Shown here: piece after piece, positions 1-64,000 of the stretch | Numbering within the stretch: the first letter of the stretch is position 1 | Layout of the letters: each line of letters begins with the position of its first letter | Assembly: GCF_026626705.1 (NCBI RefSeq) | Contig: NZ_JAPNKC010000001.1 | Location: 11,432,001 to 11,496,000, forward strand | From: Pyxidicoccus sp. MSG2 | GTDB lineage: Bacteria; Myxococcota; Myxococcia; Myxococcales; Myxococcaceae | DNA: 64,000 nucleotides | Direction: 5' to 3' | The notes under the pieces: model-generated | The model's input: the letters and a program-made list of their open reading frames with translations, nothing else | Told to the model about the DNA's origin: nothing | The model's database searches: none | Made by a program: the position numbers and the translations under genes

Positions 1-2540
1 CCCTGCACGAGGCAGCGCTGGCCCGTGGGGTTCGTCTTCACCGTCACGTCGTAGCCGCCGAGCTGCGCCACGGACCGGGTGAAGGTGAAGGCTCCGTCGG
101 CGGTGACGGTGAGCAGCGCGTCCCCGTTGTTCTGGAGCGTGAGCGTGGTGCCCGCGGCCAGGCCCGTCACCGTGCCGCCCAGGGTGAAGGCCGTGGTGCC
201 GCAGACGACCGCGACATTCTCCACGTCCCGGGTGCCCATGGTGCCGGAGCCATTCGACACGCTGCACACCCAAGGGGATGACGTCTCGGCGGTGACCCCG
301 TAGGCCGCGCCGTATCCAACCGGGGCGTTGAAGGCGAAGGTTCCGTCGTTGGTGAGGGTGACCGCGTCTCCACCGTTGTTCTTCAGCACCACCGACCCGC
401 CGACGAGGCCCGTCACCGTCCCACGCACGGCGAAGGCCTTCGGCGTGCAGGTGACGGCCACGTCGGCCACGTTGCCATGGTCCAGACTGCCCGCCGCGCG
501 GTCCACGGTGCAGGTCTGGCCCTCCGGCTGCGACTGGATGCTCACGGCATAGCCGCTGAGGTCCGCCATCGGCTGGGAGAACGTGAAGGCGCCATTGGCG
601 GCGACGGCGAGGTCATTGCCGCCATTGTTCCGCAGCTCCAGCGTGGTACCCGCAGCCAGCCCCGTCACGGTCCCGCCCACGGTGTACTTCTTCGTGCTGC
701 AGAAGACGTTCACGCCGGTGACGTTCGAGGCGGCCATGGTGCCCGCGCCGTTCGGCACGATGCACTCCAGCGGGTACGTGGCCGCCACGGTCACGGCGTA
801 GAGGTTCTTGAAGGTCACTTTGGTGGTGAAGGTGAACGGGCCGCCGGAAGTGACGGTGAGTTCATCCGCGGCGTTGTCGTTGTTGCGCAGCTTCAGCGAC
901 TGGCCGCTCGTCAGTCCCACCACCGTCCCTCCCACGGTGTACGTGTTCACCGCGCACGTGACGGCCACGTCGGTGACGTCGTGGCCGGCAAGGTTGCCTG
1001 TGCCGCGCGCCACGGTGCACGTGTGGCCGGGCGGCTGGGACGGCACCAACACGTTGTAGGCCCCGAGGTCCGCCACGGGCGTGGGGAAGGTGAAGGGGCC
1101 GTTGGTGGTGCCGGGGAGGCCCTCGCCGTTGTTCTTGACGTTGACCGTGGCGCCCGACAGCAGCCCCGACAGCTGGCCACCCACCGTGTATGTCGTCGTG
1201 CTGCAGCTGACGGAGACATTGGTGACGGCCTGGGAGGGCATGGTGCCGGTGCCGTTCGTCAGGGTGCACCCGAGCGGGTACACCGCGTGCTGGGTGACGT
1301 CGTAGGTGTCGGCGAAGGCCACCTTCGTGGCGAAGGTGAAGAGGCCATTGGCGGAGACGGTGAGGTCATCGCCACCCTTGTTCTTCAACACCACTGTCTG
1401 GCCCGCCTTCAGGCCCGTCAGCATGCCGCGCACCTGGAACGCCTCCGGCGAGCACGCAATCTCCACGTGGGTGAAGTCCGCATGGTCCAGGGTGACCGCC
1501 CCGTTCCGCACGGTGCAGGTCTGGCCCCGCGGCTGGGTCTTGATCGTCACTGCGTAGGTTCCGAGGTCCGGCACCGGCAGGTTGAAGGTGAAGGACCCGC
1601 CGGGCGCCGCCACGCTGACCACGTCGGCGCCGTCCAACTGCAGCTCGAGCTGGGTGTCACCCACCATGCCAACCACGTTGCCGCCCACGGTGAAGGTCGC
1701 GATGCCGCAGGTGACGGCCACGTCGGTGACGTCCTGGGCGCCCACGGTGCCGGAGCCGTGCGCCACGGTGCACACCGTGGGGTAGGTGGCCACCGCGGTG
1801 ACGGCATAGTCGCCACCGAAGACCACCGGGGTGGCGAAGCTGAAGGAGCCATCGGCGGTGACGGTGAGCTCATCGCCGTCGTTGTCCTTCAGCACCACCG
1901 ACTGCGTCTCGGGAAGGCCCGTCACCGTCCCGCGCACGGCGAAGGTGCGCGGGGTGCAGACCACGCTGACGCTGGTGACGTTCGCGTCCTGGACCGTGCC
2001 GCTGCCACCCTCCACGGTGCAGGTGTGCCCCGCCGGCTGCGTCTGGACGGTGACCGACCAGGCAGCTCCATGCGCCACCTGCTGGGTGAAGGCGAAGGGC
2101 CCGTTCGCGGCGACGTCGAGCGTCTCGGCGCCGTTGCTCAGCACCACGTGGGAGCCGGCGGACAGGCCGGTGACGCTCCCGCCCACGGAGTAGGAGAACG
2201 TGGAGCAGACCACGCCGACGCTGGTGACGTCCGAGCCGTGGATGGTGCCGCTGCCGCCCTGCACGGTGCAGGTGTGCCCCGCGGGCTGCTCCTGGACGGT
2301 GACCGACCAGGCGCCCCCCTCCGGCACCTTCTGGGTGAAGGCAAAGGAGCCGTTGGCCGGGACATCGAGCGTCTCCGCGCCGTTCTTCAGCACCACGTGG
2401 GTGCCGGTGGACAGGCCGGTGACGCTCCCACCCACGCTGTAGGCAAGGGGCGCAGGGTCCGAGCCGCAAGCGGCGAGCGCGACGCTCAGGAGCCCCACCA
2501 GCGCGGCGCTGGGAAGGGTACGAAGGGGGAACTGACTCAT
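1..2540 (-). CDS. Repeat-rich surface lipoprotein, 3' end outside window
   Basis: The reading frame starts at ATG 2540-2538 and runs off the left edge without a stop. It opens with a lipoprotein signal: hydrophobic LVGLLSVALAAC with the lipobox Cys about 27 residues in. The rest is about ten tandem units of roughly 82 residues (about 250 bp). Each unit has a GGxVxGL turn, a VVLxNxG strand, a GxFxF strand, a TCTV stretch and a final VxVxC. The starts of the units lie near 2440, 2190, 1940, 1690, 1440, 1190, 935, 685, 435 and 185. This is a known kind of beta-rich extracellular repeat seen in many environmental bacteria; two Cys per unit suggest disulfides. A surface or adhesin-like role is inference. 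There is no catalytic motif in the visible part; the C-terminus could hold another domain. Confidence 0.85.
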   Translation of the reverse strand, partial: MSQFPLRTLPSAALVGLLSVALAACGSDPAPLAYSVGGSVTGLSTGTHVVLKNGAETLDVPANGSFAFTQKVPEGGAWSVTVQEQPAGHTCTVQGGSGTIHGSDVTSVGVVCSTFSYSVGGSVTGLSAGSHVVLSNGAETLDVAANGPFAFTQQVAHGAAWSVTVQTQPAGHTCTVEGGSGTVQDANVTSVSVVCTPRTFAVRGTVTGLPETQSVVLKDNDGDELTVTADGSFSFATPVVFGGDYAVTAVATYPTVCTVAHGSGTVGAQDVTDVAVTCGIATFTVGGNVVGMVGDTQLELQLDGADVVSVAAPGGSFTFNLPVPDLGTYAVTIKTQPRGQTCTVRNGAVTLDHADFTHVEIACSPEAFQVRGMLTGLKAGQTVVLKNKGGDDLTVSANGLFTFATKVAFADTYDVTQHAVYPLGCTLTNGTGTMPSQAVTNVSVSCSTTTYTVGGQLSGLLSGATVNVKNNGEGLPGTTNGPFTFPTPVADLGAYNVLVPSQPPGHTCTVARGTGNLAGHDVTDVAVTCAVNTYTVGGTVVGLTSGQSLKLRNNDNAADELTVTSGGPFTFTTKVTFKNLYAVTVAATYPLECIVPNGAGTMAASNVTGVNVFCSTKKYTVGGTVTGLAAGTTLELRNNGGNDLAVAANGAFTFSQPMADLSGYAVSIQSQPEGQTCTVDRAAGSLDHGNVADVAVTCTPKAFAVRGTVTGLVGGSVVLKNNGGDAVTLTNDGTFAFNAPVGYGAAYGVTAETSSPWVCSVSNGSGTMGTRDVENVAVVCGTTAFTLGGTVTGLAAGTTLTLQNNGDALLTVTADGAFTFTRSVAQLGGYDVTVKTNPTGQRCLVQ

Positions 2541-2832
2541 GTACGTGAGGACCTCTCTGGCGAGCAAGACGGTCCTGTCCGCGCCCCCATCGAGCAGTGG
2601 TCCCCCCGACGTAGAAATCGCAGCTGCTTCAGAGGGGTGCGGCCAGGACCATTCGCGACGGTAGCGGTCCGTGAAGCGCATCAACCATTGGGGAGTCCCC
2701 TAGGCGCCCCTCAGGAATCCCCTAGAGCCGCCCGGGCCTCCACCGCGACCGCGAGCAGGCGAGCGGGCCCTGAACGCACGAAGGCCCGGAGGGAGACGCG
2801 CTCCCGCCGGGCCTCGATGACTTCAGCGTGTC
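2541..2832. other. Intergenic region upstream of the repeat lipoprotein
   Basis: About 290 bp separate the start of the repeat lipoprotein from the end of the next minus-strand gene. It should hold the lipoprotein promoter and carries the hairpin listed at 2782-2814. No further gene or RNA was recognised. Confidence 0.5.
2782..2814 (-). terminator. Hairpin after the peptidoglycan-binding protein gene
   Basis: An inverted repeat with 14-nt arms, one A/G mismatch and a 5-nt loop (ACGCG) begins about 19 nt beyond the stop codon at 2833. There is no clear T tract, so intrinsic termination is likely but not certain. Confidence 0.55.
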
Positions 2833-3396
2833 TCAGTACGCCACGTGCACGTGGTCGCCGTGGCCGCCGATGGCGCCGATGTTGGTGCCGTTCTTGATGC
2901 CGCCCACCGGGTCATAGAAGAGCTCCGTGGGGCGCGTGCCGGCGAGGCGGCGGTAGTACGCGGCCATCTGCGACGGGCTGCCCGCCACGTCGATGGCGCG
3001 GCCCTTGTAGTGGTACGAGCCCGGCGTGTGCGTGCCGCCCGTGGTGGACGTAATCGTCAGCCCCATCTGCCGCGCCAGGTTCGACGCGAAGTCCAGCTTC
3101 TGGCGGTTGCTGCCATTCACCGGGAAGTTGCCCGGCGTGCCCTGGGTGCTGCCGGGGCGGCCGCCGTCCGGCTTGCCGTCCCACATGTCCTGGTTGCGCG
3201 AGTTGAAGATGGAGCGGCCCGTGTTGTTGCCCACGATGCCGTCCGCCGCCAGGTGGTGCGAGCGCTGGTAGGCCACCACCGCCGCCTTCGTCTTCGCCCC
3301 GAAGATGCCGTCCGCCGCGCCCGTGTTGTAGCCAGCGCGAGACAGGGTCTGCTGGAGCCGCGTCACATCCGAACCGCGCGAACCGACCTGGAGCAT
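2833..3396 (-). CDS. Peptidoglycan-binding protein with M15-like C-terminal domain
   Basis: 187 residues. Residues 1-60 form a PG_binding_1 domain (GSRGSDVTRLQQ, then DGIFGAKTKAAV and YQRSHHLAADGIVG). The C-terminal half has the zinc-peptidase-like signatures SYHYKGRAIDVA and GGHGDHVHVAY, which resemble the SxHxxGxAxD and HxDHxH ligands of M15 D-Ala-D-Ala or L,D-carboxypeptidases. A cell-wall hydrolase or endolysin-type role is therefore likely. No signal peptide is visible, so release may depend on another route or on lysis. A Shine-Dalgarno-like GAGG lies just upstream of the ATG. The gene is followed by a hairpin and appears monocistronic. It could also be an inactive binding protein if the first ligand set is incomplete. 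Confidence 0.8.
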   Translation of the reverse strand: MLQVGSRGSDVTRLQQTLSRAGYNTGAADGIFGAKTKAAVVAYQRSHHLAADGIVGNNTGRSIFNSRNQDMWDGKPDGGRPGSTQGTPGNFPVNGSNRQKLDFASNLARQMGLTITSTTGGTHTPGSYHYKGRAIDVAGSPSQMAAYYRRLAGTRPTELFYDPVGGIKNGTNIGAIGGHGDHVHVAY

Positions 3397-3516
3397 GGGA
3401 GGCCTCGTTCTCTCTTGGGGAGCGAAATTCTCAGTACAAGAGAGTTATCGGGGCCTATATCGGGAAGTTGCTTACGAAGTGCGCAAAGTCGCAAAAGGTA
3501 GGACAGGGCTTCCGTT

Positions 3517-4275
3517 TCACACGGAAATCAAGCCCTTACGGATACCCTCGGTGACGGCCTCGACGCGGTTGGTGACTTCGAGCTTCCGGTAGATGTGCTC
3601 CAGGTGGGTGCGGATGGTGGCCTTGCTGAGGCTGAGGAGCCGGGCCGCCTCGCTGTTGGACACACCCTTGGCGATGAGCTGGAGGATTTCCCGCTCGCGG
3701 TCCGACAGCGGCTTGAGCGGGGGCTCCTGGGCGGACACGGCCTCCGGGGGAACTTCCGGGACGGGGACGGAGGGCGGGGGCGCCACGGGCTCGGTGGGGA
3801 CGGGGCCGGAGTCCGGGTCCACGCGGAAGTGGCGCAGGAGGCGGCGGGCCAGGTTGGGCTGGATGACGGTGCCGCCCGCGCGGACCTCCTTGATGGCCTC
3901 GATGATCTTGTCCACCGGGGCGCCCTTGAGGAGGTAGCCGGACGCGCCGGCCTTCACCGCCTCCAGCACTTTGTCCTCCTCGTCGAAGATGGTGAAGATG
4001 AGGATCTCCATCTTCGGGAAGCGCGCCTTCACCTCGCGCGTGACGTCGATGCCGCTCATGCGCGGCAGCCCCAGGTCGAGCAGGAGCACGTCCGGCATCA
4101 GCTTGGGCACTTCCTCCAGCGCGGCCTCGCCGGACAGCGCGGTGCCGACGATGTCGATGTCCTGCTGACCCTCGAAGAGGCGGAGCTGGTTCTTGAGGAT
4201 CTTCGTCTGGTCTTCCACCACGAAGACGCGGATGGGGGGCGCGGCGGGAGGGGCGTCCACGGGTACTCCGGTCAT
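3517..4275 (-). CDS. NarL/FixJ-family response regulator
   Basis: 252 residues. The N-terminal receiver domain (about 14-130) has the acidic pocket VVEDQ, the phospho-acceptor Asp in LLLDLGLPRMSG, and the conserved Lys in LLKGAP. A Pro/Glu-rich linker (about 155-185) leads to a LuxR-type helix-turn-helix: LSDREREILQLIAKG followed by LSKATIRTHLEHIYRKL. It is the DNA-binding partner of the histidine kinase directly upstream. The ATG overlaps the kinase stop by 4 bp (ATGA), so the two are translationally coupled and form one operon. The regulon cannot be read from this window. Confidence 0.92.
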   Translation of the reverse strand: MTGVPVDAPPAAPPIRVFVVEDQTKILKNQLRLFEGQQDIDIVGTALSGEAALEEVPKLMPDVLLLDLGLPRMSGIDVTREVKARFPKMEILIFTIFDEEDKVLEAVKAGASGYLLKGAPVDKIIEAIKEVRAGGTVIQPNLARRLLRHFRVDPDSGPVPTEPVAPPPSVPVPEVPPEAVSAQEPPLKPLSDREREILQLIAKGVSNSEAARLLSLSKATIRTHLEHIYRKLEVTNRVEAVTEGIRKGLISV

Positions 4276-5555
4276 GAAGGCATGCAGGGAAGGGAGAAGG
4301 CCACCTGGGCACCAGCGCCCGGCGACGAGTCCACGATGAGCTGGCCGCCGAGCTTGATGGCGCGCTCGCGCATGTTGAGCAGGCCGTAGTGGCCGCGCGG
4401 CGTGCGGGACGGGTCGAAGCCCTTGCCGTCATCGCGGACGATGAGGTGCACGCGGTCCTCGCTGAAGTCGAGCCGCACGTGCACGCTCTTCGCCTCCGCG
4501 TGCTTCACCGCGTTGGACAGCGACTCCTGGAGGATGCGGAACAGCGCGAGCTGCGCGTCGGGGGACAGCTTGCGCTGCAGCCCGGTGCGCTCGAAGCGGA
4601 TGTCCAGGCCGGTGCGCTCGCGGAAAGTCTTCGCGTAGTCCTCCAGGCCCTGCGCCAGCTCGAAGTCCTCGCGCATCATCCGGAGGTTGCGGCGCAGCTC
4701 TTCGATGGACTCCTCCGCGGTGGCCTTCAGCTCGCGGATTTCCGAGCGCAGCCCGTCCTCGCTCGCGAGGTTCAGGATGTACTCGGCCTGGATGATCATG
4801 GACGAGAGCGACGCGCCCAGGCCGTCATGGATTTCGCGCGCCAGCCGGTTGCGCTCCTCCACCACGGCCAGCTCCTTCAAGTCGCCCTGGAGCGCCACCA
4901 CCTCGCGGTGCGCGGTGGCCTCTCGCTCGTTCAGGTACACGAGCACGTAGACGATGATGAAGTTGAGCGCGAGGTACCAGAGCAGCGTGAGCAGCTCCAC
5001 CGCCGTCACCGAGCGGTTGAGGAGCAGGTCGAGCCGCGTCGTAATCGGCAGCGCCAGCAGCGGCGGGAGGATGGCCAGCGGCTTGGGGTAGAGGATGGAG
5101 AACAGCGTGGTGAAGAGCAGCTGCGTGGCGAGCAGCGGGCTCTGCAGACCGCCGCCCACCACGGGCTTGGCGATGAGCACGACCATGATGGTCAGGTCGA
5201 GGCAGAGCGTGGTGTACGTCACCCAGCGGCCGGCCTTCGGGTGGTCGATGACCAGCAGGTTCGCGACGCTGTAGAGCAGCATCGTGAAGTAGCCCACGAA
5301 GGAGAACGGCCCGGTGAGGCCGAAGTAGCCGCTCCACGCGGGCACCGCGAGGATGAGCAGGCCCAGCGTGAGGAACATCATCCGCGCGTAGAAGAGCGCG
5401 CGGGCGCGGGCGACGAAGCGGTCCTGTTCCCAGGACGCGGTGGCCTGTTCCGCGGAGACGCTGTCCGTCAGCTTGCGGCGCTCCAGCACCTCCCGCACGC
5501 GGGCGCGCAGGTCGTTGGCTGGCGTCTCCTCGCCCAGAGCGAGATGGGTGTTCAT
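4272..5555 (-). CDS. Membrane sensor histidine kinase, HisKA_3 type
   Basis: 427 residues. Five or six hydrophobic segments lie between about residues 50 and 205. They are followed by a dimerisation and phosphoacceptor box, RLAREIHDGLGASLSS, typical of NarX/DesK-like kinases, and then an HATPase_c domain with the N box SNAVKHA, the G1 box DDGKGFDP, and GHYGLLNMRERA. It phosphorylates the NarL-type regulator encoded downstream, with which it overlaps by 4 bp. No periplasmic sensory domain is evident, so the signal is probably sensed within or near the membrane. The start ATG lies at 5555-5553. Confidence 0.92.
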   Translation of the reverse strand: MNTHLALGEETPANDLRARVREVLERRKLTDSVSAEQATASWEQDRFVARARALFYARMMFLTLGLLILAVPAWSGYFGLTGPFSFVGYFTMLLYSVANLLVIDHPKAGRWVTYTTLCLDLTIMVVLIAKPVVGGGLQSPLLATQLLFTTLFSILYPKPLAILPPLLALPITTRLDLLLNRSVTAVELLTLLWYLALNFIIVYVLVYLNEREATAHREVVALQGDLKELAVVEERNRLAREIHDGLGASLSSMIIQAEYILNLASEDGLRSEIRELKATAEESIEELRRNLRMMREDFELAQGLEDYAKTFRERTGLDIRFERTGLQRKLSPDAQLALFRILQESLSNAVKHAEAKSVHVRLDFSEDRVHLIVRDDGKGFDPSRTPRGHYGLLNMRERAIKLGGQLIVDSSPGAGAQVAFSLPCMPS

Positions 5556-5612
5556 CGGGCAGGCAGCTTACGGGAGCGGGCGGGCGGGCGGAAATCCGGG
5601 GAGCGGCCTGCT

Positions 5613-5634
5613 CCCCTCCCGGGTGGGGGAGGGG
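5613..5634 (-). terminator. GC-rich hairpin downstream of the small lipoprotein gene
   Basis: An 8-bp perfect stem (5613-5620 with 5627-5634) around a 6-nt loop lies 35 nt past the stop at 5669. A second small hairpin (GGGGAGC/GCTCCCC) overlaps it on the left. No T run follows. Confidence 0.45.
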
Positions 5635-5668
5635 GCACGCCCATGGCCTCGTGCGGCGCCGCCCCGCG

Positions 5669-6121
5669 TCACTTCGCGCAGGCCTGGCGGGCCTCGGGCT
5701 TGCGCTGGAAGACGTACTCCATCCGGTCCTTCTGCTCGCCGGTGCGCTCGTCGAAGAGCGGCGTGCCGCCCGCGTACATGGTGCCTTCGGCGTGGCCGTA
5801 CTTGTCGAGCCCGTGGTCCTGGAGCCAGCGGTCCACGCAGGCCTCCAGCGTCTTGCGGTCACCGCCGCCCTTGGTCATGGCACCGGCGTCCTTGGAGGGC
5901 GCGCCCGCGTCGTCGCCAGCGGTCAGGGCGCCGCGCGAGGTGCCCGTCTGGGCGCCGTCCGAGGGGGCGCCCGCGTCCTTCACGGCCTCCATGGCGTCGC
6001 GCGGGTCCGGCTGGGTGGTGGCCGCGTCGGTGGGCCCGGGGCCCTCGCCGGTGTTCTTGTGGCAGCCGACCGCCAGGAGGAGGGCGGTGGAAAAGACGAG
6101 CACGCCGGGCAGGTTTCTCAT
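5669..6121 (-). CDS. Small Asp/Gly/Ala-rich lipoprotein
   Basis: 150 residues from the ATG at 6121, which has AGGA six bases upstream; an earlier in-frame ATG at 6157 would put 12 non-hydrophobic residues ahead of the signal. The N-terminus is a lipoprotein signal (VFSTALLLAVGC). A low-complexity Gly/Asp/Ala/Thr-rich region (about 20-90) precedes a C-terminal part with three Lys/Arg-rich helices and two Cys. The C-terminal part, containing CVDRWLQDHGLDKYG and a final RQACAK, recalls myxobacterial small lipoproteins of unknown role. It is divergently transcribed from the sulfur-transfer operon. No function can be assigned. Confidence 0.75.
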   Translation of the reverse strand: MRNLPGVLVFSTALLLAVGCHKNTGEGPGPTDAATTQPDPRDAMEAVKDAGAPSDGAQTGTSRGALTAGDDAGAPSKDAGAMTKGGGDRKTLEACVDRWLQDHGLDKYGHAEGTMYAGGTPLFDERTGEQKDRMEYVFQRKPEARQACAK

Positions 6122-6244
6122 ATGTCCTGGCAGGTGAGGTCCGCGTCGAAGCGGCACGGTGGGTGGGCGCCTGCGCCCTTCTTCTCGGTGGACGCAGGGG
6201 CACGCACCTTATTCGCTTCCGACCCCTCGCGAAGGGGCAATCCG

Positions 6245-7021
6245 ATGCACGGGCACGACACCGACCATCATCCCCGCATCCCCCACGCCTCGCGCCTCGA
6301 GCGCGCCCGGGTGCTCCTCGTGGGGGCCGGCGGCCTGGGCTGTCCGGCGTCCCTGGCGCTGGCGCAGGCGGGTGTCGGCCACCTGACGCTCGCGGACCCG
6401 GACCGCGTGGACGTCACGAATCTGCCGCGCCAGTTGTGGCACCGGCCCGCCGACGTGGGCCGCAACAAGGCGGAGTCCGCCGCCGCGGGCCTGGCGCGCG
6501 CCTTCCCCGCGCTGTCCACCGAGCCCCTGCCGGAGCGCGTGGACGCGGGCAACGCGGAGGCCCTCTTCCGCGCGCACGACGCCGTCATCGACGCCACGGA
6601 CGGAGTGGCCACCAAGTTCTTCCTCTCGGACGTGGCGGTGCTCACGGGCGTGCCGCTCGTCTATGGCGGCGTGCTGCGCATGCAGGGGCAGGCGATGCGG
6701 GTGGACCCTCGCGGGCCGTGCCTGCGCTGCCTCTACGAGGCGCCGCCTCCGCCGGACGCGGTGCCCACGTGCGCGCAGGCGGGGGTGCTCGGCTCGCTCG
6801 CGGGGCTGGTGGGCGCGGTGCAGTCGCTGCTCGCGCTGGAGCTGCTGTTCGGGGCCGCGCGTCCCGTTCCCGGTGAGGCCACGCTGCACGTGCTGGATGG
6901 CGTGTCGCTGCTGGGCCGCCGCGTCCGGGTGGAGCGCGCGCCCGACTGCCCCGGCTGCCGCGTCACCGCCGTGCCGGAGTACCCGGAGGCCGCACAGGAG
7001 GCCGAGTCATGTCCGAGGTGA
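6245..7021 (+). CDS. ThiF/MoeB-family E1-like adenylyltransferase, N-terminally short
   Basis: 258 residues from ATG 6245, preceded by AAGGGG. It has the nucleotide-binding loop VLLVGAGGLGCPAS, the metal-binding and substrate residues of the family (DPDRVDVTNLPRQ), the D-x-T/D pair in VIDATDGVATKF, the candidate catalytic Cys in PTCAQAGVLG, and two zinc Cys pairs, CLRC and CPGC. It should adenylate the C-terminal glycine of the carrier encoded two genes downstream. It is odd in lacking the N-terminal RYxRQ helix of ThiF/MoeB, which in MoeB donates an arginine to the partner subunit. That helix is present in the degenerate E1 at 7528-8169. First gene of a five-gene operon with overlaps or short gaps. 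Confidence 0.9.
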   Translation: MHGHDTDHHPRIPHASRLERARVLLVGAGGLGCPASLALAQAGVGHLTLADPDRVDVTNLPRQLWHRPADVGRNKAESAAAGLARAFPALSTEPLPERVDAGNAEALFRAHDAVIDATDGVATKFFLSDVAVLTGVPLVYGGVLRMQGQAMRVDPRGPCLRCLYEAPPPPDAVPTCAQAGVLGSLAGLVGAVQSLLALELLFGAARPVPGEATLHVLDGVSLLGRRVRVERAPDCPGCRVTAVPEYPEAAQEAESCPR

Positions 7022-7248
7022 AGGCCACGCTCGACATCACGCGCGAGGTCTGTCCGATGACCTACGTGCGCACCAAGCTGAAGCTGGAGGCGCTGGAGCC
7101 GGGGACGCTGCTGGAGGTGCTCCTGCGCGGCGCCGAGCCGCTGAAGAACGTGCCGCGCAACGCGCGCGACGAGGGGCACGAAGTCGTCTCCCTGGAGCCG
7201 CGCCCCGATGGAACCCACGTGTTGCTGCTCCGCAAGCAGGGACGTTGA
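7009..7248 (+). CDS. TusA/SirA-family sulfur-transfer protein
   Basis: 79 residues, a normal length for the family. The hallmark is EVCPMTYVRTKLKLEAL near residue 13, matching the TusA CPxPxxxxK motif with the active Cys and the following Lys/Arg-rich helix. The second Pro is replaced by Thr, as in several TusA-like proteins. It probably relays persulfide sulfur to the thiocarboxylate carrier. The gene overlaps the 3' end of the E1 gene by 13 bp and ends 3 bp before the carrier gene, so it is translated as part of the same operon. Confidence 0.85.
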   Translation: MSEVKATLDITREVCPMTYVRTKLKLEALEPGTLLEVLLRGAEPLKNVPRNARDEGHEVVSLEPRPDGTHVLLLRKQGR

Positions 7249-7251
7249 GCC

Positions 7252-7524
7252 ATGCCGACCATCCGCATTCCCACTCCGATGCGCACGTTCACGAGCAACC
7301 AGTCCGAAGTCACCGCCACCGGCGCCACCGTGCGCGAGGTGCTGAAGGATCTGGACGCACGCTTCCCCGGCATCGGCGCGCGCGTCCTCGACGAGCGCGG
7401 TGCCGTGCGCCGCTACGTCAACGTCTTCCTCAACGACGAGGACATCCGAGCCCTGCGCGAGCTGGACACGCCGGTGGCGGACACGGACCGCCTCACGCTC
7501 ATCCCCGCAATGGCGGGAGGCTGA
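7252..7524 (+). CDS. MoaD/ThiS-like ubiquitin-fold sulfur carrier
   Basis: 90 residues, beta-grasp size. It ends in the diagnostic Gly-Gly (IPAMAGG), with no residue after it, so it needs no trimming before adenylation. Internal features include TVREVLKDLDARFPG and the RRYVNVFLNDEDIR strand typical of MoaD and CysO proteins. The role inferred from family knowledge is to be adenylated, converted to a thiocarboxylate and then donate sulfur. It lies between TusA-like and pseudo-E1 genes. Resemblance to CysO of actinobacteria, plus the JAMM gene in the operon, makes cysteine or methionine synthesis one plausible destination; a metabolite thiolation pathway is another. Confidence 0.9.
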   Translation: MPTIRIPTPMRTFTSNQSEVTATGATVREVLKDLDARFPGIGARVLDERGAVRRYVNVFLNDEDIRALRELDTPVADTDRLTLIPAMAGG

Positions 7525-7527
7525 AGC

Positions 7528-8169
7528 GTGGCCCTGCGTGAAGATCAGATCCTCCGCTACTCCCGGCAGATCCTCCTGCGTGACGTGGGTGGCCGCGGGC
7601 AGGAAGCTCTGCTGGCGGGCACGGCGCGGGTGGATGCCACCGGCGCCTCGGGGATGACGGCCGCGGCGTACCTCGCCGGAGGCGGCACGCCGGTGGTGGG
7701 CACGGGCTCGTTGACGCTGGGCCCCTGGGCGCCCGGCTTCCTCGTGTCGGCGGACGACGTGGGGCGCCCCGCGGTGGAGGCCCTGGATGGAGCCGTGCCC
7801 CAGCTGAATCCGGACGCGGCCGGCGCCGGGCGGGGTGGGGGACTGGTGGCGGAACTGCCCTCGGGCTGGGGCGGCGAGGCCCCGTGGGTGGCCCTGGGTG
7901 GCGACGGCAGGCGGGCGGCCGTCGTCTTCCGGGGCGCGGACGGGTGCGTGTGGTGCTTTGGGGAGACGGTGCGTCACCTCGTCCAGCCCCCGGACGGCGC
8001 GCTGGGCGTGGCCCTGGGCGCGCTGGGCGCCCTGGTGTTCCAGCGGCTGCGGCTGGGCCTGGGCCCCGCGCTGGGGGGCCGCTGGCTGGTCGCCCCGGGC
8101 GTCGTGGAGGAACTGGAGGTGCGCAGGTGTGCCCGCTGTGCCGGGAGCCCGGAGCCGGCCCGGCCGTGA
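7528..8169 (+). CDS. Degenerate ThiF/MoeB homologue (pseudo-E1)
   Basis: 213 residues from a GTG. The N-terminus, EDQILRYSRQILLRDVGGRG, is an excellent match to the first helix of MoeB/ThiF. Where the GxGxxG loop should be it reads ATGASGMTAAAYL, and the Asp/Arg nucleotide residues are gone. The catalytic Cys region is replaced by a Pro/Asp/Gly stretch, yet both zinc pairs survive as CVWC and CARC. It is therefore unlikely to adenylate anything but keeps the fold, the zinc site and the arginine-bearing helix. It could act as the inactive half of a heterodimer with the 6245 protein. It overlaps the JAMM gene by 4 bp (GTGA). Intact reading frame and operon position argue against a decaying gene. 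Confidence 0.8.
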   Translation: MALREDQILRYSRQILLRDVGGRGQEALLAGTARVDATGASGMTAAAYLAGGGTPVVGTGSLTLGPWAPGFLVSADDVGRPAVEALDGAVPQLNPDAAGAGRGGGLVAELPSGWGGEAPWVALGGDGRRAAVVFRGADGCVWCFGETVRHLVQPPDGALGVALGALGALVFQRLRLGLGPALGGRWLVAPGVVEELEVRRCARCAGSPEPARP

Positions 8170-8594
8170 TCCGCTGGCCCGAGCCCGGCTGGCCGCTGGC
8201 TGTCCGCGACGCGGTGGTGCGCCACCTGGAGGCCGCGTACCCCCATGAGGGCTGTGGGGTGATTCTCCAGTCCGGGGATGCGGGCCCATGGAGGGTCCGC
8301 CCGCTGCGCAACGCCTCCGACCGGCCGCACACCGCCTACGCCTTCGCCCCCGAGGAGTGGCTGGCCGTCTCCCTGGAGGCGGACGCACGTGGAGAGCGGG
8401 TGGTGTGTGTCTTCCACTCCCACGTGGAAGCACCTGCCACGTTCTCCCCGGAAGACCGGGCCCGGGCAGCCCCGGAAGGTCACCCACTCCTACCCGGAGT
8501 TTCCTACCTCATCGGATCCATACACCGGGGCTGTGTAGTCTGGGTGTGTCAGTACGAGTGGCAGGGGGACGATTTCAGGCTCCAAGAGCCCTGA
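8166..8594 (+). CDS. JAMM/MPN-family (M67) metallopeptidase
   Basis: 142 residues from a GTG that overlaps the preceding stop (GTGA). The JAMM zinc site is complete: Glu in PHEGCGV, then HSHVEAPATFSPED carrying HxH and the downstream Ser and Asp. Bacterial relatives such as Mec+ or QbsD cut after the Gly-Gly of a carrier, either to free an amino-acid adduct or to expose the Gly-Gly. Because the carrier here already ends in Gly-Gly, release of a product from the carrier (as with CysO-cysteine) is the better fit. Last gene of the operon; a new promoter for the APS kinase follows about 90 bp on. Confidence 0.9.
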   Translation: MIRWPEPGWPLAVRDAVVRHLEAAYPHEGCGVILQSGDAGPWRVRPLRNASDRPHTAYAFAPEEWLAVSLEADARGERVVCVFHSHVEAPATFSPEDRARAAPEGHPLLPGVSYLIGSIHRGCVVWVCQYEWQGDDFRLQEP

Positions 8595-8634
8595 AAAAGT
8601 CATTTCATAAACGAAAAACCCATGTGTCGGCAGG

Positions 8635-8709
8635 CACTTGACTGCCCGCTCACCCCACCTGCGGAAAGGTGTGTGCGAATTGTCAAGTGAGGGGGTTTTC
8701 GTCTATAAC
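8635..8709 (+). promoter_or_regulatory. Promoter with overlapping inverted repeat ahead of the APS kinase
   Basis: TTGTCA (8680-8685) and TATAAC (8704-8709) are spaced by 18 bp, a good housekeeping-type promoter. An 8-bp inverted repeat, CACTTGAC at 8635-8642 and GTCAAGTG at 8682-8689, overlaps the -35 box. The expected transcript start near 8716 lies well before ATG 8788 and rules out the in-frame start at 8638. Confidence 0.5.
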
Positions 8710-8787
8710 CACGCGCATCTTCTGGATCTGCGGCGTCCACACGCAGCTTGCAAGAAGCGCTCCGGACGCAGGGAGTTGAACAGGCTT

Positions 8788-9573
8788 ATGGCCCCCAACA
8801 CTGGTTTCACCCTCTGGCTGACCGGCATGTCCGGGACCGGGAAGAGCACGACGGCCGCCTATATCGCGGCGCGCCTGCGGCAGGTTGGCCGCAACGTGGA
8901 GATCCTCGACGAAGGTGAGCTCGGCGAGGCGCTCTGGGCGGGTCTTTCCGATGCGAAGGACGACCGCACCACGGTGGTCCGCCGCCTCGGCTTCGTGGCG
9001 AACCTCCTGACCCGCAACGGCGTCGCGGCGCTGGTGCCCTGCGTGAGCCCCTACAAGCCGGGCCGCGAGGAGAACCGTCGCGCCATCGGCCGCTACGTGG
9101 AGGTCTACGTCGACTGCCCCACGGAGAAGCTCATCGAGCGCGACAGCACCGGCCGCTACAAGAAGGCGCTCAACGGGGAGATCCCCAACTTCATCGGCAT
9201 CACCGAGCCGTACGAGCCGCCCAACTCGCCGGAAGTGACCATTCACTCCGATGTGGAGTCGGTGGAGGACGGCGCGGCGAAGATCTTCCAGTCGCTCCTG
9301 GACCTCGGCTACATGAACACCGAGGAGCTGAAGACCATCACCGGCAAGAAGATGAAGGCCAACCCGCTGCCGGCGAAGGCGGAGAAGGGCGACAAGGGCG
9401 CCGCCAAGGCGGACAAGGGCGCCAAGGCTCGCCGCGGTGACGAGGCCCGTCCGGCCGCCAAGGCCGCCGCGAAGGCGGACAAGGGCGCCAAGGCGCGTCC
9501 GGCCACGCGCGCCGCCCGGGTGGCGAAGCCGGCTCCGTCGGCCAAGAAGCCCGCGAAGAACAAGGCCCGCTGA
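8788..9573 (+). CDS. cysC: Adenylyl-sulfate kinase-like protein with basic C-terminal tail
   Basis: 261 residues from ATG 8788. The start at 8638 is rejected because a promoter lies between. The core matches APS kinase: P-loop GMSGTGKSTTA, SDAKDDRTTVVRRLGFVA, the CVSPYKPGRE lid-proximal motif, and GRYKKALNGEIPNFIGITEPYE. The usual DGDxxR segment reads DEGELGEAL, losing the second Asp and the Arg. Residues from about 185 on form a Lys/Ala-rich repeat (AKADKGAKAR occurs twice) like histone H1 or AT-rich nucleoid proteins. It would phosphorylate APS to PAPS, but altered substrate preference is possible. It sits between sulfur-carrier genes and LarE. Confidence 0.75.
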   Translation: MAPNTGFTLWLTGMSGTGKSTTAAYIAARLRQVGRNVEILDEGELGEALWAGLSDAKDDRTTVVRRLGFVANLLTRNGVAALVPCVSPYKPGREENRRAIGRYVEVYVDCPTEKLIERDSTGRYKKALNGEIPNFIGITEPYEPPNSPEVTIHSDVESVEDGAAKIFQSLLDLGYMNTEELKTITGKKMKANPLPAKAEKGDKGAAKADKGAKARRGDEARPAAKAAAKADKGAKARPATRAARVAKPAPSAKKPAKNKAR

Positions 9574-9673
9574 GCGAGGGGCCTGACGGCCCACGCTCCC
9601 ATCATCCAGAAGGGCTCCAGGTTGCCGCGTCTTCCGCGTGCAATCCGGGGCCCTTCCGTTTTAGGAGTTCCCC

Positions 9674-10567
9674 ATGCTGAGCCCCGAGCGGATCCAGAGC
9701 CTGTGTGAGTCCTCGCGCCCGAAGCTGGAGGCCATGCGCGCCGCGCTGCGCGCCCATGGCAGTGCGCTGGTGGCGTTCTCCGGAGGCGTGGATTCCACGT
9801 TCGTGCTGAAGGTGGCGGTGGAGGAATTGGGCGAGCGCGCCCTGGCGCTCACCGCCCTGTCCGCGTCGGTGGCGCCGGAGGAGGCGCAGGAGGCGCGGGA
9901 GCTGGCGGAGCGGATGGGGGCGCGGCACGTGGTGGTGGGCAGCAACGAGCTGGCGAATCCGCAGTACGCGGCCAACCCCACGAACCGTTGCTACTTCTGC
10001 AAGACGGAGCTGTACGACATCTGCGAGGCCCGCCGGCAGGAGCTGGGCATGGCGGTGGTGCTGGACGGCTTCAACGCGGACGACTTCAAGGACCACCGGC
10101 CCGGCCACAAGGCGGCGCAGGAGCACAAGGTGGTGTCTCCGTTGGCGCAGGCGGGGCTGACGAAGGACGAGATTCGCGCCTGGAGCCAGTCGCTGGGGCT
10201 GCCCACATGGGACAAGCCGCAGATGGCGTGCCTGGCGTCGCGCATTCCGTACGGCACGGCGGTGACGCGGGACAGGCTGATCCAGATTGCCTCCGCCGAG
10301 TCGGAGATGCGCAAGCTGGGCTTCCGGCAGTTCCGCGTGCGCTACCACCAGGAGGTGGCGCGGCTGGAGGTGGCTGCGGAGGAGTACGAAAGGTTCCTGG
10401 CCGCGGACGTGCGCCAGAAGGTCAACGCTGCCTTCCTGGCGCTGGGGTTCAAGTTCGTGTCGTTGGACCTGGAGCCATTCCGTTCGGGCCGCATGAACGA
10501 GGCGGCTGGCGTGGCGCGTCCGGAGGCTGGCAAGGTCGCGGGGTTCTCGCTGCCCGTGGTGAGCTGA
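9674..10567 (+). CDS. larE: LarE-type PP-loop sulfur transferase
   Basis: 297 residues. The PP-loop ATP site is AFSGGVDSTFVLKVA near residue 37. A CxxC occurs in NRCYFCKTELY (about 106) and another Cys in ACLASRIPYG (about 187). In LarE these catalyse adenylation and sulfur transfer to the pyridinium dicarboxylate precursor of the nickel-pincer cofactor. Three Cys in this pattern fit the LarE group that binds a 4Fe-4S cluster rather than sacrificing a single Cys. No larB or larC is in the window. An AGGAG precedes the ATG. Context with sulfur-transfer genes supports a sulfur donor role; the acceptor could differ from the Lar cofactor. Confidence 0.88.
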   Translation: MLSPERIQSLCESSRPKLEAMRAALRAHGSALVAFSGGVDSTFVLKVAVEELGERALALTALSASVAPEEAQEARELAERMGARHVVVGSNELANPQYAANPTNRCYFCKTELYDICEARRQELGMAVVLDGFNADDFKDHRPGHKAAQEHKVVSPLAQAGLTKDEIRAWSQSLGLPTWDKPQMACLASRIPYGTAVTRDRLIQIASAESEMRKLGFRQFRVRYHQEVARLEVAAEEYERFLAADVRQKVNAAFLALGFKFVSLDLEPFRSGRMNEAAGVARPEAGKVAGFSLPVVS

Positions 10568-10590
10568 GCTGCTGCGCCTGCGCGCTGGTG

Positions 10591-10620
10591 GCGGCGGGTT
10601 CGATTCTCGCCGCCTCCACT
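10591..10620 (+). other. tRNA/tmRNA 3'-end fragment, probable attachment site
   Basis: The segment has exact T-arm and acceptor geometry: a 5-bp stem (10594-10598 with 10606-10610, one G-T pair), the 7-nt loop TTCGATT, then a contiguous 7-nt acceptor strand CGCCTCC and discriminator A at 10618. No 5' half, anticodon arm or D-arm lies upstream, where larE ends at 10567. The acceptor strand would pair with GGGGGCG, which suits a tmRNA. Such 3' ends are standard integration sites, and mobile-element debris begins just to the right. Confidence 0.6.
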
Positions 10621-10900
10621 AAAAGCAACCCGCCGCTATCAGCCGCGCCCCGCCTGCCGAGGGGGGCGCGGTCGAAGGGCTCGCGGGCCGCGACTTGCGC
10701 GCCGTCTCGCTCCAGGACTTGCTGCGCGAGTTGAACCGGCAGTGATCACGAAGCGCGTCGACGTGGCCCACGTATTGCCCGCCTGAACGTGCCAGGAGGC
10801 CCCAGCGCTCACCAGGGGGTACAAGTCCGACGCTGCCTGCCTGGACACCCACCACCATCGCCAGCGTGTACCACAAGGCCCGTATAGCGAAAGCCGGCGC
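10621..10900. other. Island start, no intact gene
   Basis: The gene-free stretch runs from 10568 to 10900. To the right of the tRNA-like fragment a plus-strand frame ending at TGA 10743-10745 reads like a truncated C-terminus (GRDLRAVSLQDLLRELNRQ), possibly a broken gene. Nothing else was recognised. Confidence 0.3.
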
Positions 10901-11707
10901 TCAGCGGTTGTGGCCGTGCTCGCGGCTCAGCAGAACCCGCTTCCAGTGTGCTTCGCGCTGCAACAGGTCCGTATCGCTGGTATGCGTGTCGGCCACTTCC
11001 AGGATCGCGAAGCGGAACGCCGATGCACGTCCGATCCCTGTTTCGCGGATGAGTCTCACCAACTCTTGGTTGCCTCCGTGCCCGGTCGCGGCGTACTGAC
11101 ACCACCGTTGCCAGATCCCTCCAACGCCGGTCGCGCTACCGACGTACAGGCGACCTGTATCCGTGTCGGAGATGAGGTACACACCGCCCACGCTCGACAT
11201 CGCAGCGCGCCATGATTCGATGTCTTGGCGTACGATCGTATCCAGTTCGCCCTTGGTGAGGTGAACGGCTTTGAAGCCGGGAAACTCGGCGATCCTCATA
11301 CGCTCAGGCATGATGGAAGCGAGTTTGATCCCGTCGACCCAATTCTCCGCGTCTAGGTACGATTGGCGGCCAGGGCGCTGGAACCGCGCGGTGAGCCGCC
11401 CGTTGAGTTCCGCGCATGCGGGAAGCTCCACGAGGTCGTACCGGTACCGACCTCTCTGCCCGGTGCGGCCTCGCATTTCATGCACACCCGCGAACAGCCA
11501 GTGATTCGCGGTGCGCATCGCGATCAATGAAAGAACGTAACTACGCTCAAAGTTGCGCCGCGTTTGCGAGCGCTGCCACTCCTCGAATTCTCCCTTCAGG
11601 TACACGTCGAGCGGGTCCTCCTCACCATCCTTCGTCGCGAGATGGATCTTTGTGTCTCCGGGATCTACTTGCGGCGCCAGCAGTGAAATGGCGTCGAATG
11701 CACGCAT
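10901..11707 (-). CDS. GIY-YIG nuclease-domain protein
   Basis: 268 residues from ATG 11707 with GAGG just upstream. The C-terminal third is a GIY-YIG domain: GGVYLISDTDTGRLYVGSA, then IWQRWCQYAATGHGGN with the conserved Arg, and a distal Glu in LLQREAHWKRVLLSRE. The N-terminal about 165 residues (with FERSYVLSLIAM and RYRYDLVEL) match no domain I recognise and probably bind DNA or a partner. Standalone nucleases of this kind occur in restriction and mobile-element contexts. It is the first intact gene inside the island, with IS remnants beyond it. A defence or homing-like role is inference. Confidence 0.75.
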   Translation of the reverse strand: MRAFDAISLLAPQVDPGDTKIHLATKDGEEDPLDVYLKGEFEEWQRSQTRRNFERSYVLSLIAMRTANHWLFAGVHEMRGRTGQRGRYRYDLVELPACAELNGRLTARFQRPGRQSYLDAENWVDGIKLASIMPERMRIAEFPGFKAVHLTKGELDTIVRQDIESWRAAMSSVGGVYLISDTDTGRLYVGSATGVGGIWQRWCQYAATGHGGNQELVRLIRETGIGRASAFRFAILEVADTHTSDTDLLQREAHWKRVLLSREHGHNR

Positions 11708-11921
11708 GGGGCCTCACGGGTGAAGGACGAATTGTAACTGCTCGCCCAGCTTCGTGGTGATGGGATGTCCACCGCTTCTGAGCCGCCAGCCGGACAGTCC
11801 GATGCCACTGAGAGTGGGAACAGGGCGCGCAGGACGCTGACGCTGCGTCCGCCTCTAGTCCTCCTCCATCTCGGCAGGCCGCTCCGTCTCTTCAGCTCGG
11901 ACGAGGCATGGCGAACAGTTA
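11708..11921. other. Spacer between GIY-YIG gene and IS3 remnant
   Basis: About 210 bp that should hold the promoter of the minus-strand GIY-YIG gene. The recognisable IS3 coding sequence begins only near 11922, so its left junction lies in or next to this stretch. Confidence 0.3.
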
Positions 11922-12224
11922 CGCCACGACAACGGCAGCCAGTACACCTCCGACGCCTTCCAGAACGAGCTGCGCTTTCTGGGAGCCGAGTCCAGTCCGT
12001 CCTTCGTCCGCAGCCCTGAGGGCAACGGCTGCGCCGAGCGCTTCATCCGCACCCTCAAGGAGCAGCTGCTCTGGGTGCGCACCTTCTCCACTGTGGAGGA
12101 ACTCCGGAGGGCTCTGCTGGACTGGGCCCATCGGTACAACGAGCACTGGCTGCTGGAGCGCCACAACTTCCTTTCGCCGAGTCAGGCCCGACGAGAGCTG
12201 ATGCAGTCGAAGCAGGCGGCATGA
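11922..12224 (+). pseudogene. IS3-family transposase OrfB, C-terminal remnant
   Basis: The frame reads RHDNGSQYTSDAFQNELRFL, then SPEGNGCAERFIRTLKEQLLW, RYNEHWLLERHNFLSPSQAR and a stop at 12222-12224. These are the second Asp and the Glu regions of the rve/DDE integrase core of IS3 OrfB. OrfA and about two thirds of OrfB are missing; upstream in-frame sequence is unrelated. No terminal inverted repeat was found. It cannot encode an active transposase. Confidence 0.8.
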
Positions 12225-12262
12225 TTACGGTGAGCGTCAAGGTTGTTGTCGCGTGAGAGGGT

Positions 12263-12565
12263 TCAGCCGATGCGCTTCAACTCCTCCACCGCTGGGGTGG
12301 GGTTCGGGGAAGGGTTGAGGCGCACGGGGCCTGCCGGCGTCCAATCGCGCGTGTCGCGGCTCCAGCGCTCGGGGTGGCGAGCTCGGGCACGCTGGTACAC
12401 CTGATGACGCCGGGCGAGCAGCGCGGCCTCTCGACCGAAGTGCCTGTCATCGGGTGTGACGAAGCGGATGCCAGAGTGGCGGTGCTCGGTGTTGTACCAG
12501 GCTACGAAGCGAGCCACCCAGCAGCGCGCATCCTCGACTGTCAAGGCTCGGCTGATCGGGTCGCT
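12263..12565 (-). pseudogene. IS3-family transposase C-terminal remnant, second type
   Basis: The minus-strand frame reads ALTVEDARCWVARFVAWYN, TEHRHSGIRFVTPDDRH, ARRHQVYQRARARHPERWS, and ends RLNPSPNPTPAVEELKRIG. This is the end of an IS3 OrfB different from the one at 11922-12224. The catalytic core is missing, so it is a fragment. The 5' junction near 12565 abuts an IS21 remnant on the same strand. Confidence 0.75.
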
Positions 12566-12689
12566 GTTCGGTCCGGCCAAAGAGGTCCGGACGAGAGGAG
12601 CCCGGGAAGCGCGACGGCGTGGACCGCGCGGGTTCGGCCAAACCGGTCCGGCAGGGGCTACGCCAGGCGTCAGCGTGCGGCGGTCTCGA

Positions 12690-12846
12690 CCTGGGCCGCG
12701 CGCGGTGCGCGGGTGCGCTTGGCGAGCGGCGGGTTGCGGTAGCTGTCACCCTCGATGGTGAGGACGTGGGCGTGGTGCAGCAGTCGGTCCATGGCGGCGC
12801 TGGCCAGCAGCGCGTCACCAAACAGCGGAGGCCACTTCAAGCGGCT
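12690..12846 (-). pseudogene. IS21-family IstB helper ATPase, C-terminal remnant
   Basis: The frame reads LKWPPLFGDALLASAAMDRL, then LHHAHVLTIEGDSYRNPP, the usual C-terminal end of IstB. The Walker motifs are absent and the coding match stops where the IS66 debris begins, so the gene is a fragment. Confidence 0.75.
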
Positions 12847-13151
12847 CGGCACGGCGGTCACCGGACGGATACGGGGCGCTACTCGCTGGTGGCTACCTGC
12901 GAGGCCAACGGCGTCAACTCCGAGGAGTACTTGGCCGACGTGCTGCTGCGCCTGTAGATGCATCCCAACTCGCGCATCGGCGAGCTGATACCCCAAGAGT
13001 AGAAGCGCCGCCGCGCCGCCGACCCCCTCCTGAAGCACAGTCGCTGGGAGCCAGCACGCCGGTCCACTCACGCCCAGGCTCGAGACCACCTCCGAGCACA
13101 GCCTCCGTCCGTCTTCAAACCGTCCGGCACGGCGTCCGCCGGACGGATACG
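12847..13151 (+). repeat. 27-bp near-direct repeats flanking the IS66 remnant
   Basis: Copies at 12847-12873 and 13125-13151 match at 24 of 27 positions and both end in CCGGACGGATACG. They bracket the IS66 fragment and probably represent duplicated element ends left by recombination. Confidence 0.5.
12874..13017 (+). pseudogene. IS66-family transposase (TnpC) remnant with in-frame stops
   Basis: The plus frame reads RYSLVATCEANGVNSEEYLA, DVLLRL, a TAG stop, MHPNSRIGELIPQE, then another TAG. This is the conserved C-terminus of IS66 TnpC, interrupted by two nonsense codons. It is inactive. Confidence 0.75.
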
Positions 13152-13319
13152 CGCCATTCGCGTGGGCTCCTGGGACGGAGTTTCCGTGCGGACCCAGACG
13201 GCCGACGCCCTTGCAGCACCAAAAGGGGCTCAGGAAATTTTTGCCGACCTCAACTATTTAAGTGGCTCTACGTACGTCTGCTATACTGACTATCGGCATC
13301 GAGCAGCGGGGGACTTGCC
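13018..13319. other. Region between IS66 remnant and nuclease gene
   Basis: About 300 bp without a gene. It holds the right-hand 27-bp repeat copy (13125-13151) and, near its end, the drop in GC content that marks the start of the PD-(D/E)XK gene and its putative promoter. Confidence 0.35.
13279..13287 (+). promoter_or_regulatory. Extended -10 promoter candidate for the PD-(D/E)XK gene
   Basis: TGCTATACT contains TATACT at 13282-13287 with a TGn extension, about 33 bp before the ATG. No good -35 box is spaced 16-18 bp upstream. Confidence 0.35.
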
Positions 13320-14756
13320 ATGCGTGTATCGGAGCACTTCAATCTTGGGCTGACGCAGCCCTCGCTAGACTTTGTAGACGTCGACATCGAGCGAGACCTC
13401 AAGGTCTTTGTGGATCCTCGATCACTACGGCTTCTGCCATCACAGTGGGGTGCGGAGTGCGTTTCTCTAGTGCAGAACTTCTTTCAGGCAGTACTGACGG
13501 CTATTGCAGGCGAGCATAATGATGCAGCCCGGCAACTTCTCAGCCACCTCAAAGAACCAAATGAGACACACCTAGGGCTTTCACGCGAGAAGGCCCGCGG
13601 TCGAGCCTTAGGGACTGAATCCGCATACGACCTTTGGGAAGCACTCAGCAAGAGCGATGCAGTGAAAAGCGGGCTCCTTGAGGATCTCGAAGATACAATC
13701 TTGATGGTTGAAGGTATCGGCCCGGACATTGTCTCCGATATTACTACCAACCTCATCCGAGAACCACTTATCGCCTATACTCAAGATGCATGTACCGCAT
13801 ATGGAATTCCAATGGCCAGCGAGGTGGACTCAGGGCCGCTCTGGGATCCAACACATCAGTCCTGGCACTCTGAATATGTACGCCTACCAGTAGTTGAAGG
13901 CAGAAAACTATTACTGGTCCCTAAGGTAATCGTTCGTCGCCACATGGCCTATGACCAAGGCGAGTACTACCGTGATTACATCCTTGAGCATCTTAAGAAG
14001 GAGGAACTTGAGGCAGGGTCGGCCCTAGTAAAACTGCTGAAGAACGGAGAAGTCCGCGTTACAAAGAAAGACTTGGAGATGAAGTATGGACGAGGCAAGA
14101 AAGTCATCGTTCGTGAGACCCGAAGAAATCCCGAAATCCTCGCCCGCTATCGAAACGACAAGCGCAACATAGTACGGCCGCCTCTTACTCATCACTCTCT
14201 TGCAAACGATACCGACACCCCTCCTCCCGACTGGGACACGCTGCTCCATAACGTCCTAACCGTGGCGCCAGGGAATGAGAACGCAACAACGTACCACCAC
14301 GCCGTGCAGGCACTACTTACTGCACTATTTTACCCATCCCTCGTGAGTCCACAACGCGAATTTCAGATACACGAAGGTCGAAAGCGCGTCGACATAACAT
14401 TCACGAATGCGGCATTTGAAGGTTTCTTTGAGTGGCTCTCGCGCCACTATCCATCGCAATACATTTTTGTCGAGTGTAAGAACTACACCAAGGAAATCAA
14501 CAATCCGGAGTTGGACCAACTGGCTGGGCGGTTCTCCCCAAACCGAGGTAAAATAGGACTCATCGTCTGCCGTCGGTTTGATGACAAGGAGTTATTCATC
14601 AAGAGGTGCCTCGATACGGCGCATGATGACCGAGGCTTTATTGTTCCACTTGATGACGAAGACCTCCGAGAGCTGGTAGAAGAGGTCAAGTCAATCCTGC
14701 GCCGACCCGAATACTACTTCCTAAGGAAGAGATTTGAGCGGCTTATAATGAGCTAA
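13320..14756 (+). CDS. PD-(D/E)XK nuclease-domain protein, candidate defence gene
   Basis: 478 residues from ATG 13320 with GGGGGA seven bases upstream. The C-terminal domain (about 330-440) has the restriction-endonuclease core: HEGRKRVDITF, then QYIFVECKNYTKE with D and ExK, followed by ELDQLAGRF. The N-terminal about 300 residues begin SEHFNLGLTQPSLDFVDVDI and lack a recognisable domain; a basic stretch occurs at KKDLEMKYGRGKKVIVRETRR. Codons are far more A/T-rich than in flanking genes, indicating transfer. No methyltransferase or helicase neighbours it. A defence effector or standalone restriction-like enzyme is the best guess; function is unknown. Confidence 0.75.
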   Translation: MRVSEHFNLGLTQPSLDFVDVDIERDLKVFVDPRSLRLLPSQWGAECVSLVQNFFQAVLTAIAGEHNDAARQLLSHLKEPNETHLGLSREKARGRALGTESAYDLWEALSKSDAVKSGLLEDLEDTILMVEGIGPDIVSDITTNLIREPLIAYTQDACTAYGIPMASEVDSGPLWDPTHQSWHSEYVRLPVVEGRKLLLVPKVIVRRHMAYDQGEYYRDYILEHLKKEELEAGSALVKLLKNGEVRVTKKDLEMKYGRGKKVIVRETRRNPEILARYRNDKRNIVRPPLTHHSLANDTDTPPPDWDTLLHNVLTVAPGNENATTYHHAVQALLTALFYPSLVSPQREFQIHEGRKRVDITFTNAAFEGFFEWLSRHYPSQYIFVECKNYTKEINNPELDQLAGRFSPNRGKIGLIVCRRFDDKELFIKRCLDTAHDDRGFIVPLDDEDLRELVEEVKSILRRPEYYFLRKRFERLIMS

Positions 14757-14788
14757 CGCGGAGAACAGTTGAGCTGAAGGAAGGATAG

Positions 14789-15095
14789 TCAGTGGCAGAA
14801 CCAGGCGGCGAGCTTCGCGAAAGGAGTCGCAGCGCGGAGCTGCCGCACCGCCTGGGCCAGCTCGTTGACGGCGCGAGGGGCGAGCTTGCGCAGCCGCCTC
14901 TTCAAGTCGGCCCACCTCAGCTTAAAATGGGGTTGAAGTCGGGGCTCTAGGTTGTCTGACCCACGCCTTTGACTTTGTGGGCGCCCAGGTTGTCCGTCAG
15001 CATCACGTCTCCAGGTCGCAGCCAGGGGTACAGCCGCTGGACCACGAAGCGCAAGAAGACGCGGCCGTTGACTGCCCACTGTGCGTCAAGCGCAA
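14789..15095 (-). pseudogene. IS630-family transposase C-terminal remnant
   Basis: The minus strand reads RFVVQRLYPWLRPGDVM, LTDNLGAHKVKGVGQTT and a stop. It resumes in another frame as WADLKRRLRKLAPRAVNELA and LRAATPFAKLAAW. Those are the second catalytic Asp region and the C-terminus of an IS630 DDE transposase, with a deletion between them. It starts 33 bp after the nuclease gene stop. Confidence 0.75.
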
Positions 15096-15220
15096 GGGAC
15101 GGCAGCCCGATTGCCACTACGCAACCGCCACCTTCAGGGACTGAGAGTGGCGGTGCCTCTGTGTCACCGCTGTTCCTCGAAGTGCAAGTCCAAGGGCAGC
15201 CATCTTGTCGAAACGGCCCA

Positions 15221-16999
15221 TCAACCTCTAAATAGTCGGCTGACTGCCAACAGCCTGGGACCTGCTACTGCCTCAGTGGAGGAATTACTGCGGACGAATG
15301 CCTCTTCCCCGACAAACGAGACCTCCCGCTGTGGTGGGATTTGAATGCGAACAACAGAGAGCCCTCTATAGTCGATCGTGTCAATGTTAGCCAGGGCCTG
15401 AGTCTTTAGCGGCTCTGAGAGTCCCGAGATTTTGATTGCGCTGACAATTTGCTCGACATGCTTTTCAATGCTAGTTTTCAGGCTCCTTGCTTCGCGATCA
15501 ACGCCAACAACAAATGTGTCTCCAACCTGGATTGGATTGATCTGGTCTAGGGCTTGGATGCGTAAAGCATCTTTCTGGTTGTTGGCAATCCCAAAATACA
15601 GATAGCCCTCGCTTTGAGGGCCAAGATTGGCGATTGCGCAAAGCATCTCCGGCAAGCGGCGTAGCACCTCAGGATCCCGACTCCGATCATTGGATAGGCG
15701 AAGGATGCCCTGCTTGAACTCGTACCGAGGAGTCTCAATCTTGGAGCGTCTCAGTGAGTTCTCAAAGTCGATTACGAGTCCAGGACCATGCTTCAATACC
15801 GGCGGCTCTTTGTGTACAAAGTGCCGCTCAATCAGCCCCTTTGTTAGGCCGATGTTGTTGATTCTGTCCTCCGTGGTTGCGTAATGTGCGCTCACCTTTA
15901 GCTTGGCTCTCAGGCCCTTGAGGGCAGCCATGATGTCTTTGGGATTGTCAGGCGAGCGTTCCTGGCGAACAATCAGGTCAAAAAAGGCCATGAATACAGC
16001 ATAAAAGGCCGTCTTGATTGGGTTTCCGCTTTGAGGATTTACCGTCTTGCGCAGAGCGTTGCGCTCAGTGCTGTAGGCGAGGATGGTTTCATTGAGAACC
16101 GAGAAAGTTGTCTTGATCTCGTTTTGAAGGCGGTTCGCTCCGTAAGCTGCCAGCGCCTGTTCAACCTCTTGTGATTCTTTTTGCTTCTGGTCGTACAGAA
16201 CGTCGAAGAACTCCTTGCTGGCGGGCAAGGGCTTACCCAGGACTACAGAAGCTGCAATGTCTGCAAGGAGGGCTTCGTCATCGCTGTCCCGCAGTTGTGC
16301 TGAAGTGATGATTCCCTGCTTGCACCACACTGTGTCATCAGCGCGAACGCGGTAGCCCTGTTTGGCGCCAATAGTTTCAATGCTGATTTCGGGCATGTCG
16401 GAGAGCAGGAGTACTTCCTTTGACACATCTCCGCGTAGCTCTGCGGCAAGTTGCCTAATTAGATCCGCAAATTTGCTGACAACACCGGCCTGCCGCTTCT
16501 CTTGATCGCTTAGTTGCTTCCCTCCCGAGTTGATTCTTCCAAACACCTCCGTGATGTCGGACTCATTGCGTGATGGATAAATCGTTACGGCGAGTTGATA
16601 GTCCAGCAACTCCGCGCACTGAGCAGGGGTGAGTCGGAGCTGCTCCTCTGGTGCCTCCGTAAAAAGCCCTGCTGCAGCGACTTGGCTTGCCCGGGCGAAT
16701 TCGCGAACCGAAAAATATCGACCATCAAAGTTGAACACGTTTTCGATGAATGCGAATATGGCGTTGAGGCGTTGCATTCCATCGATAATTTCATACTTGT
16801 TTGGGCCGTGGATCTCCGGCTTCTCCGCAAGTAGGATCAGTGGGATCGGGTAGCCTCTCAGCAAACTCCCGATTAGGCGTTGCTTCTCTTCAACGGTCCA
16901 AACCAGCTTCCTTTGATATCTGCGATTGACGAGAAGAAACCCCTCTCGATAGAGGCGGTAAGCCTCCTGAACGCTCATTCCTCTAGGTGAAATGCTCAC
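15221..16999 (-). CDS. DUF262 (GmrSD-type) protein fused to AlbA_2/Schlafen-like domain
   Basis: 592 residues from a GTG at 16999; an ATG seven codons in is an alternative. The N-terminal DUF262 domain has NRRYQRKLVWTVEEKQRLI, the signature YEIIDGMQRLNAIFAFIE, and EVFGRINSGGKQLSDQEKRQ. This ParB/Srx-like fold forms the nucleotide-using part of GmrSD, BrxU and SspE defence nucleases. Residues about 400-560 resemble an AlbA_2 (Schlafen-type) domain: FENSLRRSKIETPRYEFKQG and SEGYLYFGIANNQ. No DUF1524 HNH domain is present, so the nuclease part of GmrSD is missing or replaced. Lower GC than the chromosome around it. An anti-phage role is inferred from domain family and island context. Confidence 0.8.
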   Translation of the reverse strand: MSISPRGMSVQEAYRLYREGFLLVNRRYQRKLVWTVEEKQRLIGSLLRGYPIPLILLAEKPEIHGPNKYEIIDGMQRLNAIFAFIENVFNFDGRYFSVREFARASQVAAAGLFTEAPEEQLRLTPAQCAELLDYQLAVTIYPSRNESDITEVFGRINSGGKQLSDQEKRQAGVVSKFADLIRQLAAELRGDVSKEVLLLSDMPEISIETIGAKQGYRVRADDTVWCKQGIITSAQLRDSDDEALLADIAASVVLGKPLPASKEFFDVLYDQKQKESQEVEQALAAYGANRLQNEIKTTFSVLNETILAYSTERNALRKTVNPQSGNPIKTAFYAVFMAFFDLIVRQERSPDNPKDIMAALKGLRAKLKVSAHYATTEDRINNIGLTKGLIERHFVHKEPPVLKHGPGLVIDFENSLRRSKIETPRYEFKQGILRLSNDRSRDPEVLRRLPEMLCAIANLGPQSEGYLYFGIANNQKDALRIQALDQINPIQVGDTFVVGVDREARSLKTSIEKHVEQIVSAIKISGLSEPLKTQALANIDTIDYRGLSVVRIQIPPQREVSFVGEEAFVRSNSSTEAVAGPRLLAVSRLFRG

Positions 17000-17408
17000 G
17001 GTTTCCCCACTCTTGGTTGATCTTCTGGCGGCAGCGCGAGCTTGCCCGCGCGGCCGACCGTTTGCGTCAAAATGCTACCGTGGCCGTAGGATATCGTAGG
17101 AAAATTCGTAGTGCCTACCGAAGCAGGGGCTTAGAGGCCGCACTTGGCAGGCTCAAAGCACGAGGGGCCGCATGCGCGGGTCGCCCCGTCTCCGCGCCTG
17201 AATGAGCACATATGCCCCCGATCCGAGGCGCTGTGCGTAAACGCGCCCGATTGCTGCTGCGCTTGGACGGCTTTCCGAGGGCTAACCCAAGGCGGTGCTG
17301 TGCGAGCGCACATCTTACTACGTGCGGGGTTGTAACGGCACTCAGGCCTTATCGTAGCTTCTTCCGCCCAAGCGCAGCGTGTCCAGATGTTGCCGCACCA
17401 GCCGCTCT
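17000..17408. other. Accessory spacer, no gene recognised
   Basis: About 400 bp of mixed composition between the DUF262 gene and the integrase remnant. Near 17080-17115 there is a run of short TAGGAT/TAGGAA and CGTAG repeats. No coding remnant or RNA was identified. Confidence 0.3.
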
Positions 17409-17661
17409 CGGAATGGCCAGCCGATAACGCGGGCTGGGCTCGTGCACTCTGCGCACTGCGAAGGTGGCGACGCAGTAGTGCCGGTTCATGCACAGCAGTA
17501 CCGCGCTCTCCCGAGTCTCCGGCGCAAGGTGGGCGTACCGCATGGTCATCTCGATGGTCGCGTGGCCCATCAGCTCCTTGATGACCTTCAGCGGGACACC
17601 GCGCACGGCGAGGTGACTGCCGTAGATATGGCGCAGGTCGTGCCAGCCGATGCGCCCCTGC
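17409..17661 (-). pseudogene. Tyrosine recombinase, C-terminal remnant
   Basis: The minus frame reads GRIGWHDLRHIYGSHLAVRG, VPLKVIKELMGHATIEMT, MRYAHLAPETRESAV. This includes the HxLRH, GH and nucleophile Tyr elements of phage-type integrases. The sequence downstream loses similarity (frameshift or decay), and the 5' side is broken by the IS630 derivative. A short piece of the same frame (RPLRALRAAGISR) continues beyond the insertion at about 18365-18405. This is probably what remains of the island integrase. Confidence 0.8.
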
Positions 17662-18364
17662 TAAGCCACCCGGGGTAAGTCCTGTCAGGGGGGCTCGCGT
17701 AGCGAGAGAACCGCGAGCCGTCCTGAGCGCTGCAGTCGATAGAGCAGCCGCACCGTGTCGGGGTAGAACGCCTCGCGCTCACGGGTCAGCATGCGGCTGA
17801 AGAAGGTTTCCTTCAAGTGCTCCCAGAAACCCTCAATCCAGTTGAGGGTTTCTGAGGTGTACGGGGGCAAGTAGAAGGGGCGTACCCAAGGCCCACTCCG
17901 CACTCAGGGCCACCTGCGTGCGCTGCTTCAGATAGGAGGCCAGCCGCCCACACGTCCAGCGACCAAAGAAGAAGTCCAACTGCCTGGGGTCGGTCTGCAC
18001 CGTCTGCATCAATACCCGCAGGTAGGTAGCAGTGACTCGAGGAGGCCGGCCAGGGCGAGGCTCATCCGCCAGGCCTTGCCAGCCCTGCTGCCGCCAGGGG
18101 AGCCGGCAGCGGTACACCGTGCGAGGAGTCACCCCCAATGTGCGCGCGATGGCGCTGGCGCTCTGGCCCTGAGCACTCCACAGGAGGATGGTTGCGCGCA
18201 ACGCTTCCCCGGCGTGCTGCTGCTGATGCAGCAGGCGCTGAAGCTTCCTGCGTTCGCGAGGCGTCAGCGTGACGCCCTGGCTCCTCCGCATGCCGCAGCG
18301 CCTTCCAATTGGATGGGCCGCAACGATATTACCCCCTGACAGGACTTACCCCGGGTGGCTTAGC
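17660..18364 (-). mobile_element. Internally deleted IS630-family element with perfect inverted repeats
   Basis: Perfect 33-nt inverted repeats lie at 17660-17692 and 18332-18364, with flanking TA dinucleotides as expected for IS630 target duplication. The element proper is about 700 bp, against about 1.1-1.2 kb for a full IS630. It is inserted in the tyrosine recombinase remnant. The transposase is present only as its two ends, so movement would need a helper element. Confidence 0.8.
17688..18291 (-). pseudogene. IS630 transposase with deleted DDE core
   Basis: The 5' part starts at ATG 18291 and gives a helix-turn-helix N-terminus (LTPRERRKLQRLLHQQQH, ARTLGVTPRTVYRCRLPW, LADEPRPGRPPRVT) up to about residue 125. 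The 3' part, in a different frame, gives the end of the catalytic domain (PPYTSETLNWIEGFWEHLKE). The middle, with both catalytic Asp residues, is missing. This explains the shortened element. Confidence 0.8.
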
Positions 18365-18423
18365 GGCTGATGCCCGCCGCCCGCAGCGCACGAAGGGGTC
18401 GTCCGCTCGCACCGAAAGTCAGA

Positions 18424-18795
18424 TCAGGAAGGCTCCGCCAGGGCCGCCCGCGATTCGGGGGCGGGGAAGGGGGCGGCGAAGTACTGCGTCTCGTGCACCA
18501 CCGACTCGCCGGCAAATTCCATGATGGAGATCGAGTGGGTCGGCACACCGTCATAGGTGATGATGCACTCGCTGACCCACAGATCCCCGCTGCCGACGAT
18601 CCGTAGCACGGTGAAGTGCCGATCGGCCGGGTGCCCGCCGCGTTGCGCCGCAATCGTGGTGCGACCACGGAAACGTTCACCCGATTGCGGGTAGTCGAGG
18701 ATAGCGTCCTCGGCGTAGATCGCGTGTTCGGCTTCGATCTCGCCGCTTTCGGATGCCCGCCAGTGTTCCTCGATCGCGGCCCTGATCGATTCCAT
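18424..18795 (-). CDS. SnoaL-like (NTF2-fold) protein
   Basis: 123 residues from ATG 18795. It reads as a small alpha+beta cone protein: IRAAIEEHWRASESGEIEAE, HAIYAEDAILDYPQSGE, RFRGRTTIAAQR, ADRHFTVLRIVGSGDLW, and a final SIMEFAGESVVHETQYFA. This pattern fits the SnoaL/nuclear transport factor 2 family, often of unknown substrate. The 3' end adjoins the integrase fragment, so the gene probably marks the chromosomal side of the island. The last few residues (AALAEPS) could be altered by the junction. Confidence 0.75.
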   Translation of the reverse strand: MESIRAAIEEHWRASESGEIEAEHAIYAEDAILDYPQSGERFRGRTTIAAQRGGHPADRHFTVLRIVGSGDLWVSECIITYDGVPTHSISIMEFAGESVVHETQYFAAPFPAPESRAALAEPS

Positions 18796-18960
18796 CGCGT
18801 CGTCCGTCCTCGCCGCCGAACCTCATTGGCAACAAGGACAGCATAAGCCGGTTGCTGGTCCGTGCAGACCTCTGCGCCCCACGAGATGAAAGACGGCTGA
18901 GGTGCATGAACGACGCGGGCGTGAAGAAGGCCTTCATGGCGCGCAGCGCCCGGTCGCCAG

Positions 18961-21900
18961 ATGAAGACGGGTTACACTGGCGGCATGGCGAACGCTGGCG
19001 ATGACGAGACTCCGTCGGGGCCACGCGCGGCTGCGCCGGGCGACATGGCCACGATGGATGGAGCGCTCCCCGTCCCGGACCGGAGCCGGGCGCTCCCGTT
19101 CCCCGACTGGGAACGCTACGAGTTCCTCGAACGCCTGGGTCAGGGAGGCATGGGCGAGGTCTTCGAGGCGAGAGACCGCAGGCTCGGGCGCAGGGTGGCG
19201 CTCAAGTTCATCCGGGATGCGAACACGGAGCGCGCAGACCGCTTCCTCCAGGAGGCGAGGACGCAGGTCCGCATCGACCATCCCCACGTGTGCAAGGTGT
19301 TCGAGGTCGGCGAAGTCGGCGGAAGGCCGTACATCGCCATGCAGCTCGTCGCGGGACAGGGATTGGACCACGCGGCCTCCGGGATGTCGCTGACCGAGAA
19401 GGTCCAGGTGATGCGGGACGTCGCCGCCGCGGTCCACGAGGCGCACCGGCTGGGCGTCATCCACCGGGACCTCAAGCCCTCCAACATCCTCGTCGAGCGG
19501 CACGAGGGCGGACGCTGGTTCCCCATCGTCGTGGACTTCGGCCTGGCCTACGACGACGCCCACGGGCACGGCCTCACCCATACGGGGGCGCTGCTGGGCA
19601 CGCCTTCCTACATGGCGCCGGAGCAGGCGAGGGGAGACCTGGCGCACATCGACCGCCGCACGGATGTCTACAGCCTCGGCGCCACGTTCTATGAGTTGCT
19701 CACCGGCGTGACGCCCTTCTCCGCCGCCACGGCCGCGGACGTCGTCACGAAGGTGCTCCAGGAGGAGCCGCCCTCGCCACGCGCGCACGTGCCGGACCTG
19801 CCGGGGGATTTGGAGACGCTGGTCCTCAAGTGTCTCAACAAGGAGCCGGAGCAGCGTTACGCGTCCGCGCGCGCCCTCGCGGAGGACCTGGGGCGGTACC
19901 TGGATGGCGAGCCCATCCTCGCGCGGCGCCCGGGTCTGCTGTACCGCTGGCGGCGCCGCGCGCGAAAGCACCGCGCGCTGGTAGGGGTCTCCGCGCTGTC
20001 GCTGGCCAGCATCCTCGTTCTCTCCGTGCTGGGCGCGCGCTCGTGGCTGGAGGCCCGGCACACGCGCGCCCAGCTCGCGACGCGGGCCCGGTTGGCCGAG
20101 CAGGTGGGCCAGCAGGTGAAGGAGATTGAGTGGTTCCTGCGCACGGCCTACGCCCTGCCGCTGCACGACACCCAACGGGAGCAGCAGCTCGTCCGCGAGC
20201 GGATGGCGCGCATCGCCTCGCAGGCGCGGGAGCTGGATGAGTACGGCCAGGCCTTGATTCACTACGCGCTGGGGCGGGGCCACCTGGCGATGCAGGAGTT
20301 CGAGCAGGCGCACGCGGAGCTGACGCAGGCGCACCAGCTGGGCCTGGACTCACCCGAGCTGCACTACGCCCTGGGCCAGGCGCTCGGCGCGAGGTACCGC
20401 CAGGGGCTGGAGGACATGCGACGCGGTGGCGACAAGGCCTGGGTGGCGAAGCGCCAGCAGGCCCTGGAGCAGGAATACCTCGTGCCCGCGCTCCAGTCCC
20501 TCGAGCGCAGCCGCGCGCTGGAGCTGGAGTCGCCCCACTACCTCGAGGGCCTCATCGCCCTCTACCGCAAGGACTACGACGCGGCGGCGCGGGCGGCCGC
20601 GCGAGCCACCGTGTCCGCGCCGTGGATGTACGAGGCCCGGAGGCTCGCCGGCGATGTGGCCCTTGCCAGGGCGGTGGAGCGGCGGGAGCGCGGGGACTAC
20701 GACGCGGCCCGGGCGGGACTCGAGGAGGCCGCCACGCTGTACACGCAGGCCCTGGAGGCGGGGCGGAGCGACGCGAGCAGCTACGAGGCGCTCGCGCAGA
20801 CGTGGCTGGAGCGCGTGGACGTCGAGCTCGACCAGGGCCGGCCCGCCCGGGACGCGCTGGAGCGCACGCTGGCGGCCACCGCCCAGGCCGCCCGCGCCGC
20901 GCCCCACCGCTCCATGTCCTACCGGCAGCGAGCCTATGCCCTGATGCGCCAGTACAAGGTCGAGAACACCCAGGGGGCCGTCGAGAAACTGGAGCCTGTT
21001 CTCACGGATTGGATTGCCTCCGGGCTGCGCGCGGTGGAGCGGGCTCCGAACGACGTGTATGCCCATGATGCGCTCGCCAGCGGCTACTACACGCGCGGGC
21101 TCTACGAGTGGCGGAACCAGCGCGACCCCCACTCCTTCTGGGACGAGGCCATCGTCCGGCTGGAGCACGCGCTCCAGCTCCAGCCCGACTATCCGTGGGC
21201 ACTGAACGACCTGGCGCTCATCCACTTCAACAAGGGCAACCACCTCCGGGAGCACGGCGAGGACCCCCGCCCGGAGTTCGCGGAGGCGGCGCGGTACTTC
21301 GAGCAGGCCGCGCGGGCGGACCCTCAATACCTCTATGCCTGGTCGAATCAGGTTCACGTCTACAACGCGCTGGCCGAATACGGCCTCGGCCGCGGGCTGG
21401 ACCCCGAGGCGCACGCGCGCAGGTCCATCGAGGCGGGCGAGCGCAGCCTCGCCATCAACGCGAACCATTCCTCGGCGCTGGGCGGCATGGCCGCCGCGGA
21501 GCTGATGCGCGCGCAGTACCTGCTGGAGGCCGGAGGGGACGTGCGCCCGCCGCTGGAGCGCGCCCGCCAGCAGTTGGAGCGGGGGCTGCGCATCAACCCC
21601 ACGGACGGACGCAGCCACCTCTACATGGCGGAGGCGCACCACCTCGCGGCGCTCCAGGCGATGCGGGACGGAGGCAATCCCGCCGCCGAGCTGGAAGCGA
21701 GCCGCGCCGCGCTGGAGCGGGCCTACCGGGGCGCGCCCGGGTGTGTCGACTGCCGCGTCGTCGGCGCGCGGGTGGCGCTCACGGAGGCGGAGTGGGCGGG
21801 ACGGCAGGGCAGGCCAAGCCTGCCATTGCTGCACAGGGCGCGGGCCGAGGCACAGCGCGCCGTGGACATGGTTCCCTACTTCGAGGCCCACCAGGAATTG

Positions 21901-22224
21901 GCGCGCGTCTACTGGCGGCTGGCCCAGGCGCTGCCACCCGCCGGAGCGAGCGCGGCCATTGCGAGCGGCCTGGACCAGGTGGAGCGGGCCCTGAAGCTCG
22001 ATGGGAACCTGGCGCAGGCCCACCTCATCCGCGGGGGCCTGCTCCTCATGCGGGCCAGTGGGACGGACGGCCTCGCCACGCGCCAGGAGGCCGCGCTCCA
22101 GGCCCGCGCCGCCTTCGCGCGGGCCTTCGAGCTCAATCCGCTCCTGCTGCCGCGGCACCAGGAGCTCGCGGGCGAGGTGGAGTCGCTGCTGGCACGCCTC
22201 GCCGCGAGCCGGGGACAGCGCTGA
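18961..22224 (+). CDS. Hanks-type Ser/Thr protein kinase with TPR-rich C-terminal region
   Basis: 1,087 residues if started at 18961; ATG 18985 (MANAGDDE) is equally possible because neither has a strong ribosome site. The kinase domain (about 35-300) is complete: GQGGMGEVFEARD, VALKFI, HRDLKPSNIL, VVDFGLA, YMAPEQARG. One transmembrane segment follows near residues 340-365. The long C-terminal part consists of Ala/Leu/Glu-rich helical repeats of TPR type (ALIHYALGRGHLAMQEFEQ, ALNDLALIHFNKGN), suited to bind other proteins. Such kinases abound in Myxococcota. Its stop lies one base from the stop of the convergent ADYC-like gene. Confidence 0.92.
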   Translation: MKTGYTGGMANAGDDETPSGPRAAAPGDMATMDGALPVPDRSRALPFPDWERYEFLERLGQGGMGEVFEARDRRLGRRVALKFIRDANTERADRFLQEARTQVRIDHPHVCKVFEVGEVGGRPYIAMQLVAGQGLDHAASGMSLTEKVQVMRDVAAAVHEAHRLGVIHRDLKPSNILVERHEGGRWFPIVVDFGLAYDDAHGHGLTHTGALLGTPSYMAPEQARGDLAHIDRRTDVYSLGATFYELLTGVTPFSAATAADVVTKVLQEEPPSPRAHVPDLPGDLETLVLKCLNKEPEQRYASARALAEDLGRYLDGEPILARRPGLLYRWRRRARKHRALVGVSALSLASILVLSVLGARSWLEARHTRAQLATRARLAEQVGQQVKEIEWFLRTAYALPLHDTQREQQLVRERMARIASQARELDEYGQALIHYALGRGHLAMQEFEQAHAELTQAHQLGLDSPELHYALGQALGARYRQGLEDMRRGGDKAWVAKRQQALEQEYLVPALQSLERSRALELESPHYLEGLIALYRKDYDAAARAAARATVSAPWMYEARRLAGDVALARAVERRERGDYDAARAGLEEAATLYTQALEAGRSDASSYEALAQTWLERVDVELDQGRPARDALERTLAATAQAARAAPHRSMSYRQRAYALMRQYKVENTQGAVEKLEPVLTDWIASGLRAVERAPNDVYAHDALASGYYTRGLYEWRNQRDPHSFWDEAIVRLEHALQLQPDYPWALNDLALIHFNKGNHLREHGEDPRPEFAEAARYFEQAARADPQYLYAWSNQVHVYNALAEYGLGRGLDPEAHARRSIEAGERSLAINANHSSALGGMAAAELMRAQYLLEAGGDVRPPLERARQQLERGLRINPTDGRSHLYMAEAHHLAALQAMRDGGNPAAELEASRAALERAYRGAPGCVDCRVVGARVALTEAEWAGRQGRPSLPLLHRARAEAQRAVDMVPYFEAHQELARVYWRLAQALPPAGASAAIASGLDQVERALKLDGNLAQAHLIRGGLLLMRASGTDGLATRQEAALQARAAFARAFELNPLLLPRHQELAGEVESLLARLAASRGQR

Positions 22225-22225
22225 G

Positions 22226-23461
22226 TCAGGGCGCGGCCTTGCCGGTGATGATGCGGTGGGGCTGGATGTCCTGCGCGGTGCAGGCGGGGAGCAGGGGCAG
22301 GGCCTCTTGATTCCAGTACTCCAGGTTGAAGAGGTCCGGCCGGCGCTGATTGGTCGGATTGAAGCAGACTGCTCCCGTGGTGTTCCAGATGGCCTCGATG
22401 TTTCCCTGCTCGATGCTGAGCTTCCCGAAGTTGATGACGTTGTCGCGGATGCGGATGTCGGTTCCCTCCACCGTGTAGCTGTTGAAGTCCTGATACGGGT
22501 GCGTCTTCGGGTGGGCGAAGTAGGCGGCACGCTTGCCCTGGATGCAGGCACCGAGGAGCAGGGTCGGGTTCCCGTTGGCCTCGAGCGTGGGGTTCCAGGG
22601 CACGTAGCCCCAGTTCTCCATGCAGGTGACGATGGCGCCCGAGACACAGGCCATGGTGACCGAGCTCGCGGAGGTGTTGATGACGCCCGTGGCGCCATTC
22701 ACCTGGTGCGCCGGCAGGACGGAGAGCGAGAGCGGCGTCTTCTCGCCCTCGGGAGTGGCCTGTGCGTCGCCCGGCTCCGAGCAGTAGTACCCGGAGATAT
22801 TCCGCCGGGTGTTGTCGTACCTGGCTCGATAGCGGAAGAGCTTGAGCTGCGTGTCTGGCCTGTCCGGGTTGGGCGCGCCCGCGAGCGCGACCTCCGTGAA
22901 GGTGAGCTCGAGGGTATATGCGTCCGGGGTGTCGACCCTGAAGAGCAGCATCAGCTTCGGCAGCGTCGAGCCCACCACGTGAGCGGGATTCACCGCGCCC
23001 TCGAGCAGGTAGGTGAAGCCGAGTCGGGACGTGCCCGGCACGGTGGAGGGCTCCACCTTGAGCAGGCTGCCCTGCTTGTCGCCGTCGTAGCGGACCTGGA
23101 TGGGGGTGCTGAGGACCACCGTGTCCTCGGCTCCGGACCAGAGCCGCCCCTTGAGCCGCACGCTGCTCACACCGTCCCCCCTCGCCGGTTGGTTCTCGAA
23201 GGACTCCGGGCAGAAGCGCAGGTTGCTCGCGGGGTAGAGCCAGAGGCAGTAGCTGCCGGTGTCGGAGACGTAGATGCCGGGACCGTTGCCGTCGCCCGGG
23301 CAGGTCGTCCCTCCGGGACAGTGCGTGGCGAGCTCGCTGACCTCCGGAGTCCCGCCGTCCGTCGCCGTGCTCGTGATGCTTCCGTGGGCCGTGCACCCCA
23401 CGAGTGAAACCAGGATGGCCATCAGCGCCACCGCGCTCCGCTGGTCGATTCCGTCCTTCAT
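22226..23461 (-). CDS. Secreted lipoprotein, ADYC-domain-like
   Basis: 411 residues from ATG 23461, preceded by AAAGGG. The lipobox is ILVSLVGC. The central and C-terminal parts are Cys-containing beta-rich sequence with CIQGKRAAYFAHPKTH followed by YTVEGTDIRIRD. This recalls the myxobacterial ADYC domain (RADYC, then a TxxGTxIxxxD segment), although Cys is replaced by Phe here. Other marks are ISGYYCSEPGDA and VTMACVSGAIVTCMENWGY. Function unknown. It follows the FHA/sigma-54 activator on the same strand by 60 bp, so the two may be co-transcribed. Assignment to ADYC is tentative. Confidence 0.7.
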   Translation of the reverse strand: MKDGIDQRSAVALMAILVSLVGCTAHGSITSTATDGGTPEVSELATHCPGGTTCPGDGNGPGIYVSDTGSYCLWLYPASNLRFCPESFENQPARGDGVSSVRLKGRLWSGAEDTVVLSTPIQVRYDGDKQGSLLKVEPSTVPGTSRLGFTYLLEGAVNPAHVVGSTLPKLMLLFRVDTPDAYTLELTFTEVALAGAPNPDRPDTQLKLFRYRARYDNTRRNISGYYCSEPGDAQATPEGEKTPLSLSVLPAHQVNGATGVINTSASSVTMACVSGAIVTCMENWGYVPWNPTLEANGNPTLLLGACIQGKRAAYFAHPKTHPYQDFNSYTVEGTDIRIRDNVINFGKLSIEQGNIEAIWNTTGAVCFNPTNQRRPDLFNLEYWNQEALPLLPACTAQDIQPHRIITGKAAP

Positions 23462-23520
23462 GACCGTTCGCCCTTTCGTGCTGTTCGCGGAGGCGGATTG
23501 CATGAGGCGTGCCTGCGTCA

Positions 23521-25320
23521 TCACTCGCGAGCCGCGCGAGGGCGCGGGAGCTGGTAGCGCCGGGCCTTGAACTTGAAGGTCCGCAGCGGCATGCCGATGA
23601 GCTGCGCGGCGCGCGTCTGTACGCCGCCGGCGGCCTCCAGGGCCTCTCGCATCCGGCGGTCCTCCAGCTCGCGGACCTCCTCGGCGATGGGGCGGAAGCT
23701 CGCGGGGGCCGTGTCCGGGGCGGGCGCCGTGGGCGGTAGGGGAGGGGCTTCCTCTCCCGGGGGACGCTGGAGGGAGTCCGGCAGGTGGGAGGCCTCCAGC
23801 AGGGGGCCGGTGGCGGTGGTGGCGGCGTACTCCATGACGTTCTTCAATTCGCGCACGTTGCCCGGCCACGGGTGTGCCCGGAGCACGTCCATGGCGGCGG
23901 CGGAGATGCGCGGCGCCGTCCTGCCCGCGCGGGCCAGGGCCTCCTGGAGGAAGCGGGTGGCCAGCAGCGGCAGCTCGCGGGGACGGTTTCGCAGGGGCGG
24001 CAGCACGACGACGGAGGCCGACAGGCGGAAGAAGAGGTCCTGGCGGAAGCGGCCGGCCTTCACCTCGTCCGCGAGCACGCGGTGGGTGGCGGCGACGATG
24101 CGCAGGTCCACCGGGCGCTCGCGCGAGTCTCCCAGGCGGGTGATGCGCTGCTGGTCCAGCGCGCGCAGCAGCTTGGCCTGCACGGACAGAGGCAGCTCCG
24201 CCACCTCGTCGAGGAAGAGCGTGCCCCCGCTGGCCCGCTCCAGCAGGCCGGCCCGCGAGGCCACCGCGCCGGAGAAGGCGCCCCGCTCGGCGCCGAACAG
24301 CTCGCTCTCCACGAGGCTCTCCGGCAGGGCCGCGCAGTTGAGGGAGATGAACGGCCGCTGCGCGCGCGGCGACCAGTGGTGGACGGCCCAGGCGGCGTTC
24401 TCCTTGCCCGCGCCCGTCTCGCCATGGATGAGGACGGGGATGGGGCTCGAGGCCAGCCGTCGGAGCAGCTCGAAGAGGCGCACCATGGCCTCGTCCGCCA
24501 CCATCACCGAGCGATCTCCGAGCGCGAGCTGGTACAGGTCCGGGCCGCTGATGCGAAGGCCGCCGGAGGGCGCTGTCAGTGCCACCGCCCGTGCCGCGGA
24601 GATGAGGGTGTCCGCGTCCAGCCCGTCCTGCGGGGCACAGGCCACGCCCGCCCGCACCTCGGGCGCCAGCGGGACGAGGCTCTCCAGCATGGGCTGGACG
24701 ACCTCCTCCGCCTCCTCCGCCGTCAGCTCGGGCAGCAGGACGAAGAGCTGCGTGGGCCCGCCCCGTCCCACCAGGTCCATCAGCCGCAGGCCGCCGCCGA
24801 GCGCCCGGACCAGCTCCTCCAGGGGGACATCCGTGGGTCCCAGGGCCAGCGCGACGACGCTCAGCGCGCGCTCGTAGCGCAGCACCCGCTCCAGCTCCTC
24901 CGCCAACCTGTCCCGCAGCGGGGCGGCGCCCAGCAGGAGCCGCTGTGGCGGGGGGATGTCCCTCCGGTGGAAGACGAGCGTGACGTCTCCCAGCATCACC
25001 ACGTCTCCGCTGCGCAGCACCTGCTCGCCGGAGATGAGCTCGCCGTTGACGCGGACGCCGTTGTGGCTGTCGAGGTCGGTGATTCGGGCCTCGCCTTCCA
25101 CCACGCTCAGCCGGGCGTGGCGCCGGCTCACCGAGGCGTCCTGTACGAGGAGCTCGACGCCCGCGCCGCGGCCGATGGTGAGCGCGCCGTCGCGAGGCAG
25201 GGGCACAATCGAGGACGAGCTTCCCTCCATCACCAGCAGGGAGAGGCGTTCCGGCTCGCCGGGAGAGGCGCGGCGCTGCTGGCCCGCATCCACGGTTTCT
25301 TTCGCGCTGGGGGGCTCCAT
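23521..25320 (-). CDS. FHA-domain sigma-54 activator with degenerate GGDEF-like module
   Basis: 599 residues from ATG 25320; an extended frame upstream has no domain. Residues about 27-118 are an FHA domain (TIGRGAGVELLVQDASVSRR, LDSHNGVRVNG) that reads phospho-Thr from Hanks-type kinases. Residues about 130-250 resemble a GGDEF domain that has lost its signature (RYERALSVVALAL, LMDLVGRGG, GVACAPQDGLDADTL). Next is an AAA+ sigma-54 interaction domain: Walker A GETGAGKE, GAFSGA in place of GAFTGA, GGTLFLDEVAELP, and the WPGNVRELKN motif. A Fis-like HTH closes the protein (TRAAQLIGMPLRTFKFKARR). It would activate sigma-54 promoters in answer to kinase signalling. Divergent from the metalloprotease gene. 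Confidence 0.9.
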   Translation of the reverse strand: MEPPSAKETVDAGQQRRASPGEPERLSLLVMEGSSSSIVPLPRDGALTIGRGAGVELLVQDASVSRRHARLSVVEGEARITDLDSHNGVRVNGELISGEQVLRSGDVVMLGDVTLVFHRRDIPPPQRLLLGAAPLRDRLAEELERVLRYERALSVVALALGPTDVPLEELVRALGGGLRLMDLVGRGGPTQLFVLLPELTAEEAEEVVQPMLESLVPLAPEVRAGVACAPQDGLDADTLISAARAVALTAPSGGLRISGPDLYQLALGDRSVMVADEAMVRLFELLRRLASSPIPVLIHGETGAGKENAAWAVHHWSPRAQRPFISLNCAALPESLVESELFGAERGAFSGAVASRAGLLERASGGTLFLDEVAELPLSVQAKLLRALDQQRITRLGDSRERPVDLRIVAATHRVLADEVKAGRFRQDLFFRLSASVVVLPPLRNRPRELPLLATRFLQEALARAGRTAPRISAAAMDVLRAHPWPGNVRELKNVMEYAATTATGPLLEASHLPDSLQRPPGEEAPPLPPTAPAPDTAPASFRPIAEEVRELEDRRMREALEAAGGVQTRAAQLIGMPLRTFKFKARRYQLPRPRAARE

Positions 25321-25529
25321 GGGGGAAGCAAACCACGGCGGGCCCCCTGGGCGGGGCAATGGTTGCCCCATGGGCAAGACCTGCCTCGCGCGGGGGCTAC
25401 GCGAAGGGCCGTTATTGCCTCTCCTGCACGAGCGGGATGGCGCTCCAGGGGGCACGAGCCACTGGCAGGCCGGCTGCAATGGCCCTCCCCGCGGGCGACC
25501 TGCCGCCCGGCTTCGCAAAGGACACACAC

Positions 25530-26624
25530 ATGAAGGCACATTCCTCCAGCCGCCCCGCGTCCCGGAAGTGGGTCGTGGGGCTCGCGCTGGCCGCGGTTCC
25601 TCTCTTCGGCTTCGACCGGGGCTGCGTCACCCAGCCCCAGACGGACATCCTGGTCACCAGCTCCTCGGTGAACGTCCAGGGCTACATCCAGCGGTTCGAC
25701 GACAACACGCTCCAGTGGCAGGAAAACATGGCCGGCTGGGCCCACCTGCGCGTCAACGGGGGCGGATTCATGGTGTGGGACCAGACGGACGCCAACAACG
25801 TGTGGCAGCAGTCGGGGGTGCCGCTCTCGCTCGGCGTCAACGTGGTGGACGGCGAGACCTGGCGCGCGACGCCCAACGGTAACGTCGTCGGCAGCATCGA
25901 TGCCTTCATCCTCGAGCGGAAGAACGACCTCGCCGCCAACGGCAGCCAGCCGGTGTTCCTCGACTGGTCCGCGTCCGGCCTCGACGCCGAGCTCAAGGCG
26001 ATTGCCACGGGCACGCTCAACGGGCCGCTCACCGCCGCGCAGCAGACCGCCTTCGTCAACGACGTGAAGGCGGGCGTGGCGAGCTTCTTCGCCAACGCCT
26101 ACGCCGGCACGGCCATCACCCTCGTCAGTGCCCCGGGCACGGGCGTGCACACGGTGAAGTTCCTCATCGGCAACAAGCCCGGCCTCTTCGGCGTGTCACC
26201 GGGGGACTACAAGAACACCAACAAGACGCAGACGTCGCAGGTCTACATCGACACGTTCCGCTCCGTGCTGGTGGACCGCCTCGTCTCCACCACTCCCGCG
26301 GAGCTCACCGACACGCTCGCCATGCGCGTGAAGGATGTGTCGACGGCCATCGGCCGCACCGCGGCGCACGAGGCGGGCCACAGCTTCGGCCTGGTCTCCA
26401 TGGGCCCGACGCGGCTGCAGGGCTGCGAGGATTCACACAACTGCGAGGCCTATGACGACGCGAACCCGTCGGACCGCTTCGACGTGGGCCACCACATCAT
26501 GGACCCCGGCGGCAAGTCGCTGCTCTACGCCCGCATCGGCCAGGCGAACCCGACCACCCGCGCCACGAAGACGCCGTACTTCGAGCGCTACGGCAAGAGC
26601 TACCTGAAGATCATCCACCCCTGA
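25530..26624 (+). CDS. Secreted zinc metalloprotease with HEAGH motif
   Basis: 364 residues from ATG 25530, with AAAGGA eight bases upstream; earlier in-frame ATGs lie before the ribosome site. An N-terminal signal (KWVVGLALAAVPLFGF) targets it outside the cytoplasm. The active site is TAAHEAGHSFGLVSM near residue 279, with a later HHIMDPGG that looks like a metzincin Met-turn. The third metal ligand of HExxHxxGxxH is Ser here, so the third ligand must come from elsewhere or the fold differs. Upstream is beta-rich sequence of about 250 residues. It is followed after 18 bp by a secreted HEAT-like protein, probably its operon partner. Confidence 0.8.
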   Translation: MKAHSSSRPASRKWVVGLALAAVPLFGFDRGCVTQPQTDILVTSSSVNVQGYIQRFDDNTLQWQENMAGWAHLRVNGGGFMVWDQTDANNVWQQSGVPLSLGVNVVDGETWRATPNGNVVGSIDAFILERKNDLAANGSQPVFLDWSASGLDAELKAIATGTLNGPLTAAQQTAFVNDVKAGVASFFANAYAGTAITLVSAPGTGVHTVKFLIGNKPGLFGVSPGDYKNTNKTQTSQVYIDTFRSVLVDRLVSTTPAELTDTLAMRVKDVSTAIGRTAAHEAGHSFGLVSMGPTRLQGCEDSHNCEAYDDANPSDRFDVGHHIMDPGGKSLLYARIGQANPTTRATKTPYFERYGKSYLKIIHP

Positions 26625-26642
26625 TTCCAGACGAGGCATTCC

Positions 26643-27458
26643 ATGAAGAAGCAATTCCTGTTCAGCTTCATTCTCTGCATGACCCTTCTGCTGGGCGCGG
26701 GCAAGGCGCTCGCGTTGGACATCCCTCCCGGAGGCGATGCGCTCGGCCTCCAGCTGGTGGCCTCCCAGTCCGCGGTCATCGCGCAGCTGACGTCCAACAG
26801 CGGCACGGCGATGGGCTTCACGACGTCGGTACAGCTCACCGGCCAGACGCCCACCCAGTTCCAGCTCACGCATGACACGTACACCGCGGACAGGCAGCTC
26901 GTGCCGGGCAGCTCCTACCTGCTCTTCCTCTCGAGGGACGCGGCGGGCGCGCTCCAGCTGGCGGCCAGCGCGCACTCCATCGTGGCCGCCGACCCGCAGG
27001 AGGCCGCGAGCTACAGCGCGGCGATTGCCAACTACCAGCAGACTTGGAGGGACCCGCAGGCGTTCAAGCCGGTGGCGCTCGCGCAGCTCGACGCGTCCGT
27101 GCCCTACCTGCGCTACAGCGCGATGGCGGACCTGACGCACCGCGGCCTCTTCACCGCCGCCGACGGCGCGCTCCTCTCCCGGCTCGCGGCCTCCAGCACC
27201 TCCTCGCAGCCGGAGGTGCGCAAGCTCGCGCTGATGCAGCTCGGCGGCCTGGGGCTCGTCGCGTACGCGGAGCAGCTCGGCGCCGTGCTGGGCAACGCGG
27301 CGGAGCCCACCTCCATCCGGCTGGCCGCGCTGGACGGACTGCGCTTCATGGGCCGCACCGATGTGATTCAGCGTCAGGCGGCCTCGGTGGGGGACAGCCC
27401 GAGCCCCAAGCTGAAGGTGCGCATGCTGGAGGCGCTGGAGCAACCGCAGCCGCAGTAG
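26643..27458 (+). CDS. Secreted HEAT-like repeat protein
   Basis: 271 residues. A clear signal peptide (KKQFLFSFILCMTLLLGAGKALA) is followed by a beta-rich N-terminal part and a C-terminal alpha-helical part with HEAT-like pairs: VPYLRYSAMADLTHRGLF, QPEVRKLALMQLGGLGL, TSIRLAALDGLRFMG, PSPKLKVRMLEALEQ. Helical repeats of this kind bind proteins. It lies 18 bp after the metalloprotease gene, so an inhibitor, chaperone or substrate-docking partner of that protease is a reasonable guess. No catalytic residues are seen. Confidence 0.75.
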   Translation: MKKQFLFSFILCMTLLLGAGKALALDIPPGGDALGLQLVASQSAVIAQLTSNSGTAMGFTTSVQLTGQTPTQFQLTHDTYTADRQLVPGSSYLLFLSRDAAGALQLAASAHSIVAADPQEAASYSAAIANYQQTWRDPQAFKPVALAQLDASVPYLRYSAMADLTHRGLFTAADGALLSRLAASSTSSQPEVRKLALMQLGGLGLVAYAEQLGAVLGNAAEPTSIRLAALDGLRFMGRTDVIQRQAASVGDSPSPKLKVRMLEALEQPQPQ

Positions 27459-27502
27459 CCCCCGTGCTCCGGTCGCGCCAGCTGCCAGGGTATGAAGACA
27501 AA

Positions 27503-27536
27503 CGCCCTCTGCCCTCGTCCGGTGGGGCAGGGGGCG
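27503..27536. terminator. Bidirectional hairpin between convergent genes
   Basis: A 12-bp stem (27503-27514 with 27525-27536, one G-T pair) around a 10-nt loop lies between the HEAT-like gene and the convergent MarR-GNAT gene. It is placed to stop transcripts from both sides. Confidence 0.65.
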
Positions 27537-27562
27537 CACTGGCAGATGGGGGTACCGCATCG

Positions 27563-28528
27563 TCACCCACGACAGGGGCTCCGCCGATACGCCATCGCCA
27601 CGTCGCATCGCTCGTACCGCGCGCCGAACAGACGCATGATCTCGGCGTCGTGGACGAAGCCCAGCTTCTCGTAGAGGTGGATGGCCGGCCCGCACTTCTT
27701 GTTGGTCAGCAGGTAGACCTTGTCCATGCCCAGGCTGGCGGCCCGCTCGAGCGTCTTGGCCAGCAGGAACTCGCCGACCTTCAGGCCCCGGGCGCTCTTC
27801 AGGACCCCCATCTTGGTCAGCTCGACCCAGCCGTCCTTGGAGACCATCAGGGCGCAGGTCCCGACCACGCCCAGTTCCGGCGTTTCGGCGAACAGCACCA
27901 CCCCGCCCTTGTCGAGGATCAGTTCGCGCGGCCGCGACAGCAGGGCGATGTCGTTCTCCTCGAGAACGAACATGTCCTGAATCCATTCGGCGTTGATCCG
28001 GTAGAAGGCCTCGGCCAGGTCGTCGGAGAAGTCGCGCGCCCACATCCTGGGCGGACCGGCGGACTCGATCCGGCGCAGCAGCGATTTCTCGGCCAGCCGC
28101 GCCTCCACCTTGGCCAGGTCCTGCATGAAGCCGCCGGACAGCCCTTCAACCAGTTCGGCGGCGGCGGGCTCGATGCGCGGCATCAGCACGGTCTGGATAC
28201 GGACCACCAGGGCCTCGCCCTTCGCCGTCAGGGCCAGTCGTTTCGTGCGCTGGTCGCCCGGCGAGCGGCGCGCCTCGACGAAGTCCCCCAGCGTGCCGAG
28301 TGCACGAGTGACGGTGGGCTGGGCCAGTTGCAGGCGTTCGGCCAGTTCGCCCACCGTGATCGGCCCGTGCAGGCGGATCGTCATCAAGAGCGACACCTGG
28401 GCCGGCTGCACCGGCAGGTCCAGCGACCGTGCCACCTCGGCCGCGTCGGCCTGCATCCGCTCGGCCAGTCGCTTGAGTCGGCTGCCCAGGAACCCGACGC
28501 CAAACCCCGCCAGAAGATCGACTTCCAT
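27563..28528 (-). CDS. MarR-type regulator fused to GNAT acetyltransferase
   Basis: 321 residues from ATG 28528, with GGAGG seven bases upstream. Residues about 1-150 form a MarR winged helix: LPVQPAQVSLLMTIRLHGP, TVGELAERLQLAQPTVTRAL, DQRTKRLALTAKGEALV. Residues about 170-321 form a GNAT domain: LGVVGTCALMVSKDGWVELT, KMGVLKSARGLKVGEFLL, KKCGPAIHLYEKLGFVHD. Similar HTH-GNAT fusions are often called bifunctional regulators. The palindrome just upstream of the gene (28545-28558) is a likely autoregulatory operator. Substrate of the acetyltransferase is unknown. Confidence 0.9.
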   Translation of the reverse strand: MEVDLLAGFGVGFLGSRLKRLAERMQADAAEVARSLDLPVQPAQVSLLMTIRLHGPITVGELAERLQLAQPTVTRALGTLGDFVEARRSPGDQRTKRLALTAKGEALVVRIQTVLMPRIEPAAAELVEGLSGGFMQDLAKVEARLAEKSLLRRIESAGPPRMWARDFSDDLAEAFYRINAEWIQDMFVLEENDIALLSRPRELILDKGGVVLFAETPELGVVGTCALMVSKDGWVELTKMGVLKSARGLKVGEFLLAKTLERAASLGMDKVYLLTNKKCGPAIHLYEKLGFVHDAEIMRLFGARYERCDVAMAYRRSPCRG

Positions 28529-28544
28529 GCTCGCGCCTCCGTTC

Positions 28545-28558
28545 TATAGCGCGCTATA
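28545..28558. promoter_or_regulatory. Palindromic operator for the MarR-GNAT gene
   Basis: TATAGCGCGCTATA is a perfect 14-bp palindrome 17-30 bp upstream of the ATG, followed by a partial repeat TATATAGCTA. Size and position fit a MarR-family binding site overlapping the promoter. Confidence 0.55.
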
Positions 28559-29076
28559 TAGCTAACTATGGAGTGGGGTCGGGCGCAAGGGGGAGCGGGG
28601 GCCAGGGTGAACGAGCTTCCCTACGGAGCTTCGCGACGAAGCAGTCGGGCAGTACGCCGCGAGATCGGGGCGCGTGGACAGCGAGCGACGCTCGCGCCGA
28701 TAGACGTCGAGAGGCGCCGCATCGCGGAGCGCGAGAAGCGGGGGATGCCCCTCCCCGTCCCGGCGGCCTGGCAGCCCCCGCGACGAACAGCGTGGGTGAC
28801 CCAATTGCATTCACGCCACACAATGTCTATAGCAACGCAATTCATGAAGTTCCAGCCATCCCGAATAATTCTCACGAGAAAGACTTTCACCAAATCCTCT
28901 CGCGAGGCTGTTGTGTTTGGCGTTACGCGCCGCTTCGGATTGTGGCCTCTTTGGTCACTGCCTCGCGGGGAACCCGAGGAAATTCCAGACACCCGGCGCC
29001 GGCATGGCGCTTGCGATTGAGAAGCGTGCCGCTCACATCAGGGGCGGTTGCAATCTCTTACAATTCGAGGTGTCCC
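28559..29076. other. Long intergenic region, no gene recognised
   Basis: About 520 bp between the divergent MarR-GNAT and PepSY-like genes. The middle (28790-28900) is clearly more A/T-rich than its surroundings. Open frames here lack ribosome sites and family similarity. It should contain promoters for the gene at 29077. Confidence 0.4.
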
Positions 29077-29652
29077 GTGAACGGTCCCAAGTCTCTTTCC
29101 AAAGTTGTGGTTGCCTTGGTCTGTCTGAGCGCCAGCACGGCCCTGGCCCTCCCCCGCATCAGGGCCTGCTCGGCCTACAAGAGCTGGGCCACCGGCATCA
29201 TTCAGCTCTCGGAGCTCAGTCCCCAGAACGACCAGGCCGCGTATGGCCTCGCGCTGAACCGCTGCTACAACCTCTGGCGGGACAAGGGCGGAAACGACCT
29301 GACCTGGGCCAATGCTGGAAACACCGCGAAAGCGTGGCGGTCGTCGTCGAGTGCCACCTACGAATACCAGTGCCTGATCTGCCTGGACGCGGGGGGCCCG
29401 CCCATGGCGCGATGGCCGGGGATCGAGCTGATGGAGGCAGTCGAGAAGGTCCGGACGCGCCTCGGGGGACGCATCGTCTCCGTGACTCCCCGGATTCCAG
29501 AGGAGAGCGAAGGGCTGGAGGCGTACTACGAGGTGAGTGTGGTCGTCGGAGATCACCAGACGCAGGTGTTCGTGGACGGCAGCACGGGCGAGGTGCTCGT
29601 TCCCGAGGTCACCACCTCAATCGAGGAAGTCCCCGAGAACGTCTGCAGGTAG
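29077..29652 (+). CDS. Secreted PepSY-like protein
   Basis: 191 residues from GTG 29077, chosen because CGAGGTG lies directly upstream and a signal peptide follows (LSKVVVALVCLSASTALALP). The mature protein has a Cys/Trp-rich N-terminal half with KSWATGIIQLSELS, LALNRCYNLWRDKGGND and YEYQCLICLD. The C-terminal half reads like a PepSY domain (MEAVEKVRTRLGGRIVSVTP, then YYEVSVVVGDHQTQVFVDG and STGEVLVPE). PepSY domains often bind or inhibit proteases; the N-terminal half is not recognised. It lies convergent to the small lipoprotein at 29755, with a terminator hairpin between. Confidence 0.65.
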   Translation: MNGPKSLSKVVVALVCLSASTALALPRIRACSAYKSWATGIIQLSELSPQNDQAAYGLALNRCYNLWRDKGGNDLTWANAGNTAKAWRSSSSATYEYQCLICLDAGGPPMARWPGIELMEAVEKVRTRLGGRIVSVTPRIPEESEGLEAYYEVSVVVGDHQTQVFVDGSTGEVLVPEVTTSIEEVPENVCR

Positions 29653-29677
29653 CGCGAGAAGCCACGCATGCTCGAAC

Positions 29678-29709
29678 GCCCCCGTCGGACTCCTCCTGCC
29701 GAGGGGGGC
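29678..29709. terminator. Hairpin between convergent genes
   Basis: An 11-nt stem (29678-29688 with 29699-29709, one mismatch) around a 10-nt loop follows the PepSY-like gene and precedes the minus-strand lipoprotein end. Confidence 0.55.
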
Positions 29710-29754
29710 GCTCCTCGCGTTGGCCGCTGCACTGGCGTAGCGGCGCTGCAATGG

Positions 29755-30018
29755 CTAGCACTCCAGGATGTACTCGATGTACTGCGTGCCGGTGCCCCAG
29801 TAGTACAACCCGCCGCACCAGCACCCCCATTGCCCGACCAGGTTCGTGTGGGCAGCGTCGCTGTAATAGTTGCGCAGATTGTCCGGGCTGACGGAGCAGT
29901 CGGGAAGCGGGGCCTTCTGCGACTCCAGGTCCAGGGCGTCCTCCTGCTCCATGGTTCCGCCACATCCCACCGACATCAAAGCCGTCGCAAGCAGACCACC
30001 GAATTGCATTGTTCGCAT
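29755..30018 (-). CDS. Small Cys-rich lipoprotein
   Basis: 87 residues from ATG 30018, with GGAGG four bases upstream. The longer frame upstream has no ribosome site. A lipobox (ATALMSVGC) is followed by an acidic linker and a Cys-rich module: CSVSPDNLRNYYSDAAHTNL, VGQWGCWCGGLYYWGTGT, ending in Cys. It looks like the small myxobacterial secreted peptides with a YYSDAxxTxxVG motif (DUF6289-like). Function is unknown. Confidence 0.7.
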   Translation of the reverse strand: MRTMQFGGLLATALMSVGCGGTMEQEDALDLESQKAPLPDCSVSPDNLRNYYSDAAHTNLVGQWGCWCGGLYYWGTGTQYIEYILEC

Positions 30019-30104
30019 GAGTCCTCCGTGAGGGGTACTGCCCAAATCATACGCGGAGAGTGTCTGCCGTGGGTATGCCTCACGGAACCTCGCGCAGACG
30101 AACT

Positions 30105-31247
30105 TCAGAACTTCGGATCTACGGCCGCGGGGTTGCGACGCACGGAGTCGATGGCCTGCGCGCGATCCAGGCCGCCGCTGTCCATGAGGAAGAGTACGGT
30201 GGGCTGTCCCAGCCACGAATAGGGCAGGAAGGCCTTCGCGAAGCTGCGCTCCGCCGACGGCTGCTTCTCCATATATTGGACCGACTCTTCGATCTCTCGC
30301 ACCACCTCCGCCAGCGAGTCATCGAAGGCCTTGCGCAGCAGCGGTTCCCCGGGGGAGGCACAGTAGTGCCTGGCCTCGAACTTCTTGATGATGCGGGCAC
30401 GGGTCAGCTGATCGTTGAAGAGGCGCACCGGGTTGTCGTCGACGATGATCACCTTGTCCGAGACCGCGTCGTCCTTCTCGGGATTGTCGACATTGAAGAT
30501 GCGCAGATCCTTGGACGGCCCGATGACGGGATTGCCCGTCTTCGGCCCCTCGGCCTTGTCCTGCAGGATGAGGTGGCTGTTGGTGAGGATGCCGGCGATC
30601 TCGGGGGACTGGGTGAGCGGGGTACCGTGGAACTTCCACTGCGCCAGCCGCGCGAGGGTGGGATCGTCCAGGTTGGCGGAGAAGAGGACCACGGCGCCGC
30701 CCAGCGCCCGGATGCGCTCGAAGGCCTGCTGCCAGCCGGGGATGAGCTTCACGTTCGGCGTGCCGGCGGCCAGGGGCTCCTGAATGACGAAGTCGGCGCA
30801 GGTGACGGGCACCTTGTCCGGGTGGTACTGGCTCCAGAGCGTCTCATCCAGGTCGAACACGACGATGAACTTCGCCTGGCGGAGCTGCTCCACATCCAGG
30901 CGGCGTTCGAACTCGTTGCTGCGCACCCGCTCCAGGGCCACGTCGAAGGCCTGCTTCGGCTCGGTGTTGGGCCTGGCGCGCAGCTGGTCCCGGTAGTGAT
31001 TCTGCAGCTCGACGGCCTGCGCGCGGGTGAGCGAGTAGCGCTCCATGAGCCGGCGGATGGCGAAGGACGGCGGAGGAGGCGTGTCGGAGTTGGAGTACTT
31101 GTCGGTCCACAGCGGCAGCGGCTGCAGGACGAGATCTCCGAGCGGATCGCAGTGGCAGGCCGCAGGGGTCGCGGGCCGTTGGGTTTCGGCGCCTGCCACG
31201 CAGCCAGCGAGCGGAGCGGCAGACATGAGGGCAACGAGCAGCGGCAT
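30105..31247 (-). CDS. HAD-superfamily phosphatase lipoprotein
   Basis: 380 residues from ATG 31247. The HAD motif I is FIVVFDLDETLWSQYHPDK, with both Asp and the Thr; motif II and III candidates are VVLFSANLDD and KVIIVDDNPVR. This resembles NLI/FCP1-type phosphatases. A lipobox (MSAAPLAGC) places it in the envelope, unusual for this fold. An in-frame CTG at 31271, preceded by GGAGGT, would add eight residues including an Arg and give a more normal signal peptide. Substrate unknown. Operon partners are not evident. Confidence 0.75.
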   Translation of the reverse strand: MPLLVALMSAAPLAGCVAGAETQRPATPAACHCDPLGDLVLQPLPLWTDKYSNSDTPPPPSFAIRRLMERYSLTRAQAVELQNHYRDQLRARPNTEPKQAFDVALERVRSNEFERRLDVEQLRQAKFIVVFDLDETLWSQYHPDKVPVTCADFVIQEPLAAGTPNVKLIPGWQQAFERIRALGGAVVLFSANLDDPTLARLAQWKFHGTPLTQSPEIAGILTNSHLILQDKAEGPKTGNPVIGPSKDLRIFNVDNPEKDDAVSDKVIIVDDNPVRLFNDQLTRARIIKKFEARHYCASPGEPLLRKAFDDSLAEVVREIEESVQYMEKQPSAERSFAKAFLPYSWLGQPTVLFLMDSGGLDRAQAIDSVRRNPAAVDPKF

Positions 31248-31271
31248 CGACAGCGCGGGGAGCCGGTTCAG

Positions 31272-31641
31272 GGTACCTCCCGGGGTTGAGGGAGCCGCCG
31301 TTTTATGTCCGCTCGGAGTATGTGTATAGATTCCCTCCGCCTCCAGTGCCTGGGAGATGCCGGGCGCGACCCAGGCCGCGTCCGCCTCCCAGGTCGAGAT
31401 TCTGTTACTGTTGTTTCAACGATACGGAAATGTCTGGAATGACTTACCGTTGGTGGAGGCCACGTAGCCGTAGGGACGCGCCTTGGGCAGTTTGGTTCGC
31501 GTCCAGCCCTTGCCGTCGTGGGTCAGCAGGCGGTTTCAGCGCGAGGCATACTCGAGCGCACGGGAAGGCGGCCGCTCCCCTGGCTGCTCAGCGGACGTGG
31601 GGCCCGGCCCTGCGATGTACGGAGTGCCTACCCTTTGGGGC
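31272..31641. other. Intergenic region without a recognised gene
   Basis: About 370 bp between divergent genes. A less GC-rich patch near 31400-31445 may hold promoters. No RNA gene was recognised; one T-loop-like GGTTCGCGTCC at 31493-31503 has no supporting cloverleaf. Confidence 0.35.
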
Positions 31642-32565
31642 ATGACACGCTCAGACACGGAGACAGCCAGCATCCTGCTGGTGGATGACATCCCGGCCAA
31701 CCTCGTGGCGCTGGAGGCCATCCTGGCGCCGCTGGGTCAGCGCCTGGTGCTGGCTCGCTCGGGGCGGGAGGCGCTGGCGGCGCTGTTGCAGCAGGACTTC
31801 GCCTGCATCCTGCTCGACGTGCAGATGCCTGAGATGGACGGCTTCGAGACGGCCCGGCTCATCAAGGGGCGGGAGCGCACGCGCCACGTGCCCATCCTCT
31901 TCATCACCGCCTTTTCCGGCGAGGATTCGCTGATTCAGCGGGGCTATGCGCAAGGAGCGGTCGACTACATCGTGAAGCCCTTCAACCCGGACATGCTGCG
32001 CACCAAGGTGGCGGTGTTCGTGGACCTCTACATCCAGTCGCAGCACCTGATCCGGCACGCGGGGCTGTTGCGCGACCGGGAGCGTGAGGTGATGGGGCGC
32101 GAGGCCGAGGAGCGGCTCAGGGCCGCGGCGCTGGACGAGCTGCAACTGGCCCCCGAGCCGCTGGTGCTCACCGATGCGCTCATGGCCGCCGCCCCGGTGC
32201 CGATGGCCATCCTCTCCCCGGAGCTGCGCGTGCTGCGCGTCAACGACGCCTGGGCCCACCTGTGGGAGACCAGCGCCGCCATCCTCGCCGGACGCCGGGT
32301 GAGTGAGGTGGCGCCTGTTCTGGCCCAGGACCTCGAGGTCCCCGTATTCCAGGTCCTCTCCTCGGGGCGGCCCCTGACCGACCTCCACCTGGTGCCCGCG
32401 CAGCGCGACGGCGCCCGCCGCAACGACCGCCTGCTGGCGAGCTACTTCCCGCTCTCGGCGCGCGAGGGCGCCCCGTCCGCGGTCGGCGTGCTCTTGCGCT
32501 CGGAGTCCGGCGAGCTCGCGCAGCCCTTCCACCCCGAGGCCCACCCCTCGCGCAGCGTGCACTGA
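31642..32565 (+). CDS. Response regulator with C-terminal PAS-like domain
   Basis: 307 residues from ATG 31642; an upstream frame of 53 residues has no support. The receiver domain (about 8-125) has ILLVDDIPANLVALEAIL, the phospho-Asp in FACILLDVQMPEMDGFETA, Thr-Ala in ILFITAFSGED, and Lys in VDYIVKPFNPD. A helical linker leads to a PAS-like segment (APVPMAILSPELRVLRVN, FQVLSSGRPLTDLHL). No output DNA-binding or kinase domain is present, so it probably works by protein contact in a phosphorelay. No kinase is adjacent. Confidence 0.85.
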   Translation: MTRSDTETASILLVDDIPANLVALEAILAPLGQRLVLARSGREALAALLQQDFACILLDVQMPEMDGFETARLIKGRERTRHVPILFITAFSGEDSLIQRGYAQGAVDYIVKPFNPDMLRTKVAVFVDLYIQSQHLIRHAGLLRDREREVMGREAEERLRAAALDELQLAPEPLVLTDALMAAAPVPMAILSPELRVLRVNDAWAHLWETSAAILAGRRVSEVAPVLAQDLEVPVFQVLSSGRPLTDLHLVPAQRDGARRNDRLLASYFPLSAREGAPSAVGVLLRSESGELAQPFHPEAHPSRSVH

Positions 32566-32688
32566 GGCTGCCGGGGGCGGGGTCGAGGCCTTCAGCTACG
32601 CTGGGCGCGCAGCAAGGCTTCGGCACGGCCCCCCGCTCGAAGGAGAGTGTGGTACGAAAGATCCGTTTCTGTGAAACGGAGGCTCGTG

Positions 32689-34497
32689 GTGACGTTGTTT
32701 CGAGTGTATCTGGCTTCGCTGCTGGTCCTGGTGGCCGCCTGCGGTGATTCGAATCCTGATGTGACGCCTGACGCTGGACAGACCCTTTCGGACGCAGGCT
32801 CCGAGACGGTGGACGCGGGCGACAAGACACCGGACGCAGGCTCCGAGACGGTGGACGCGGGCGACAAGACGCCGGATGCAGGCGAAGTGACGCCGGACGC
32901 GGGAGTCGAGATTCCCGACGCAGGCGACGTGACTCCGGACGCAGGAAACGAGACGCCGGACGCAGGCGACGTGACTCCGGATGCCGGAAGCGAGACGCCG
33001 GATGCAGGCGAAGTGACTCCGGACGCCGGAAGCGAGACGCCGGATGCAGGCGAAGTGACGCCGGACGCAGGCGACCAGACGCCGGACGCGGGAGACCAGA
33101 CGCCCGACGCAGGCTCCGGGACGCCCGACGCAGGCTCCGAGACGCCGGACGCGGGCCCGCATCCCGAGGTGAGCGTCATCGACAACTGGGGCTTCGAGGA
33201 ATGGCCCGGTGCGCTTCCGGAGAAGTGGTTCGGGAGCACGTCGAATATCGACATCGGCGGAGTGCAGAAGGTGACGACGAACGCCTTCGAAGGCGTGAAC
33301 GCGGTCCGGCTGGCCAACTCTTCGACCACGCACAAGCGCTTCAGCACCCTGGCGAAGTCGATGCCCGCCGGCCACTACTCCTGCACCTACCAGGCGCGGG
33401 GCACCGGTGACGTTCGAAACGCCTTCTTCGACGACGACTACTCCACGTACTCGGGCTACACCACGGTCGACTCCGCGCAGTGGAAGAAGCTGGCGTACAA
33501 CTTCAACCTCGCCGCCGACGTCTTCGACACCTTCGAGATCATCTTCAGCGTCCGCAATACCAGCGGCGAGAATCTGCTCATCGACGACGTGCGCTGCGTG
33601 CGGGCCGCCGAGCCGTGTGACGCGGTCAATTGCGAGGCCTGGGAGCGTTGCGAGAATGCCACCGCCACCTGCGAGCCGCTCTCCGGTCGCTGCAACGACG
33701 CTGCTGACTGCAGCGAGTGGCAGGCCTGCGATGATACCCACACCTGTGTTGTCGCTGAGGGGCGCTGCACCCGCCACGCGGATTGCGCGAGTACCCCGGA
33801 GACACCGGTCTGCGAATCCGCCACGCACCTCTGCGTCGAGGGCGACCCCTGCGCCGGTGTCATCTGCAGCAACCCGGCGACGACCTGCAACCCCACGAGT
33901 GGCGTGTGCGAGCTGGCCGAAGGGGCCTGCAACACCACCTACGACTGCCTCGGTGCGCTGCCTGCCTGCGACCCGGCAACCCGGCGCTGCGTTTCCGCCA
34001 CTCACTCCTCGAACATCATCCGCAACGGTGGATTCGAGGACTGGGACACCTATTACATCCCCTACTACGGGGACAACTACATCCCCGACTACTGGTACGG
34101 CATCGACAACGGCGTCAGCGACCCGGGCACCGAGATCAAGCCCTCGCGCCTCGTGCACTACACGAACGTGGTGCACGGCGGCTCGACGGCGCTGCAGTTC
34201 GTTGTCCCGATCCAGGTGGCCGAGCGCTTCACTTCCGAGAAGTTCGACGTCCCGAGCGGCAACTACTTCTGTTCGTATCGGGTGCGAGGCCACGGCAGCA
34301 TCCGGCATCGCAGCTATTCGAGTGCTGGCTGGAGCCCGCAGACCGACTTCCTCGTCGTCGACAGCGACGAGTGGCAGCCGGTGTTCTTCCGCTTCACCGG
34401 CAACGTGCACGACTGGCGCTTGTTCTTCTATCCGAGCCGCAGCGAGGCCGACCGCGACCACCTTCAGGTCGACGACGTCGTCTGCACGAAGGGCTAG
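32689..34497 (+). CDS. Lipoprotein with Asp-Ala-Gly heptad linker and carbohydrate-binding-like domains
   Basis: 602 residues from GTG 32689, picked because GGAGG lies six bases upstream; GTG at 32671 or 32647 would extend the signal. The lipobox is SLLVLVAAC. A linker of 19 DAG motifs with a 7-residue period follows (mostly PDAGxxT). Two similar beta-sandwich-like domains, about 150 residues each, both open with an Asn/Gly-Phe-Glu motif (WGFEEWPG and NGGFEDWDT) and end VDDVxC. Between them lies a Cys-rich region with EGF-like spacing. The domains resemble carbohydrate-binding modules of secreted myxobacterial proteins. No catalytic motif is seen. Confidence 0.8.
   Translation: MTLFRVYLASLLVLVAACGDSNPDVTPDAGQTLSDAGSETVDAGDKTPDAGSETVDAGDKTPDAGEVTPDAGVEIPDAGDVTPDAGNETPDAGDVTPDAGSETPDAGEVTPDAGSETPDAGEVTPDAGDQTPDAGDQTPDAGSGTPDAGSETPDAGPHPEVSVIDNWGFEEWPGALPEKWFGSTSNIDIGGVQKVTTNAFEGVNAVRLANSSTTHKRFSTLAKSMPAGHYSCTYQARGTGDVRNAFFDDDYSTYSGYTTVDSAQWKKLAYNFNLAADVFDTFEIIFSVRNTSGENLLIDDVRCVRAAEPCDAVNCEAWERCENATATCEPLSGRCNDAADCSEWQACDDTHTCVVAEGRCTRHADCASTPETPVCESATHLCVEGDPCAGVICSNPATTCNPTSGVCELAEGACNTTYDCLGALPACDPATRRCVSATHSSNIIRNGGFEDWDTYYIPYYGDNYIPDYWYGIDNGVSDPGTEIKPSRLVHYTNVVHGGSTALQFVVPIQVAERFTSEKFDVPSGNYFCSYRVRGHGSIRHRSYSSAGWSPQTDFLVVDSDEWQPVFFRFTGNVHDWRLFFYPSRSEADRDHLQVDDVVCTKG
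32764..33150 (+). repeat. 21-bp tandem repeats coding for (D-A-G-x-x-T-P) heptads
   Basis: About 18 imperfect copies of a 21-bp unit encode the Asp-Ala-Gly linker of the lipoprotein. Alternating SET/EVT/DVT/DKT units show that pairs of units were duplicated together. Confidence 0.85.
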
Positions 34498-34523
34498 GAA
34501 CACCGCTCCCAGCCGCGCTCCGT

Positions 34524-34543
34524 CCCTCTCCTACGGGAGAGGG
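34524..34543. terminator. Hairpin between convergent genes
   Basis: An 8-bp perfect stem (34524-34531 with 34536-34543) with a 4-nt TACG loop overlaps the last codon of the ECF sigma gene and lies 26 nt past the DAG lipoprotein stop. Confidence 0.6.
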
Positions 34544-35550
34544 GCGGGCGTAGGCGCCGCTCCCGGCCAGTACCGATAGCCGTTCACCTGGAAGGGGACG
34601 TCGAGCTCGGCGCAGATTTCCGCAATCACGTCCGGGGTGAAGAAGTAGTTGCGGACCCGGGCGATGCGGTCGCCATCCGTCTCCATGGTCATCACCGTGC
34701 GGACCCTGGGACCCTGCGAGTGCTCGTACCAGAAGAGCAGGACCCAGGCGTCGCGATGCCGGCGCACCTCGCAGCGCGGGATGGTGCCGAGGTAGCCCGC
34801 GAGCAGCTCGGCCGGGACGCCGCCGCGCTCGTCGTAGGTGATGGGGGACATCGTCCCCGCGAAGGAACCGGTGCGCGGGTCCTTGGGCGCCTCGGGCCCG
34901 TATTCGGTGACCACGCCCACGATTTCCACGGTCGCGCTGTCGAGCAGTAGCGCCGTGAGGCGCTCCATGTCCCGGGCGTTGAAGGCGTCGCAGAACGCGT
35001 CCAGGGCTCCGGGCGTGGGCTCGCGGGTGGGCGCTTCGTCCAGCGGTGCCGCCAGCCGCCCCCGCCCGCGGTGGAGTGCGGCCTTCACCGCACCCACCGT
35101 CGTGGAGAGCGTGTCCGCGATTTCCTCGAGCGAGAAGTCGAAGACGTCCTTGAGCACCACCGCCGCGCGCTCCTGGGGTGGGAGCCGCACGAGCAACGTG
35201 CCGGCTGACTCGCGCGACGCGCGGGGCTCCTGGCCGGGCTCGACGACTGGATGCGCCGCGGCGGTCAGCTCGAGTCGCGAGCGGCGCACGCGGTCAATCC
35301 AGAGGTTCGACGCCGTCCGGAACAGCCAGGCCCTGGGCCGTGGGACGTCGCTGAACACAGTCCCAAGTGTCACGAAGGCGCGCATGAGCGCCTCCTGCAC
35401 CAGGTCCTCCGCGTCCCACGCGTTCCGGGTGAGGTGGCGGCAATAGCGGTAGAGCTCGGGCCGGAGCGTCTCCACGAGGTCGAGGAAGCGCTGCCATGAC
35501 GTCTTCACGTCGTCCCTGAGCGCGTCGATGGTGGGCGGGGGCTTGTTCAT
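34531..35550 (-). CDS. ECF sigma factor with SnoaL-like C-terminal domain
   Basis: 339 residues from ATG 35550. Region 2 is ELYRYCRHLTRNAWDAEDLV with QEALMRAFVTL and RAWLFRTASNLWIDRVRR; region 4 is LPPQERAAVVLKDVFDFSLE with EEIADTLSTTVGAVKAALHR. The C-terminal 140 residues form an NTF2/SnoaL-type extension (DAFCDAFNARDMERLTALLL, then RVRNYFFTPDVIAEICAELD). In this ECF type the extension regulates sigma activity in place of a membrane anti-sigma factor. The gene starts within the last four bases of the RibD-like gene, so they are translationally coupled. Confidence 0.88.
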   Translation of the reverse strand: MNKPPPTIDALRDDVKTSWQRFLDLVETLRPELYRYCRHLTRNAWDAEDLVQEALMRAFVTLGTVFSDVPRPRAWLFRTASNLWIDRVRRSRLELTAAAHPVVEPGQEPRASRESAGTLLVRLPPQERAAVVLKDVFDFSLEEIADTLSTTVGAVKAALHRGRGRLAAPLDEAPTREPTPGALDAFCDAFNARDMERLTALLLDSATVEIVGVVTEYGPEAPKDPRTGSFAGTMSPITYDERGGVPAELLAGYLGTIPRCEVRRHRDAWVLLFWYEHSQGPRVRTVMTMETDGDRIARVRNYFFTPDVIAEICAELDVPFQVNGYRYWPGAAPTPAPLP

Positions 35551-36140
35551 GTCCGGTGAGGCTCGTAACAAAGCACGACGAGGTTGCGGCCCAGTTGGGT
35601 CGTGCGGACCAGGTCCAATTTCTGACGGAGCCCCGTGGGAGGAAAGAGCGGCGTTCCCGAGCCGAGCAGCACGGGATGCACGATGAGTCGGTACTCGTCG
35701 ATGAGGTCGTGCCGCGCGAGAGTGGAAACCAGCCCTGCGCCGGCCCACGCCACGAGCGGCTTGCCGGGCTGACGCTTGAGCTCGGTGATGGTCTCCGCGA
35801 CACGGTCGCGGACGATGCGGGTGTTGTTCCACGCCGCCTGCTCGAGCGTCCGTGACAGGACGAGCTTCGGCAGGGCATTCATCTTGCGGGCGAACGCGAG
35901 GTCTGCCGCCGAGCGGGGGTTCACTTCGGCGTTCGGCCAGTAGCCCAGCATCAACTCATACGCACGTCGGCCATAGAGCGCGAGGCCGACGGAGTCGATC
36001 ATCTCGTCGCAGTACTGCTCGAACTGAGGGTTGCCATCGTCGAACCAGTCCAGCTCGCGGTTCGGCCCCTCGATGTAGCCATCGAGCGACACGATCATCG
36101 AAACGAAGAGGCGCCTGACAGGGGATTGGGTGGTCGTCAT
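35547..36140 (-). CDS. RibD C-terminal/dihydrofolate reductase-like protein
   Basis: 197 residues from ATG 36140. It has the dihydrofolate reductase fold of the RibD C-terminal family: RLFVSMIVSLDGYIEGPN, LALYGRRAYELMLGYWP, NALPKLVLSRTLEQAAW, KPLVAWAGAGLVSTLARHD and VHPVLLGSGTPLFP. Members reduce pteridines or flavin precursors with NADPH, but many have unknown substrates. The overlap (ATGA) with the ECF sigma gene is a common pairing of such reductases with SnoaL-type ECF genes and suggests the sigma factor responds to, or controls, this reductase. Confidence 0.85.
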   Translation of the reverse strand: MTTTQSPVRRLFVSMIVSLDGYIEGPNRELDWFDDGNPQFEQYCDEMIDSVGLALYGRRAYELMLGYWPNAEVNPRSAADLAFARKMNALPKLVLSRTLEQAAWNNTRIVRDRVAETITELKRQPGKPLVAWAGAGLVSTLARHDLIDEYRLIVHPVLLGSGTPLFPPTGLRQKLDLVRTTQLGRNLVVLCYEPHRT

Positions 36141-36337
36141 GCAGGGGAGACGAACCAGGGCGCGGAAAAGATACGGCGCCGTGTTTCCTCGGGCACCCGG
36201 AGCGCGCGCTGGACGCGCGCTGCCCCAGCCCCTCGACATTCGAAGCAGGCGCCCGGTGTCCGCCTGCCGGCCTGGCCGGCGTCCCCACCCCGGGCGCCCC
36301 CCCGCGAGTTGCGCCTTCCAATTCGTGCAGCGGAGCC

Positions 36338-37183
36338 TCAGCGAGCCAGGGGCTCGACCTCTCCGGGGCTCAGTTCGATCTGCGCCTCCGCGCCGGACCA
36401 CACGAACGGAATGCCGGGCTGGCGGTAGAGCGTGACGGGAATGTCCCGCGAGAGCTGCGCGTGGAGCGCGGGGAGCTGGGACCAGTGCAGGCCATGCCGC
36501 GCGTGGTGGGCGGTGTGGTAGCCCAGGTTGCCCGTCACCAGGTTGTAGCCCCGATGCACGATGTTGTACGAGGCGTGGGTGTGCTCCGCGGCGTCGAGCC
36601 CCGCGTGGTGGAAGTACGTGGCCCAGACCGTCACGTAGAGGGACACGCACATGGGGAGCAGGAACACCCAGAGCGCGTTGTACCAGTCATGCCAGAAGAG
36701 CAGGCCGAGCAGCGCCACCTGCAGCGCGCCCATCCCCAGGAAGATGCGGAAGGCCCGCGGGTGCTCCCGCCCCACGCTGAACGCGCGAGGATAGGCCGTG
36801 AGCGTCGTGATGATGGAGAACTCCTGCTCGCCCATCGCTGTCCCGTCGCGGCGCTTCCAACGGGCCTCGTCCTTCTCCTGGTCGAGGTAGTTGCGATGGT
36901 GGCCGAGCACATGGTGCAGGAACCATCCATGTGACGTCGCCCCGGTCTGGAAGCCGAACACGATCTCCAGGAGCCGGTTGGGAAGGGCGTGGCGGAACAT
37001 CGACACGTGCTGGTGGTGGTGGTTCCACGCGCAGATCCACCCCTTGGGAATCACCCACAGGGCGAGCCACAGGATGGGGAGCCACCAGCTTCGCGCGGTG
37101 AAGTACACCGTCAGGTCCAGCGCGAAGGCAGTGAAGAACAGCAGGACGGGGATGCGGTCTCGGGGATGTCGGAACAGGGTCAT
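36338..37183 (-). CDS. Membrane fatty-acid desaturase
   Basis: 281 residues from ATG 37183, with GAAGAG just upstream. The three His boxes of the membrane diiron family are present: WNHHHQH (about 54), HHVLGHHRNY (about 87) and YHTAHHARHG (about 238). Four or more hydrophobic segments surround them. It should insert double bonds into, or hydroxylate, lipid chains. The start overlaps the P450 stop by 4 bp (ATGA), so the two are made together. Supplying polyunsaturated acids to the neighbouring lipoxygenases is a natural role. Confidence 0.88.
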   Translation of the reverse strand: MTLFRHPRDRIPVLLFFTAFALDLTVYFTARSWWLPILWLALWVIPKGWICAWNHHHQHVSMFRHALPNRLLEIVFGFQTGATSHGWFLHHVLGHHRNYLDQEKDEARWKRRDGTAMGEQEFSIITTLTAYPRAFSVGREHPRAFRIFLGMGALQVALLGLLFWHDWYNALWVFLLPMCVSLYVTVWATYFHHAGLDAAEHTHASYNIVHRGYNLVTGNLGYHTAHHARHGLHWSQLPALHAQLSRDIPVTLYRQPGIPFVWSGAEAQIELSPGEVEPLAR

Positions 37184-38613
37184 GCGCTCTTCGATGCGGG
37201 GGATGGACGGGCTCGGATGGAATGTTGATCGTACTCGGACTGCCGGGATCTCAACCTCCCGGTGACGCCCTTGGGAAGGACGACGCCGAAGAAGAAGCCC
37301 TCCTCGAAGGGCTCCGTCGAGTCGACTTGGACCTGGACGCGGGAGGCAATCGTCGTCAGCGCCGTCTGGAGGTACAGCATGGCGAAGTCCCCGGCCACAC
37401 AGGCGCGGGGGCCACGGCCGAACGGGAAGAAGTGGCCGCTGCCGAGCGGATCCCTTGCGGCGCCGCCGTCCAGCCAGCGCGCCGGCTCGAAGACCTCCGG
37501 GTTCGCCCAGTGGGACGGATCCCGGTGCAGGTGCTGGTTCGAAATCATGAGCGTCGTGCCAGCGGGCCACGTTACTCCCGCCAGCTGCGTCTCGGCGGAC
37601 GGCGTCCGGAGGAAGATGCGGACCGCGGGCAGGATTCGCAGGGCCTCGTAGGCGACGGCCTCGGACCACGGCGCTCCGCGCAGCCGCTCGACGCTCAGGG
37701 GCGCGTCCGCGAGCGAGGTGGCCTCGGCGGCCAGTCGCGCCTCGGCCTCGGGGTACTTCTGGAGCTGGTGGAAGGCGCCGACCAGGGTGGTGCTCGAGGA
37801 GAAGACGCCCCCGAAGAAGAACCCGCCGAGCAGGTGGGCATGCACCGTGTCGTCGAGCTCCGGCATCTCGCGCAGCGTCCACGACATCAGGTCCACCCGA
37901 TGGGGGGCCGGAGCCGCGCGCGCCGCGCGAATCTTCTCGGCGAACAGCCCGTAGAAGCGCTCCCGGGCCGCTGCGAAGCCCTTGGGCGGAGAGATGAACT
38001 TCAGTGGGAGCTTTGCCTGGATGCGCGCGTCGGCGGCCGCGGCCAGGAGCATGAAGTCGTCGTAGACCGGGGTGGGGATCTTCTCTCCCACGGTGGCCAC
38101 GCAGAAGGCATCGAAGGTCAGCCGGCGCAGCGCGGGCGTCAGGTCGATGGACGGCTCGCTCAGCAGGGCCTCCACCGATTCGGCCACGGCGGCCCGCAGC
38201 GGTTCCACCTGGGCGGCCCGCCAGGCGTGGGTCCAGGGCTGTGCCAGCGGGTCCATCCCATGCTTGCGCGACCAGTCCTCGCCCTGCTTCGCGATGAAGG
38301 GCGTGTCGTCCGTGGTGGAGTGACGGATCTGCTCGCCGATGTTGCCCTTCTCGAACTCCAGCCGGCGGGTTTCCAGCACCTCCTCGATGAGCGCGGGGTC
38401 GTTGAGCACCAGCGCCGGGCCAGGCCCCATCCAGATGAGGGTGCGGCCTCCGTACGTGCGCCCGTAGCGCGCGCAGACGTCCCACGGCGGGGCGCCGAGG
38501 AAGTCTCCGATGTTGCCCAGCAGGCCGGGTGGGGGCCCGGGCAGGCTCGCGTAGGCCTTGCGCCGCGCGCCGAAGAACAGGTTGAACAGACCGCGGGAAA
38601 GCAGGTTGGGCAA
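37180..38613 (-). CDS. Cytochrome P450 with atypical I-helix
   Basis: 477 residues. The heme ligand loop is FFPFGRGPRACVAG with Cys near residue 400; the ExxR pair is in YEALRILPAVR (about 323). The I-helix reads GGFFFGGVFSSSTT, so the usual acid is Phe and the Thr is Ser. Ordinary monooxygenases use that acid-alcohol pair to activate O2; its loss is typical of P450s that act on hydroperoxides or peroxides. The N-terminus has a short hydrophobic part and PGPPPGLLGNI hinge, so it is probably soluble or peripherally bound. It sits between a desaturase (4-bp overlap) and a lipoxygenase (11 bp gap). Confidence 0.9.
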   Translation of the reverse strand: MPNLLSRGLFNLFFGARRKAYASLPGPPPGLLGNIGDFLGAPPWDVCARYGRTYGGRTLIWMGPGPALVLNDPALIEEVLETRRLEFEKGNIGEQIRHSTTDDTPFIAKQGEDWSRKHGMDPLAQPWTHAWRAAQVEPLRAAVAESVEALLSEPSIDLTPALRRLTFDAFCVATVGEKIPTPVYDDFMLLAAAADARIQAKLPLKFISPPKGFAAARERFYGLFAEKIRAARAAPAPHRVDLMSWTLREMPELDDTVHAHLLGGFFFGGVFSSSTTLVGAFHQLQKYPEAEARLAAEATSLADAPLSVERLRGAPWSEAVAYEALRILPAVRIFLRTPSAETQLAGVTWPAGTTLMISNQHLHRDPSHWANPEVFEPARWLDGGAARDPLGSGHFFPFGRGPRACVAGDFAMLYLQTALTTIASRVQVQVDSTEPFEEGFFFGVVLPKGVTGRLRSRQSEYDQHSIRARPSPASKSA

Positions 38614-38624
38614 GGGCGTGCGCC

Positions 38625-40652
38625 TCAGACGGTGATGCCGCAGGGAATCCTGTCGGGACGCAGGACGGTGTAGGGGACCTCTGACTTCGCGTTGCGCGCC
38701 TTCACCACCTCGAGCTGGGTGCGCAGCCGATCCTGGAACCTGTTGCGGATGGCCGCGAGCTCCGGCTCCTGGAAGTAGTCCTCACGCCAGCCGCTCTCGT
38801 GGAGGAGGTACTCCTCGTCGTCACCGAAGCTGGACAGCGCCCGGCCGATGGCGACCTGCCAGAGCGTCTGGGACTTGCTGGGAATCATCGCCGCGATGTC
38901 CTCCGGGCCGATGACGCCCTTCTGCCTCGGCGGCTCCCGGCGCAGGCAGAGCGGGGCGTTGGGCACGAAGGCGTAGTGCTCGTACTGGAGGTAGTTCACC
39001 GCGGCGTGGTGGACGCTGACCGTGAAGAGGACCGTGGTCAGGATGTCCACGAGGTCATCGACGCGCCGGAGCTCCCGGCAGGGCAGCTTGTCGACAGGCA
39101 GCCCCCGCTCGGTGAGGTCCGTCCACCAGTGCCGCAGCTCGGCGTCAGCCGCGAGGTCCGCGTCGGACCGGTAGAAGTGCCGGAGCGTGCCACCGACATA
39201 CTCCTCGAAGGCGTCCCACAGCGGCAGGGCGTCGTCCCGGTAGGGGTAGTAGGGGAGGACGGCGGGGTCGAGGACGCCGCGGCGCTCGAGGTCCAGGCGG
39301 GGCTTGTTGTCGGACAGCTTCCAGCGCTGGAAGCCCTTCTTGCCCAGCTGCAGGTGCCCCTTGTCGGGGCCGCCGGTGGCGATGAAGTCGTCGAAGACGC
39401 CGCCCTCGGAGAGCAGGCCCTTTCGCGCGCCCTCGTTGATGGCGAGCGTGTAGCGGAAGTGGCGGCGGAGCAGCTTGTAGACGGGGTGCGGGTCCGGGAG
39501 GTTTCGCATCGTCGCCATGACGAACGGCTCCGCCACGAAGTGGGTCCGCAGCGCGTGCCCCACCATCTGGTGGGTGTTCCCCTCGCTGCAACGGACGGAG
39601 ACCTTCGCCGCCAGCCAGTCGTATTCGCCGTCATTGGGCGTGAAGACCGGGGCGGTCTCCGCGTCCCTCCCGAGCTGGATGGCGATGGGCCGCAATTGGC
39701 GCGTGTCGTCCAGGTACAGCAGGCACCGGGACGCGGGCGCCCAGCGCCGCTCCTCGACGCCGTCCTCGCCAACCTTCCGGAACATCCGGATGCCCTCGAG
39801 GATTTCGAAGTCGATCAGGAACAGGCGCTTCGCCTCGAAGGCGCGCGCCAGCGTGTCGCCCGGTGCCAGCACGCCGTGGACGTCCGCCTCTGACAGGGGC
39901 ATGCCCGCTGGCAGGTGGGTGATGGACTGGATGTGGAGGGGATTGATGCCCTGGACGGCCTGCCGCGCGAACTCCAGGTCGTCCTTCCAGCGCTGGGCGA
40001 GCTGGGGCATCTCGATGCCCTTGAAGAAGTCGAAGATGTCGACGAGCCCGTTCCACGCCTTGGACAGCACGGGCAGGTGCAGCTTGATGGACGCCAGCGT
40101 CTTGGCGATGACGACCTCGTAGCTGCCCTCGCTCAGGCCCCGGTACAGCTCGTCCTTCGGAAGTGGTCGCTCCTTGCTGATGTCGAGCGCGCCGGGAAGC
40201 CCGGCGGTCGCCTCGGCGGGGCGCCAGGGGTACATGCGCTGGCGGGCCTGGAGTTGCTCGTGACGGGCCCGGGCCTCGCGCTCGTTCTTCACCTGCTGCG
40301 GCAGCCTCGCCGAGCCCTCGAGGACTTCCGTCGTCGAGCCGCCCGGGACCCACCGGTAGAAGGGGAAGAACCAGCTCCTGCCGCCCGACGTCACCCAGAC
40401 GGTGTCGAGGAGCCAGTCGCCCGCGACGCCTCCGGAGTTGCTGAACCGCAGCAGCACCAGCTCGCCCACATCCTCCGCGACGACGGTGTAGACGTCCTCG
40501 GCACCGGCCTCGAAGTCATTGTGGAAGCGCTTGTCCAGCGTGTGCGGACCGCTCTCTCCCCGCGTACCGACCAGCACGACGGAAATGGTGGAGTCCGTCC
40601 CCGCTCCGAGTCGCGAGTCCGTGCGAATCGTGAGCTTGTATTCGACAGTCAT
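38625..40652 (-). CDS. Lipoxygenase with N-terminal PLAT-like domain
   Basis: 675 residues from ATG 40652, chosen for GAGGG upstream; a start at 40712 would add 20 unsupported residues. Residues 1-115 look like a PLAT beta-sandwich (EYKLTIRTDSRLGAGTDS, then FFPFYRWVP). The catalytic domain holds HQMVGHALRTHFVAEPF (about 361), DPHPVYKLLRRH, and VHHAAVNYLQYEHYAF (about 546), which supply three His and an Asn to the iron. The protein ends PCGITV, so the C-terminal carboxylate ligand is on Val rather than the usual Ile. It should add O2 to polyunsaturated fatty acids. Last bases are 11 bp from the P450 start. Confidence 0.9.
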   Translation of the reverse strand: MTVEYKLTIRTDSRLGAGTDSTISVVLVGTRGESGPHTLDKRFHNDFEAGAEDVYTVVAEDVGELVLLRFSNSGGVAGDWLLDTVWVTSGGRSWFFPFYRWVPGGSTTEVLEGSARLPQQVKNEREARARHEQLQARQRMYPWRPAEATAGLPGALDISKERPLPKDELYRGLSEGSYEVVIAKTLASIKLHLPVLSKAWNGLVDIFDFFKGIEMPQLAQRWKDDLEFARQAVQGINPLHIQSITHLPAGMPLSEADVHGVLAPGDTLARAFEAKRLFLIDFEILEGIRMFRKVGEDGVEERRWAPASRCLLYLDDTRQLRPIAIQLGRDAETAPVFTPNDGEYDWLAAKVSVRCSEGNTHQMVGHALRTHFVAEPFVMATMRNLPDPHPVYKLLRRHFRYTLAINEGARKGLLSEGGVFDDFIATGGPDKGHLQLGKKGFQRWKLSDNKPRLDLERRGVLDPAVLPYYPYRDDALPLWDAFEEYVGGTLRHFYRSDADLAADAELRHWWTDLTERGLPVDKLPCRELRRVDDLVDILTTVLFTVSVHHAAVNYLQYEHYAFVPNAPLCLRREPPRQKGVIGPEDIAAMIPSKSQTLWQVAIGRALSSFGDDEEYLLHESGWREDYFQEPELAAIRNRFQDRLRTQLEVVKARNAKSEVPYTVLRPDRIPCGITV

Positions 40653-40729
40653 GGAACCCTCGGCCTGGCGCGGCCAGAAGGTAGGTCGGACAAAGTGAAC
40701 ACTGCAAGCCATGGTACTCTCGATGGAAA

Positions 40730-42793
40730 ATGCTCACCGCGCTGCGACGCCTGATGGAGTCCCTGGGGGTGGGGGGACGGGGGAAGGGCAACGAGGTCCT
40801 CGAGCCGGAGGAGCTTGCCCGGTGGTACTCCGGCCTGGCGCTCGAGGAGCGGTTGGCCCTCAGCCGCGAGCTGGCACCCCGCGTCCGCGCGCCCCGCCCC
40901 AAGAGGGAGCAGGCGAGCCTTCCCGCTGTCGCCGTGGGGCGCATCGTCTTCCAGCAGGACGGCCCGCACGGCCCCATGCCCCTGCATCACCTCAAGGTCG
41001 AGCTCTGGGACCGGGACTTCGGCGCTCCCGACGACTTCCTGGGCGAGTGCTTCACGGACTCCGAAGGCGGCTTCTCCATCCGTTATGACCCGGAGGATGC
41101 GGGCGCTGGAGACCTGCCGGACCTGGAGGTCCGCTTCTTCGAGCCCCAGCACACCTTCCGCGAGGATGGCCGGGTGGTGGAGACCTGGCGGCGCATCGGC
41201 TCGGAGCAGGGGCCTGACAACCATGGTGGGCTCCATCACGACTTCGGCACCCTGCGGCTGCCCTACTGGGAATATGCGCCGGGGACACCGCTGGCCCGGT
41301 TGTTCGTGACGGAGGAGGGGACGCCGCCGACGGCGTATGCCCCGGGCCGGGCCCTCGCGATGCTGAAGGCCGTCGCCCCCATCGAGCTCGTCAAGCGCCA
41401 GCACCTGCTCCAGGCCCGCCTGGGACACGCGCCGGGCCTGGACCGCATCCAGGCCGACTACCCGGAGTCGATGACGGTCCGCATGGAGCGGGAGGCGCCT
41501 GGCTCCACCCGGAGTGACGCCTTCTTCGGAGAGCGGCTGCTCAACGGCATGTTCTCCACCATCCTGGACCGCGACCCCGAGGTCCCCGGGGATGCCCACG
41601 CGTTCCGGCTCTACCTTCCCTGGAACGCGTACGAGCAGGACGGCATCCACTGTCTGCCCGACGTGGACGTGAGGCTGCGGCTGGTGGAAGGCCGGCTCAT
41701 GCCGGTGCGCATCATCCTGGGGATGCGCGAGCCCGGCGCGACGGCGCCCGGCTCACCCGTGACACGCCGGACCTTCACGCCCGCGGACGGCGCGGACTGG
41801 GAGGCGGCCAAGCGCATGGCCCGGGTGAGCGCGACGTTGGACACGGAGCTGGGCAACCACCTGGGGCAGTGCCACTTCAACGTCGAGCAGTACGCTATCG
41901 CGGCCCACCGGAACCTGCGGCACAACCCCCTTCGCTGGCTGCTGATGCCCCACCTGCGCGAGGTGGTCCTCATCAATCACGCGGCCGATGGGTTCCTCGT
42001 CGGGCCGACGGGTTACATCACCCGGGCCAGCGCGCTGACCGAGCGGGCCATCGAGTCGCGACTGCAACATCTGATGGGCAGCTACGATTGGCGGGGCTTC
42101 GCGCCTGCTCCGCCCGTGTGCGAGGGGCATCGGTATGCCCAGGCCGCGGGACTGTTCTGGAAGCTGCTCGGCGAGCACGTCGACGCCTTCTTCGCGGAGC
42201 ACGGGGCCGAGGTGGAGGCGCGGTGGATCGAGGTGCGGCGTTTTTCGGACGACCTCGTGGCCCACTCCGCGCCCGCCTTCGTGTGCCGGTACCTTCGGGC
42301 GACGGTCCCGGGGAAGGACGCTCCCTGGTTCGTGCGCTCGGAGCGAATGGACCTGGATGAGAAGGCCGTGGAGCCGACGCCGAAGGCAGTCAGCGCGGTG
42401 ACCCGGACCGACGTGCCCCAGCCAGGGGAGATGGACGCGCTCAAGCAGCTCTGCCGCTACGTCATCTACTTCGCGACCTTCCGGCATGCGTGGGCCAACA
42501 ACCTCCAGTGGGAGGACGCTGGCGAGGTGCTCTACACCTGTCTGGGATTGCGCTGGGGAAAGGGCGGGGCGTTGTCGACCGAGGCCGACCTGGATGTCGC
42601 GCCTCCGCCCGACGCGGCCACGGAGATGCTGTGGATTTCGTGGATGCTCTCCAAGACGAACTACGGACTCCTCCTGGCCAACGAAGAGGCCGACGTGCAC
42701 CCGCGCTTCGTGGAATTGCTGCGGACCCACGCCTCCGAGTTCGCCGCGCTCGGCCTGGATATCCGGACGGTCAGCTCGCGCATCAACATCTAG
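40730..42793 (+). CDS. Second lipoxygenase-family protein, divergent
   Basis: 687 residues. Residues about 60-140 form a transthyretin/CNA-B-like beta domain (LHHLKVELWDRDFGAPDD, FLGECFTDSEGGFS) instead of PLAT. The catalytic half keeps the iron ligands: HLGQCHFNVEQYAIA (about 377), HNPLRWLLMPHLREV, FRHAWANNLQWEDAGE with His and Asn four residues apart (about 586), and a C-terminal Ile (SSRINI). Overall similarity to the first lipoxygenase is low, so this is a distinct branch and not a recent duplicate. It is transcribed divergently, with only 77 bp between the two starts, implying shared control. Confidence 0.8.
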   Translation: MLTALRRLMESLGVGGRGKGNEVLEPEELARWYSGLALEERLALSRELAPRVRAPRPKREQASLPAVAVGRIVFQQDGPHGPMPLHHLKVELWDRDFGAPDDFLGECFTDSEGGFSIRYDPEDAGAGDLPDLEVRFFEPQHTFREDGRVVETWRRIGSEQGPDNHGGLHHDFGTLRLPYWEYAPGTPLARLFVTEEGTPPTAYAPGRALAMLKAVAPIELVKRQHLLQARLGHAPGLDRIQADYPESMTVRMEREAPGSTRSDAFFGERLLNGMFSTILDRDPEVPGDAHAFRLYLPWNAYEQDGIHCLPDVDVRLRLVEGRLMPVRIILGMREPGATAPGSPVTRRTFTPADGADWEAAKRMARVSATLDTELGNHLGQCHFNVEQYAIAAHRNLRHNPLRWLLMPHLREVVLINHAADGFLVGPTGYITRASALTERAIESRLQHLMGSYDWRGFAPAPPVCEGHRYAQAAGLFWKLLGEHVDAFFAEHGAEVEARWIEVRRFSDDLVAHSAPAFVCRYLRATVPGKDAPWFVRSERMDLDEKAVEPTPKAVSAVTRTDVPQPGEMDALKQLCRYVIYFATFRHAWANNLQWEDAGEVLYTCLGLRWGKGGALSTEADLDVAPPPDAATEMLWISWMLSKTNYGLLLANEEADVHPRFVELLRTHASEFAALGLDIRTVSSRINI

Positions 42794-42910
42794 GCCAGAG
42801 GAGGATAGATCTCGGTGACTCCCTGTCCGTTCATCTTGCCGGAGCAGTTCCCGCGTGCCGGAAGGAGTAGGGCGTACAGCCCATGCGCGCCGACCGTCGA
42901 GAGGATTTCC

Positions 42911-44692
42911 GTGCTGAGGTTCTGCGTGAGCTGGCTGCTGGTACCCCTGATCATGCTCGTCGCCAGCCCCGCGGCGGCGGATGACGTGGCGTGGGGGAAA
43001 CCGGTGAAGGGAGTGCAGCTCGGCCTGTCCATCGTCCCTGGCAGCGGGCCGCTGCCCACCGAGCTGGAGCTCGAGGCCGTAGCGCGCAACGTGACCTCCG
43101 AACCCCAACAGCTCTCCGTCGAAGCTTGCGACACCGTGCGCTGGACGGCCTTCACCCTGCTCCATGTGCGCACCGCCAGCGGGCGCGTCTTCAGCTACCC
43201 CATTGGCGATAACGTCGATGTTGCCAACGTTCACCCTCATGGACCGGTGAACCTTGCGCCCGGTGAGACGCTCCGCGAGCGCTTCTCCCTGAAGGATGTC
43301 GTCCGGAAGCCGACGGAGAACCCCGGGGACGCGGAGCTGTGGACCCTCCTGGAGACACCACAACAGGTGGAGTTGTGGATGGAGCTCGTGGGCGGCGTCG
43401 GTGTGCCTCGCATGCTCGGTGGCCACCTGAAGCACCGCCTGGGTCTGCCCTCCACGAGAGCGCCATCGCAGGCAGGGCGCTGCGTGTCCCAAATCTCCGC
43501 GGGAGGAAGTGCGGCCTGCGCGCTCCTTCGCGACGGCACGCCCTGGTGCTGGGGCTCCAGCCCGCCTGGCGCTCACGGCACCGCGGAGAATACCCAGGAC
43601 AAGAGGGGGCTTTCGCCACGACCGCTGCCGCTGCTGGCGCGCGGCGCCGTCGAGCTGCGCACGGAGCTCAACATCGCGTGCATGCGGACCTCCACGGGCG
43701 CGGTGTACTGCGCGGGGGGCAACCTCGACGACTCCGTAGCGTCCTACGGGGAGCCGGGCGGACATCCCGTGCGCATCCATCGCCTGGAGGGAGCCGCGGA
43801 GCTGTATGGAGCGCAGTGCGCCCGGGTGGCTGATGGCACGCTGGCGTGCTGGAGCCTGCTCGGGACTCCCCCACCCACCCCCGACGGGCTTGTCGCCATC
43901 CGTTGGGAGGAGTCCGCTCCGGGAGTAGTGCAGGTGGCCACGGGCGGCGGTTTCACCTGTGCGCTTCGGCGGGATGGAACGCTGTGGTGCTGGGGGGCCA
44001 ACGAGAGCGGTCAGCTCGGCGTCGGAGATGTCACGCCACACACGGGGCCGACCCGGGTCTCCAAGCTGCCTCTGGAGGTGGTCTCTGTCGCCGCGGGGAC
44101 GAGCCACGCGTGTGCGGCCCTGCGCGACGGCTCCCTGTGGTGCTGGGGGCGCAGCGAGTACGGCGCCCTGGGACTGGGAGATGTCCACTCCAGCTCCGTG
44201 CCCACCCCTGTCTCCGGAATGAGCGAGGTGGTGCGCGTGGCAGCGGGTTTCCAGAAGACGTGCGCCTGGAAGAAGGACGGCTCGCTCTGGTGCTTTGGAG
44301 ATCTCCTGATGGAAGCACCTTCCCAAGCGCTCGCCATGGTGCCGGTGGAGATGAAGGAACTGGGCCGCGCGGTCGAGGAGGTGGTGTTTGGCTTCCGCCA
44401 CGCCTGCGTGCGCACCTCGGGCAAAGGAGGGGAGGGGAATGTCCTCTGCTGGGGCGAGAACACGGAGGGCCAGAGCGGAGGCCCCGAACCTCGTGCGCTC
44501 GCGTCTCCCCTGCGCGTGTCGGGGCTGAAGGGCCAGGCCGTCGCGTTGACCGCCGGAGACTCCTTCACCTGCGCCATCACCACCGAAGGCTCAGCCTGGT
44601 GCTGGGGCCGCGGCACCGGCGGAGAGCTCGGCACGGGGCGCAAGAGTTCCAGCGCGCGTCCCATGCGCGTCCGGTTGCCCTGCCCGGACTGA
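42911..44692 (+). CDS. Secreted RCC1-repeat protein
   Basis: 593 residues from GTG 42911, chosen because GAGG lies six bases upstream and a signal peptide follows (RFCVSWLLVPLIMLVASPAAA). After a beta-rich N-terminal domain, residues about 200-590 contain RCC1/regulator-of-chromosome-condensation blades with the pattern CALxxDGxxWCWG: CALLRDGTPWCWG, CALRRDGTLWCWG, CAALRDGSLWCWG, CAITTEGSAWCWG and variants. Conserved Cys pairs suggest disulfides in each blade. Such propellers bind proteins or cell-wall components. It follows the second lipoxygenase by 117 bp; a functional link is not shown. Confidence 0.85.
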   Translation: MLRFCVSWLLVPLIMLVASPAAADDVAWGKPVKGVQLGLSIVPGSGPLPTELELEAVARNVTSEPQQLSVEACDTVRWTAFTLLHVRTASGRVFSYPIGDNVDVANVHPHGPVNLAPGETLRERFSLKDVVRKPTENPGDAELWTLLETPQQVELWMELVGGVGVPRMLGGHLKHRLGLPSTRAPSQAGRCVSQISAGGSAACALLRDGTPWCWGSSPPGAHGTAENTQDKRGLSPRPLPLLARGAVELRTELNIACMRTSTGAVYCAGGNLDDSVASYGEPGGHPVRIHRLEGAAELYGAQCARVADGTLACWSLLGTPPPTPDGLVAIRWEESAPGVVQVATGGGFTCALRRDGTLWCWGANESGQLGVGDVTPHTGPTRVSKLPLEVVSVAAGTSHACAALRDGSLWCWGRSEYGALGLGDVHSSSVPTPVSGMSEVVRVAAGFQKTCAWKKDGSLWCFGDLLMEAPSQALAMVPVEMKELGRAVEEVVFGFRHACVRTSGKGGEGNVLCWGENTEGQSGGPEPRALASPLRVSGLKGQAVALTAGDSFTCAITTEGSAWCWGRGTGGELGTGRKSSSARPMRVRLPCPD

Positions 44693-44903
44693 CAGGCGCA
44701 CCACGCGGTCGGCCCCTCCGCTCCAGCCCTCGTCCCCAACAGGGCTCTCCACGAGGTCCTGACAGTCGGTGCTCCTGGCGCTCGGCGTACACCGGGTCCA
44801 GGTCCACTCACTCTGGCGGCGTCGGCAGGCTGTACCCAGCGTGCGACGGCCTCACGGCCCTCGGAGGGGGCAACCGAGGACGGCTGTGCGATGCTTGTAT
44901 CAG

Positions 44904-46274
44904 ATGAAGACAGTCACACGACAATGGCTTCAGCGGCTCGGTGGTTTCGCTTCCGCTGGAGGTGAGCGCGTTCCCGGCCGCCTCGACGCCATCCGCGCCG
45001 GGTACGTGTTCTGCGGAATTCTTTGTATCGCCTGCGTGGTCCTGGACTGGGCCATCCTGGGTCGGGTGACCTTGACCACGCTGCCGGTCCGGTGCGTCTG
45101 GGGCGGCACGATGATCGTGCTCGGGCTGCTCAGCCGGGCCCCGCTGGATGAGCATTCCTGGCATGCGACGCTCGTCGCGGTGGTGACGGCGTTCTGCTTC
45201 CCGGTGATTGTCCTCCAGACGGGAGGCTCGAAGAGCCCGCTCTTTCTCTGGAACATCGCCATCCCGCTGTGCTTCATGGCGATTGCGCATGGTGACCTGC
45301 GCGCCGTTGTTGTCAGCACCGTCCTCAACGCGGTCGGCATCATGGTCATCGTCGGGAGTGGCGGCGTCGGCGTGGGCGAGGCCGCGCTCTGGGGCGGAAT
45401 GAGCGTGGTGGCCGGCCTCATCGGGATGTACGGCACCTACGCGCACCACCGGCTCATCCAGGACAAGCTGCGCCACGAGCGGGAACGCGCGGAGACCCTG
45501 CGGCAGCTCGCCGAGAGCGAGCGGCGCAGAGGCCGCTCCGAGCGGCTCGCGCTACTCGGGCAACTCGCCGCGGGAGTGGCGCATGAAATCAACAACCCCC
45601 TTACCTTCGTGAGCTCGAACCTGCGCCATCTGGAATCGCTGCGAGCGAGCGGCGAGGCGTGTGCCCCTCAGGAGCTCGCGGAGATTCACAGCGAGACGCT
45701 CGAGGGGGTGCGGCGCATCCACCAGATTGTCCGGGACCTGAAGAGCTTCTCGCGCGATGACTCGAGCGATGGCGACACCAGCTCCGCCGCCGAGGTGGTC
45801 GCGGAAGCGCTCCGGCTCGGGAGACCGAAGCTGCACGGAGGCGTGCGCGTCATCGACGAGGTTCCCTCCCAGCTTTCGCCCGTGCGGCTCGGAAAGGGCC
45901 GCTTCGTGCAGGTGGTGCTGAACCTGCTGACGAACGCGGTGGACGCGACGGCCGCCACGGGAGCCCCCAACGGGTCAGAGATCCGCATCGGTGCGAAGGA
46001 GCAGGCGGAAACGGTGGTCCTCCACGTCGAGGACAACGGGCCGGGAATTCCCGAGCACGTGCTGGAGCGCATGTTCGAGCCCTTCTTCACGACCAAGCCC
46101 GCCGGGGTGGGGACCGGGCTGGGGCTCGCGCTCTGCCGCGAGTACGTCGAGCGGGTGGGAGGAGCCATCACCGCCGAGAACAAGGCGAGTGGTGGCGCCC
46201 GATTCATCGTCACGTTGCCGATAGAACGCCCGGCCAGCCAGGCATCCGCGAACGGCCATGGCGTCGCGGCCTGA
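44904..46274 (+). CDS. Membrane histidine kinase, HisKA type
   Basis: 456 residues from ATG 44904. Five or six transmembrane segments lie between about residues 30 and 200. The phosphoacceptor box is LAAGVAHEINNPLTFV; the ATPase domain has NLLTNAVDA, VEDNGPGIPEHVLERMFEPF and GTGLGLALCREYVERVGG. It has no extracellular sensor domain and no receiver. The nearest downstream gene is the NRPS-PKS, 217 bp away with a hairpin between, so a regulatory link is possible but not supported by an operon. No cognate regulator is next to it. Confidence 0.9.
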   Translation: MKTVTRQWLQRLGGFASAGGERVPGRLDAIRAGYVFCGILCIACVVLDWAILGRVTLTTLPVRCVWGGTMIVLGLLSRAPLDEHSWHATLVAVVTAFCFPVIVLQTGGSKSPLFLWNIAIPLCFMAIAHGDLRAVVVSTVLNAVGIMVIVGSGGVGVGEAALWGGMSVVAGLIGMYGTYAHHRLIQDKLRHERERAETLRQLAESERRRGRSERLALLGQLAAGVAHEINNPLTFVSSNLRHLESLRASGEACAPQELAEIHSETLEGVRRIHQIVRDLKSFSRDDSSDGDTSSAAEVVAEALRLGRPKLHGGVRVIDEVPSQLSPVRLGKGRFVQVVLNLLTNAVDATAATGAPNGSEIRIGAKEQAETVVLHVEDNGPGIPEHVLERMFEPFFTTKPAGVGTGLGLALCREYVERVGGAITAENKASGGARFIVTLPIERPASQASANGHGVAA

Positions 46275-46293
46275 GCACATACCCCTGGTGGCT

Positions 46294-46311
46294 CGCCCGC
46301 TCAGGCGGGCG
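46294..46311 (+). terminator. Hairpin after the histidine kinase
   Basis: A perfect 7-bp stem CGCCCGC/GCGGGCG with a TCAG loop begins 20 nt after the stop at 46274. A second weak hairpin follows. They separate the kinase from the synthetase gene. Confidence 0.6.
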
Positions 46312-46490
46312 TTCAATGGGCGTCTCGGCGGCTCGTCCGGCAAACGGACAAGAGAGCCCCAGGCCGTTAGTTTTCTCTGAACAACAGCCAATGCGTGTTC
46401 GGGGTCGGCTGGCCGAAAGGCGTGTCGCCCCGAACCCAGCCCCGTTGGCAGCGCACGTCGTTCCCGACCCACCAGCAGACTTGAGGGCGA

Positions 46491-49400
46491 ATGCCGCATC
46501 CCGTTGAGTCGCAGTCCCACCACGCCACGGGCCTGGAGTCGAGCAGCGGGCCCCTCTCGTACAACCAGCAAGCACTGTGGTTCGCCTCCAAGCTGGACCC
46601 CATCGCGTACAACCTCGCGTACGGGTTTCGACTCAGGGGCGCGTTGGACCCGGAGCTGCTGAAGCGCGCGCTGGCGCTGCTCGTGGCTCGGCACCCCGTG
46701 CTCCGCACGACCTTCTCCGAGACGGAGCGCGGGCCGCACCGGGTCCTCCATGGCCGGATGGACTTCGAGTTCCAGCACGTCGAGGCGGCGCACCTCGACG
46801 AGGCCGCGATGCTCCAGCGGCTGTATTCCGACGCGGCCCGCCCCTACGACCTCCAGCACGGGCCGGTGCTCCGAAGCGCGCTCTACACTCGCGGCCCGGG
46901 CGAGCACGTGCTGCTGCTGGCCTGTCACCACCTCTCGCTGGACGGCGGTTCGTTGGGCCTGCTGCTCCAGGACCTCCAGCGCAGCTACGTCGCCGTCGCC
47001 AGCGGTCGCGAAGTCGACCTCGGGCCCCCGCCCACGCGGGACTATGGCGAGTTCGTGCAGTGGCAGTCGGAGTGGCTGACCAGCGTCGAAGGTGAACGGG
47101 CGCGCACGTGGTGGCGCGAGCAGCTCGCGGGATGCACGCCGGTGCTGAACCTGCCGACGGACCGTCCCCGGTCGGCCCGGCAGAGCTTTCGTCAGCACAC
47201 CCACGTGATGACGCTGGACGAGCCCCTGGCCCAGGCGCTCGCGGCGCTGGCGAAGGGGGAGGGCACCAGCTTCTATGCGCTGCTGCTCGCGGCCTTCCAG
47301 GCCCTGCTCCATCGGCACAGCGGACAGGAGGACCTGCTGGTGGGAGTCCCGTCCTCGGGGCGCAGCGAGGAGTGGCACTCGCGGGTGGTGGGGTATCTCG
47401 TCAACACGCTCGCCGTGCGCTCCCGGGCTTCGGCGGACGCGTCCTTCCGGTCCTTCCTCCAGAACACCGCGCGCACGCTGCGCGAGGCGCTGGCCCATGG
47501 CAGCTACCCGCTCCCCAAGGTGATTGAAGAGCTGAAGCCGCCGCGCGACGCGGGCCGCTCGCCGCTCGTGCAGGCGACGTTCACCCAGATGCCGCGCCTG
47601 CGGCTCGATGCGTCCTCGGCGCCGCCCCCGTTCGAGCTCGAGCGGCTCACCGCCTCCAACGTCGGACTGGCCGGCGATCTCTCCGTCCACGTCCACGCCA
47701 CCCGCGACTCCGGGACGCAACTGCTCTGGGCGGTGAATGCCGATGTCTTCGAGCCTGCCACCGTGGAGCGCCTCGCCGCGCGCTACGTCACGCTGCTGGA
47801 GTCCCTCCTCACCGGGCTCGACCAGCCCCTCGCCGCGCTGCGCCTGCTCCCGCCGCAGGAGGAGCACCAGCTCGTCGTGGAGTGGAATGCGACCGCGACG
47901 GACGTCGAGTCGGAGGTCTGTCTCCACGAGCTGTTCTCCCGGCAGGTGGCGCGGACGCCGGACGCCGTCGCGCTCCTGTTCGAGCGCGAGGCGCTGACGT
48001 ACCGGGAGCTGGACGCGCGCGCCAACCACCTCGCCCATCGCCTGCGGCGGCTCGGAGTAGGGCCCGAGGTCCGCGTGGGGCTGTGCGTGGAGCGCTCGCC
48101 GGAGCTGATTGTCGGGCTCCTCGGCGTGCTGAAGGCGGGGGGCGCCTACGTCCCACTCGACCCGGCCTATCCCTCCGAGCGCCTCGCCTTCATGGTTGCG
48201 GACGCGCGGCTCACGGCAATCGTGACGCAGCGCTCGCTCGAGGATCGGCTGCCAGCGAGTGACGCCGCACGGCTCTTCATCGGTGCGGGAGGGGAGGACT
48301 TGACGGGCCCGTGCGACGCACCCGACAGCGGCGTGGGCCCTGGCAATGCGGCCTATGTCATCTACACCTCGGGTTCGACGGGCCGGCCCAAGGGCGTCAC
48401 CGTCGAGCACCGCCAGGTCAGCAACCTGCTCGCGACACAGCCCCGGGTGTTTCCCCTTGGTACAGGGGACACCATGCTCCAGTTCGCCTCGGTGAGCTTC
48501 GACATGGCGGTGCAGGAGATCTTCTCGCCGCTCGTCTCGGGGTCCGCCCTCTGCCTCGCGCGGCGGGAGTCGCTGGTGCCCGGACCGGAGCTCGCGAGCC
48601 TCCTGCGAGAGCGGCGCATCTCCGCCGCCATCCTCTCCCCGTCAGCGCTCGCGGCGCTGCCCGCGGGGGAGTATCCGGCCCTGAAGACCATCATGGTGGG
48701 CGGCGAGCCCAGCCCGGAGCCCCTCGTGGCGCGCTGGAGCGCGGGCCGCCGCTACATCAACGGCTATGGGCCCACCGAGGCCACCATCTACGCCACGTGC
48801 GCGCCGTGCACCTCGGGCGCGCCGGTGACGCTGGGCCGGCCCATCGGCAACGTGCGGGTGTACCTGCTGGACGCACGGCTCCAGCCGGTGCCGCGTGGGG
48901 TGGCGGGTGAGCTGTACATCGGCGGCGCCGGAGTGGCACGTGGCTACCTCGGTCGCCCCGAGCTCACCGCCGAGCGCTTCATCCCGGACTGCTTCAGCGA
49001 CACGTTCGGGGGCCGCCTGTACCGGACCGGCGACCTCGCGCGCCAGCTGCCCGATGGCCGGCTCGAGTTCCTCGGACGGGTGGACCATCAGGTGAAGCTG
49101 CGCGGCTTCCGCATCGAGCTCGGAGAGATTGAGTCCGGGCTGCGCGTGCACCCGGACGTGCGCGATGTCGTGGTGCTCGCCCGTGAGGAGCCCTCCGGTG
49201 GGAAGTTCCTCGTGGCCTACACGGTGGCTCACGAGGGCCGCGAGCTGGAGGAGGTCGGGCTGCGGGCCTTCCTCAAGCAGTCCCTGCCCGAGTACATGGT
49301 GCCCTCCACCTTCGTCGCGTGCGAGCGCCTGCCGCTGACGTCCAACGGGAAGGTGGACCGCGCGGCGCTGCTCGCCATCCCCGTGCAGCGGGTGCGCGTC

Positions 49401-52400
49401 CCCCGCTCTCGGCCGCCCGCGAGCGAGGCCGAGCGCACCGTCGCGCGCATCTGGCAGGACGTCCTCAATCTCGACCAGGTCGGCGCGACGGAAAGCTTCT
49501 TCGACCTCGGTGGACATTCGCTGCTGCTGACGCAGGTGCGGGCCCGGGTGGGGCAGGCCTTCGGTCGCGAGCCGTCCATGGTGGAGCTGTTCGAGCACGT
49601 CACCGTCGAGTCCCTCGCGGCGCACCTCTCCGCCCAGCCCGCGCCGGAGCTCCCGAGCGCCAGGGCGCTGCCCCCGGCGGAAGGGGGACATGCGGTGGCC
49701 ATCATCGGCCTGGCAGGACAGTTCCCGGGGGCGAAGGACCTGGAGCAGTTCTGGCGCAACCTCGCCGCGGGCGTGGAGTCCATCTCGCAACTGAGTGACG
49801 AAGCGCTGGCCGGGGCCGGCGTCCCCGCCGCGCTGTCTGGCCGCTCCGGGTATGTGCGGGCCAAGGGCGTGCTGGAGGGTGCGGAGTTGTTCGACGCGGA
49901 CTTCTTCGGCGTCAACCCGCGCGAGGCGAGCCAGATGGACCCGCAGCAGCGGCGCTTCCTCGAGTGCGCGTGGGAGGCCCTGGAGGACTCGGGCTATCCG
50001 CCCCAGTCGCTCGGCGCCTCCGTCGGTGTCTTCGCCACCTCCAGCGCGACGAGCTACCAGCCGCTCCCGGCCTCCGAGGAGCCCGCCGACACCTACCAGC
50101 TCAAGCTGGGCCTGGAGAGCGACTTCCTGGCGACCCGCGTCTCCTACAAGCTGGACCTGCGTGGGCCGGCGATGACGGTGCGCACGGGCTGCTCGGGCTC
50201 GCTCGTGGCGGTGCACCTCGCCTGCCGTAGCGTGCTCTCTGGCGAGTGCGACCTGGCGCTTGCGGGAGGCGTGGCCATCTCGGTGCCGCTGGCGGGCGGG
50301 TACGTCTACCAGCCCGGGATGATTCTCTCGCCCGACGGCCACTGCCGGGCCTTCGACGCACGGGCCGGGGGCACGGTGCGGGGCAACGGCGTGGGCGCCG
50401 TGGTGCTCAAGCGGCTCGACCGGGCCCTGGCCGATGGGGACACCGTCCACGCGGTGATTCGCGGCTCCGCGCTCAACAACGACGGCGCGGGCAAGCTCGG
50501 CTACACCGCGCCGAGCATCACCGGACAGACCGAGGTCATCCGCAGAGCACACGACGCGGCTGGTGTCCTGCCCCACGAAGTCTCGTTCGTGGAGACCCAT
50601 GGGACAGGCACGCCGTTGGGGGACCCCGTCGAGGTCGCCGCACTGGCGAAGGCCTTCCAGCGTGGCACCGGCCCCCGGGGCTCCTGCGTGCTGGGCGCCA
50701 CCAAGCCCAACATCGGTCACCTGGACTCGGCGGCGGGAATCGCCGGGCTCATCAAGACGGTGCTTTGCCTGCGCCATCGCCAGCTCCCGCCCGTCGTGCA
50801 CTTCGAGCAGCCGAATCCCGCGCTGGGGCTGGGCGGGACGCCCTTCTCGGTCAACGCGCGGCTCTCGGACTGGACTCCGCCCGACGGCCTGCCGCGCATC
50901 GCCGGGGTGAGCTCCTTCGGCATCGGCGGCACCAATGCCCACGTGGTGGTGGCCGAGGCCCCGGTCATTCCCTCCGTGGAGGAGACGGAAGGCTGGCGGG
51001 TGCTGCCCCTGTCCGCGCGCACTCCCGCGGCGCTGGCCGCGACGGCGAGGCGCCTGGGGGAGGCCCTGGCCTCGCGCACGGAGGTGTCTCTGGTCGACGT
51101 GGCTTACACGCTCCAGCAGGGGAGAACCGCCTTCGAACATCGCACGGCGCTCGTCTGCCGGGACGTGCCGGGCGCGAGGCGGGACCTGGAGCGGTTGGCG
51201 CGTGAGCTCTCGGAAGGGGAGCGCTCCGCGAGCGTGGTTCGGAGCAGGGAAGTGGTGTTCCTGTTCCCCGGTCAGGGCGCGCAGTACCCCGGCATGGCGC
51301 GCGGGCTCTACGCCGCTCACGCCGTCTTCCGTGCCGAGGTGGACCGGTGCTCCGAGCTGCTCCTGCCGCACCTGGGCCAGGACGTGCGCGAGTTGCTCCT
51401 CCTGGAGGACGCCTCCGACGAGCGCATCCACCAGACGGTGCTCGCGCAGCCCTGCCTCTTCGTCATCGAGTACGCGCTGGCCCGCCTCTGGATGTCCCTG
51501 GGGCTGACCCCGACGGCGATGGTGGGCCACAGCCTTGGCGAGTACGTGGCCGCCTGTCTCGCCGGTGTGTTCTCACTGGAGGACGCGCTGGGGCTCATCT
51601 GCGCCCGGGGCCGGCTGATGCAGGCCGCGCCCGCCGGAGCCATGCTCGCCGTCGGGCTGGATGCCGACGCCCTGCGCCCGCTGTTCGACGAGCACCTCTC
51701 CATCGCGGTGTACAACGCGCCCGCGCAGACGGTGGTGGCGGGCACGGTGGAAGCCATCTCCGGGTTGCAGCAGCGGCTGGAAGCGCGCGGCATCGTGTGC
51801 AGGCGCCTGCGGACCTCGCACGCCTACCACTCGCCCATGATGGAGCCGGCGCTGGAGCCGTTCGCCGAGCAGGTGCGGCGCATCCCGCTCGCGGCACCGG
51901 GCATTCCCCTCGTCTCGAACGTCACGGGGACATGGATGACGGCGTCGCAAGCGATGGACCCGGATTACTGGGTCCAGCACCTGCGCCAGCCCGTGCGCTT
52001 CACCCAGGGACTGACGTGTCTACTGGAGGGGGCAGAGCGGTTGTTGTTGGAGGTGGGCCCGGGCCAGGCCCTGGGCGGACTCGTCCGCCAGTGCTCGGGA
52101 TTCGGCGCGTCCCATGCCGTGCTTTCGTCGCTTCCCAACCCGCGCACCGGGGCCGACGACACGGAGTTCTTCCTGGCCCAGGTGGGCGAGGCCTGGAGCC
52201 GCGGGGCGACGGTCGACTGGCGGGGGCTGACTCCGGGCGAGCGGGGCCGGCGCGTCTCTCTACCGACGTACCCGTTCGAGCGGCGACGCTACTGGGCCGA
52301 GCAGGCGTCGCCGCACGCCGTCCCTTCGCTGCCGCCCAACCGCCAGCATATCGAAGTGCCAGCGCCAGTCCTTCCGGCGACCGCGAGTGCTTCGCCCACG

Positions 52401-53474
52401 GAAGCAGACCCTACGCACGAAGCCCTGACGCGCATCTGGCGCGAGCTGCTGGGCATCAGCACGATGGGCCACCACGATGACTTCTTCGACCTGGGTGGCC
52501 ACTCGCTGCTTGCCGTGCAGCTCGGCACCCGGATTCGCGAGACGTTCCAAATCGACTTTCCCCAGCAGCGGGTGCTCGAGCACCGGACGATTGCGCGGCT
52601 GGGCTCGTTCATCCAGGAGGCCACGCGCGCGACACCCTCCGCGACACCCTCCAGGGACTCGTCGCTGCTCGTCGAGCTGAACCGGGGAGATGCCCGAAGG
52701 CGTCCGCTCTTCCTGCTCCACCCGGTGGGCGGCACCGTCTTCACGTACCAGTCGCTGGCGCGCATGCTCGATCCGGGCTTGCCCATCTACGGCGTGCGTG
52801 CGCGAGGGCTGGAGCCCGGGGAGGCCCATGCGGGGAGCATCGAGAGCATGGCGGCCCTGTACCTGGAGGCCGTGCGCACCCGACAGCCGTCCGGGCCCTA
52901 CCTGCTCGCGGGGCACTCCTTCGGGGGCGTGGTGGCCTACGAGATGGCCCAGCAACTGCTCGCGCGGCGTGAGCAGGTGGAGCAACTCGTGCTCATGGAC
53001 TCCCCCGGTCCAGGGCAGATGCCGGTCAGCCTGGGCTCGCATGAGGAGATACAGGAATACTTCCGCCGCATGGCGCCCGAGCTGTTCCGCGAGCTCTTCC
53101 TGAGCAACACCGGGAGCGAGGGCTCTCTGGAGACCTTGCTGCCTCGCAGCGAGGTGTTCCTCAAGGTGTTCCAGGAGAACGCCGCGGCCATGTTCGCGTA
53201 CGCCCCGCGCCCATACCCGGGCCGGCTCGTCTTCTTCCATGCCCGGGAGCGTGACACCACCAACCCACCGCATCCCGAGCTGGCGTGGATTCCGCTCGCC
53301 ACCGAGGGCGTCGAGGTCCACGTCGTGCCCGGCAACCACGTCACGATGCTGGCGGAGCCCCACGTCAGAAGCCTCGCGAAGAAGCTGCGCGGTGCGCTGG
53401 AAGAGCGACGGGAGTTCCCCGTTCCCCCGCCCGTCTCGGCGGAGGCGCGCTCGGAGCTCGCGAGGACAGGGTAG
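46491..53474 (+). CDS. Hybrid NRPS-PKS: C-A-PCP-KS-AT-ACP-TE
   Basis: 2,327 residues from ATG 46491, with GAGGG nearby. Order by residue: condensation domain about 20-470 (ACHHLSLDGG); adenylation about 475-960 (YVIYTSGSTGRPKGV, NGYGPTEATIYAT, YRTGDLARQLPDG, SNGKVDR); carrier about 980-1050 (DLGGHSLLL); ketosynthase about 1065-1490 with Cys in TGCSGSLVAVHLAC and His in VETHGTGTPLGDP and NIGHLDSAAG; acyltransferase about 1585-1865 (GHSLGEYVAA, HAYHSPMM, malonyl-like); carrier about 1975-2045; thioesterase about 2070-2310 (LAGHSFGG). No reductive domains, so a beta-keto acyl-amino acid or a cyclised product such as a tetramate is expected. Substrate of the adenylation domain is not assignable, although Asp of the alpha-amine contact is present. 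The convergent DHA2 pump may export it. Confidence 0.92.
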   Translation: MPHPVESQSHHATGLESSSGPLSYNQQALWFASKLDPIAYNLAYGFRLRGALDPELLKRALALLVARHPVLRTTFSETERGPHRVLHGRMDFEFQHVEAAHLDEAAMLQRLYSDAARPYDLQHGPVLRSALYTRGPGEHVLLLACHHLSLDGGSLGLLLQDLQRSYVAVASGREVDLGPPPTRDYGEFVQWQSEWLTSVEGERARTWWREQLAGCTPVLNLPTDRPRSARQSFRQHTHVMTLDEPLAQALAALAKGEGTSFYALLLAAFQALLHRHSGQEDLLVGVPSSGRSEEWHSRVVGYLVNTLAVRSRASADASFRSFLQNTARTLREALAHGSYPLPKVIEELKPPRDAGRSPLVQATFTQMPRLRLDASSAPPPFELERLTASNVGLAGDLSVHVHATRDSGTQLLWAVNADVFEPATVERLAARYVTLLESLLTGLDQPLAALRLLPPQEEHQLVVEWNATATDVESEVCLHELFSRQVARTPDAVALLFEREALTYRELDARANHLAHRLRRLGVGPEVRVGLCVERSPELIVGLLGVLKAGGAYVPLDPAYPSERLAFMVADARLTAIVTQRSLEDRLPASDAARLFIGAGGEDLTGPCDAPDSGVGPGNAAYVIYTSGSTGRPKGVTVEHRQVSNLLATQPRVFPLGTGDTMLQFASVSFDMAVQEIFSPLVSGSALCLARRESLVPGPELASLLRERRISAAILSPSALAALPAGEYPALKTIMVGGEPSPEPLVARWSAGRRYINGYGPTEATIYATCAPCTSGAPVTLGRPIGNVRVYLLDARLQPVPRGVAGELYIGGAGVARGYLGRPELTAERFIPDCFSDTFGGRLYRTGDLARQLPDGRLEFLGRVDHQVKLRGFRIELGEIESGLRVHPDVRDVVVLAREEPSGGKFLVAYTVAHEGRELEEVGLRAFLKQSLPEYMVPSTFVACERLPLTSNGKVDRAALLAIPVQRVRVPRSRPPASEAERTVARIWQDVLNLDQVGATESFFDLGGHSLLLTQVRARVGQAFGREPSMVELFEHVTVESLAAHLSAQPAPELPSARALPPAEGGHAVAIIGLAGQFPGAKDLEQFWRNLAAGVESISQLSDEALAGAGVPAALSGRSGYVRAKGVLEGAELFDADFFGVNPREASQMDPQQRRFLECAWEALEDSGYPPQSLGASVGVFATSSATSYQPLPASEEPADTYQLKLGLESDFLATRVSYKLDLRGPAMTVRTGCSGSLVAVHLACRSVLSGECDLALAGGVAISVPLAGGYVYQPGMILSPDGHCRAFDARAGGTVRGNGVGAVVLKRLDRALADGDTVHAVIRGSALNNDGAGKLGYTAPSITGQTEVIRRAHDAAGVLPHEVSFVETHGTGTPLGDPVEVAALAKAFQRGTGPRGSCVLGATKPNIGHLDSAAGIAGLIKTVLCLRHRQLPPVVHFEQPNPALGLGGTPFSVNARLSDWTPPDGLPRIAGVSSFGIGGTNAHVVVAEAPVIPSVEETEGWRVLPLSARTPAALAATARRLGEALASRTEVSLVDVAYTLQQGRTAFEHRTALVCRDVPGARRDLERLARELSEGERSASVVRSREVVFLFPGQGAQYPGMARGLYAAHAVFRAEVDRCSELLLPHLGQDVRELLLLEDASDERIHQTVLAQPCLFVIEYALARLWMSLGLTPTAMVGHSLGEYVAACLAGVFSLEDALGLICARGRLMQAAPAGAMLAVGLDADALRPLFDEHLSIAVYNAPAQTVVAGTVEAISGLQQRLEARGIVCRRLRTSHAYHSPMMEPALEPFAEQVRRIPLAAPGIPLVSNVTGTWMTASQAMDPDYWVQHLRQPVRFTQGLTCLLEGAERLLLEVGPGQALGGLVRQCSGFGASHAVLSSLPNPRTGADDTEFFLAQVGEAWSRGATVDWRGLTPGERGRRVSLPTYPFERRRYWAEQASPHAVPSLPPNRQHIEVPAPVLPATASASPTEADPTHEALTRIWRELLGISTMGHHDDFFDLGGHSLLAVQLGTRIRETFQIDFPQQRVLEHRTIARLGSFIQEATRATPSATPSRDSSLLVELNRGDARRRPLFLLHPVGGTVFTYQSLARMLDPGLPIYGVRARGLEPGEAHAGSIESMAALYLEAVRTRQPSGPYLLAGHSFGGVVAYEMAQQLLARREQVEQLVLMDSPGPGQMPVSLGSHEEIQEYFRRMAPELFRELFLSNTGSEGSLETLLPRSEVFLKVFQENAAAMFAYAPRPYPGRLVFFHARERDTTNPPHPELAWIPLATEGVEVHVVPGNHVTMLAEPHVRSLAKKLRGALEERREFPVPPPVSAEARSELARTG

Positions 53475-53499
53475 CGGTACCGGGACTGGCCGGAGGCGC

Positions 53500-54914
53500 T
53501 CAGCGTCCGGCGACGTCCGGCGCTCGCACCGCGGCCGCGAGCGCTCCGAGGGCGGCCAGGGCCGAGGCCACCTGGAAGCCCCGGTCCACCGCCCGCGTGA
53601 GTGCCTCGGCCGAGTCCGGCTCCGCGCGTCCGGCGAGCATCGTCGTGAAGATGGCGCCGGAGAGCCCCACGCCGAGCGCCATTCCCGCGTAGCGCGAGGT
53701 GGCCAGCACTCCAGAGGCGATGCCCTGCCGGTGGCGCGGGGCCGCGCCCAGCAGCGCGCTGTTGTTGGGAGCGATGAACATGCCCGCGCCCAGCCCGCAC
53801 ACCGCGAGCCCCACGGCCACGTGCGAAAGCGGTGTCGAGGCGCCGAGCCGCGACAGCAGCAGGAGCCCACCCGAGAGCACCGCCATGCCCACCATCGCCG
53901 GCCAGCGCGAGCCGATGCGGTCCGACAGAGACCCGCTCAGCGGCGCGGCCACCATCATCACCACCGGCTGCGCCGTGAGGAGCAGTCCCGCGTGGGCCGG
54001 GTCCAGCCCGCGCGCCTGCAGCAGGTAGAAGGGCAGCAGGAAGACGAGGCTGTAGATGCAGATGTAGTTGAGCAGCGCGGTGGCGCTGGCCGCGCGGAAG
54101 GTGACGTTCCTGAAGAGGCTCAGGTCGAGCATCGGCACGCGCAGCCGCCACTCCAGCGCGACGAAGGCGCCCAGCACCACCGTCGCGCCCGCGAGCAGCC
54201 CCACGATGCCCGGCGAGCCCCAGCCCCACGCATGGCCCTGGTTGAGCCCGAGCAGGAGCGCCACCATGCCCGCGAGGAAGAGCACCGCGCCGGTCCAGTC
54301 GAAGGGTTCGTCCCGGGCGATGGGCGCGTCACGCGGCACGAAGCGCAGGCTCAGCCCCATTGCGAGCAGCCCCACCGGCAGGTTCATGTAGAAGACGGAG
54401 CGCCACCCCAGGTGCTGCGTGAGCCAGCCGCCGAGCGACGGCCCCACGATGAGCCCCAGGTACGTCATCATCGCCTGGAGGCCGAGCACCCGCCCGCGTC
54501 GCTCGGGCGGGAAGCTGCCGGTGAGGATGGCCGCCGAGTTGGAGAGGAGCATCGCCGCTCCCACGGCCTGGAGGGCGCGGAAGGCGATGAGCGCTTCGAC
54601 GCCGGGAGACAGTCCGCACAACGCGGAGCTGACCACGAAGCCGCCGAAGCCCAGCACGTACACGCGCTTGTGCCCGTGCGTGTCCCCCAGCCGGCCGAAG
54701 CCGAGCAGCAGCCCGCTCACCGCCAGCAGGTACACCGTCACCACCCACTGGATGGTGGCCACGTCCGTGCGCAGCTCCGCGCGCAGCACCGGAAGAATCG
54801 CGTTCACCACGCTGCCGTCCAGCGCGGACATGAACGTGCCCGCGCCCACCGCGAGCAGTACCCATCGTGCCGAGCGCCCCCCGTGCACGGGGGGCGTCAC
54901 GGTGGACGTGGGCT

Positions 54915-54930
<16 letters not shown>
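53500..54930 (-). CDS. DHA2-family MFS exporter
   Basis: 476 residues from a GTG that overlaps the end of the DUF4215 gene by 16 bp. About 14 hydrophobic helices are visible. Family marks: TFMSALDGSVVNAILP in helix 1, LGFGRLGDTHGHKRVY (motif A), and FRALQAVGAAML. The protein should export a drug-like or natural-product substrate with proton exchange. Its stop lies 25 bp from that of the NRPS-PKS on the other strand, and it is the nearest candidate exporter for that product. It is the last gene of the 62.4-53.5 kb minus-strand run and may be co-transcribed with it. Confidence 0.9.
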
Positions 54931-58112
<3,182 letters not shown>

Positions 58113-58120
58113 GGTGGGCC

Positions 58121-59425
58121 TCAGAAACGGAACGTCGCGGAGGCGCCGCCGCCGCCAGCGCCGAGGAGGGGGGTAACGCTCGCCGACGGCTTCGTGGCCT
58201 CGGACGGGTCGACCTGGTGGGGTTGGAGCCGGTTGAGGTAGACGAGCACCGCGCCCGTCACCAGTGCCGCGCCGCCCACGGCGTATCCGGCGAAGGCGCC
58301 CTTCTGGAAGGTGTCTCCGCGGGTGCGCTGGTCCGCGACGGCGGGCTCCGGCACACAGCCCCCGCAGCTTGCAATCGCCGTGTCGAAGCGGGAGTAGTCG
58401 TCACGGGCCATCATGTGCAGCAGTCCTCCGCCCGCCGCGAGCGCAGCGCCAGCGCCCACCACCGCCCAGGGCTTCCACGCGGACCACTTCCTCCGATACT
58501 GGATGAGGTCCTCGGAGGTGAACATCTTGAGGTCCAGCGTCACCTTCTCGCCCGGGGACATCGTGCGGCTCTGCTCCTGGGTGAGGTAGCCCTCCCCGGT
58601 GGCGACGAGCGAATGCGGGCCAGCGCGGACCCAGCCCGAATGGCGTCCGGGGCCCATGAACAGGGGCCTGCCGTCCATCACCACCGAGGCCCCCGGTGTC
58701 TCGCAGGAGATGTCCACCCAGGCGAGCTGCTTCTCGACGAGCGCCTTGTACGCGCGGGCGCTCTCCAGCTTCTCGGCGTCCAGCGGTGCCTCGCCGTAGC
58801 GCATCGCCGCCTCCAGGTGCTCGCGGACCTCGATGGGCTGGTCCAGGTTCAGCAGCGCCAGCGCCAGGTTGTAGTGGATGGCGGGGTGGTCCCACGACGC
58901 GAGCGCCTGCCGGTACTGCTCCGCCGCCTTCAGGAAGAAGGACTCCTTCAGCAGCGCGTTGGCCGAGCGGAACAGGTCGATGGCGACCTGCTGCTTCGGC
59001 TGGGGCACGCCCCGGGCCCAGGGGCGCTCGTCGCCGGACAGCACCACCGACGAGCGTCGCTCGGCGGGCGTGATGTCCGGAGGCGTGGCGGCGGCCGCGG
59101 ACGCCTCGGGCGCTGTCACCTCCAGGGGCTCCGCAACAGGTTCGGCGGTGGGCTCGGCGGGAGTGGCCGCCGCGCCCTTGCGGAGGCGGCGCTTCGTCGT
59201 CTTGGCGGCGCGCGGAGCGTCCGGAGCCAGCGGGTCGGAGGACTTCGCGGCCTTGCGCACGCGCTTCGTCCCGTTCGCGGAAGAGGAAGGCTTCACGCCC
59301 TTGCGCACTGGCTTCTTCGTCGGGGCCGAGGCCGGGGACTCGCCCTGCGCGGCGGCCGGAGTCGCCACGGGCACCAGGAGCGCGAGCGACAGGAGGAGTC
59401 CGATTGTGGAGCGCTTCATCACCAT
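58121..59425 (-). CDS. PEGA-domain secreted protein with TPR-like region
   Basis: 434 residues if started at ATG 59425; ATG 59419 and GTG 59440 are alternatives, the last overlapping the kinase stop. A signal peptide (GLLLSLALLVPVATPAAA) is followed by a Lys/Arg/Pro/Ala-rich linker and a TPR-like part (AIDLFRSANALLKESFFLKA, AIHYNLALALLNLDQP). A PEGA-like domain comes next (VDISCETPGASVVMDGRPLF, GYLTQEQSRTMSPGEKVTLD). Two C-terminal membrane segments (PWAVVGAGAALAAGGGLLH, AGYAVGGAALVTGAVLVYL) end the protein. Such proteins are common companions of Myxococcota kinases. Directly follows the kinase-nSTAND gene. Confidence 0.82.
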   Translation of the reverse strand: MVMKRSTIGLLLSLALLVPVATPAAAQGESPASAPTKKPVRKGVKPSSSANGTKRVRKAAKSSDPLAPDAPRAAKTTKRRLRKGAAATPAEPTAEPVAEPLEVTAPEASAAAATPPDITPAERRSSVVLSGDERPWARGVPQPKQQVAIDLFRSANALLKESFFLKAAEQYRQALASWDHPAIHYNLALALLNLDQPIEVREHLEAAMRYGEAPLDAEKLESARAYKALVEKQLAWVDISCETPGASVVMDGRPLFMGPGRHSGWVRAGPHSLVATGEGYLTQEQSRTMSPGEKVTLDLKMFTSEDLIQYRRKWSAWKPWAVVGAGAALAAGGGLLHMMARDDYSRFDTAIASCGGCVPEPAVADQRTRGDTFQKGAFAGYAVGGAALVTGAVLVYLNRLQPHQVDPSEATKPSASVTPLLGAGGGGASATFRF

Positions 59426-59436
59426 TCCCGTGGGCT

Positions 59437-62352
<2,916 letters not shown>

Positions 62353-62592
62353 TGGGCGCTCGTCCCCCTCCCACCGTGGCTTCCAACCTGGAAGACCTTG
62401 GTGAAGGGGCTACACGCCGTTTCAGGAATGGCGGCATTTTCATCGTCGCCTCACAGGAACCGCAAGACGCGGAGCGCTAGAGCCCGGTGTGACTTCAAGT
62501 GGGGGTCAGCAGGGGAGGGGACGCCTGCTCCACTCATGGCCGGCGAACGCTGGTAGAACGCGCGCCCACCGATGATTCCCGAGCGCCGCGTG
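62353..62592. other. Divergent promoter region
   Basis: About 240 bp between the kinase-nSTAND gene (minus) and the beta-barrel-like gene (plus). It must contain promoters for both. No further feature was recognised. Confidence 0.4.
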
Positions 62593-63150
62593 ATGACTGG
62601 ATGGGGGTCCTGGCTGACACACGGGGTATCCACGATGCTCCCGCTCCTCGTGGTGGCGCTGCCCTCCGCGGCCTCGGCCGCGGAGCCCGTCGACACGCCC
62701 TACTACGAGGACCGCCGCGCCCTCTCGCTGATCCTCGGACCGGGCGTCGCGTACACCGAGTACATCGACCGGGGCGACGGCGACGCGGAGAAGGGCGCGG
62801 ACGCGCACCTGGACCTCGCGGGCACCCGCACCGTGGGCTACGACGGGGACGAGGTCTTCGTGCTGATCCGCGGCAGCCTGCGCGGGCCGGATCTGTCGTT
62901 CGCCGGGGGCTACCGGAACTTCTTCGGTGTCGACGCGTGGCAGACCTTCTTCGACGTGGGCGTCCTCGTGAGGCCGTTTTCTGGGCCGTGGGTGGGGCCT
63001 CGCGTAGGTTTGGGCCTCAGACACACCTTCTCCGAGCGGCTCGCGGTGTTCGGCGGGCTGGGACTCACGCTCGGGTTCGGATCAGGCCTGCGCGGGGATG
63101 CCGAAGCCTTCACCGGGGTGCAGTGGATCTTCCCGGTCGGATCGCAGTGA
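62593..63150 (+). CDS. Small outer-membrane beta-barrel-like protein
   Basis: 185 residues from ATG 62593; ATG 62572 and 62635 are alternatives. A signal peptide (TMLPLLVVALPSAASA) precedes alternating strands with aromatic ends: RALSLILGPGVAYTEYIDR, VFVLIRGSLRGPDLSFA, GGYRNFFGVDAWQTFFDVG, VGPRVGLGLRHTFSERLAV, FGGLGLTLGFGSGL. The C-terminal strand ends FTGVQWIFPVGSQ. It fits an eight-stranded barrel of the OmpW/OmpA-like size class with unknown function. No operon partner besides the small gene downstream. Confidence 0.7.
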   Translation: MTGWGSWLTHGVSTMLPLLVVALPSAASAAEPVDTPYYEDRRALSLILGPGVAYTEYIDRGDGDAEKGADAHLDLAGTRTVGYDGDEVFVLIRGSLRGPDLSFAGGYRNFFGVDAWQTFFDVGVLVRPFSGPWVGPRVGLGLRHTFSERLAVFGGLGLTLGFGSGLRGDAEAFTGVQWIFPVGSQ

Positions 63151-63209
63151 AAAAATTGCGATCCCCGAGGTCTGTGAGATGGTGTGCGCATCTGTAGGAG
63201 GTCGCGCAC

Positions 63210-63374
63210 TTGGACATGAATCCCCGCCTCACCTCAGTGGTCTTCCGGCTGAACCGCGAGAAGCTCGATGCCCTGAAGGAGCTGTCGCGCTCCACGCGCA
63301 TCCGTCAGAGCGAGTACCTGCGGGAGGCCATCTCGGACCTGCTGGCGAAGTACGAGGAGCGGCTGGTCGACTGA
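63210..63374 (+). CDS. Ribbon-helix-helix protein, TTG start
   Basis: 54 residues. GGAGGT (63197-63202) lies seven bases from TTG 63210 but 13 from the in-frame ATG 63216, so TTG is preferred. The sequence reads RLTSVVFRLNREKLDALKEL, SRSTRIRQSEYLREAISDLL. That is a beta strand followed by two helices as in CopG/Arc-type DNA-binding proteins. It is probably a transcription regulator, or an antitoxin without its toxin, since no toxin gene is adjacent. The same protein length and start are conserved in the family as far as I recall, but this was not checked. Confidence 0.75.
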   Translation: MDMNPRLTSVVFRLNREKLDALKELSRSTRIRQSEYLREAISDLLAKYEERLVD

Positions 63375-63401
63375 CGACCGCTGCTCGGACCCCGCCGCGC
63401 G

Positions 63402-64000
63402 TCACCCCGAAACGAAGGGTGGCTCCAGCGGAAGCCCCGGAGGGTGGAGGCGCTCTGCGGCGGTGAAGGGGTCCAACCCGGGAGGGTAGCGCACCTCCCA
63501 GAGCATCAGGCCATGCGCGGGCGCCTTGAAGCCCTCCACGGCCGACCCCGTCTCCAGCGCCGCCATCCACGCCTCTTCTGGCAGCAGTCCCGCCGCCACC
63601 TTCAGCGCGCTCCCCACGAGGTAGCGCACCTGGTAGCGCGCGAAGCCGTCCCCGCCCAGCTTCGCCTCGTAGAGCCCCCCGCCCAGCGCCTGCAGGGTGG
63701 CGGACTCCAGGGTGCGCGGCTTTCGGGGGCTGGACTTCTCATGGAAGGCGATGAAGTCCCGCGTCCCCACCGCCTGGCCCAGCAGAGCCTCCAGCCGCTC
63801 GGGCGTCACCCGTGCGCCGCGCTGCAAGAGCGGCTCACCGGCGACGTCCAGCGAGTAGGGCGCCCACGCAGCGTCGGGAGTCCCGCCCAGCCGCAGCCGG
63901 TAGCGGTACGCCTTGCCGCTCGCGCTCCACTGCGCATGGAAGGAGCCGGGCCGGCGCACCGCGCACAGTCCCAGGCCATCCGGCAGGCGGGCGGGCAGCC
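63402..64000 (-). CDS. truA: tRNA pseudouridine synthase A, 5' part outside window
   Basis: The frame is open to the right edge; the N-terminal part with the catalytic Asp lies outside. Visible motifs fit TruA: FHAQWSASGKAYRYRLRL, TRDFIAFHEKSSPRKPRTLE, and DGFARYQVRYLVGSALKVAAG, the FxxxQVRxLVG element near the C-terminus. The enzyme makes pseudouridine at positions 38-40 of tRNA anticodon arms. It ends 28 bp after the ribbon-helix-helix stop on the opposite strand. Confidence 0.9.
   Translation of the reverse strand, partial: LPARLPDGLGLCAVRRPGSFHAQWSASGKAYRYRLRLGGTPDAAWAPYSLDVAGEPLLQRGARVTPERLEALLGQAVGTRDFIAFHEKSSPRKPRTLESATLQALGGGLYEAKLGGDGFARYQVRYLVGSALKVAAGLLPEEAWMAALETGSAVEGFKAPAHGLMLWEVRYPPGLDPFTAAERLHPPGLPLEPPFVSG

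What the first reader, a model, noticed from the sequence alone, without database searches (positions are those of the whole stretch)
36338..42793. Bacterial oxylipin-like locus: desaturase, P450, two lipoxygenases
Desaturase and P450 overlap by 4 bp, the first lipoxygenase lies 11 bp away and the second diverges after 77 bp. Together they can make polyunsaturated acids, hydroperoxidise them and convert the hydroperoxides, the logic of plant and animal oxylipin synthesis. Two unlike lipoxygenases next to a hydroperoxide-type P450 is rare in bacteria and may give signals or defence lipids for predation or development.
Basis: partly seen in the sequence, partly recalled or inferred. Interest (0 to 1): 0.82.

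Follow-up and report, generated by a model that had tools for sequence, protein, structure and literature searches.

The report
Myxobacterial lipoxygenase–P450 oxylipin gene unit
A predatory soil bacterium carries two fatty-acid-oxidising lipoxygenases and an unusual P450 as one gene unit that is kept together across dozens of related species, so it probably makes hormone-like oxidised lipids by a route that resembles those of plants and animals.

Summary
Both lipoxygenases (LOX) keep all metal ligands and are orthologues of Myxococcus enzymes already shown to be active (PMC6612559, PMC5760719), so the LOX pair is known. What I did not find in print is the P450. It lies directly downstream of LOX1 in 46 of 47 orthologous loci besides the window, including Sorangium cellulosum So ce26; LOX2 diverges from LOX1 in 38 of 47 and sits elsewhere in others. 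In 145 genomes the P450 orthologue occurs in 45 of 46 with LOX1 and 0 of 99 without. Its I-helix has lost the catalytic acid (Phe-Ser for Glu-Thr) in 48 of 48 orthologues; 46 of 48 other myxobacterial P450s keep it. This fits a hydroperoxide-using P450, though not CYP74 itself: its heme loop has ordinary spacing. The desaturase is a looser partner, adjacent in 22 of 47 loci and often a separate gene. None of the 53 LOX-carrying genomes scored as having a PfaA-type PUFA synthase, so prey lipids are a plausible substrate. P450 chemistry is inferred, not shown.

The parts
36338..37183 (-). Membrane fatty-acid desaturase (PF00487), 281 aa; optional member of the unit
   Evidence: (E 7.3e-26), translation with three His-rich boxes; adjacent to the P450 in 22 of 47 loci; separate elsewhere.
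37180..38613 (-). Cytochrome P450, 477 aa, TTG start; overlaps the desaturase by 4 bp (ATGA)
   Evidence: PF00067 E 1.3e-44; E323, R326 and C405 invariant in 47 of 47.
37798..37812 (-). I-helix segment GGVFS (residues 268-272) where other P450s have (A/G)Gx(E)T: acid replaced by Phe
   Evidence: Phe-Ser in 48 of 48 orthologues, acid in 46 of 48 background P450s.
38625..40652 (-). LOX1: PLAT + lipoxygenase, 675 aa; orthologue of the M. fulvus arachidonate 12S-lipoxygenase MF-LOX1
   Evidence: ligands H366, H371, H549, N553 and C-terminal V/I in 47 of 47; assignment from lengths, determinants and identities in PMC6612559.
40653..40729 (.). 77-bp divergent LOX1/LOX2 promoter region, with conserved block CAAGCCATGGTA at 40705-40716
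   Evidence: Block with at most 1 mismatch in 26 of 39 divergent intergenic regions (the motif was read from the same related sequences, so this is descriptive). No sigma-70-like site by the simple scan.
40730..42793 (+). LOX2: lipoxygenase without PLAT match, 687 aa; type of M. xanthus MX-LOX2 / M. fulvus MF-LOX2
   Evidence: ligands H377, H382, H586, N590 and C-terminal I687 in 44 of 44 rows that cover them.

Best explanation
This is a lipoxygenase oxylipin unit of myxobacteria. LOX1 and LOX2 insert O2 into polyunsaturated fatty acids, each at its own position, giving hydroperoxides (shown for orthologues, inferred here). The P450, made from the same transcript as LOX1, takes the LOX hydroperoxide as both substrate and oxygen source, cleaves the O-O bond homolytically at its heme without O2 or a redox partner, and turns it into an allene oxide, aldehyde or epoxyalcohol (inferred). 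In Myxococcus, Pyxidicoccus, Citreicoccus and genus g9 a desaturase has been added behind the P450; it may tune the acyl chain before or after oxygenation but is not needed in Corallococcus or Archangium. The C20-C22 substrate is probably taken from eukaryotic prey or debris, as LOX carriers do not score for a PfaA-type PUFA synthase (inferred).
For: LOX catalytic sites intact in 47 of 47 LOX1 and 44 of 44 LOX2 rows. Orthologues active: MF-LOX1 gives 12S (n-9) products and prefers C20-C22 acids (PMC6612559, abstract and passages); MXAN_1744 and MXAN_1745 give 11- and 12-HpETE (PMC5760719, passages). LOX1-P450 adjacency in 46 of 47 loci, gaps 14-57 bp except one truncated second copy (140 bp). 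Co-occurrence 45 of 46 with LOX1, 0 of 99 without. Flanking genes differ between the window and M. xanthus while the unit stays. LOX2 is kept near the unit through different arrangements (downstream of the P450 in L127, beyond a hydrolase gene in So ce26, L081). Acid lost from the I-helix in 48 of 48 orthologues against 2 of 48 background P450s. CYP74s need neither O2 nor redox partner and differ from monooxygenases in just this I-helix region (PMC10813956, passages). Gene-tree distances of LOX1 and P450 correlate (Pearson 0.93, 44 shared taxa), as expected for co-inheritance.
Against: No P450 activity data. Two of 48 background P450s also lack the acid (they keep Thr), and Ser at the alcohol position occurs in 7 of 48, so the motif is suggestive only. 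The heme loop is ordinary, unlike CYP74. The M. xanthus LOXs already convert hydroperoxides to hepoxilins themselves (PMC5760719), so a second hydroperoxide enzyme is not strictly needed. G076 has LOX1 without the P450; G048 has a second P450 copy (57%) without a LOX beside it. The structure model is weak (pLDDT 64) and its best matches are monooxygenases (P450 BM3, CYP97). The phylum search found no orthologue outside this family in 195 genomes; So ce26 came from another collection.
Confidence: 0.6

Rival explanations
1. The P450 is an ordinary O2- and NADPH-dependent monooxygenase with a variant I-helix that hydroxylates or epoxidises fatty acids or the LOX products, after or before the lipoxygenase step.
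For: Canonical heme loop and ExxR; closest solved chains by sequence and fold are monooxygenases, among them the fatty-acid hydroxylase P450 BM3; background P450s L181 and L184 lack the acid too.
Against: Invariant Phe at the acid site in 48 of 48 orthologues. No redox-partner family in the seven neighbouring proteins scanned besides the P450.
Confidence: 0.27
2. The unit detoxifies: LOXs and P450 consume or reduce polyunsaturated lipids and their peroxides from prey, with no signal product.
For: LOX1 orthologue lacks marked membrane-oxygenase activity and prefers free C20-C22 acids (PMC6612559); carriers do not score for a PfaA synthase, so the substrate is likely foreign.
Against: Two position-specific lipoxygenases kept for long times is an odd way to destroy lipids; hepoxilin and trioxilin products were reported in M. 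xanthus culture fed arachidonate (PMC5760719).
Confidence: 0.2
3. The desaturase is the pathway's first step and supplies the polyunsaturated substrate.
For: 4-bp overlap with the P450 here; adjacent in 22 of 47 loci.
Against: Separate gene in Corallococcus and Archangium; present in G077 and G079 without LOX; one of 24 PF00487 matches in G000.
Confidence: 0.15

Closest known systems
Myxococcus xanthus MXAN_1744/MXAN_1745 and M. fulvus MF-LOX1/MF-LOX2 lipoxygenase pair
   Same: Same two lipoxygenase types. The M. xanthus genome AM003 in my set carries the whole four-gene locus (L068, L091).
   Different: The papers (passages only) treat the LOXs alone. The P450s tried in M. xanthus were MXAN_0683 and MXAN_2304 (no activity), not the LOX neighbour. 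That the neighbour is MXAN_1743 is my inference from gene order.
Plant LOX - CYP74 cascade (AOS, HPL, DES, EAS), and the bacterial CYP74-clan enzyme of Methylobacterium nodulans
   Same: LOX hydroperoxide passed to a P450; I-helix without the monooxygenase signature.
   Different: No nine-residue heme-loop insert here; ordinary FxxGxRxC; gene fused by operon to the LOX.
Coral AOS-LOX fusion (catalase-related AOS with 8R-LOX)
   Same: LOX1's best solved match is this LOX domain (2fnq, E 2.4e-111); LOX and hydroperoxide enzyme are made together.
   Different: The partner there is catalase-related, not a P450.
Pseudomonas aeruginosa oleate diol synthase genes PA2077/PA2078
   Same: Bacterial gene pair: a fatty-acid dioxygenase plus an enzyme that converts the hydroperoxide (PMC4496055, abstract start in listing).
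   Different: Both are di-heme cytochrome c peroxidase-like, not LOX and P450.

Membership tests
Lipoxygenase (PF00305) | Domain match over the curated cut-off | tested here: met
   LOX1 248.5 and LOX2 34.7 bits against 23.6.
Lipoxygenase (PF00305) | Five metal ligands: His, His, His, Asn, C-terminal carboxylate of Ile/Val | tested here: met
   LOX1 HHHN-V 44 and HHHN-I 3 of 47; LOX2 HHHN-I 44 of 44.
Lipoxygenase (PF00305) | Dioxygenation of 1,4-pentadiene fatty acids | not testable with these tools
   Shown for orthologues only (PMC6612559, PMC5760719).
Cytochrome P450 (PF00067) | Domain match, ExxR and heme Cys motif | tested here: met
   153.2 bits; E323, R326, F398, R403, C405 in 47 of 47.
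P450 monooxygenase | I-helix acid-alcohol pair | tested here: not met
   Phe-Ser in 48 of 48 orthologues; acid in 46 of 48 background rows.
CYP74 family / clan | Nine extra residues in the heme-binding domain (PMC10813956) | tested here: not met
   FxxGxRxC spacing as in background P450s.
CYP74 family / clan | Over 40% identity to CYP74, or clan tree placement | tested here: inconclusive
   No CYP74 among the 60 best of 299 and 328 solved-chain matches shown; lists capped, no CYP74 sequence at hand.
CYP74-like function | Turns over fatty-acid hydroperoxide without O2 or reductant | not testable with these tools
   Needs purified enzyme.
Fatty-acid desaturase (PF00487) | Domain match over cut-off | tested here: met
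   91.9 bits against 29.7; regiospecificity not tested.

The most novel reading that the evidence does not exclude
A bacterial P450 lineage outside CYP74 has independently evolved to convert lipoxygenase hydroperoxides, giving predatory myxobacteria a two-branch oxylipin pathway (two LOX regiospecificities feeding one P450) that converts prey C20-C22 lipids into signals or toxins.
Probability: 0.4. Interest if true: 0.82.

Novelty: new variant of a known kind. Interest (0 to 1): 0.58.

Why it matters
M. xanthus is a genetic model, its two lipoxygenases are purified and characterised, and hepoxilins were reported from its cultures, yet no in vivo role was stated in the passages I saw. A conserved third enzyme next to them gives one concrete test of what bacterial oxylipins are for. 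A non-CYP74 hydroperoxide P450 would be a further independent origin of a chemistry known from plants, corals and mammals.

Tried and rejected
Structure route: the P450 model from 22 sequences is poor (pLDDT 64.2, heme-loop region under 50). VIA-align put it on P450 BM3 and CYP97 (Z about 31, rmsd 5-6): it says 'P450 fold' and no more. No CYP74 appeared in the rows shown there, which proves nothing.

Mobile-element idea: no relative of the P450 in plasmids at E 1e-40 or in viral contigs.

Endogenous PUFA synthase as substrate source: TIGR02813 over its cut-off in 10 of 145 genomes, none among the 53 LOX carriers. Only two candidates per genome were scored there, and carriers and non-carriers belong to different genera, so this is indicative only.

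LOX family elsewhere: a P450 35% identical lies about 5 kb from a PLAT-less LOX in G074 and G075 (L131, L132), on the opposite strand with other genes between; I do not count it as the same unit.

Belonging to the neighbouring NRPS-PKS cluster (from 46491): rejected, because flanking genes of the unit in M. xanthus and other genera matched none of the window's flanks in the set compared.

Published enzymology conflicts: LOX1's M. fulvus orthologue is a 12S-LOX (PMC6612559), while MXAN_1744, which I take to be the LOX1 orthologue, is called 11-LOX (PMC5760719); the mapping of locus tags to LOX1/LOX2 is inferred from consecutive RefSeq numbers and was not checked by sequence.

Rows dropped: LOX1 count leaves out L128 (truncated), L131 and L132 (about 30% identical); LOX2 count leaves one partial row (L121); the P450 47-row count leaves out L130, L131, L132, and the 48-row count only L131 and L132. 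Background P450s: of 50 loci fetched (L141-L190), L164 (an orthologue) and L170 (no heme-motif match by my pattern) were left out, and two further frames of L161; 48 rows, 47 distinct (L168 and L175 are one gene), 30 of the loci being top-scoring hits from eight genomes.

Full report
The observation. All four genes are present as described. The desaturase (36338-37183, -) and the P450 (37180-38613, -) overlap by 4 bp; LOX1 (38625-40652, -) ends 11 bp before the P450 start; LOX2 (40730-42793, +) diverges after 77 bp. Pfam supports each: FA_desaturase 7.3e-26, p450 1.3e-44, PLAT and Lipoxygenase 1.1e-18 and 2e-73, Lipoxygenase 9.8e-9. The weak LOX2 Pfam match is not a sign of decay: LOX2 matches the solved lipoxygenase 5ek8 (a cyanobacterial enzyme, source organism recalled) over residues 69-687 at 1.1e-139. 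LOX1's best solved relative is the lipoxygenase part of the allene oxide synthase-lipoxygenase protein 2fnq (2.4e-111), then human 5-lipoxygenase. The genome is 13.34 Mb in two contigs; PF00305 finds only these two LOX genes in it. The nearest named relative among the loci fetched is Pyxidicoccus caerfyrddinensis (P450 90%).

The lipoxygenases are complete and of known kinds. Metal ligands are His366, His371, His549, Asn553 and the C-terminal Val/Ile in 47 of 47 LOX1 rows, and His377, His382, His586, Asn590 and Ile687 in 44 of 44 LOX2 rows that cover them. PMC6612559 (passages) describes MF-LOX1 (676 aa) and MF-LOX2 (689 aa) of M. fulvus, about 21% identical to each other and about 86% identical to MX-LOX1 and MX-LOX2 of M. 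xanthus; MF-LOX1 makes 12S (n-9) hydroperoxides and prefers C20-C22 acids. Its specificity residues Gly359, Ala410, Phe424, Ile425 correspond, with a shift of one, to Gly358, Ala409, Phe423, Ile424 here (Gly 47, Ala 46, Phe 30, Ile 47 of 47). PMC5760719 (passages) reports that MXAN_1745 and MXAN_1744 make 12- and 11-HpETE and go on to hepoxilins. So the LOX pair itself is known.

Synteny. The P450 has orthologues (60-92% identical) in 45 of the 145 genomes held for the order; all 45 are among the 46 genomes with a LOX1-type gene, and none is among the 99 others (recount). The exception is G076, LOX1 without P450. Over the 47 orthologous P450 loci other than the window (46 from the order, two of them second copies in G048 and G067, plus So ce26), LOX1 is directly upstream on the same strand in 46; LOX2 diverges from LOX1 in 38; the desaturase follows in 22 (one locus, G103, ends at the contig end, so its desaturase cannot be judged). 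Where LOX2 is not divergent it is downstream of the P450 on the same strand (G073, L127), beyond an alpha/beta-hydrolase gene (Sorangium cellulosum So ce26, order Polyangiales; L081), elsewhere in the genome (G045, G048, G055, G056), or not found (G046). Compared with M. xanthus and six other loci, no flanking gene of the window's unit was shared. In a further search of 195 genomes of the phylum no orthologue lay outside this family. Gene-tree distances agree best between LOX1 and P450 (Pearson 0.93; LOX1-LOX2 0.89; LOX2-P450 0.90; 44 taxa), though shared descent of the species alone would also give high values.

The P450. It has the full P450 signature (ExxR, FxxGxRxC; 47 of 47), but its I-helix reads GG(V/A/T)FS where monooxygenases have (A/G)Gx(D/E)T. 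Phe-Ser is found in 48 of 48 orthologues, including So ce26 and the lone second copy in G048; in a background of 48 rows of other P450s from the same family, the acid is Glu in 46, Thr in 1 and Leu in 1; the alcohol is Thr in 39, Ser in 7. So loss of the acid is unusual and fixed, while Ser is not unusual. The distant relatives near a different LOX in G074 and G075 have also lost the acid (Thr-Ser). PMC10813956 (passages) states that CYP74 enzymes need no O2 or redox partner, differ from monooxygenases in the I-helix groove and carry nine extra residues in the heme domain; a clan member exists in Methylobacterium nodulans. The heme loop here is ordinary, so this is not a CYP74, but it may work like one. 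The structural model is too weak to add more than the fold.

The desaturase. It is present in 64 of 145 genomes at E <= 1e-20, in Corallococcus, Archangium and genus g7 away from the LOX unit, and in G077 and G079 without any LOX match. It was therefore linked to the unit in some lineages only. G000 has 24 PF00487 matches, two of which lie in one frame. The claim that these four genes form a complete PUFA-to-oxylipin pathway is not borne out.

Substrate source. A PfaA-type PUFA synthase passes its cut-off in 10 of 145 genomes and in 0 of the 53 LOX carriers (only two candidates per genome were scored). With an orthologue that prefers C20-C22 acids, prey lipids are the likeliest source; C18 acids made by desaturases are not excluded.

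Regulation. The LOX1/LOX2 intergenic region has a block close to CAAGCC(A/G)TG(G/C)TA, with no or one mismatch in 26 of 39 divergent regions. As the motif was read from these related sequences, it is a lead for a shared promoter or operator, no more. The simple sigma-70 scan found nothing.

Literature. Searches for lipoxygenase+P450+myxobacteria (8 papers), MXAN_1743 (none), lipoxygenase+bacteria+P450+gene cluster+oxylipin (83 papers, 20 listed), CYP74+proteobacteria and others (2 papers) and Myxococcus+lipoxygenase+hydroperoxide+P450 (10 papers) showed, in their titles and abstract starts, none on this P450. The library is open-access only, so subscription papers may hold more.

Verdict. A real, conserved unit: two known lipoxygenases plus a P450 with a monooxygenase-unlike active-site helix for which I found no published test. 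The most likely mechanism is hydroperoxide conversion by the P450 (0.6); it is inferred, and one anaerobic assay would decide it.

Noticed in passing
G051-G053, G130-G134, G136, G139 versus 53 LOX carriers: PfaA-type PUFA synthase (over cut-off in 10 of 145 genomes) and lipoxygenase do not occur in the same held genome of the order.
   Followed up: partly
40705-40716: Conserved block CAAGCC(A/G)TG(G/C)TA in the LOX1/LOX2 divergent intergenic region of many Myxococcus and Corallococcus loci.
   Followed up: partly
L131 and L132: A 35%-identical P450, also without the I-helix acid, about 5 kb from a PLAT-less lipoxygenase, with two genes weakly like peptidase C25 between.
   Followed up: partly
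L128 and L130: Second copies: a truncated LOX1 + P450 pair in Corallococcus G067, and a 57% P450 without LOX in G048.
   Followed up: no
L081:11456-12664: In Sorangium cellulosum So ce26 an alpha/beta-hydrolase gene lies between the P450 and LOX2; it could release fatty acids.
   Followed up: no
46491-53474: Large NRPS-PKS-like open reading frame (2327 aa) downstream, followed by other genes; seen in the translation only.
   Followed up: no
12001-18000: Stretch of lower GC (0.54-0.62) in a window otherwise near 0.69; possibly acquired DNA.
   Followed up: no
PMC6612559: The text gives the first iron cluster as His376 + His372 and swaps a WP number in one sentence; the spacing does not fit the HxxxxH motif seen in LOX1.
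   Followed up: no
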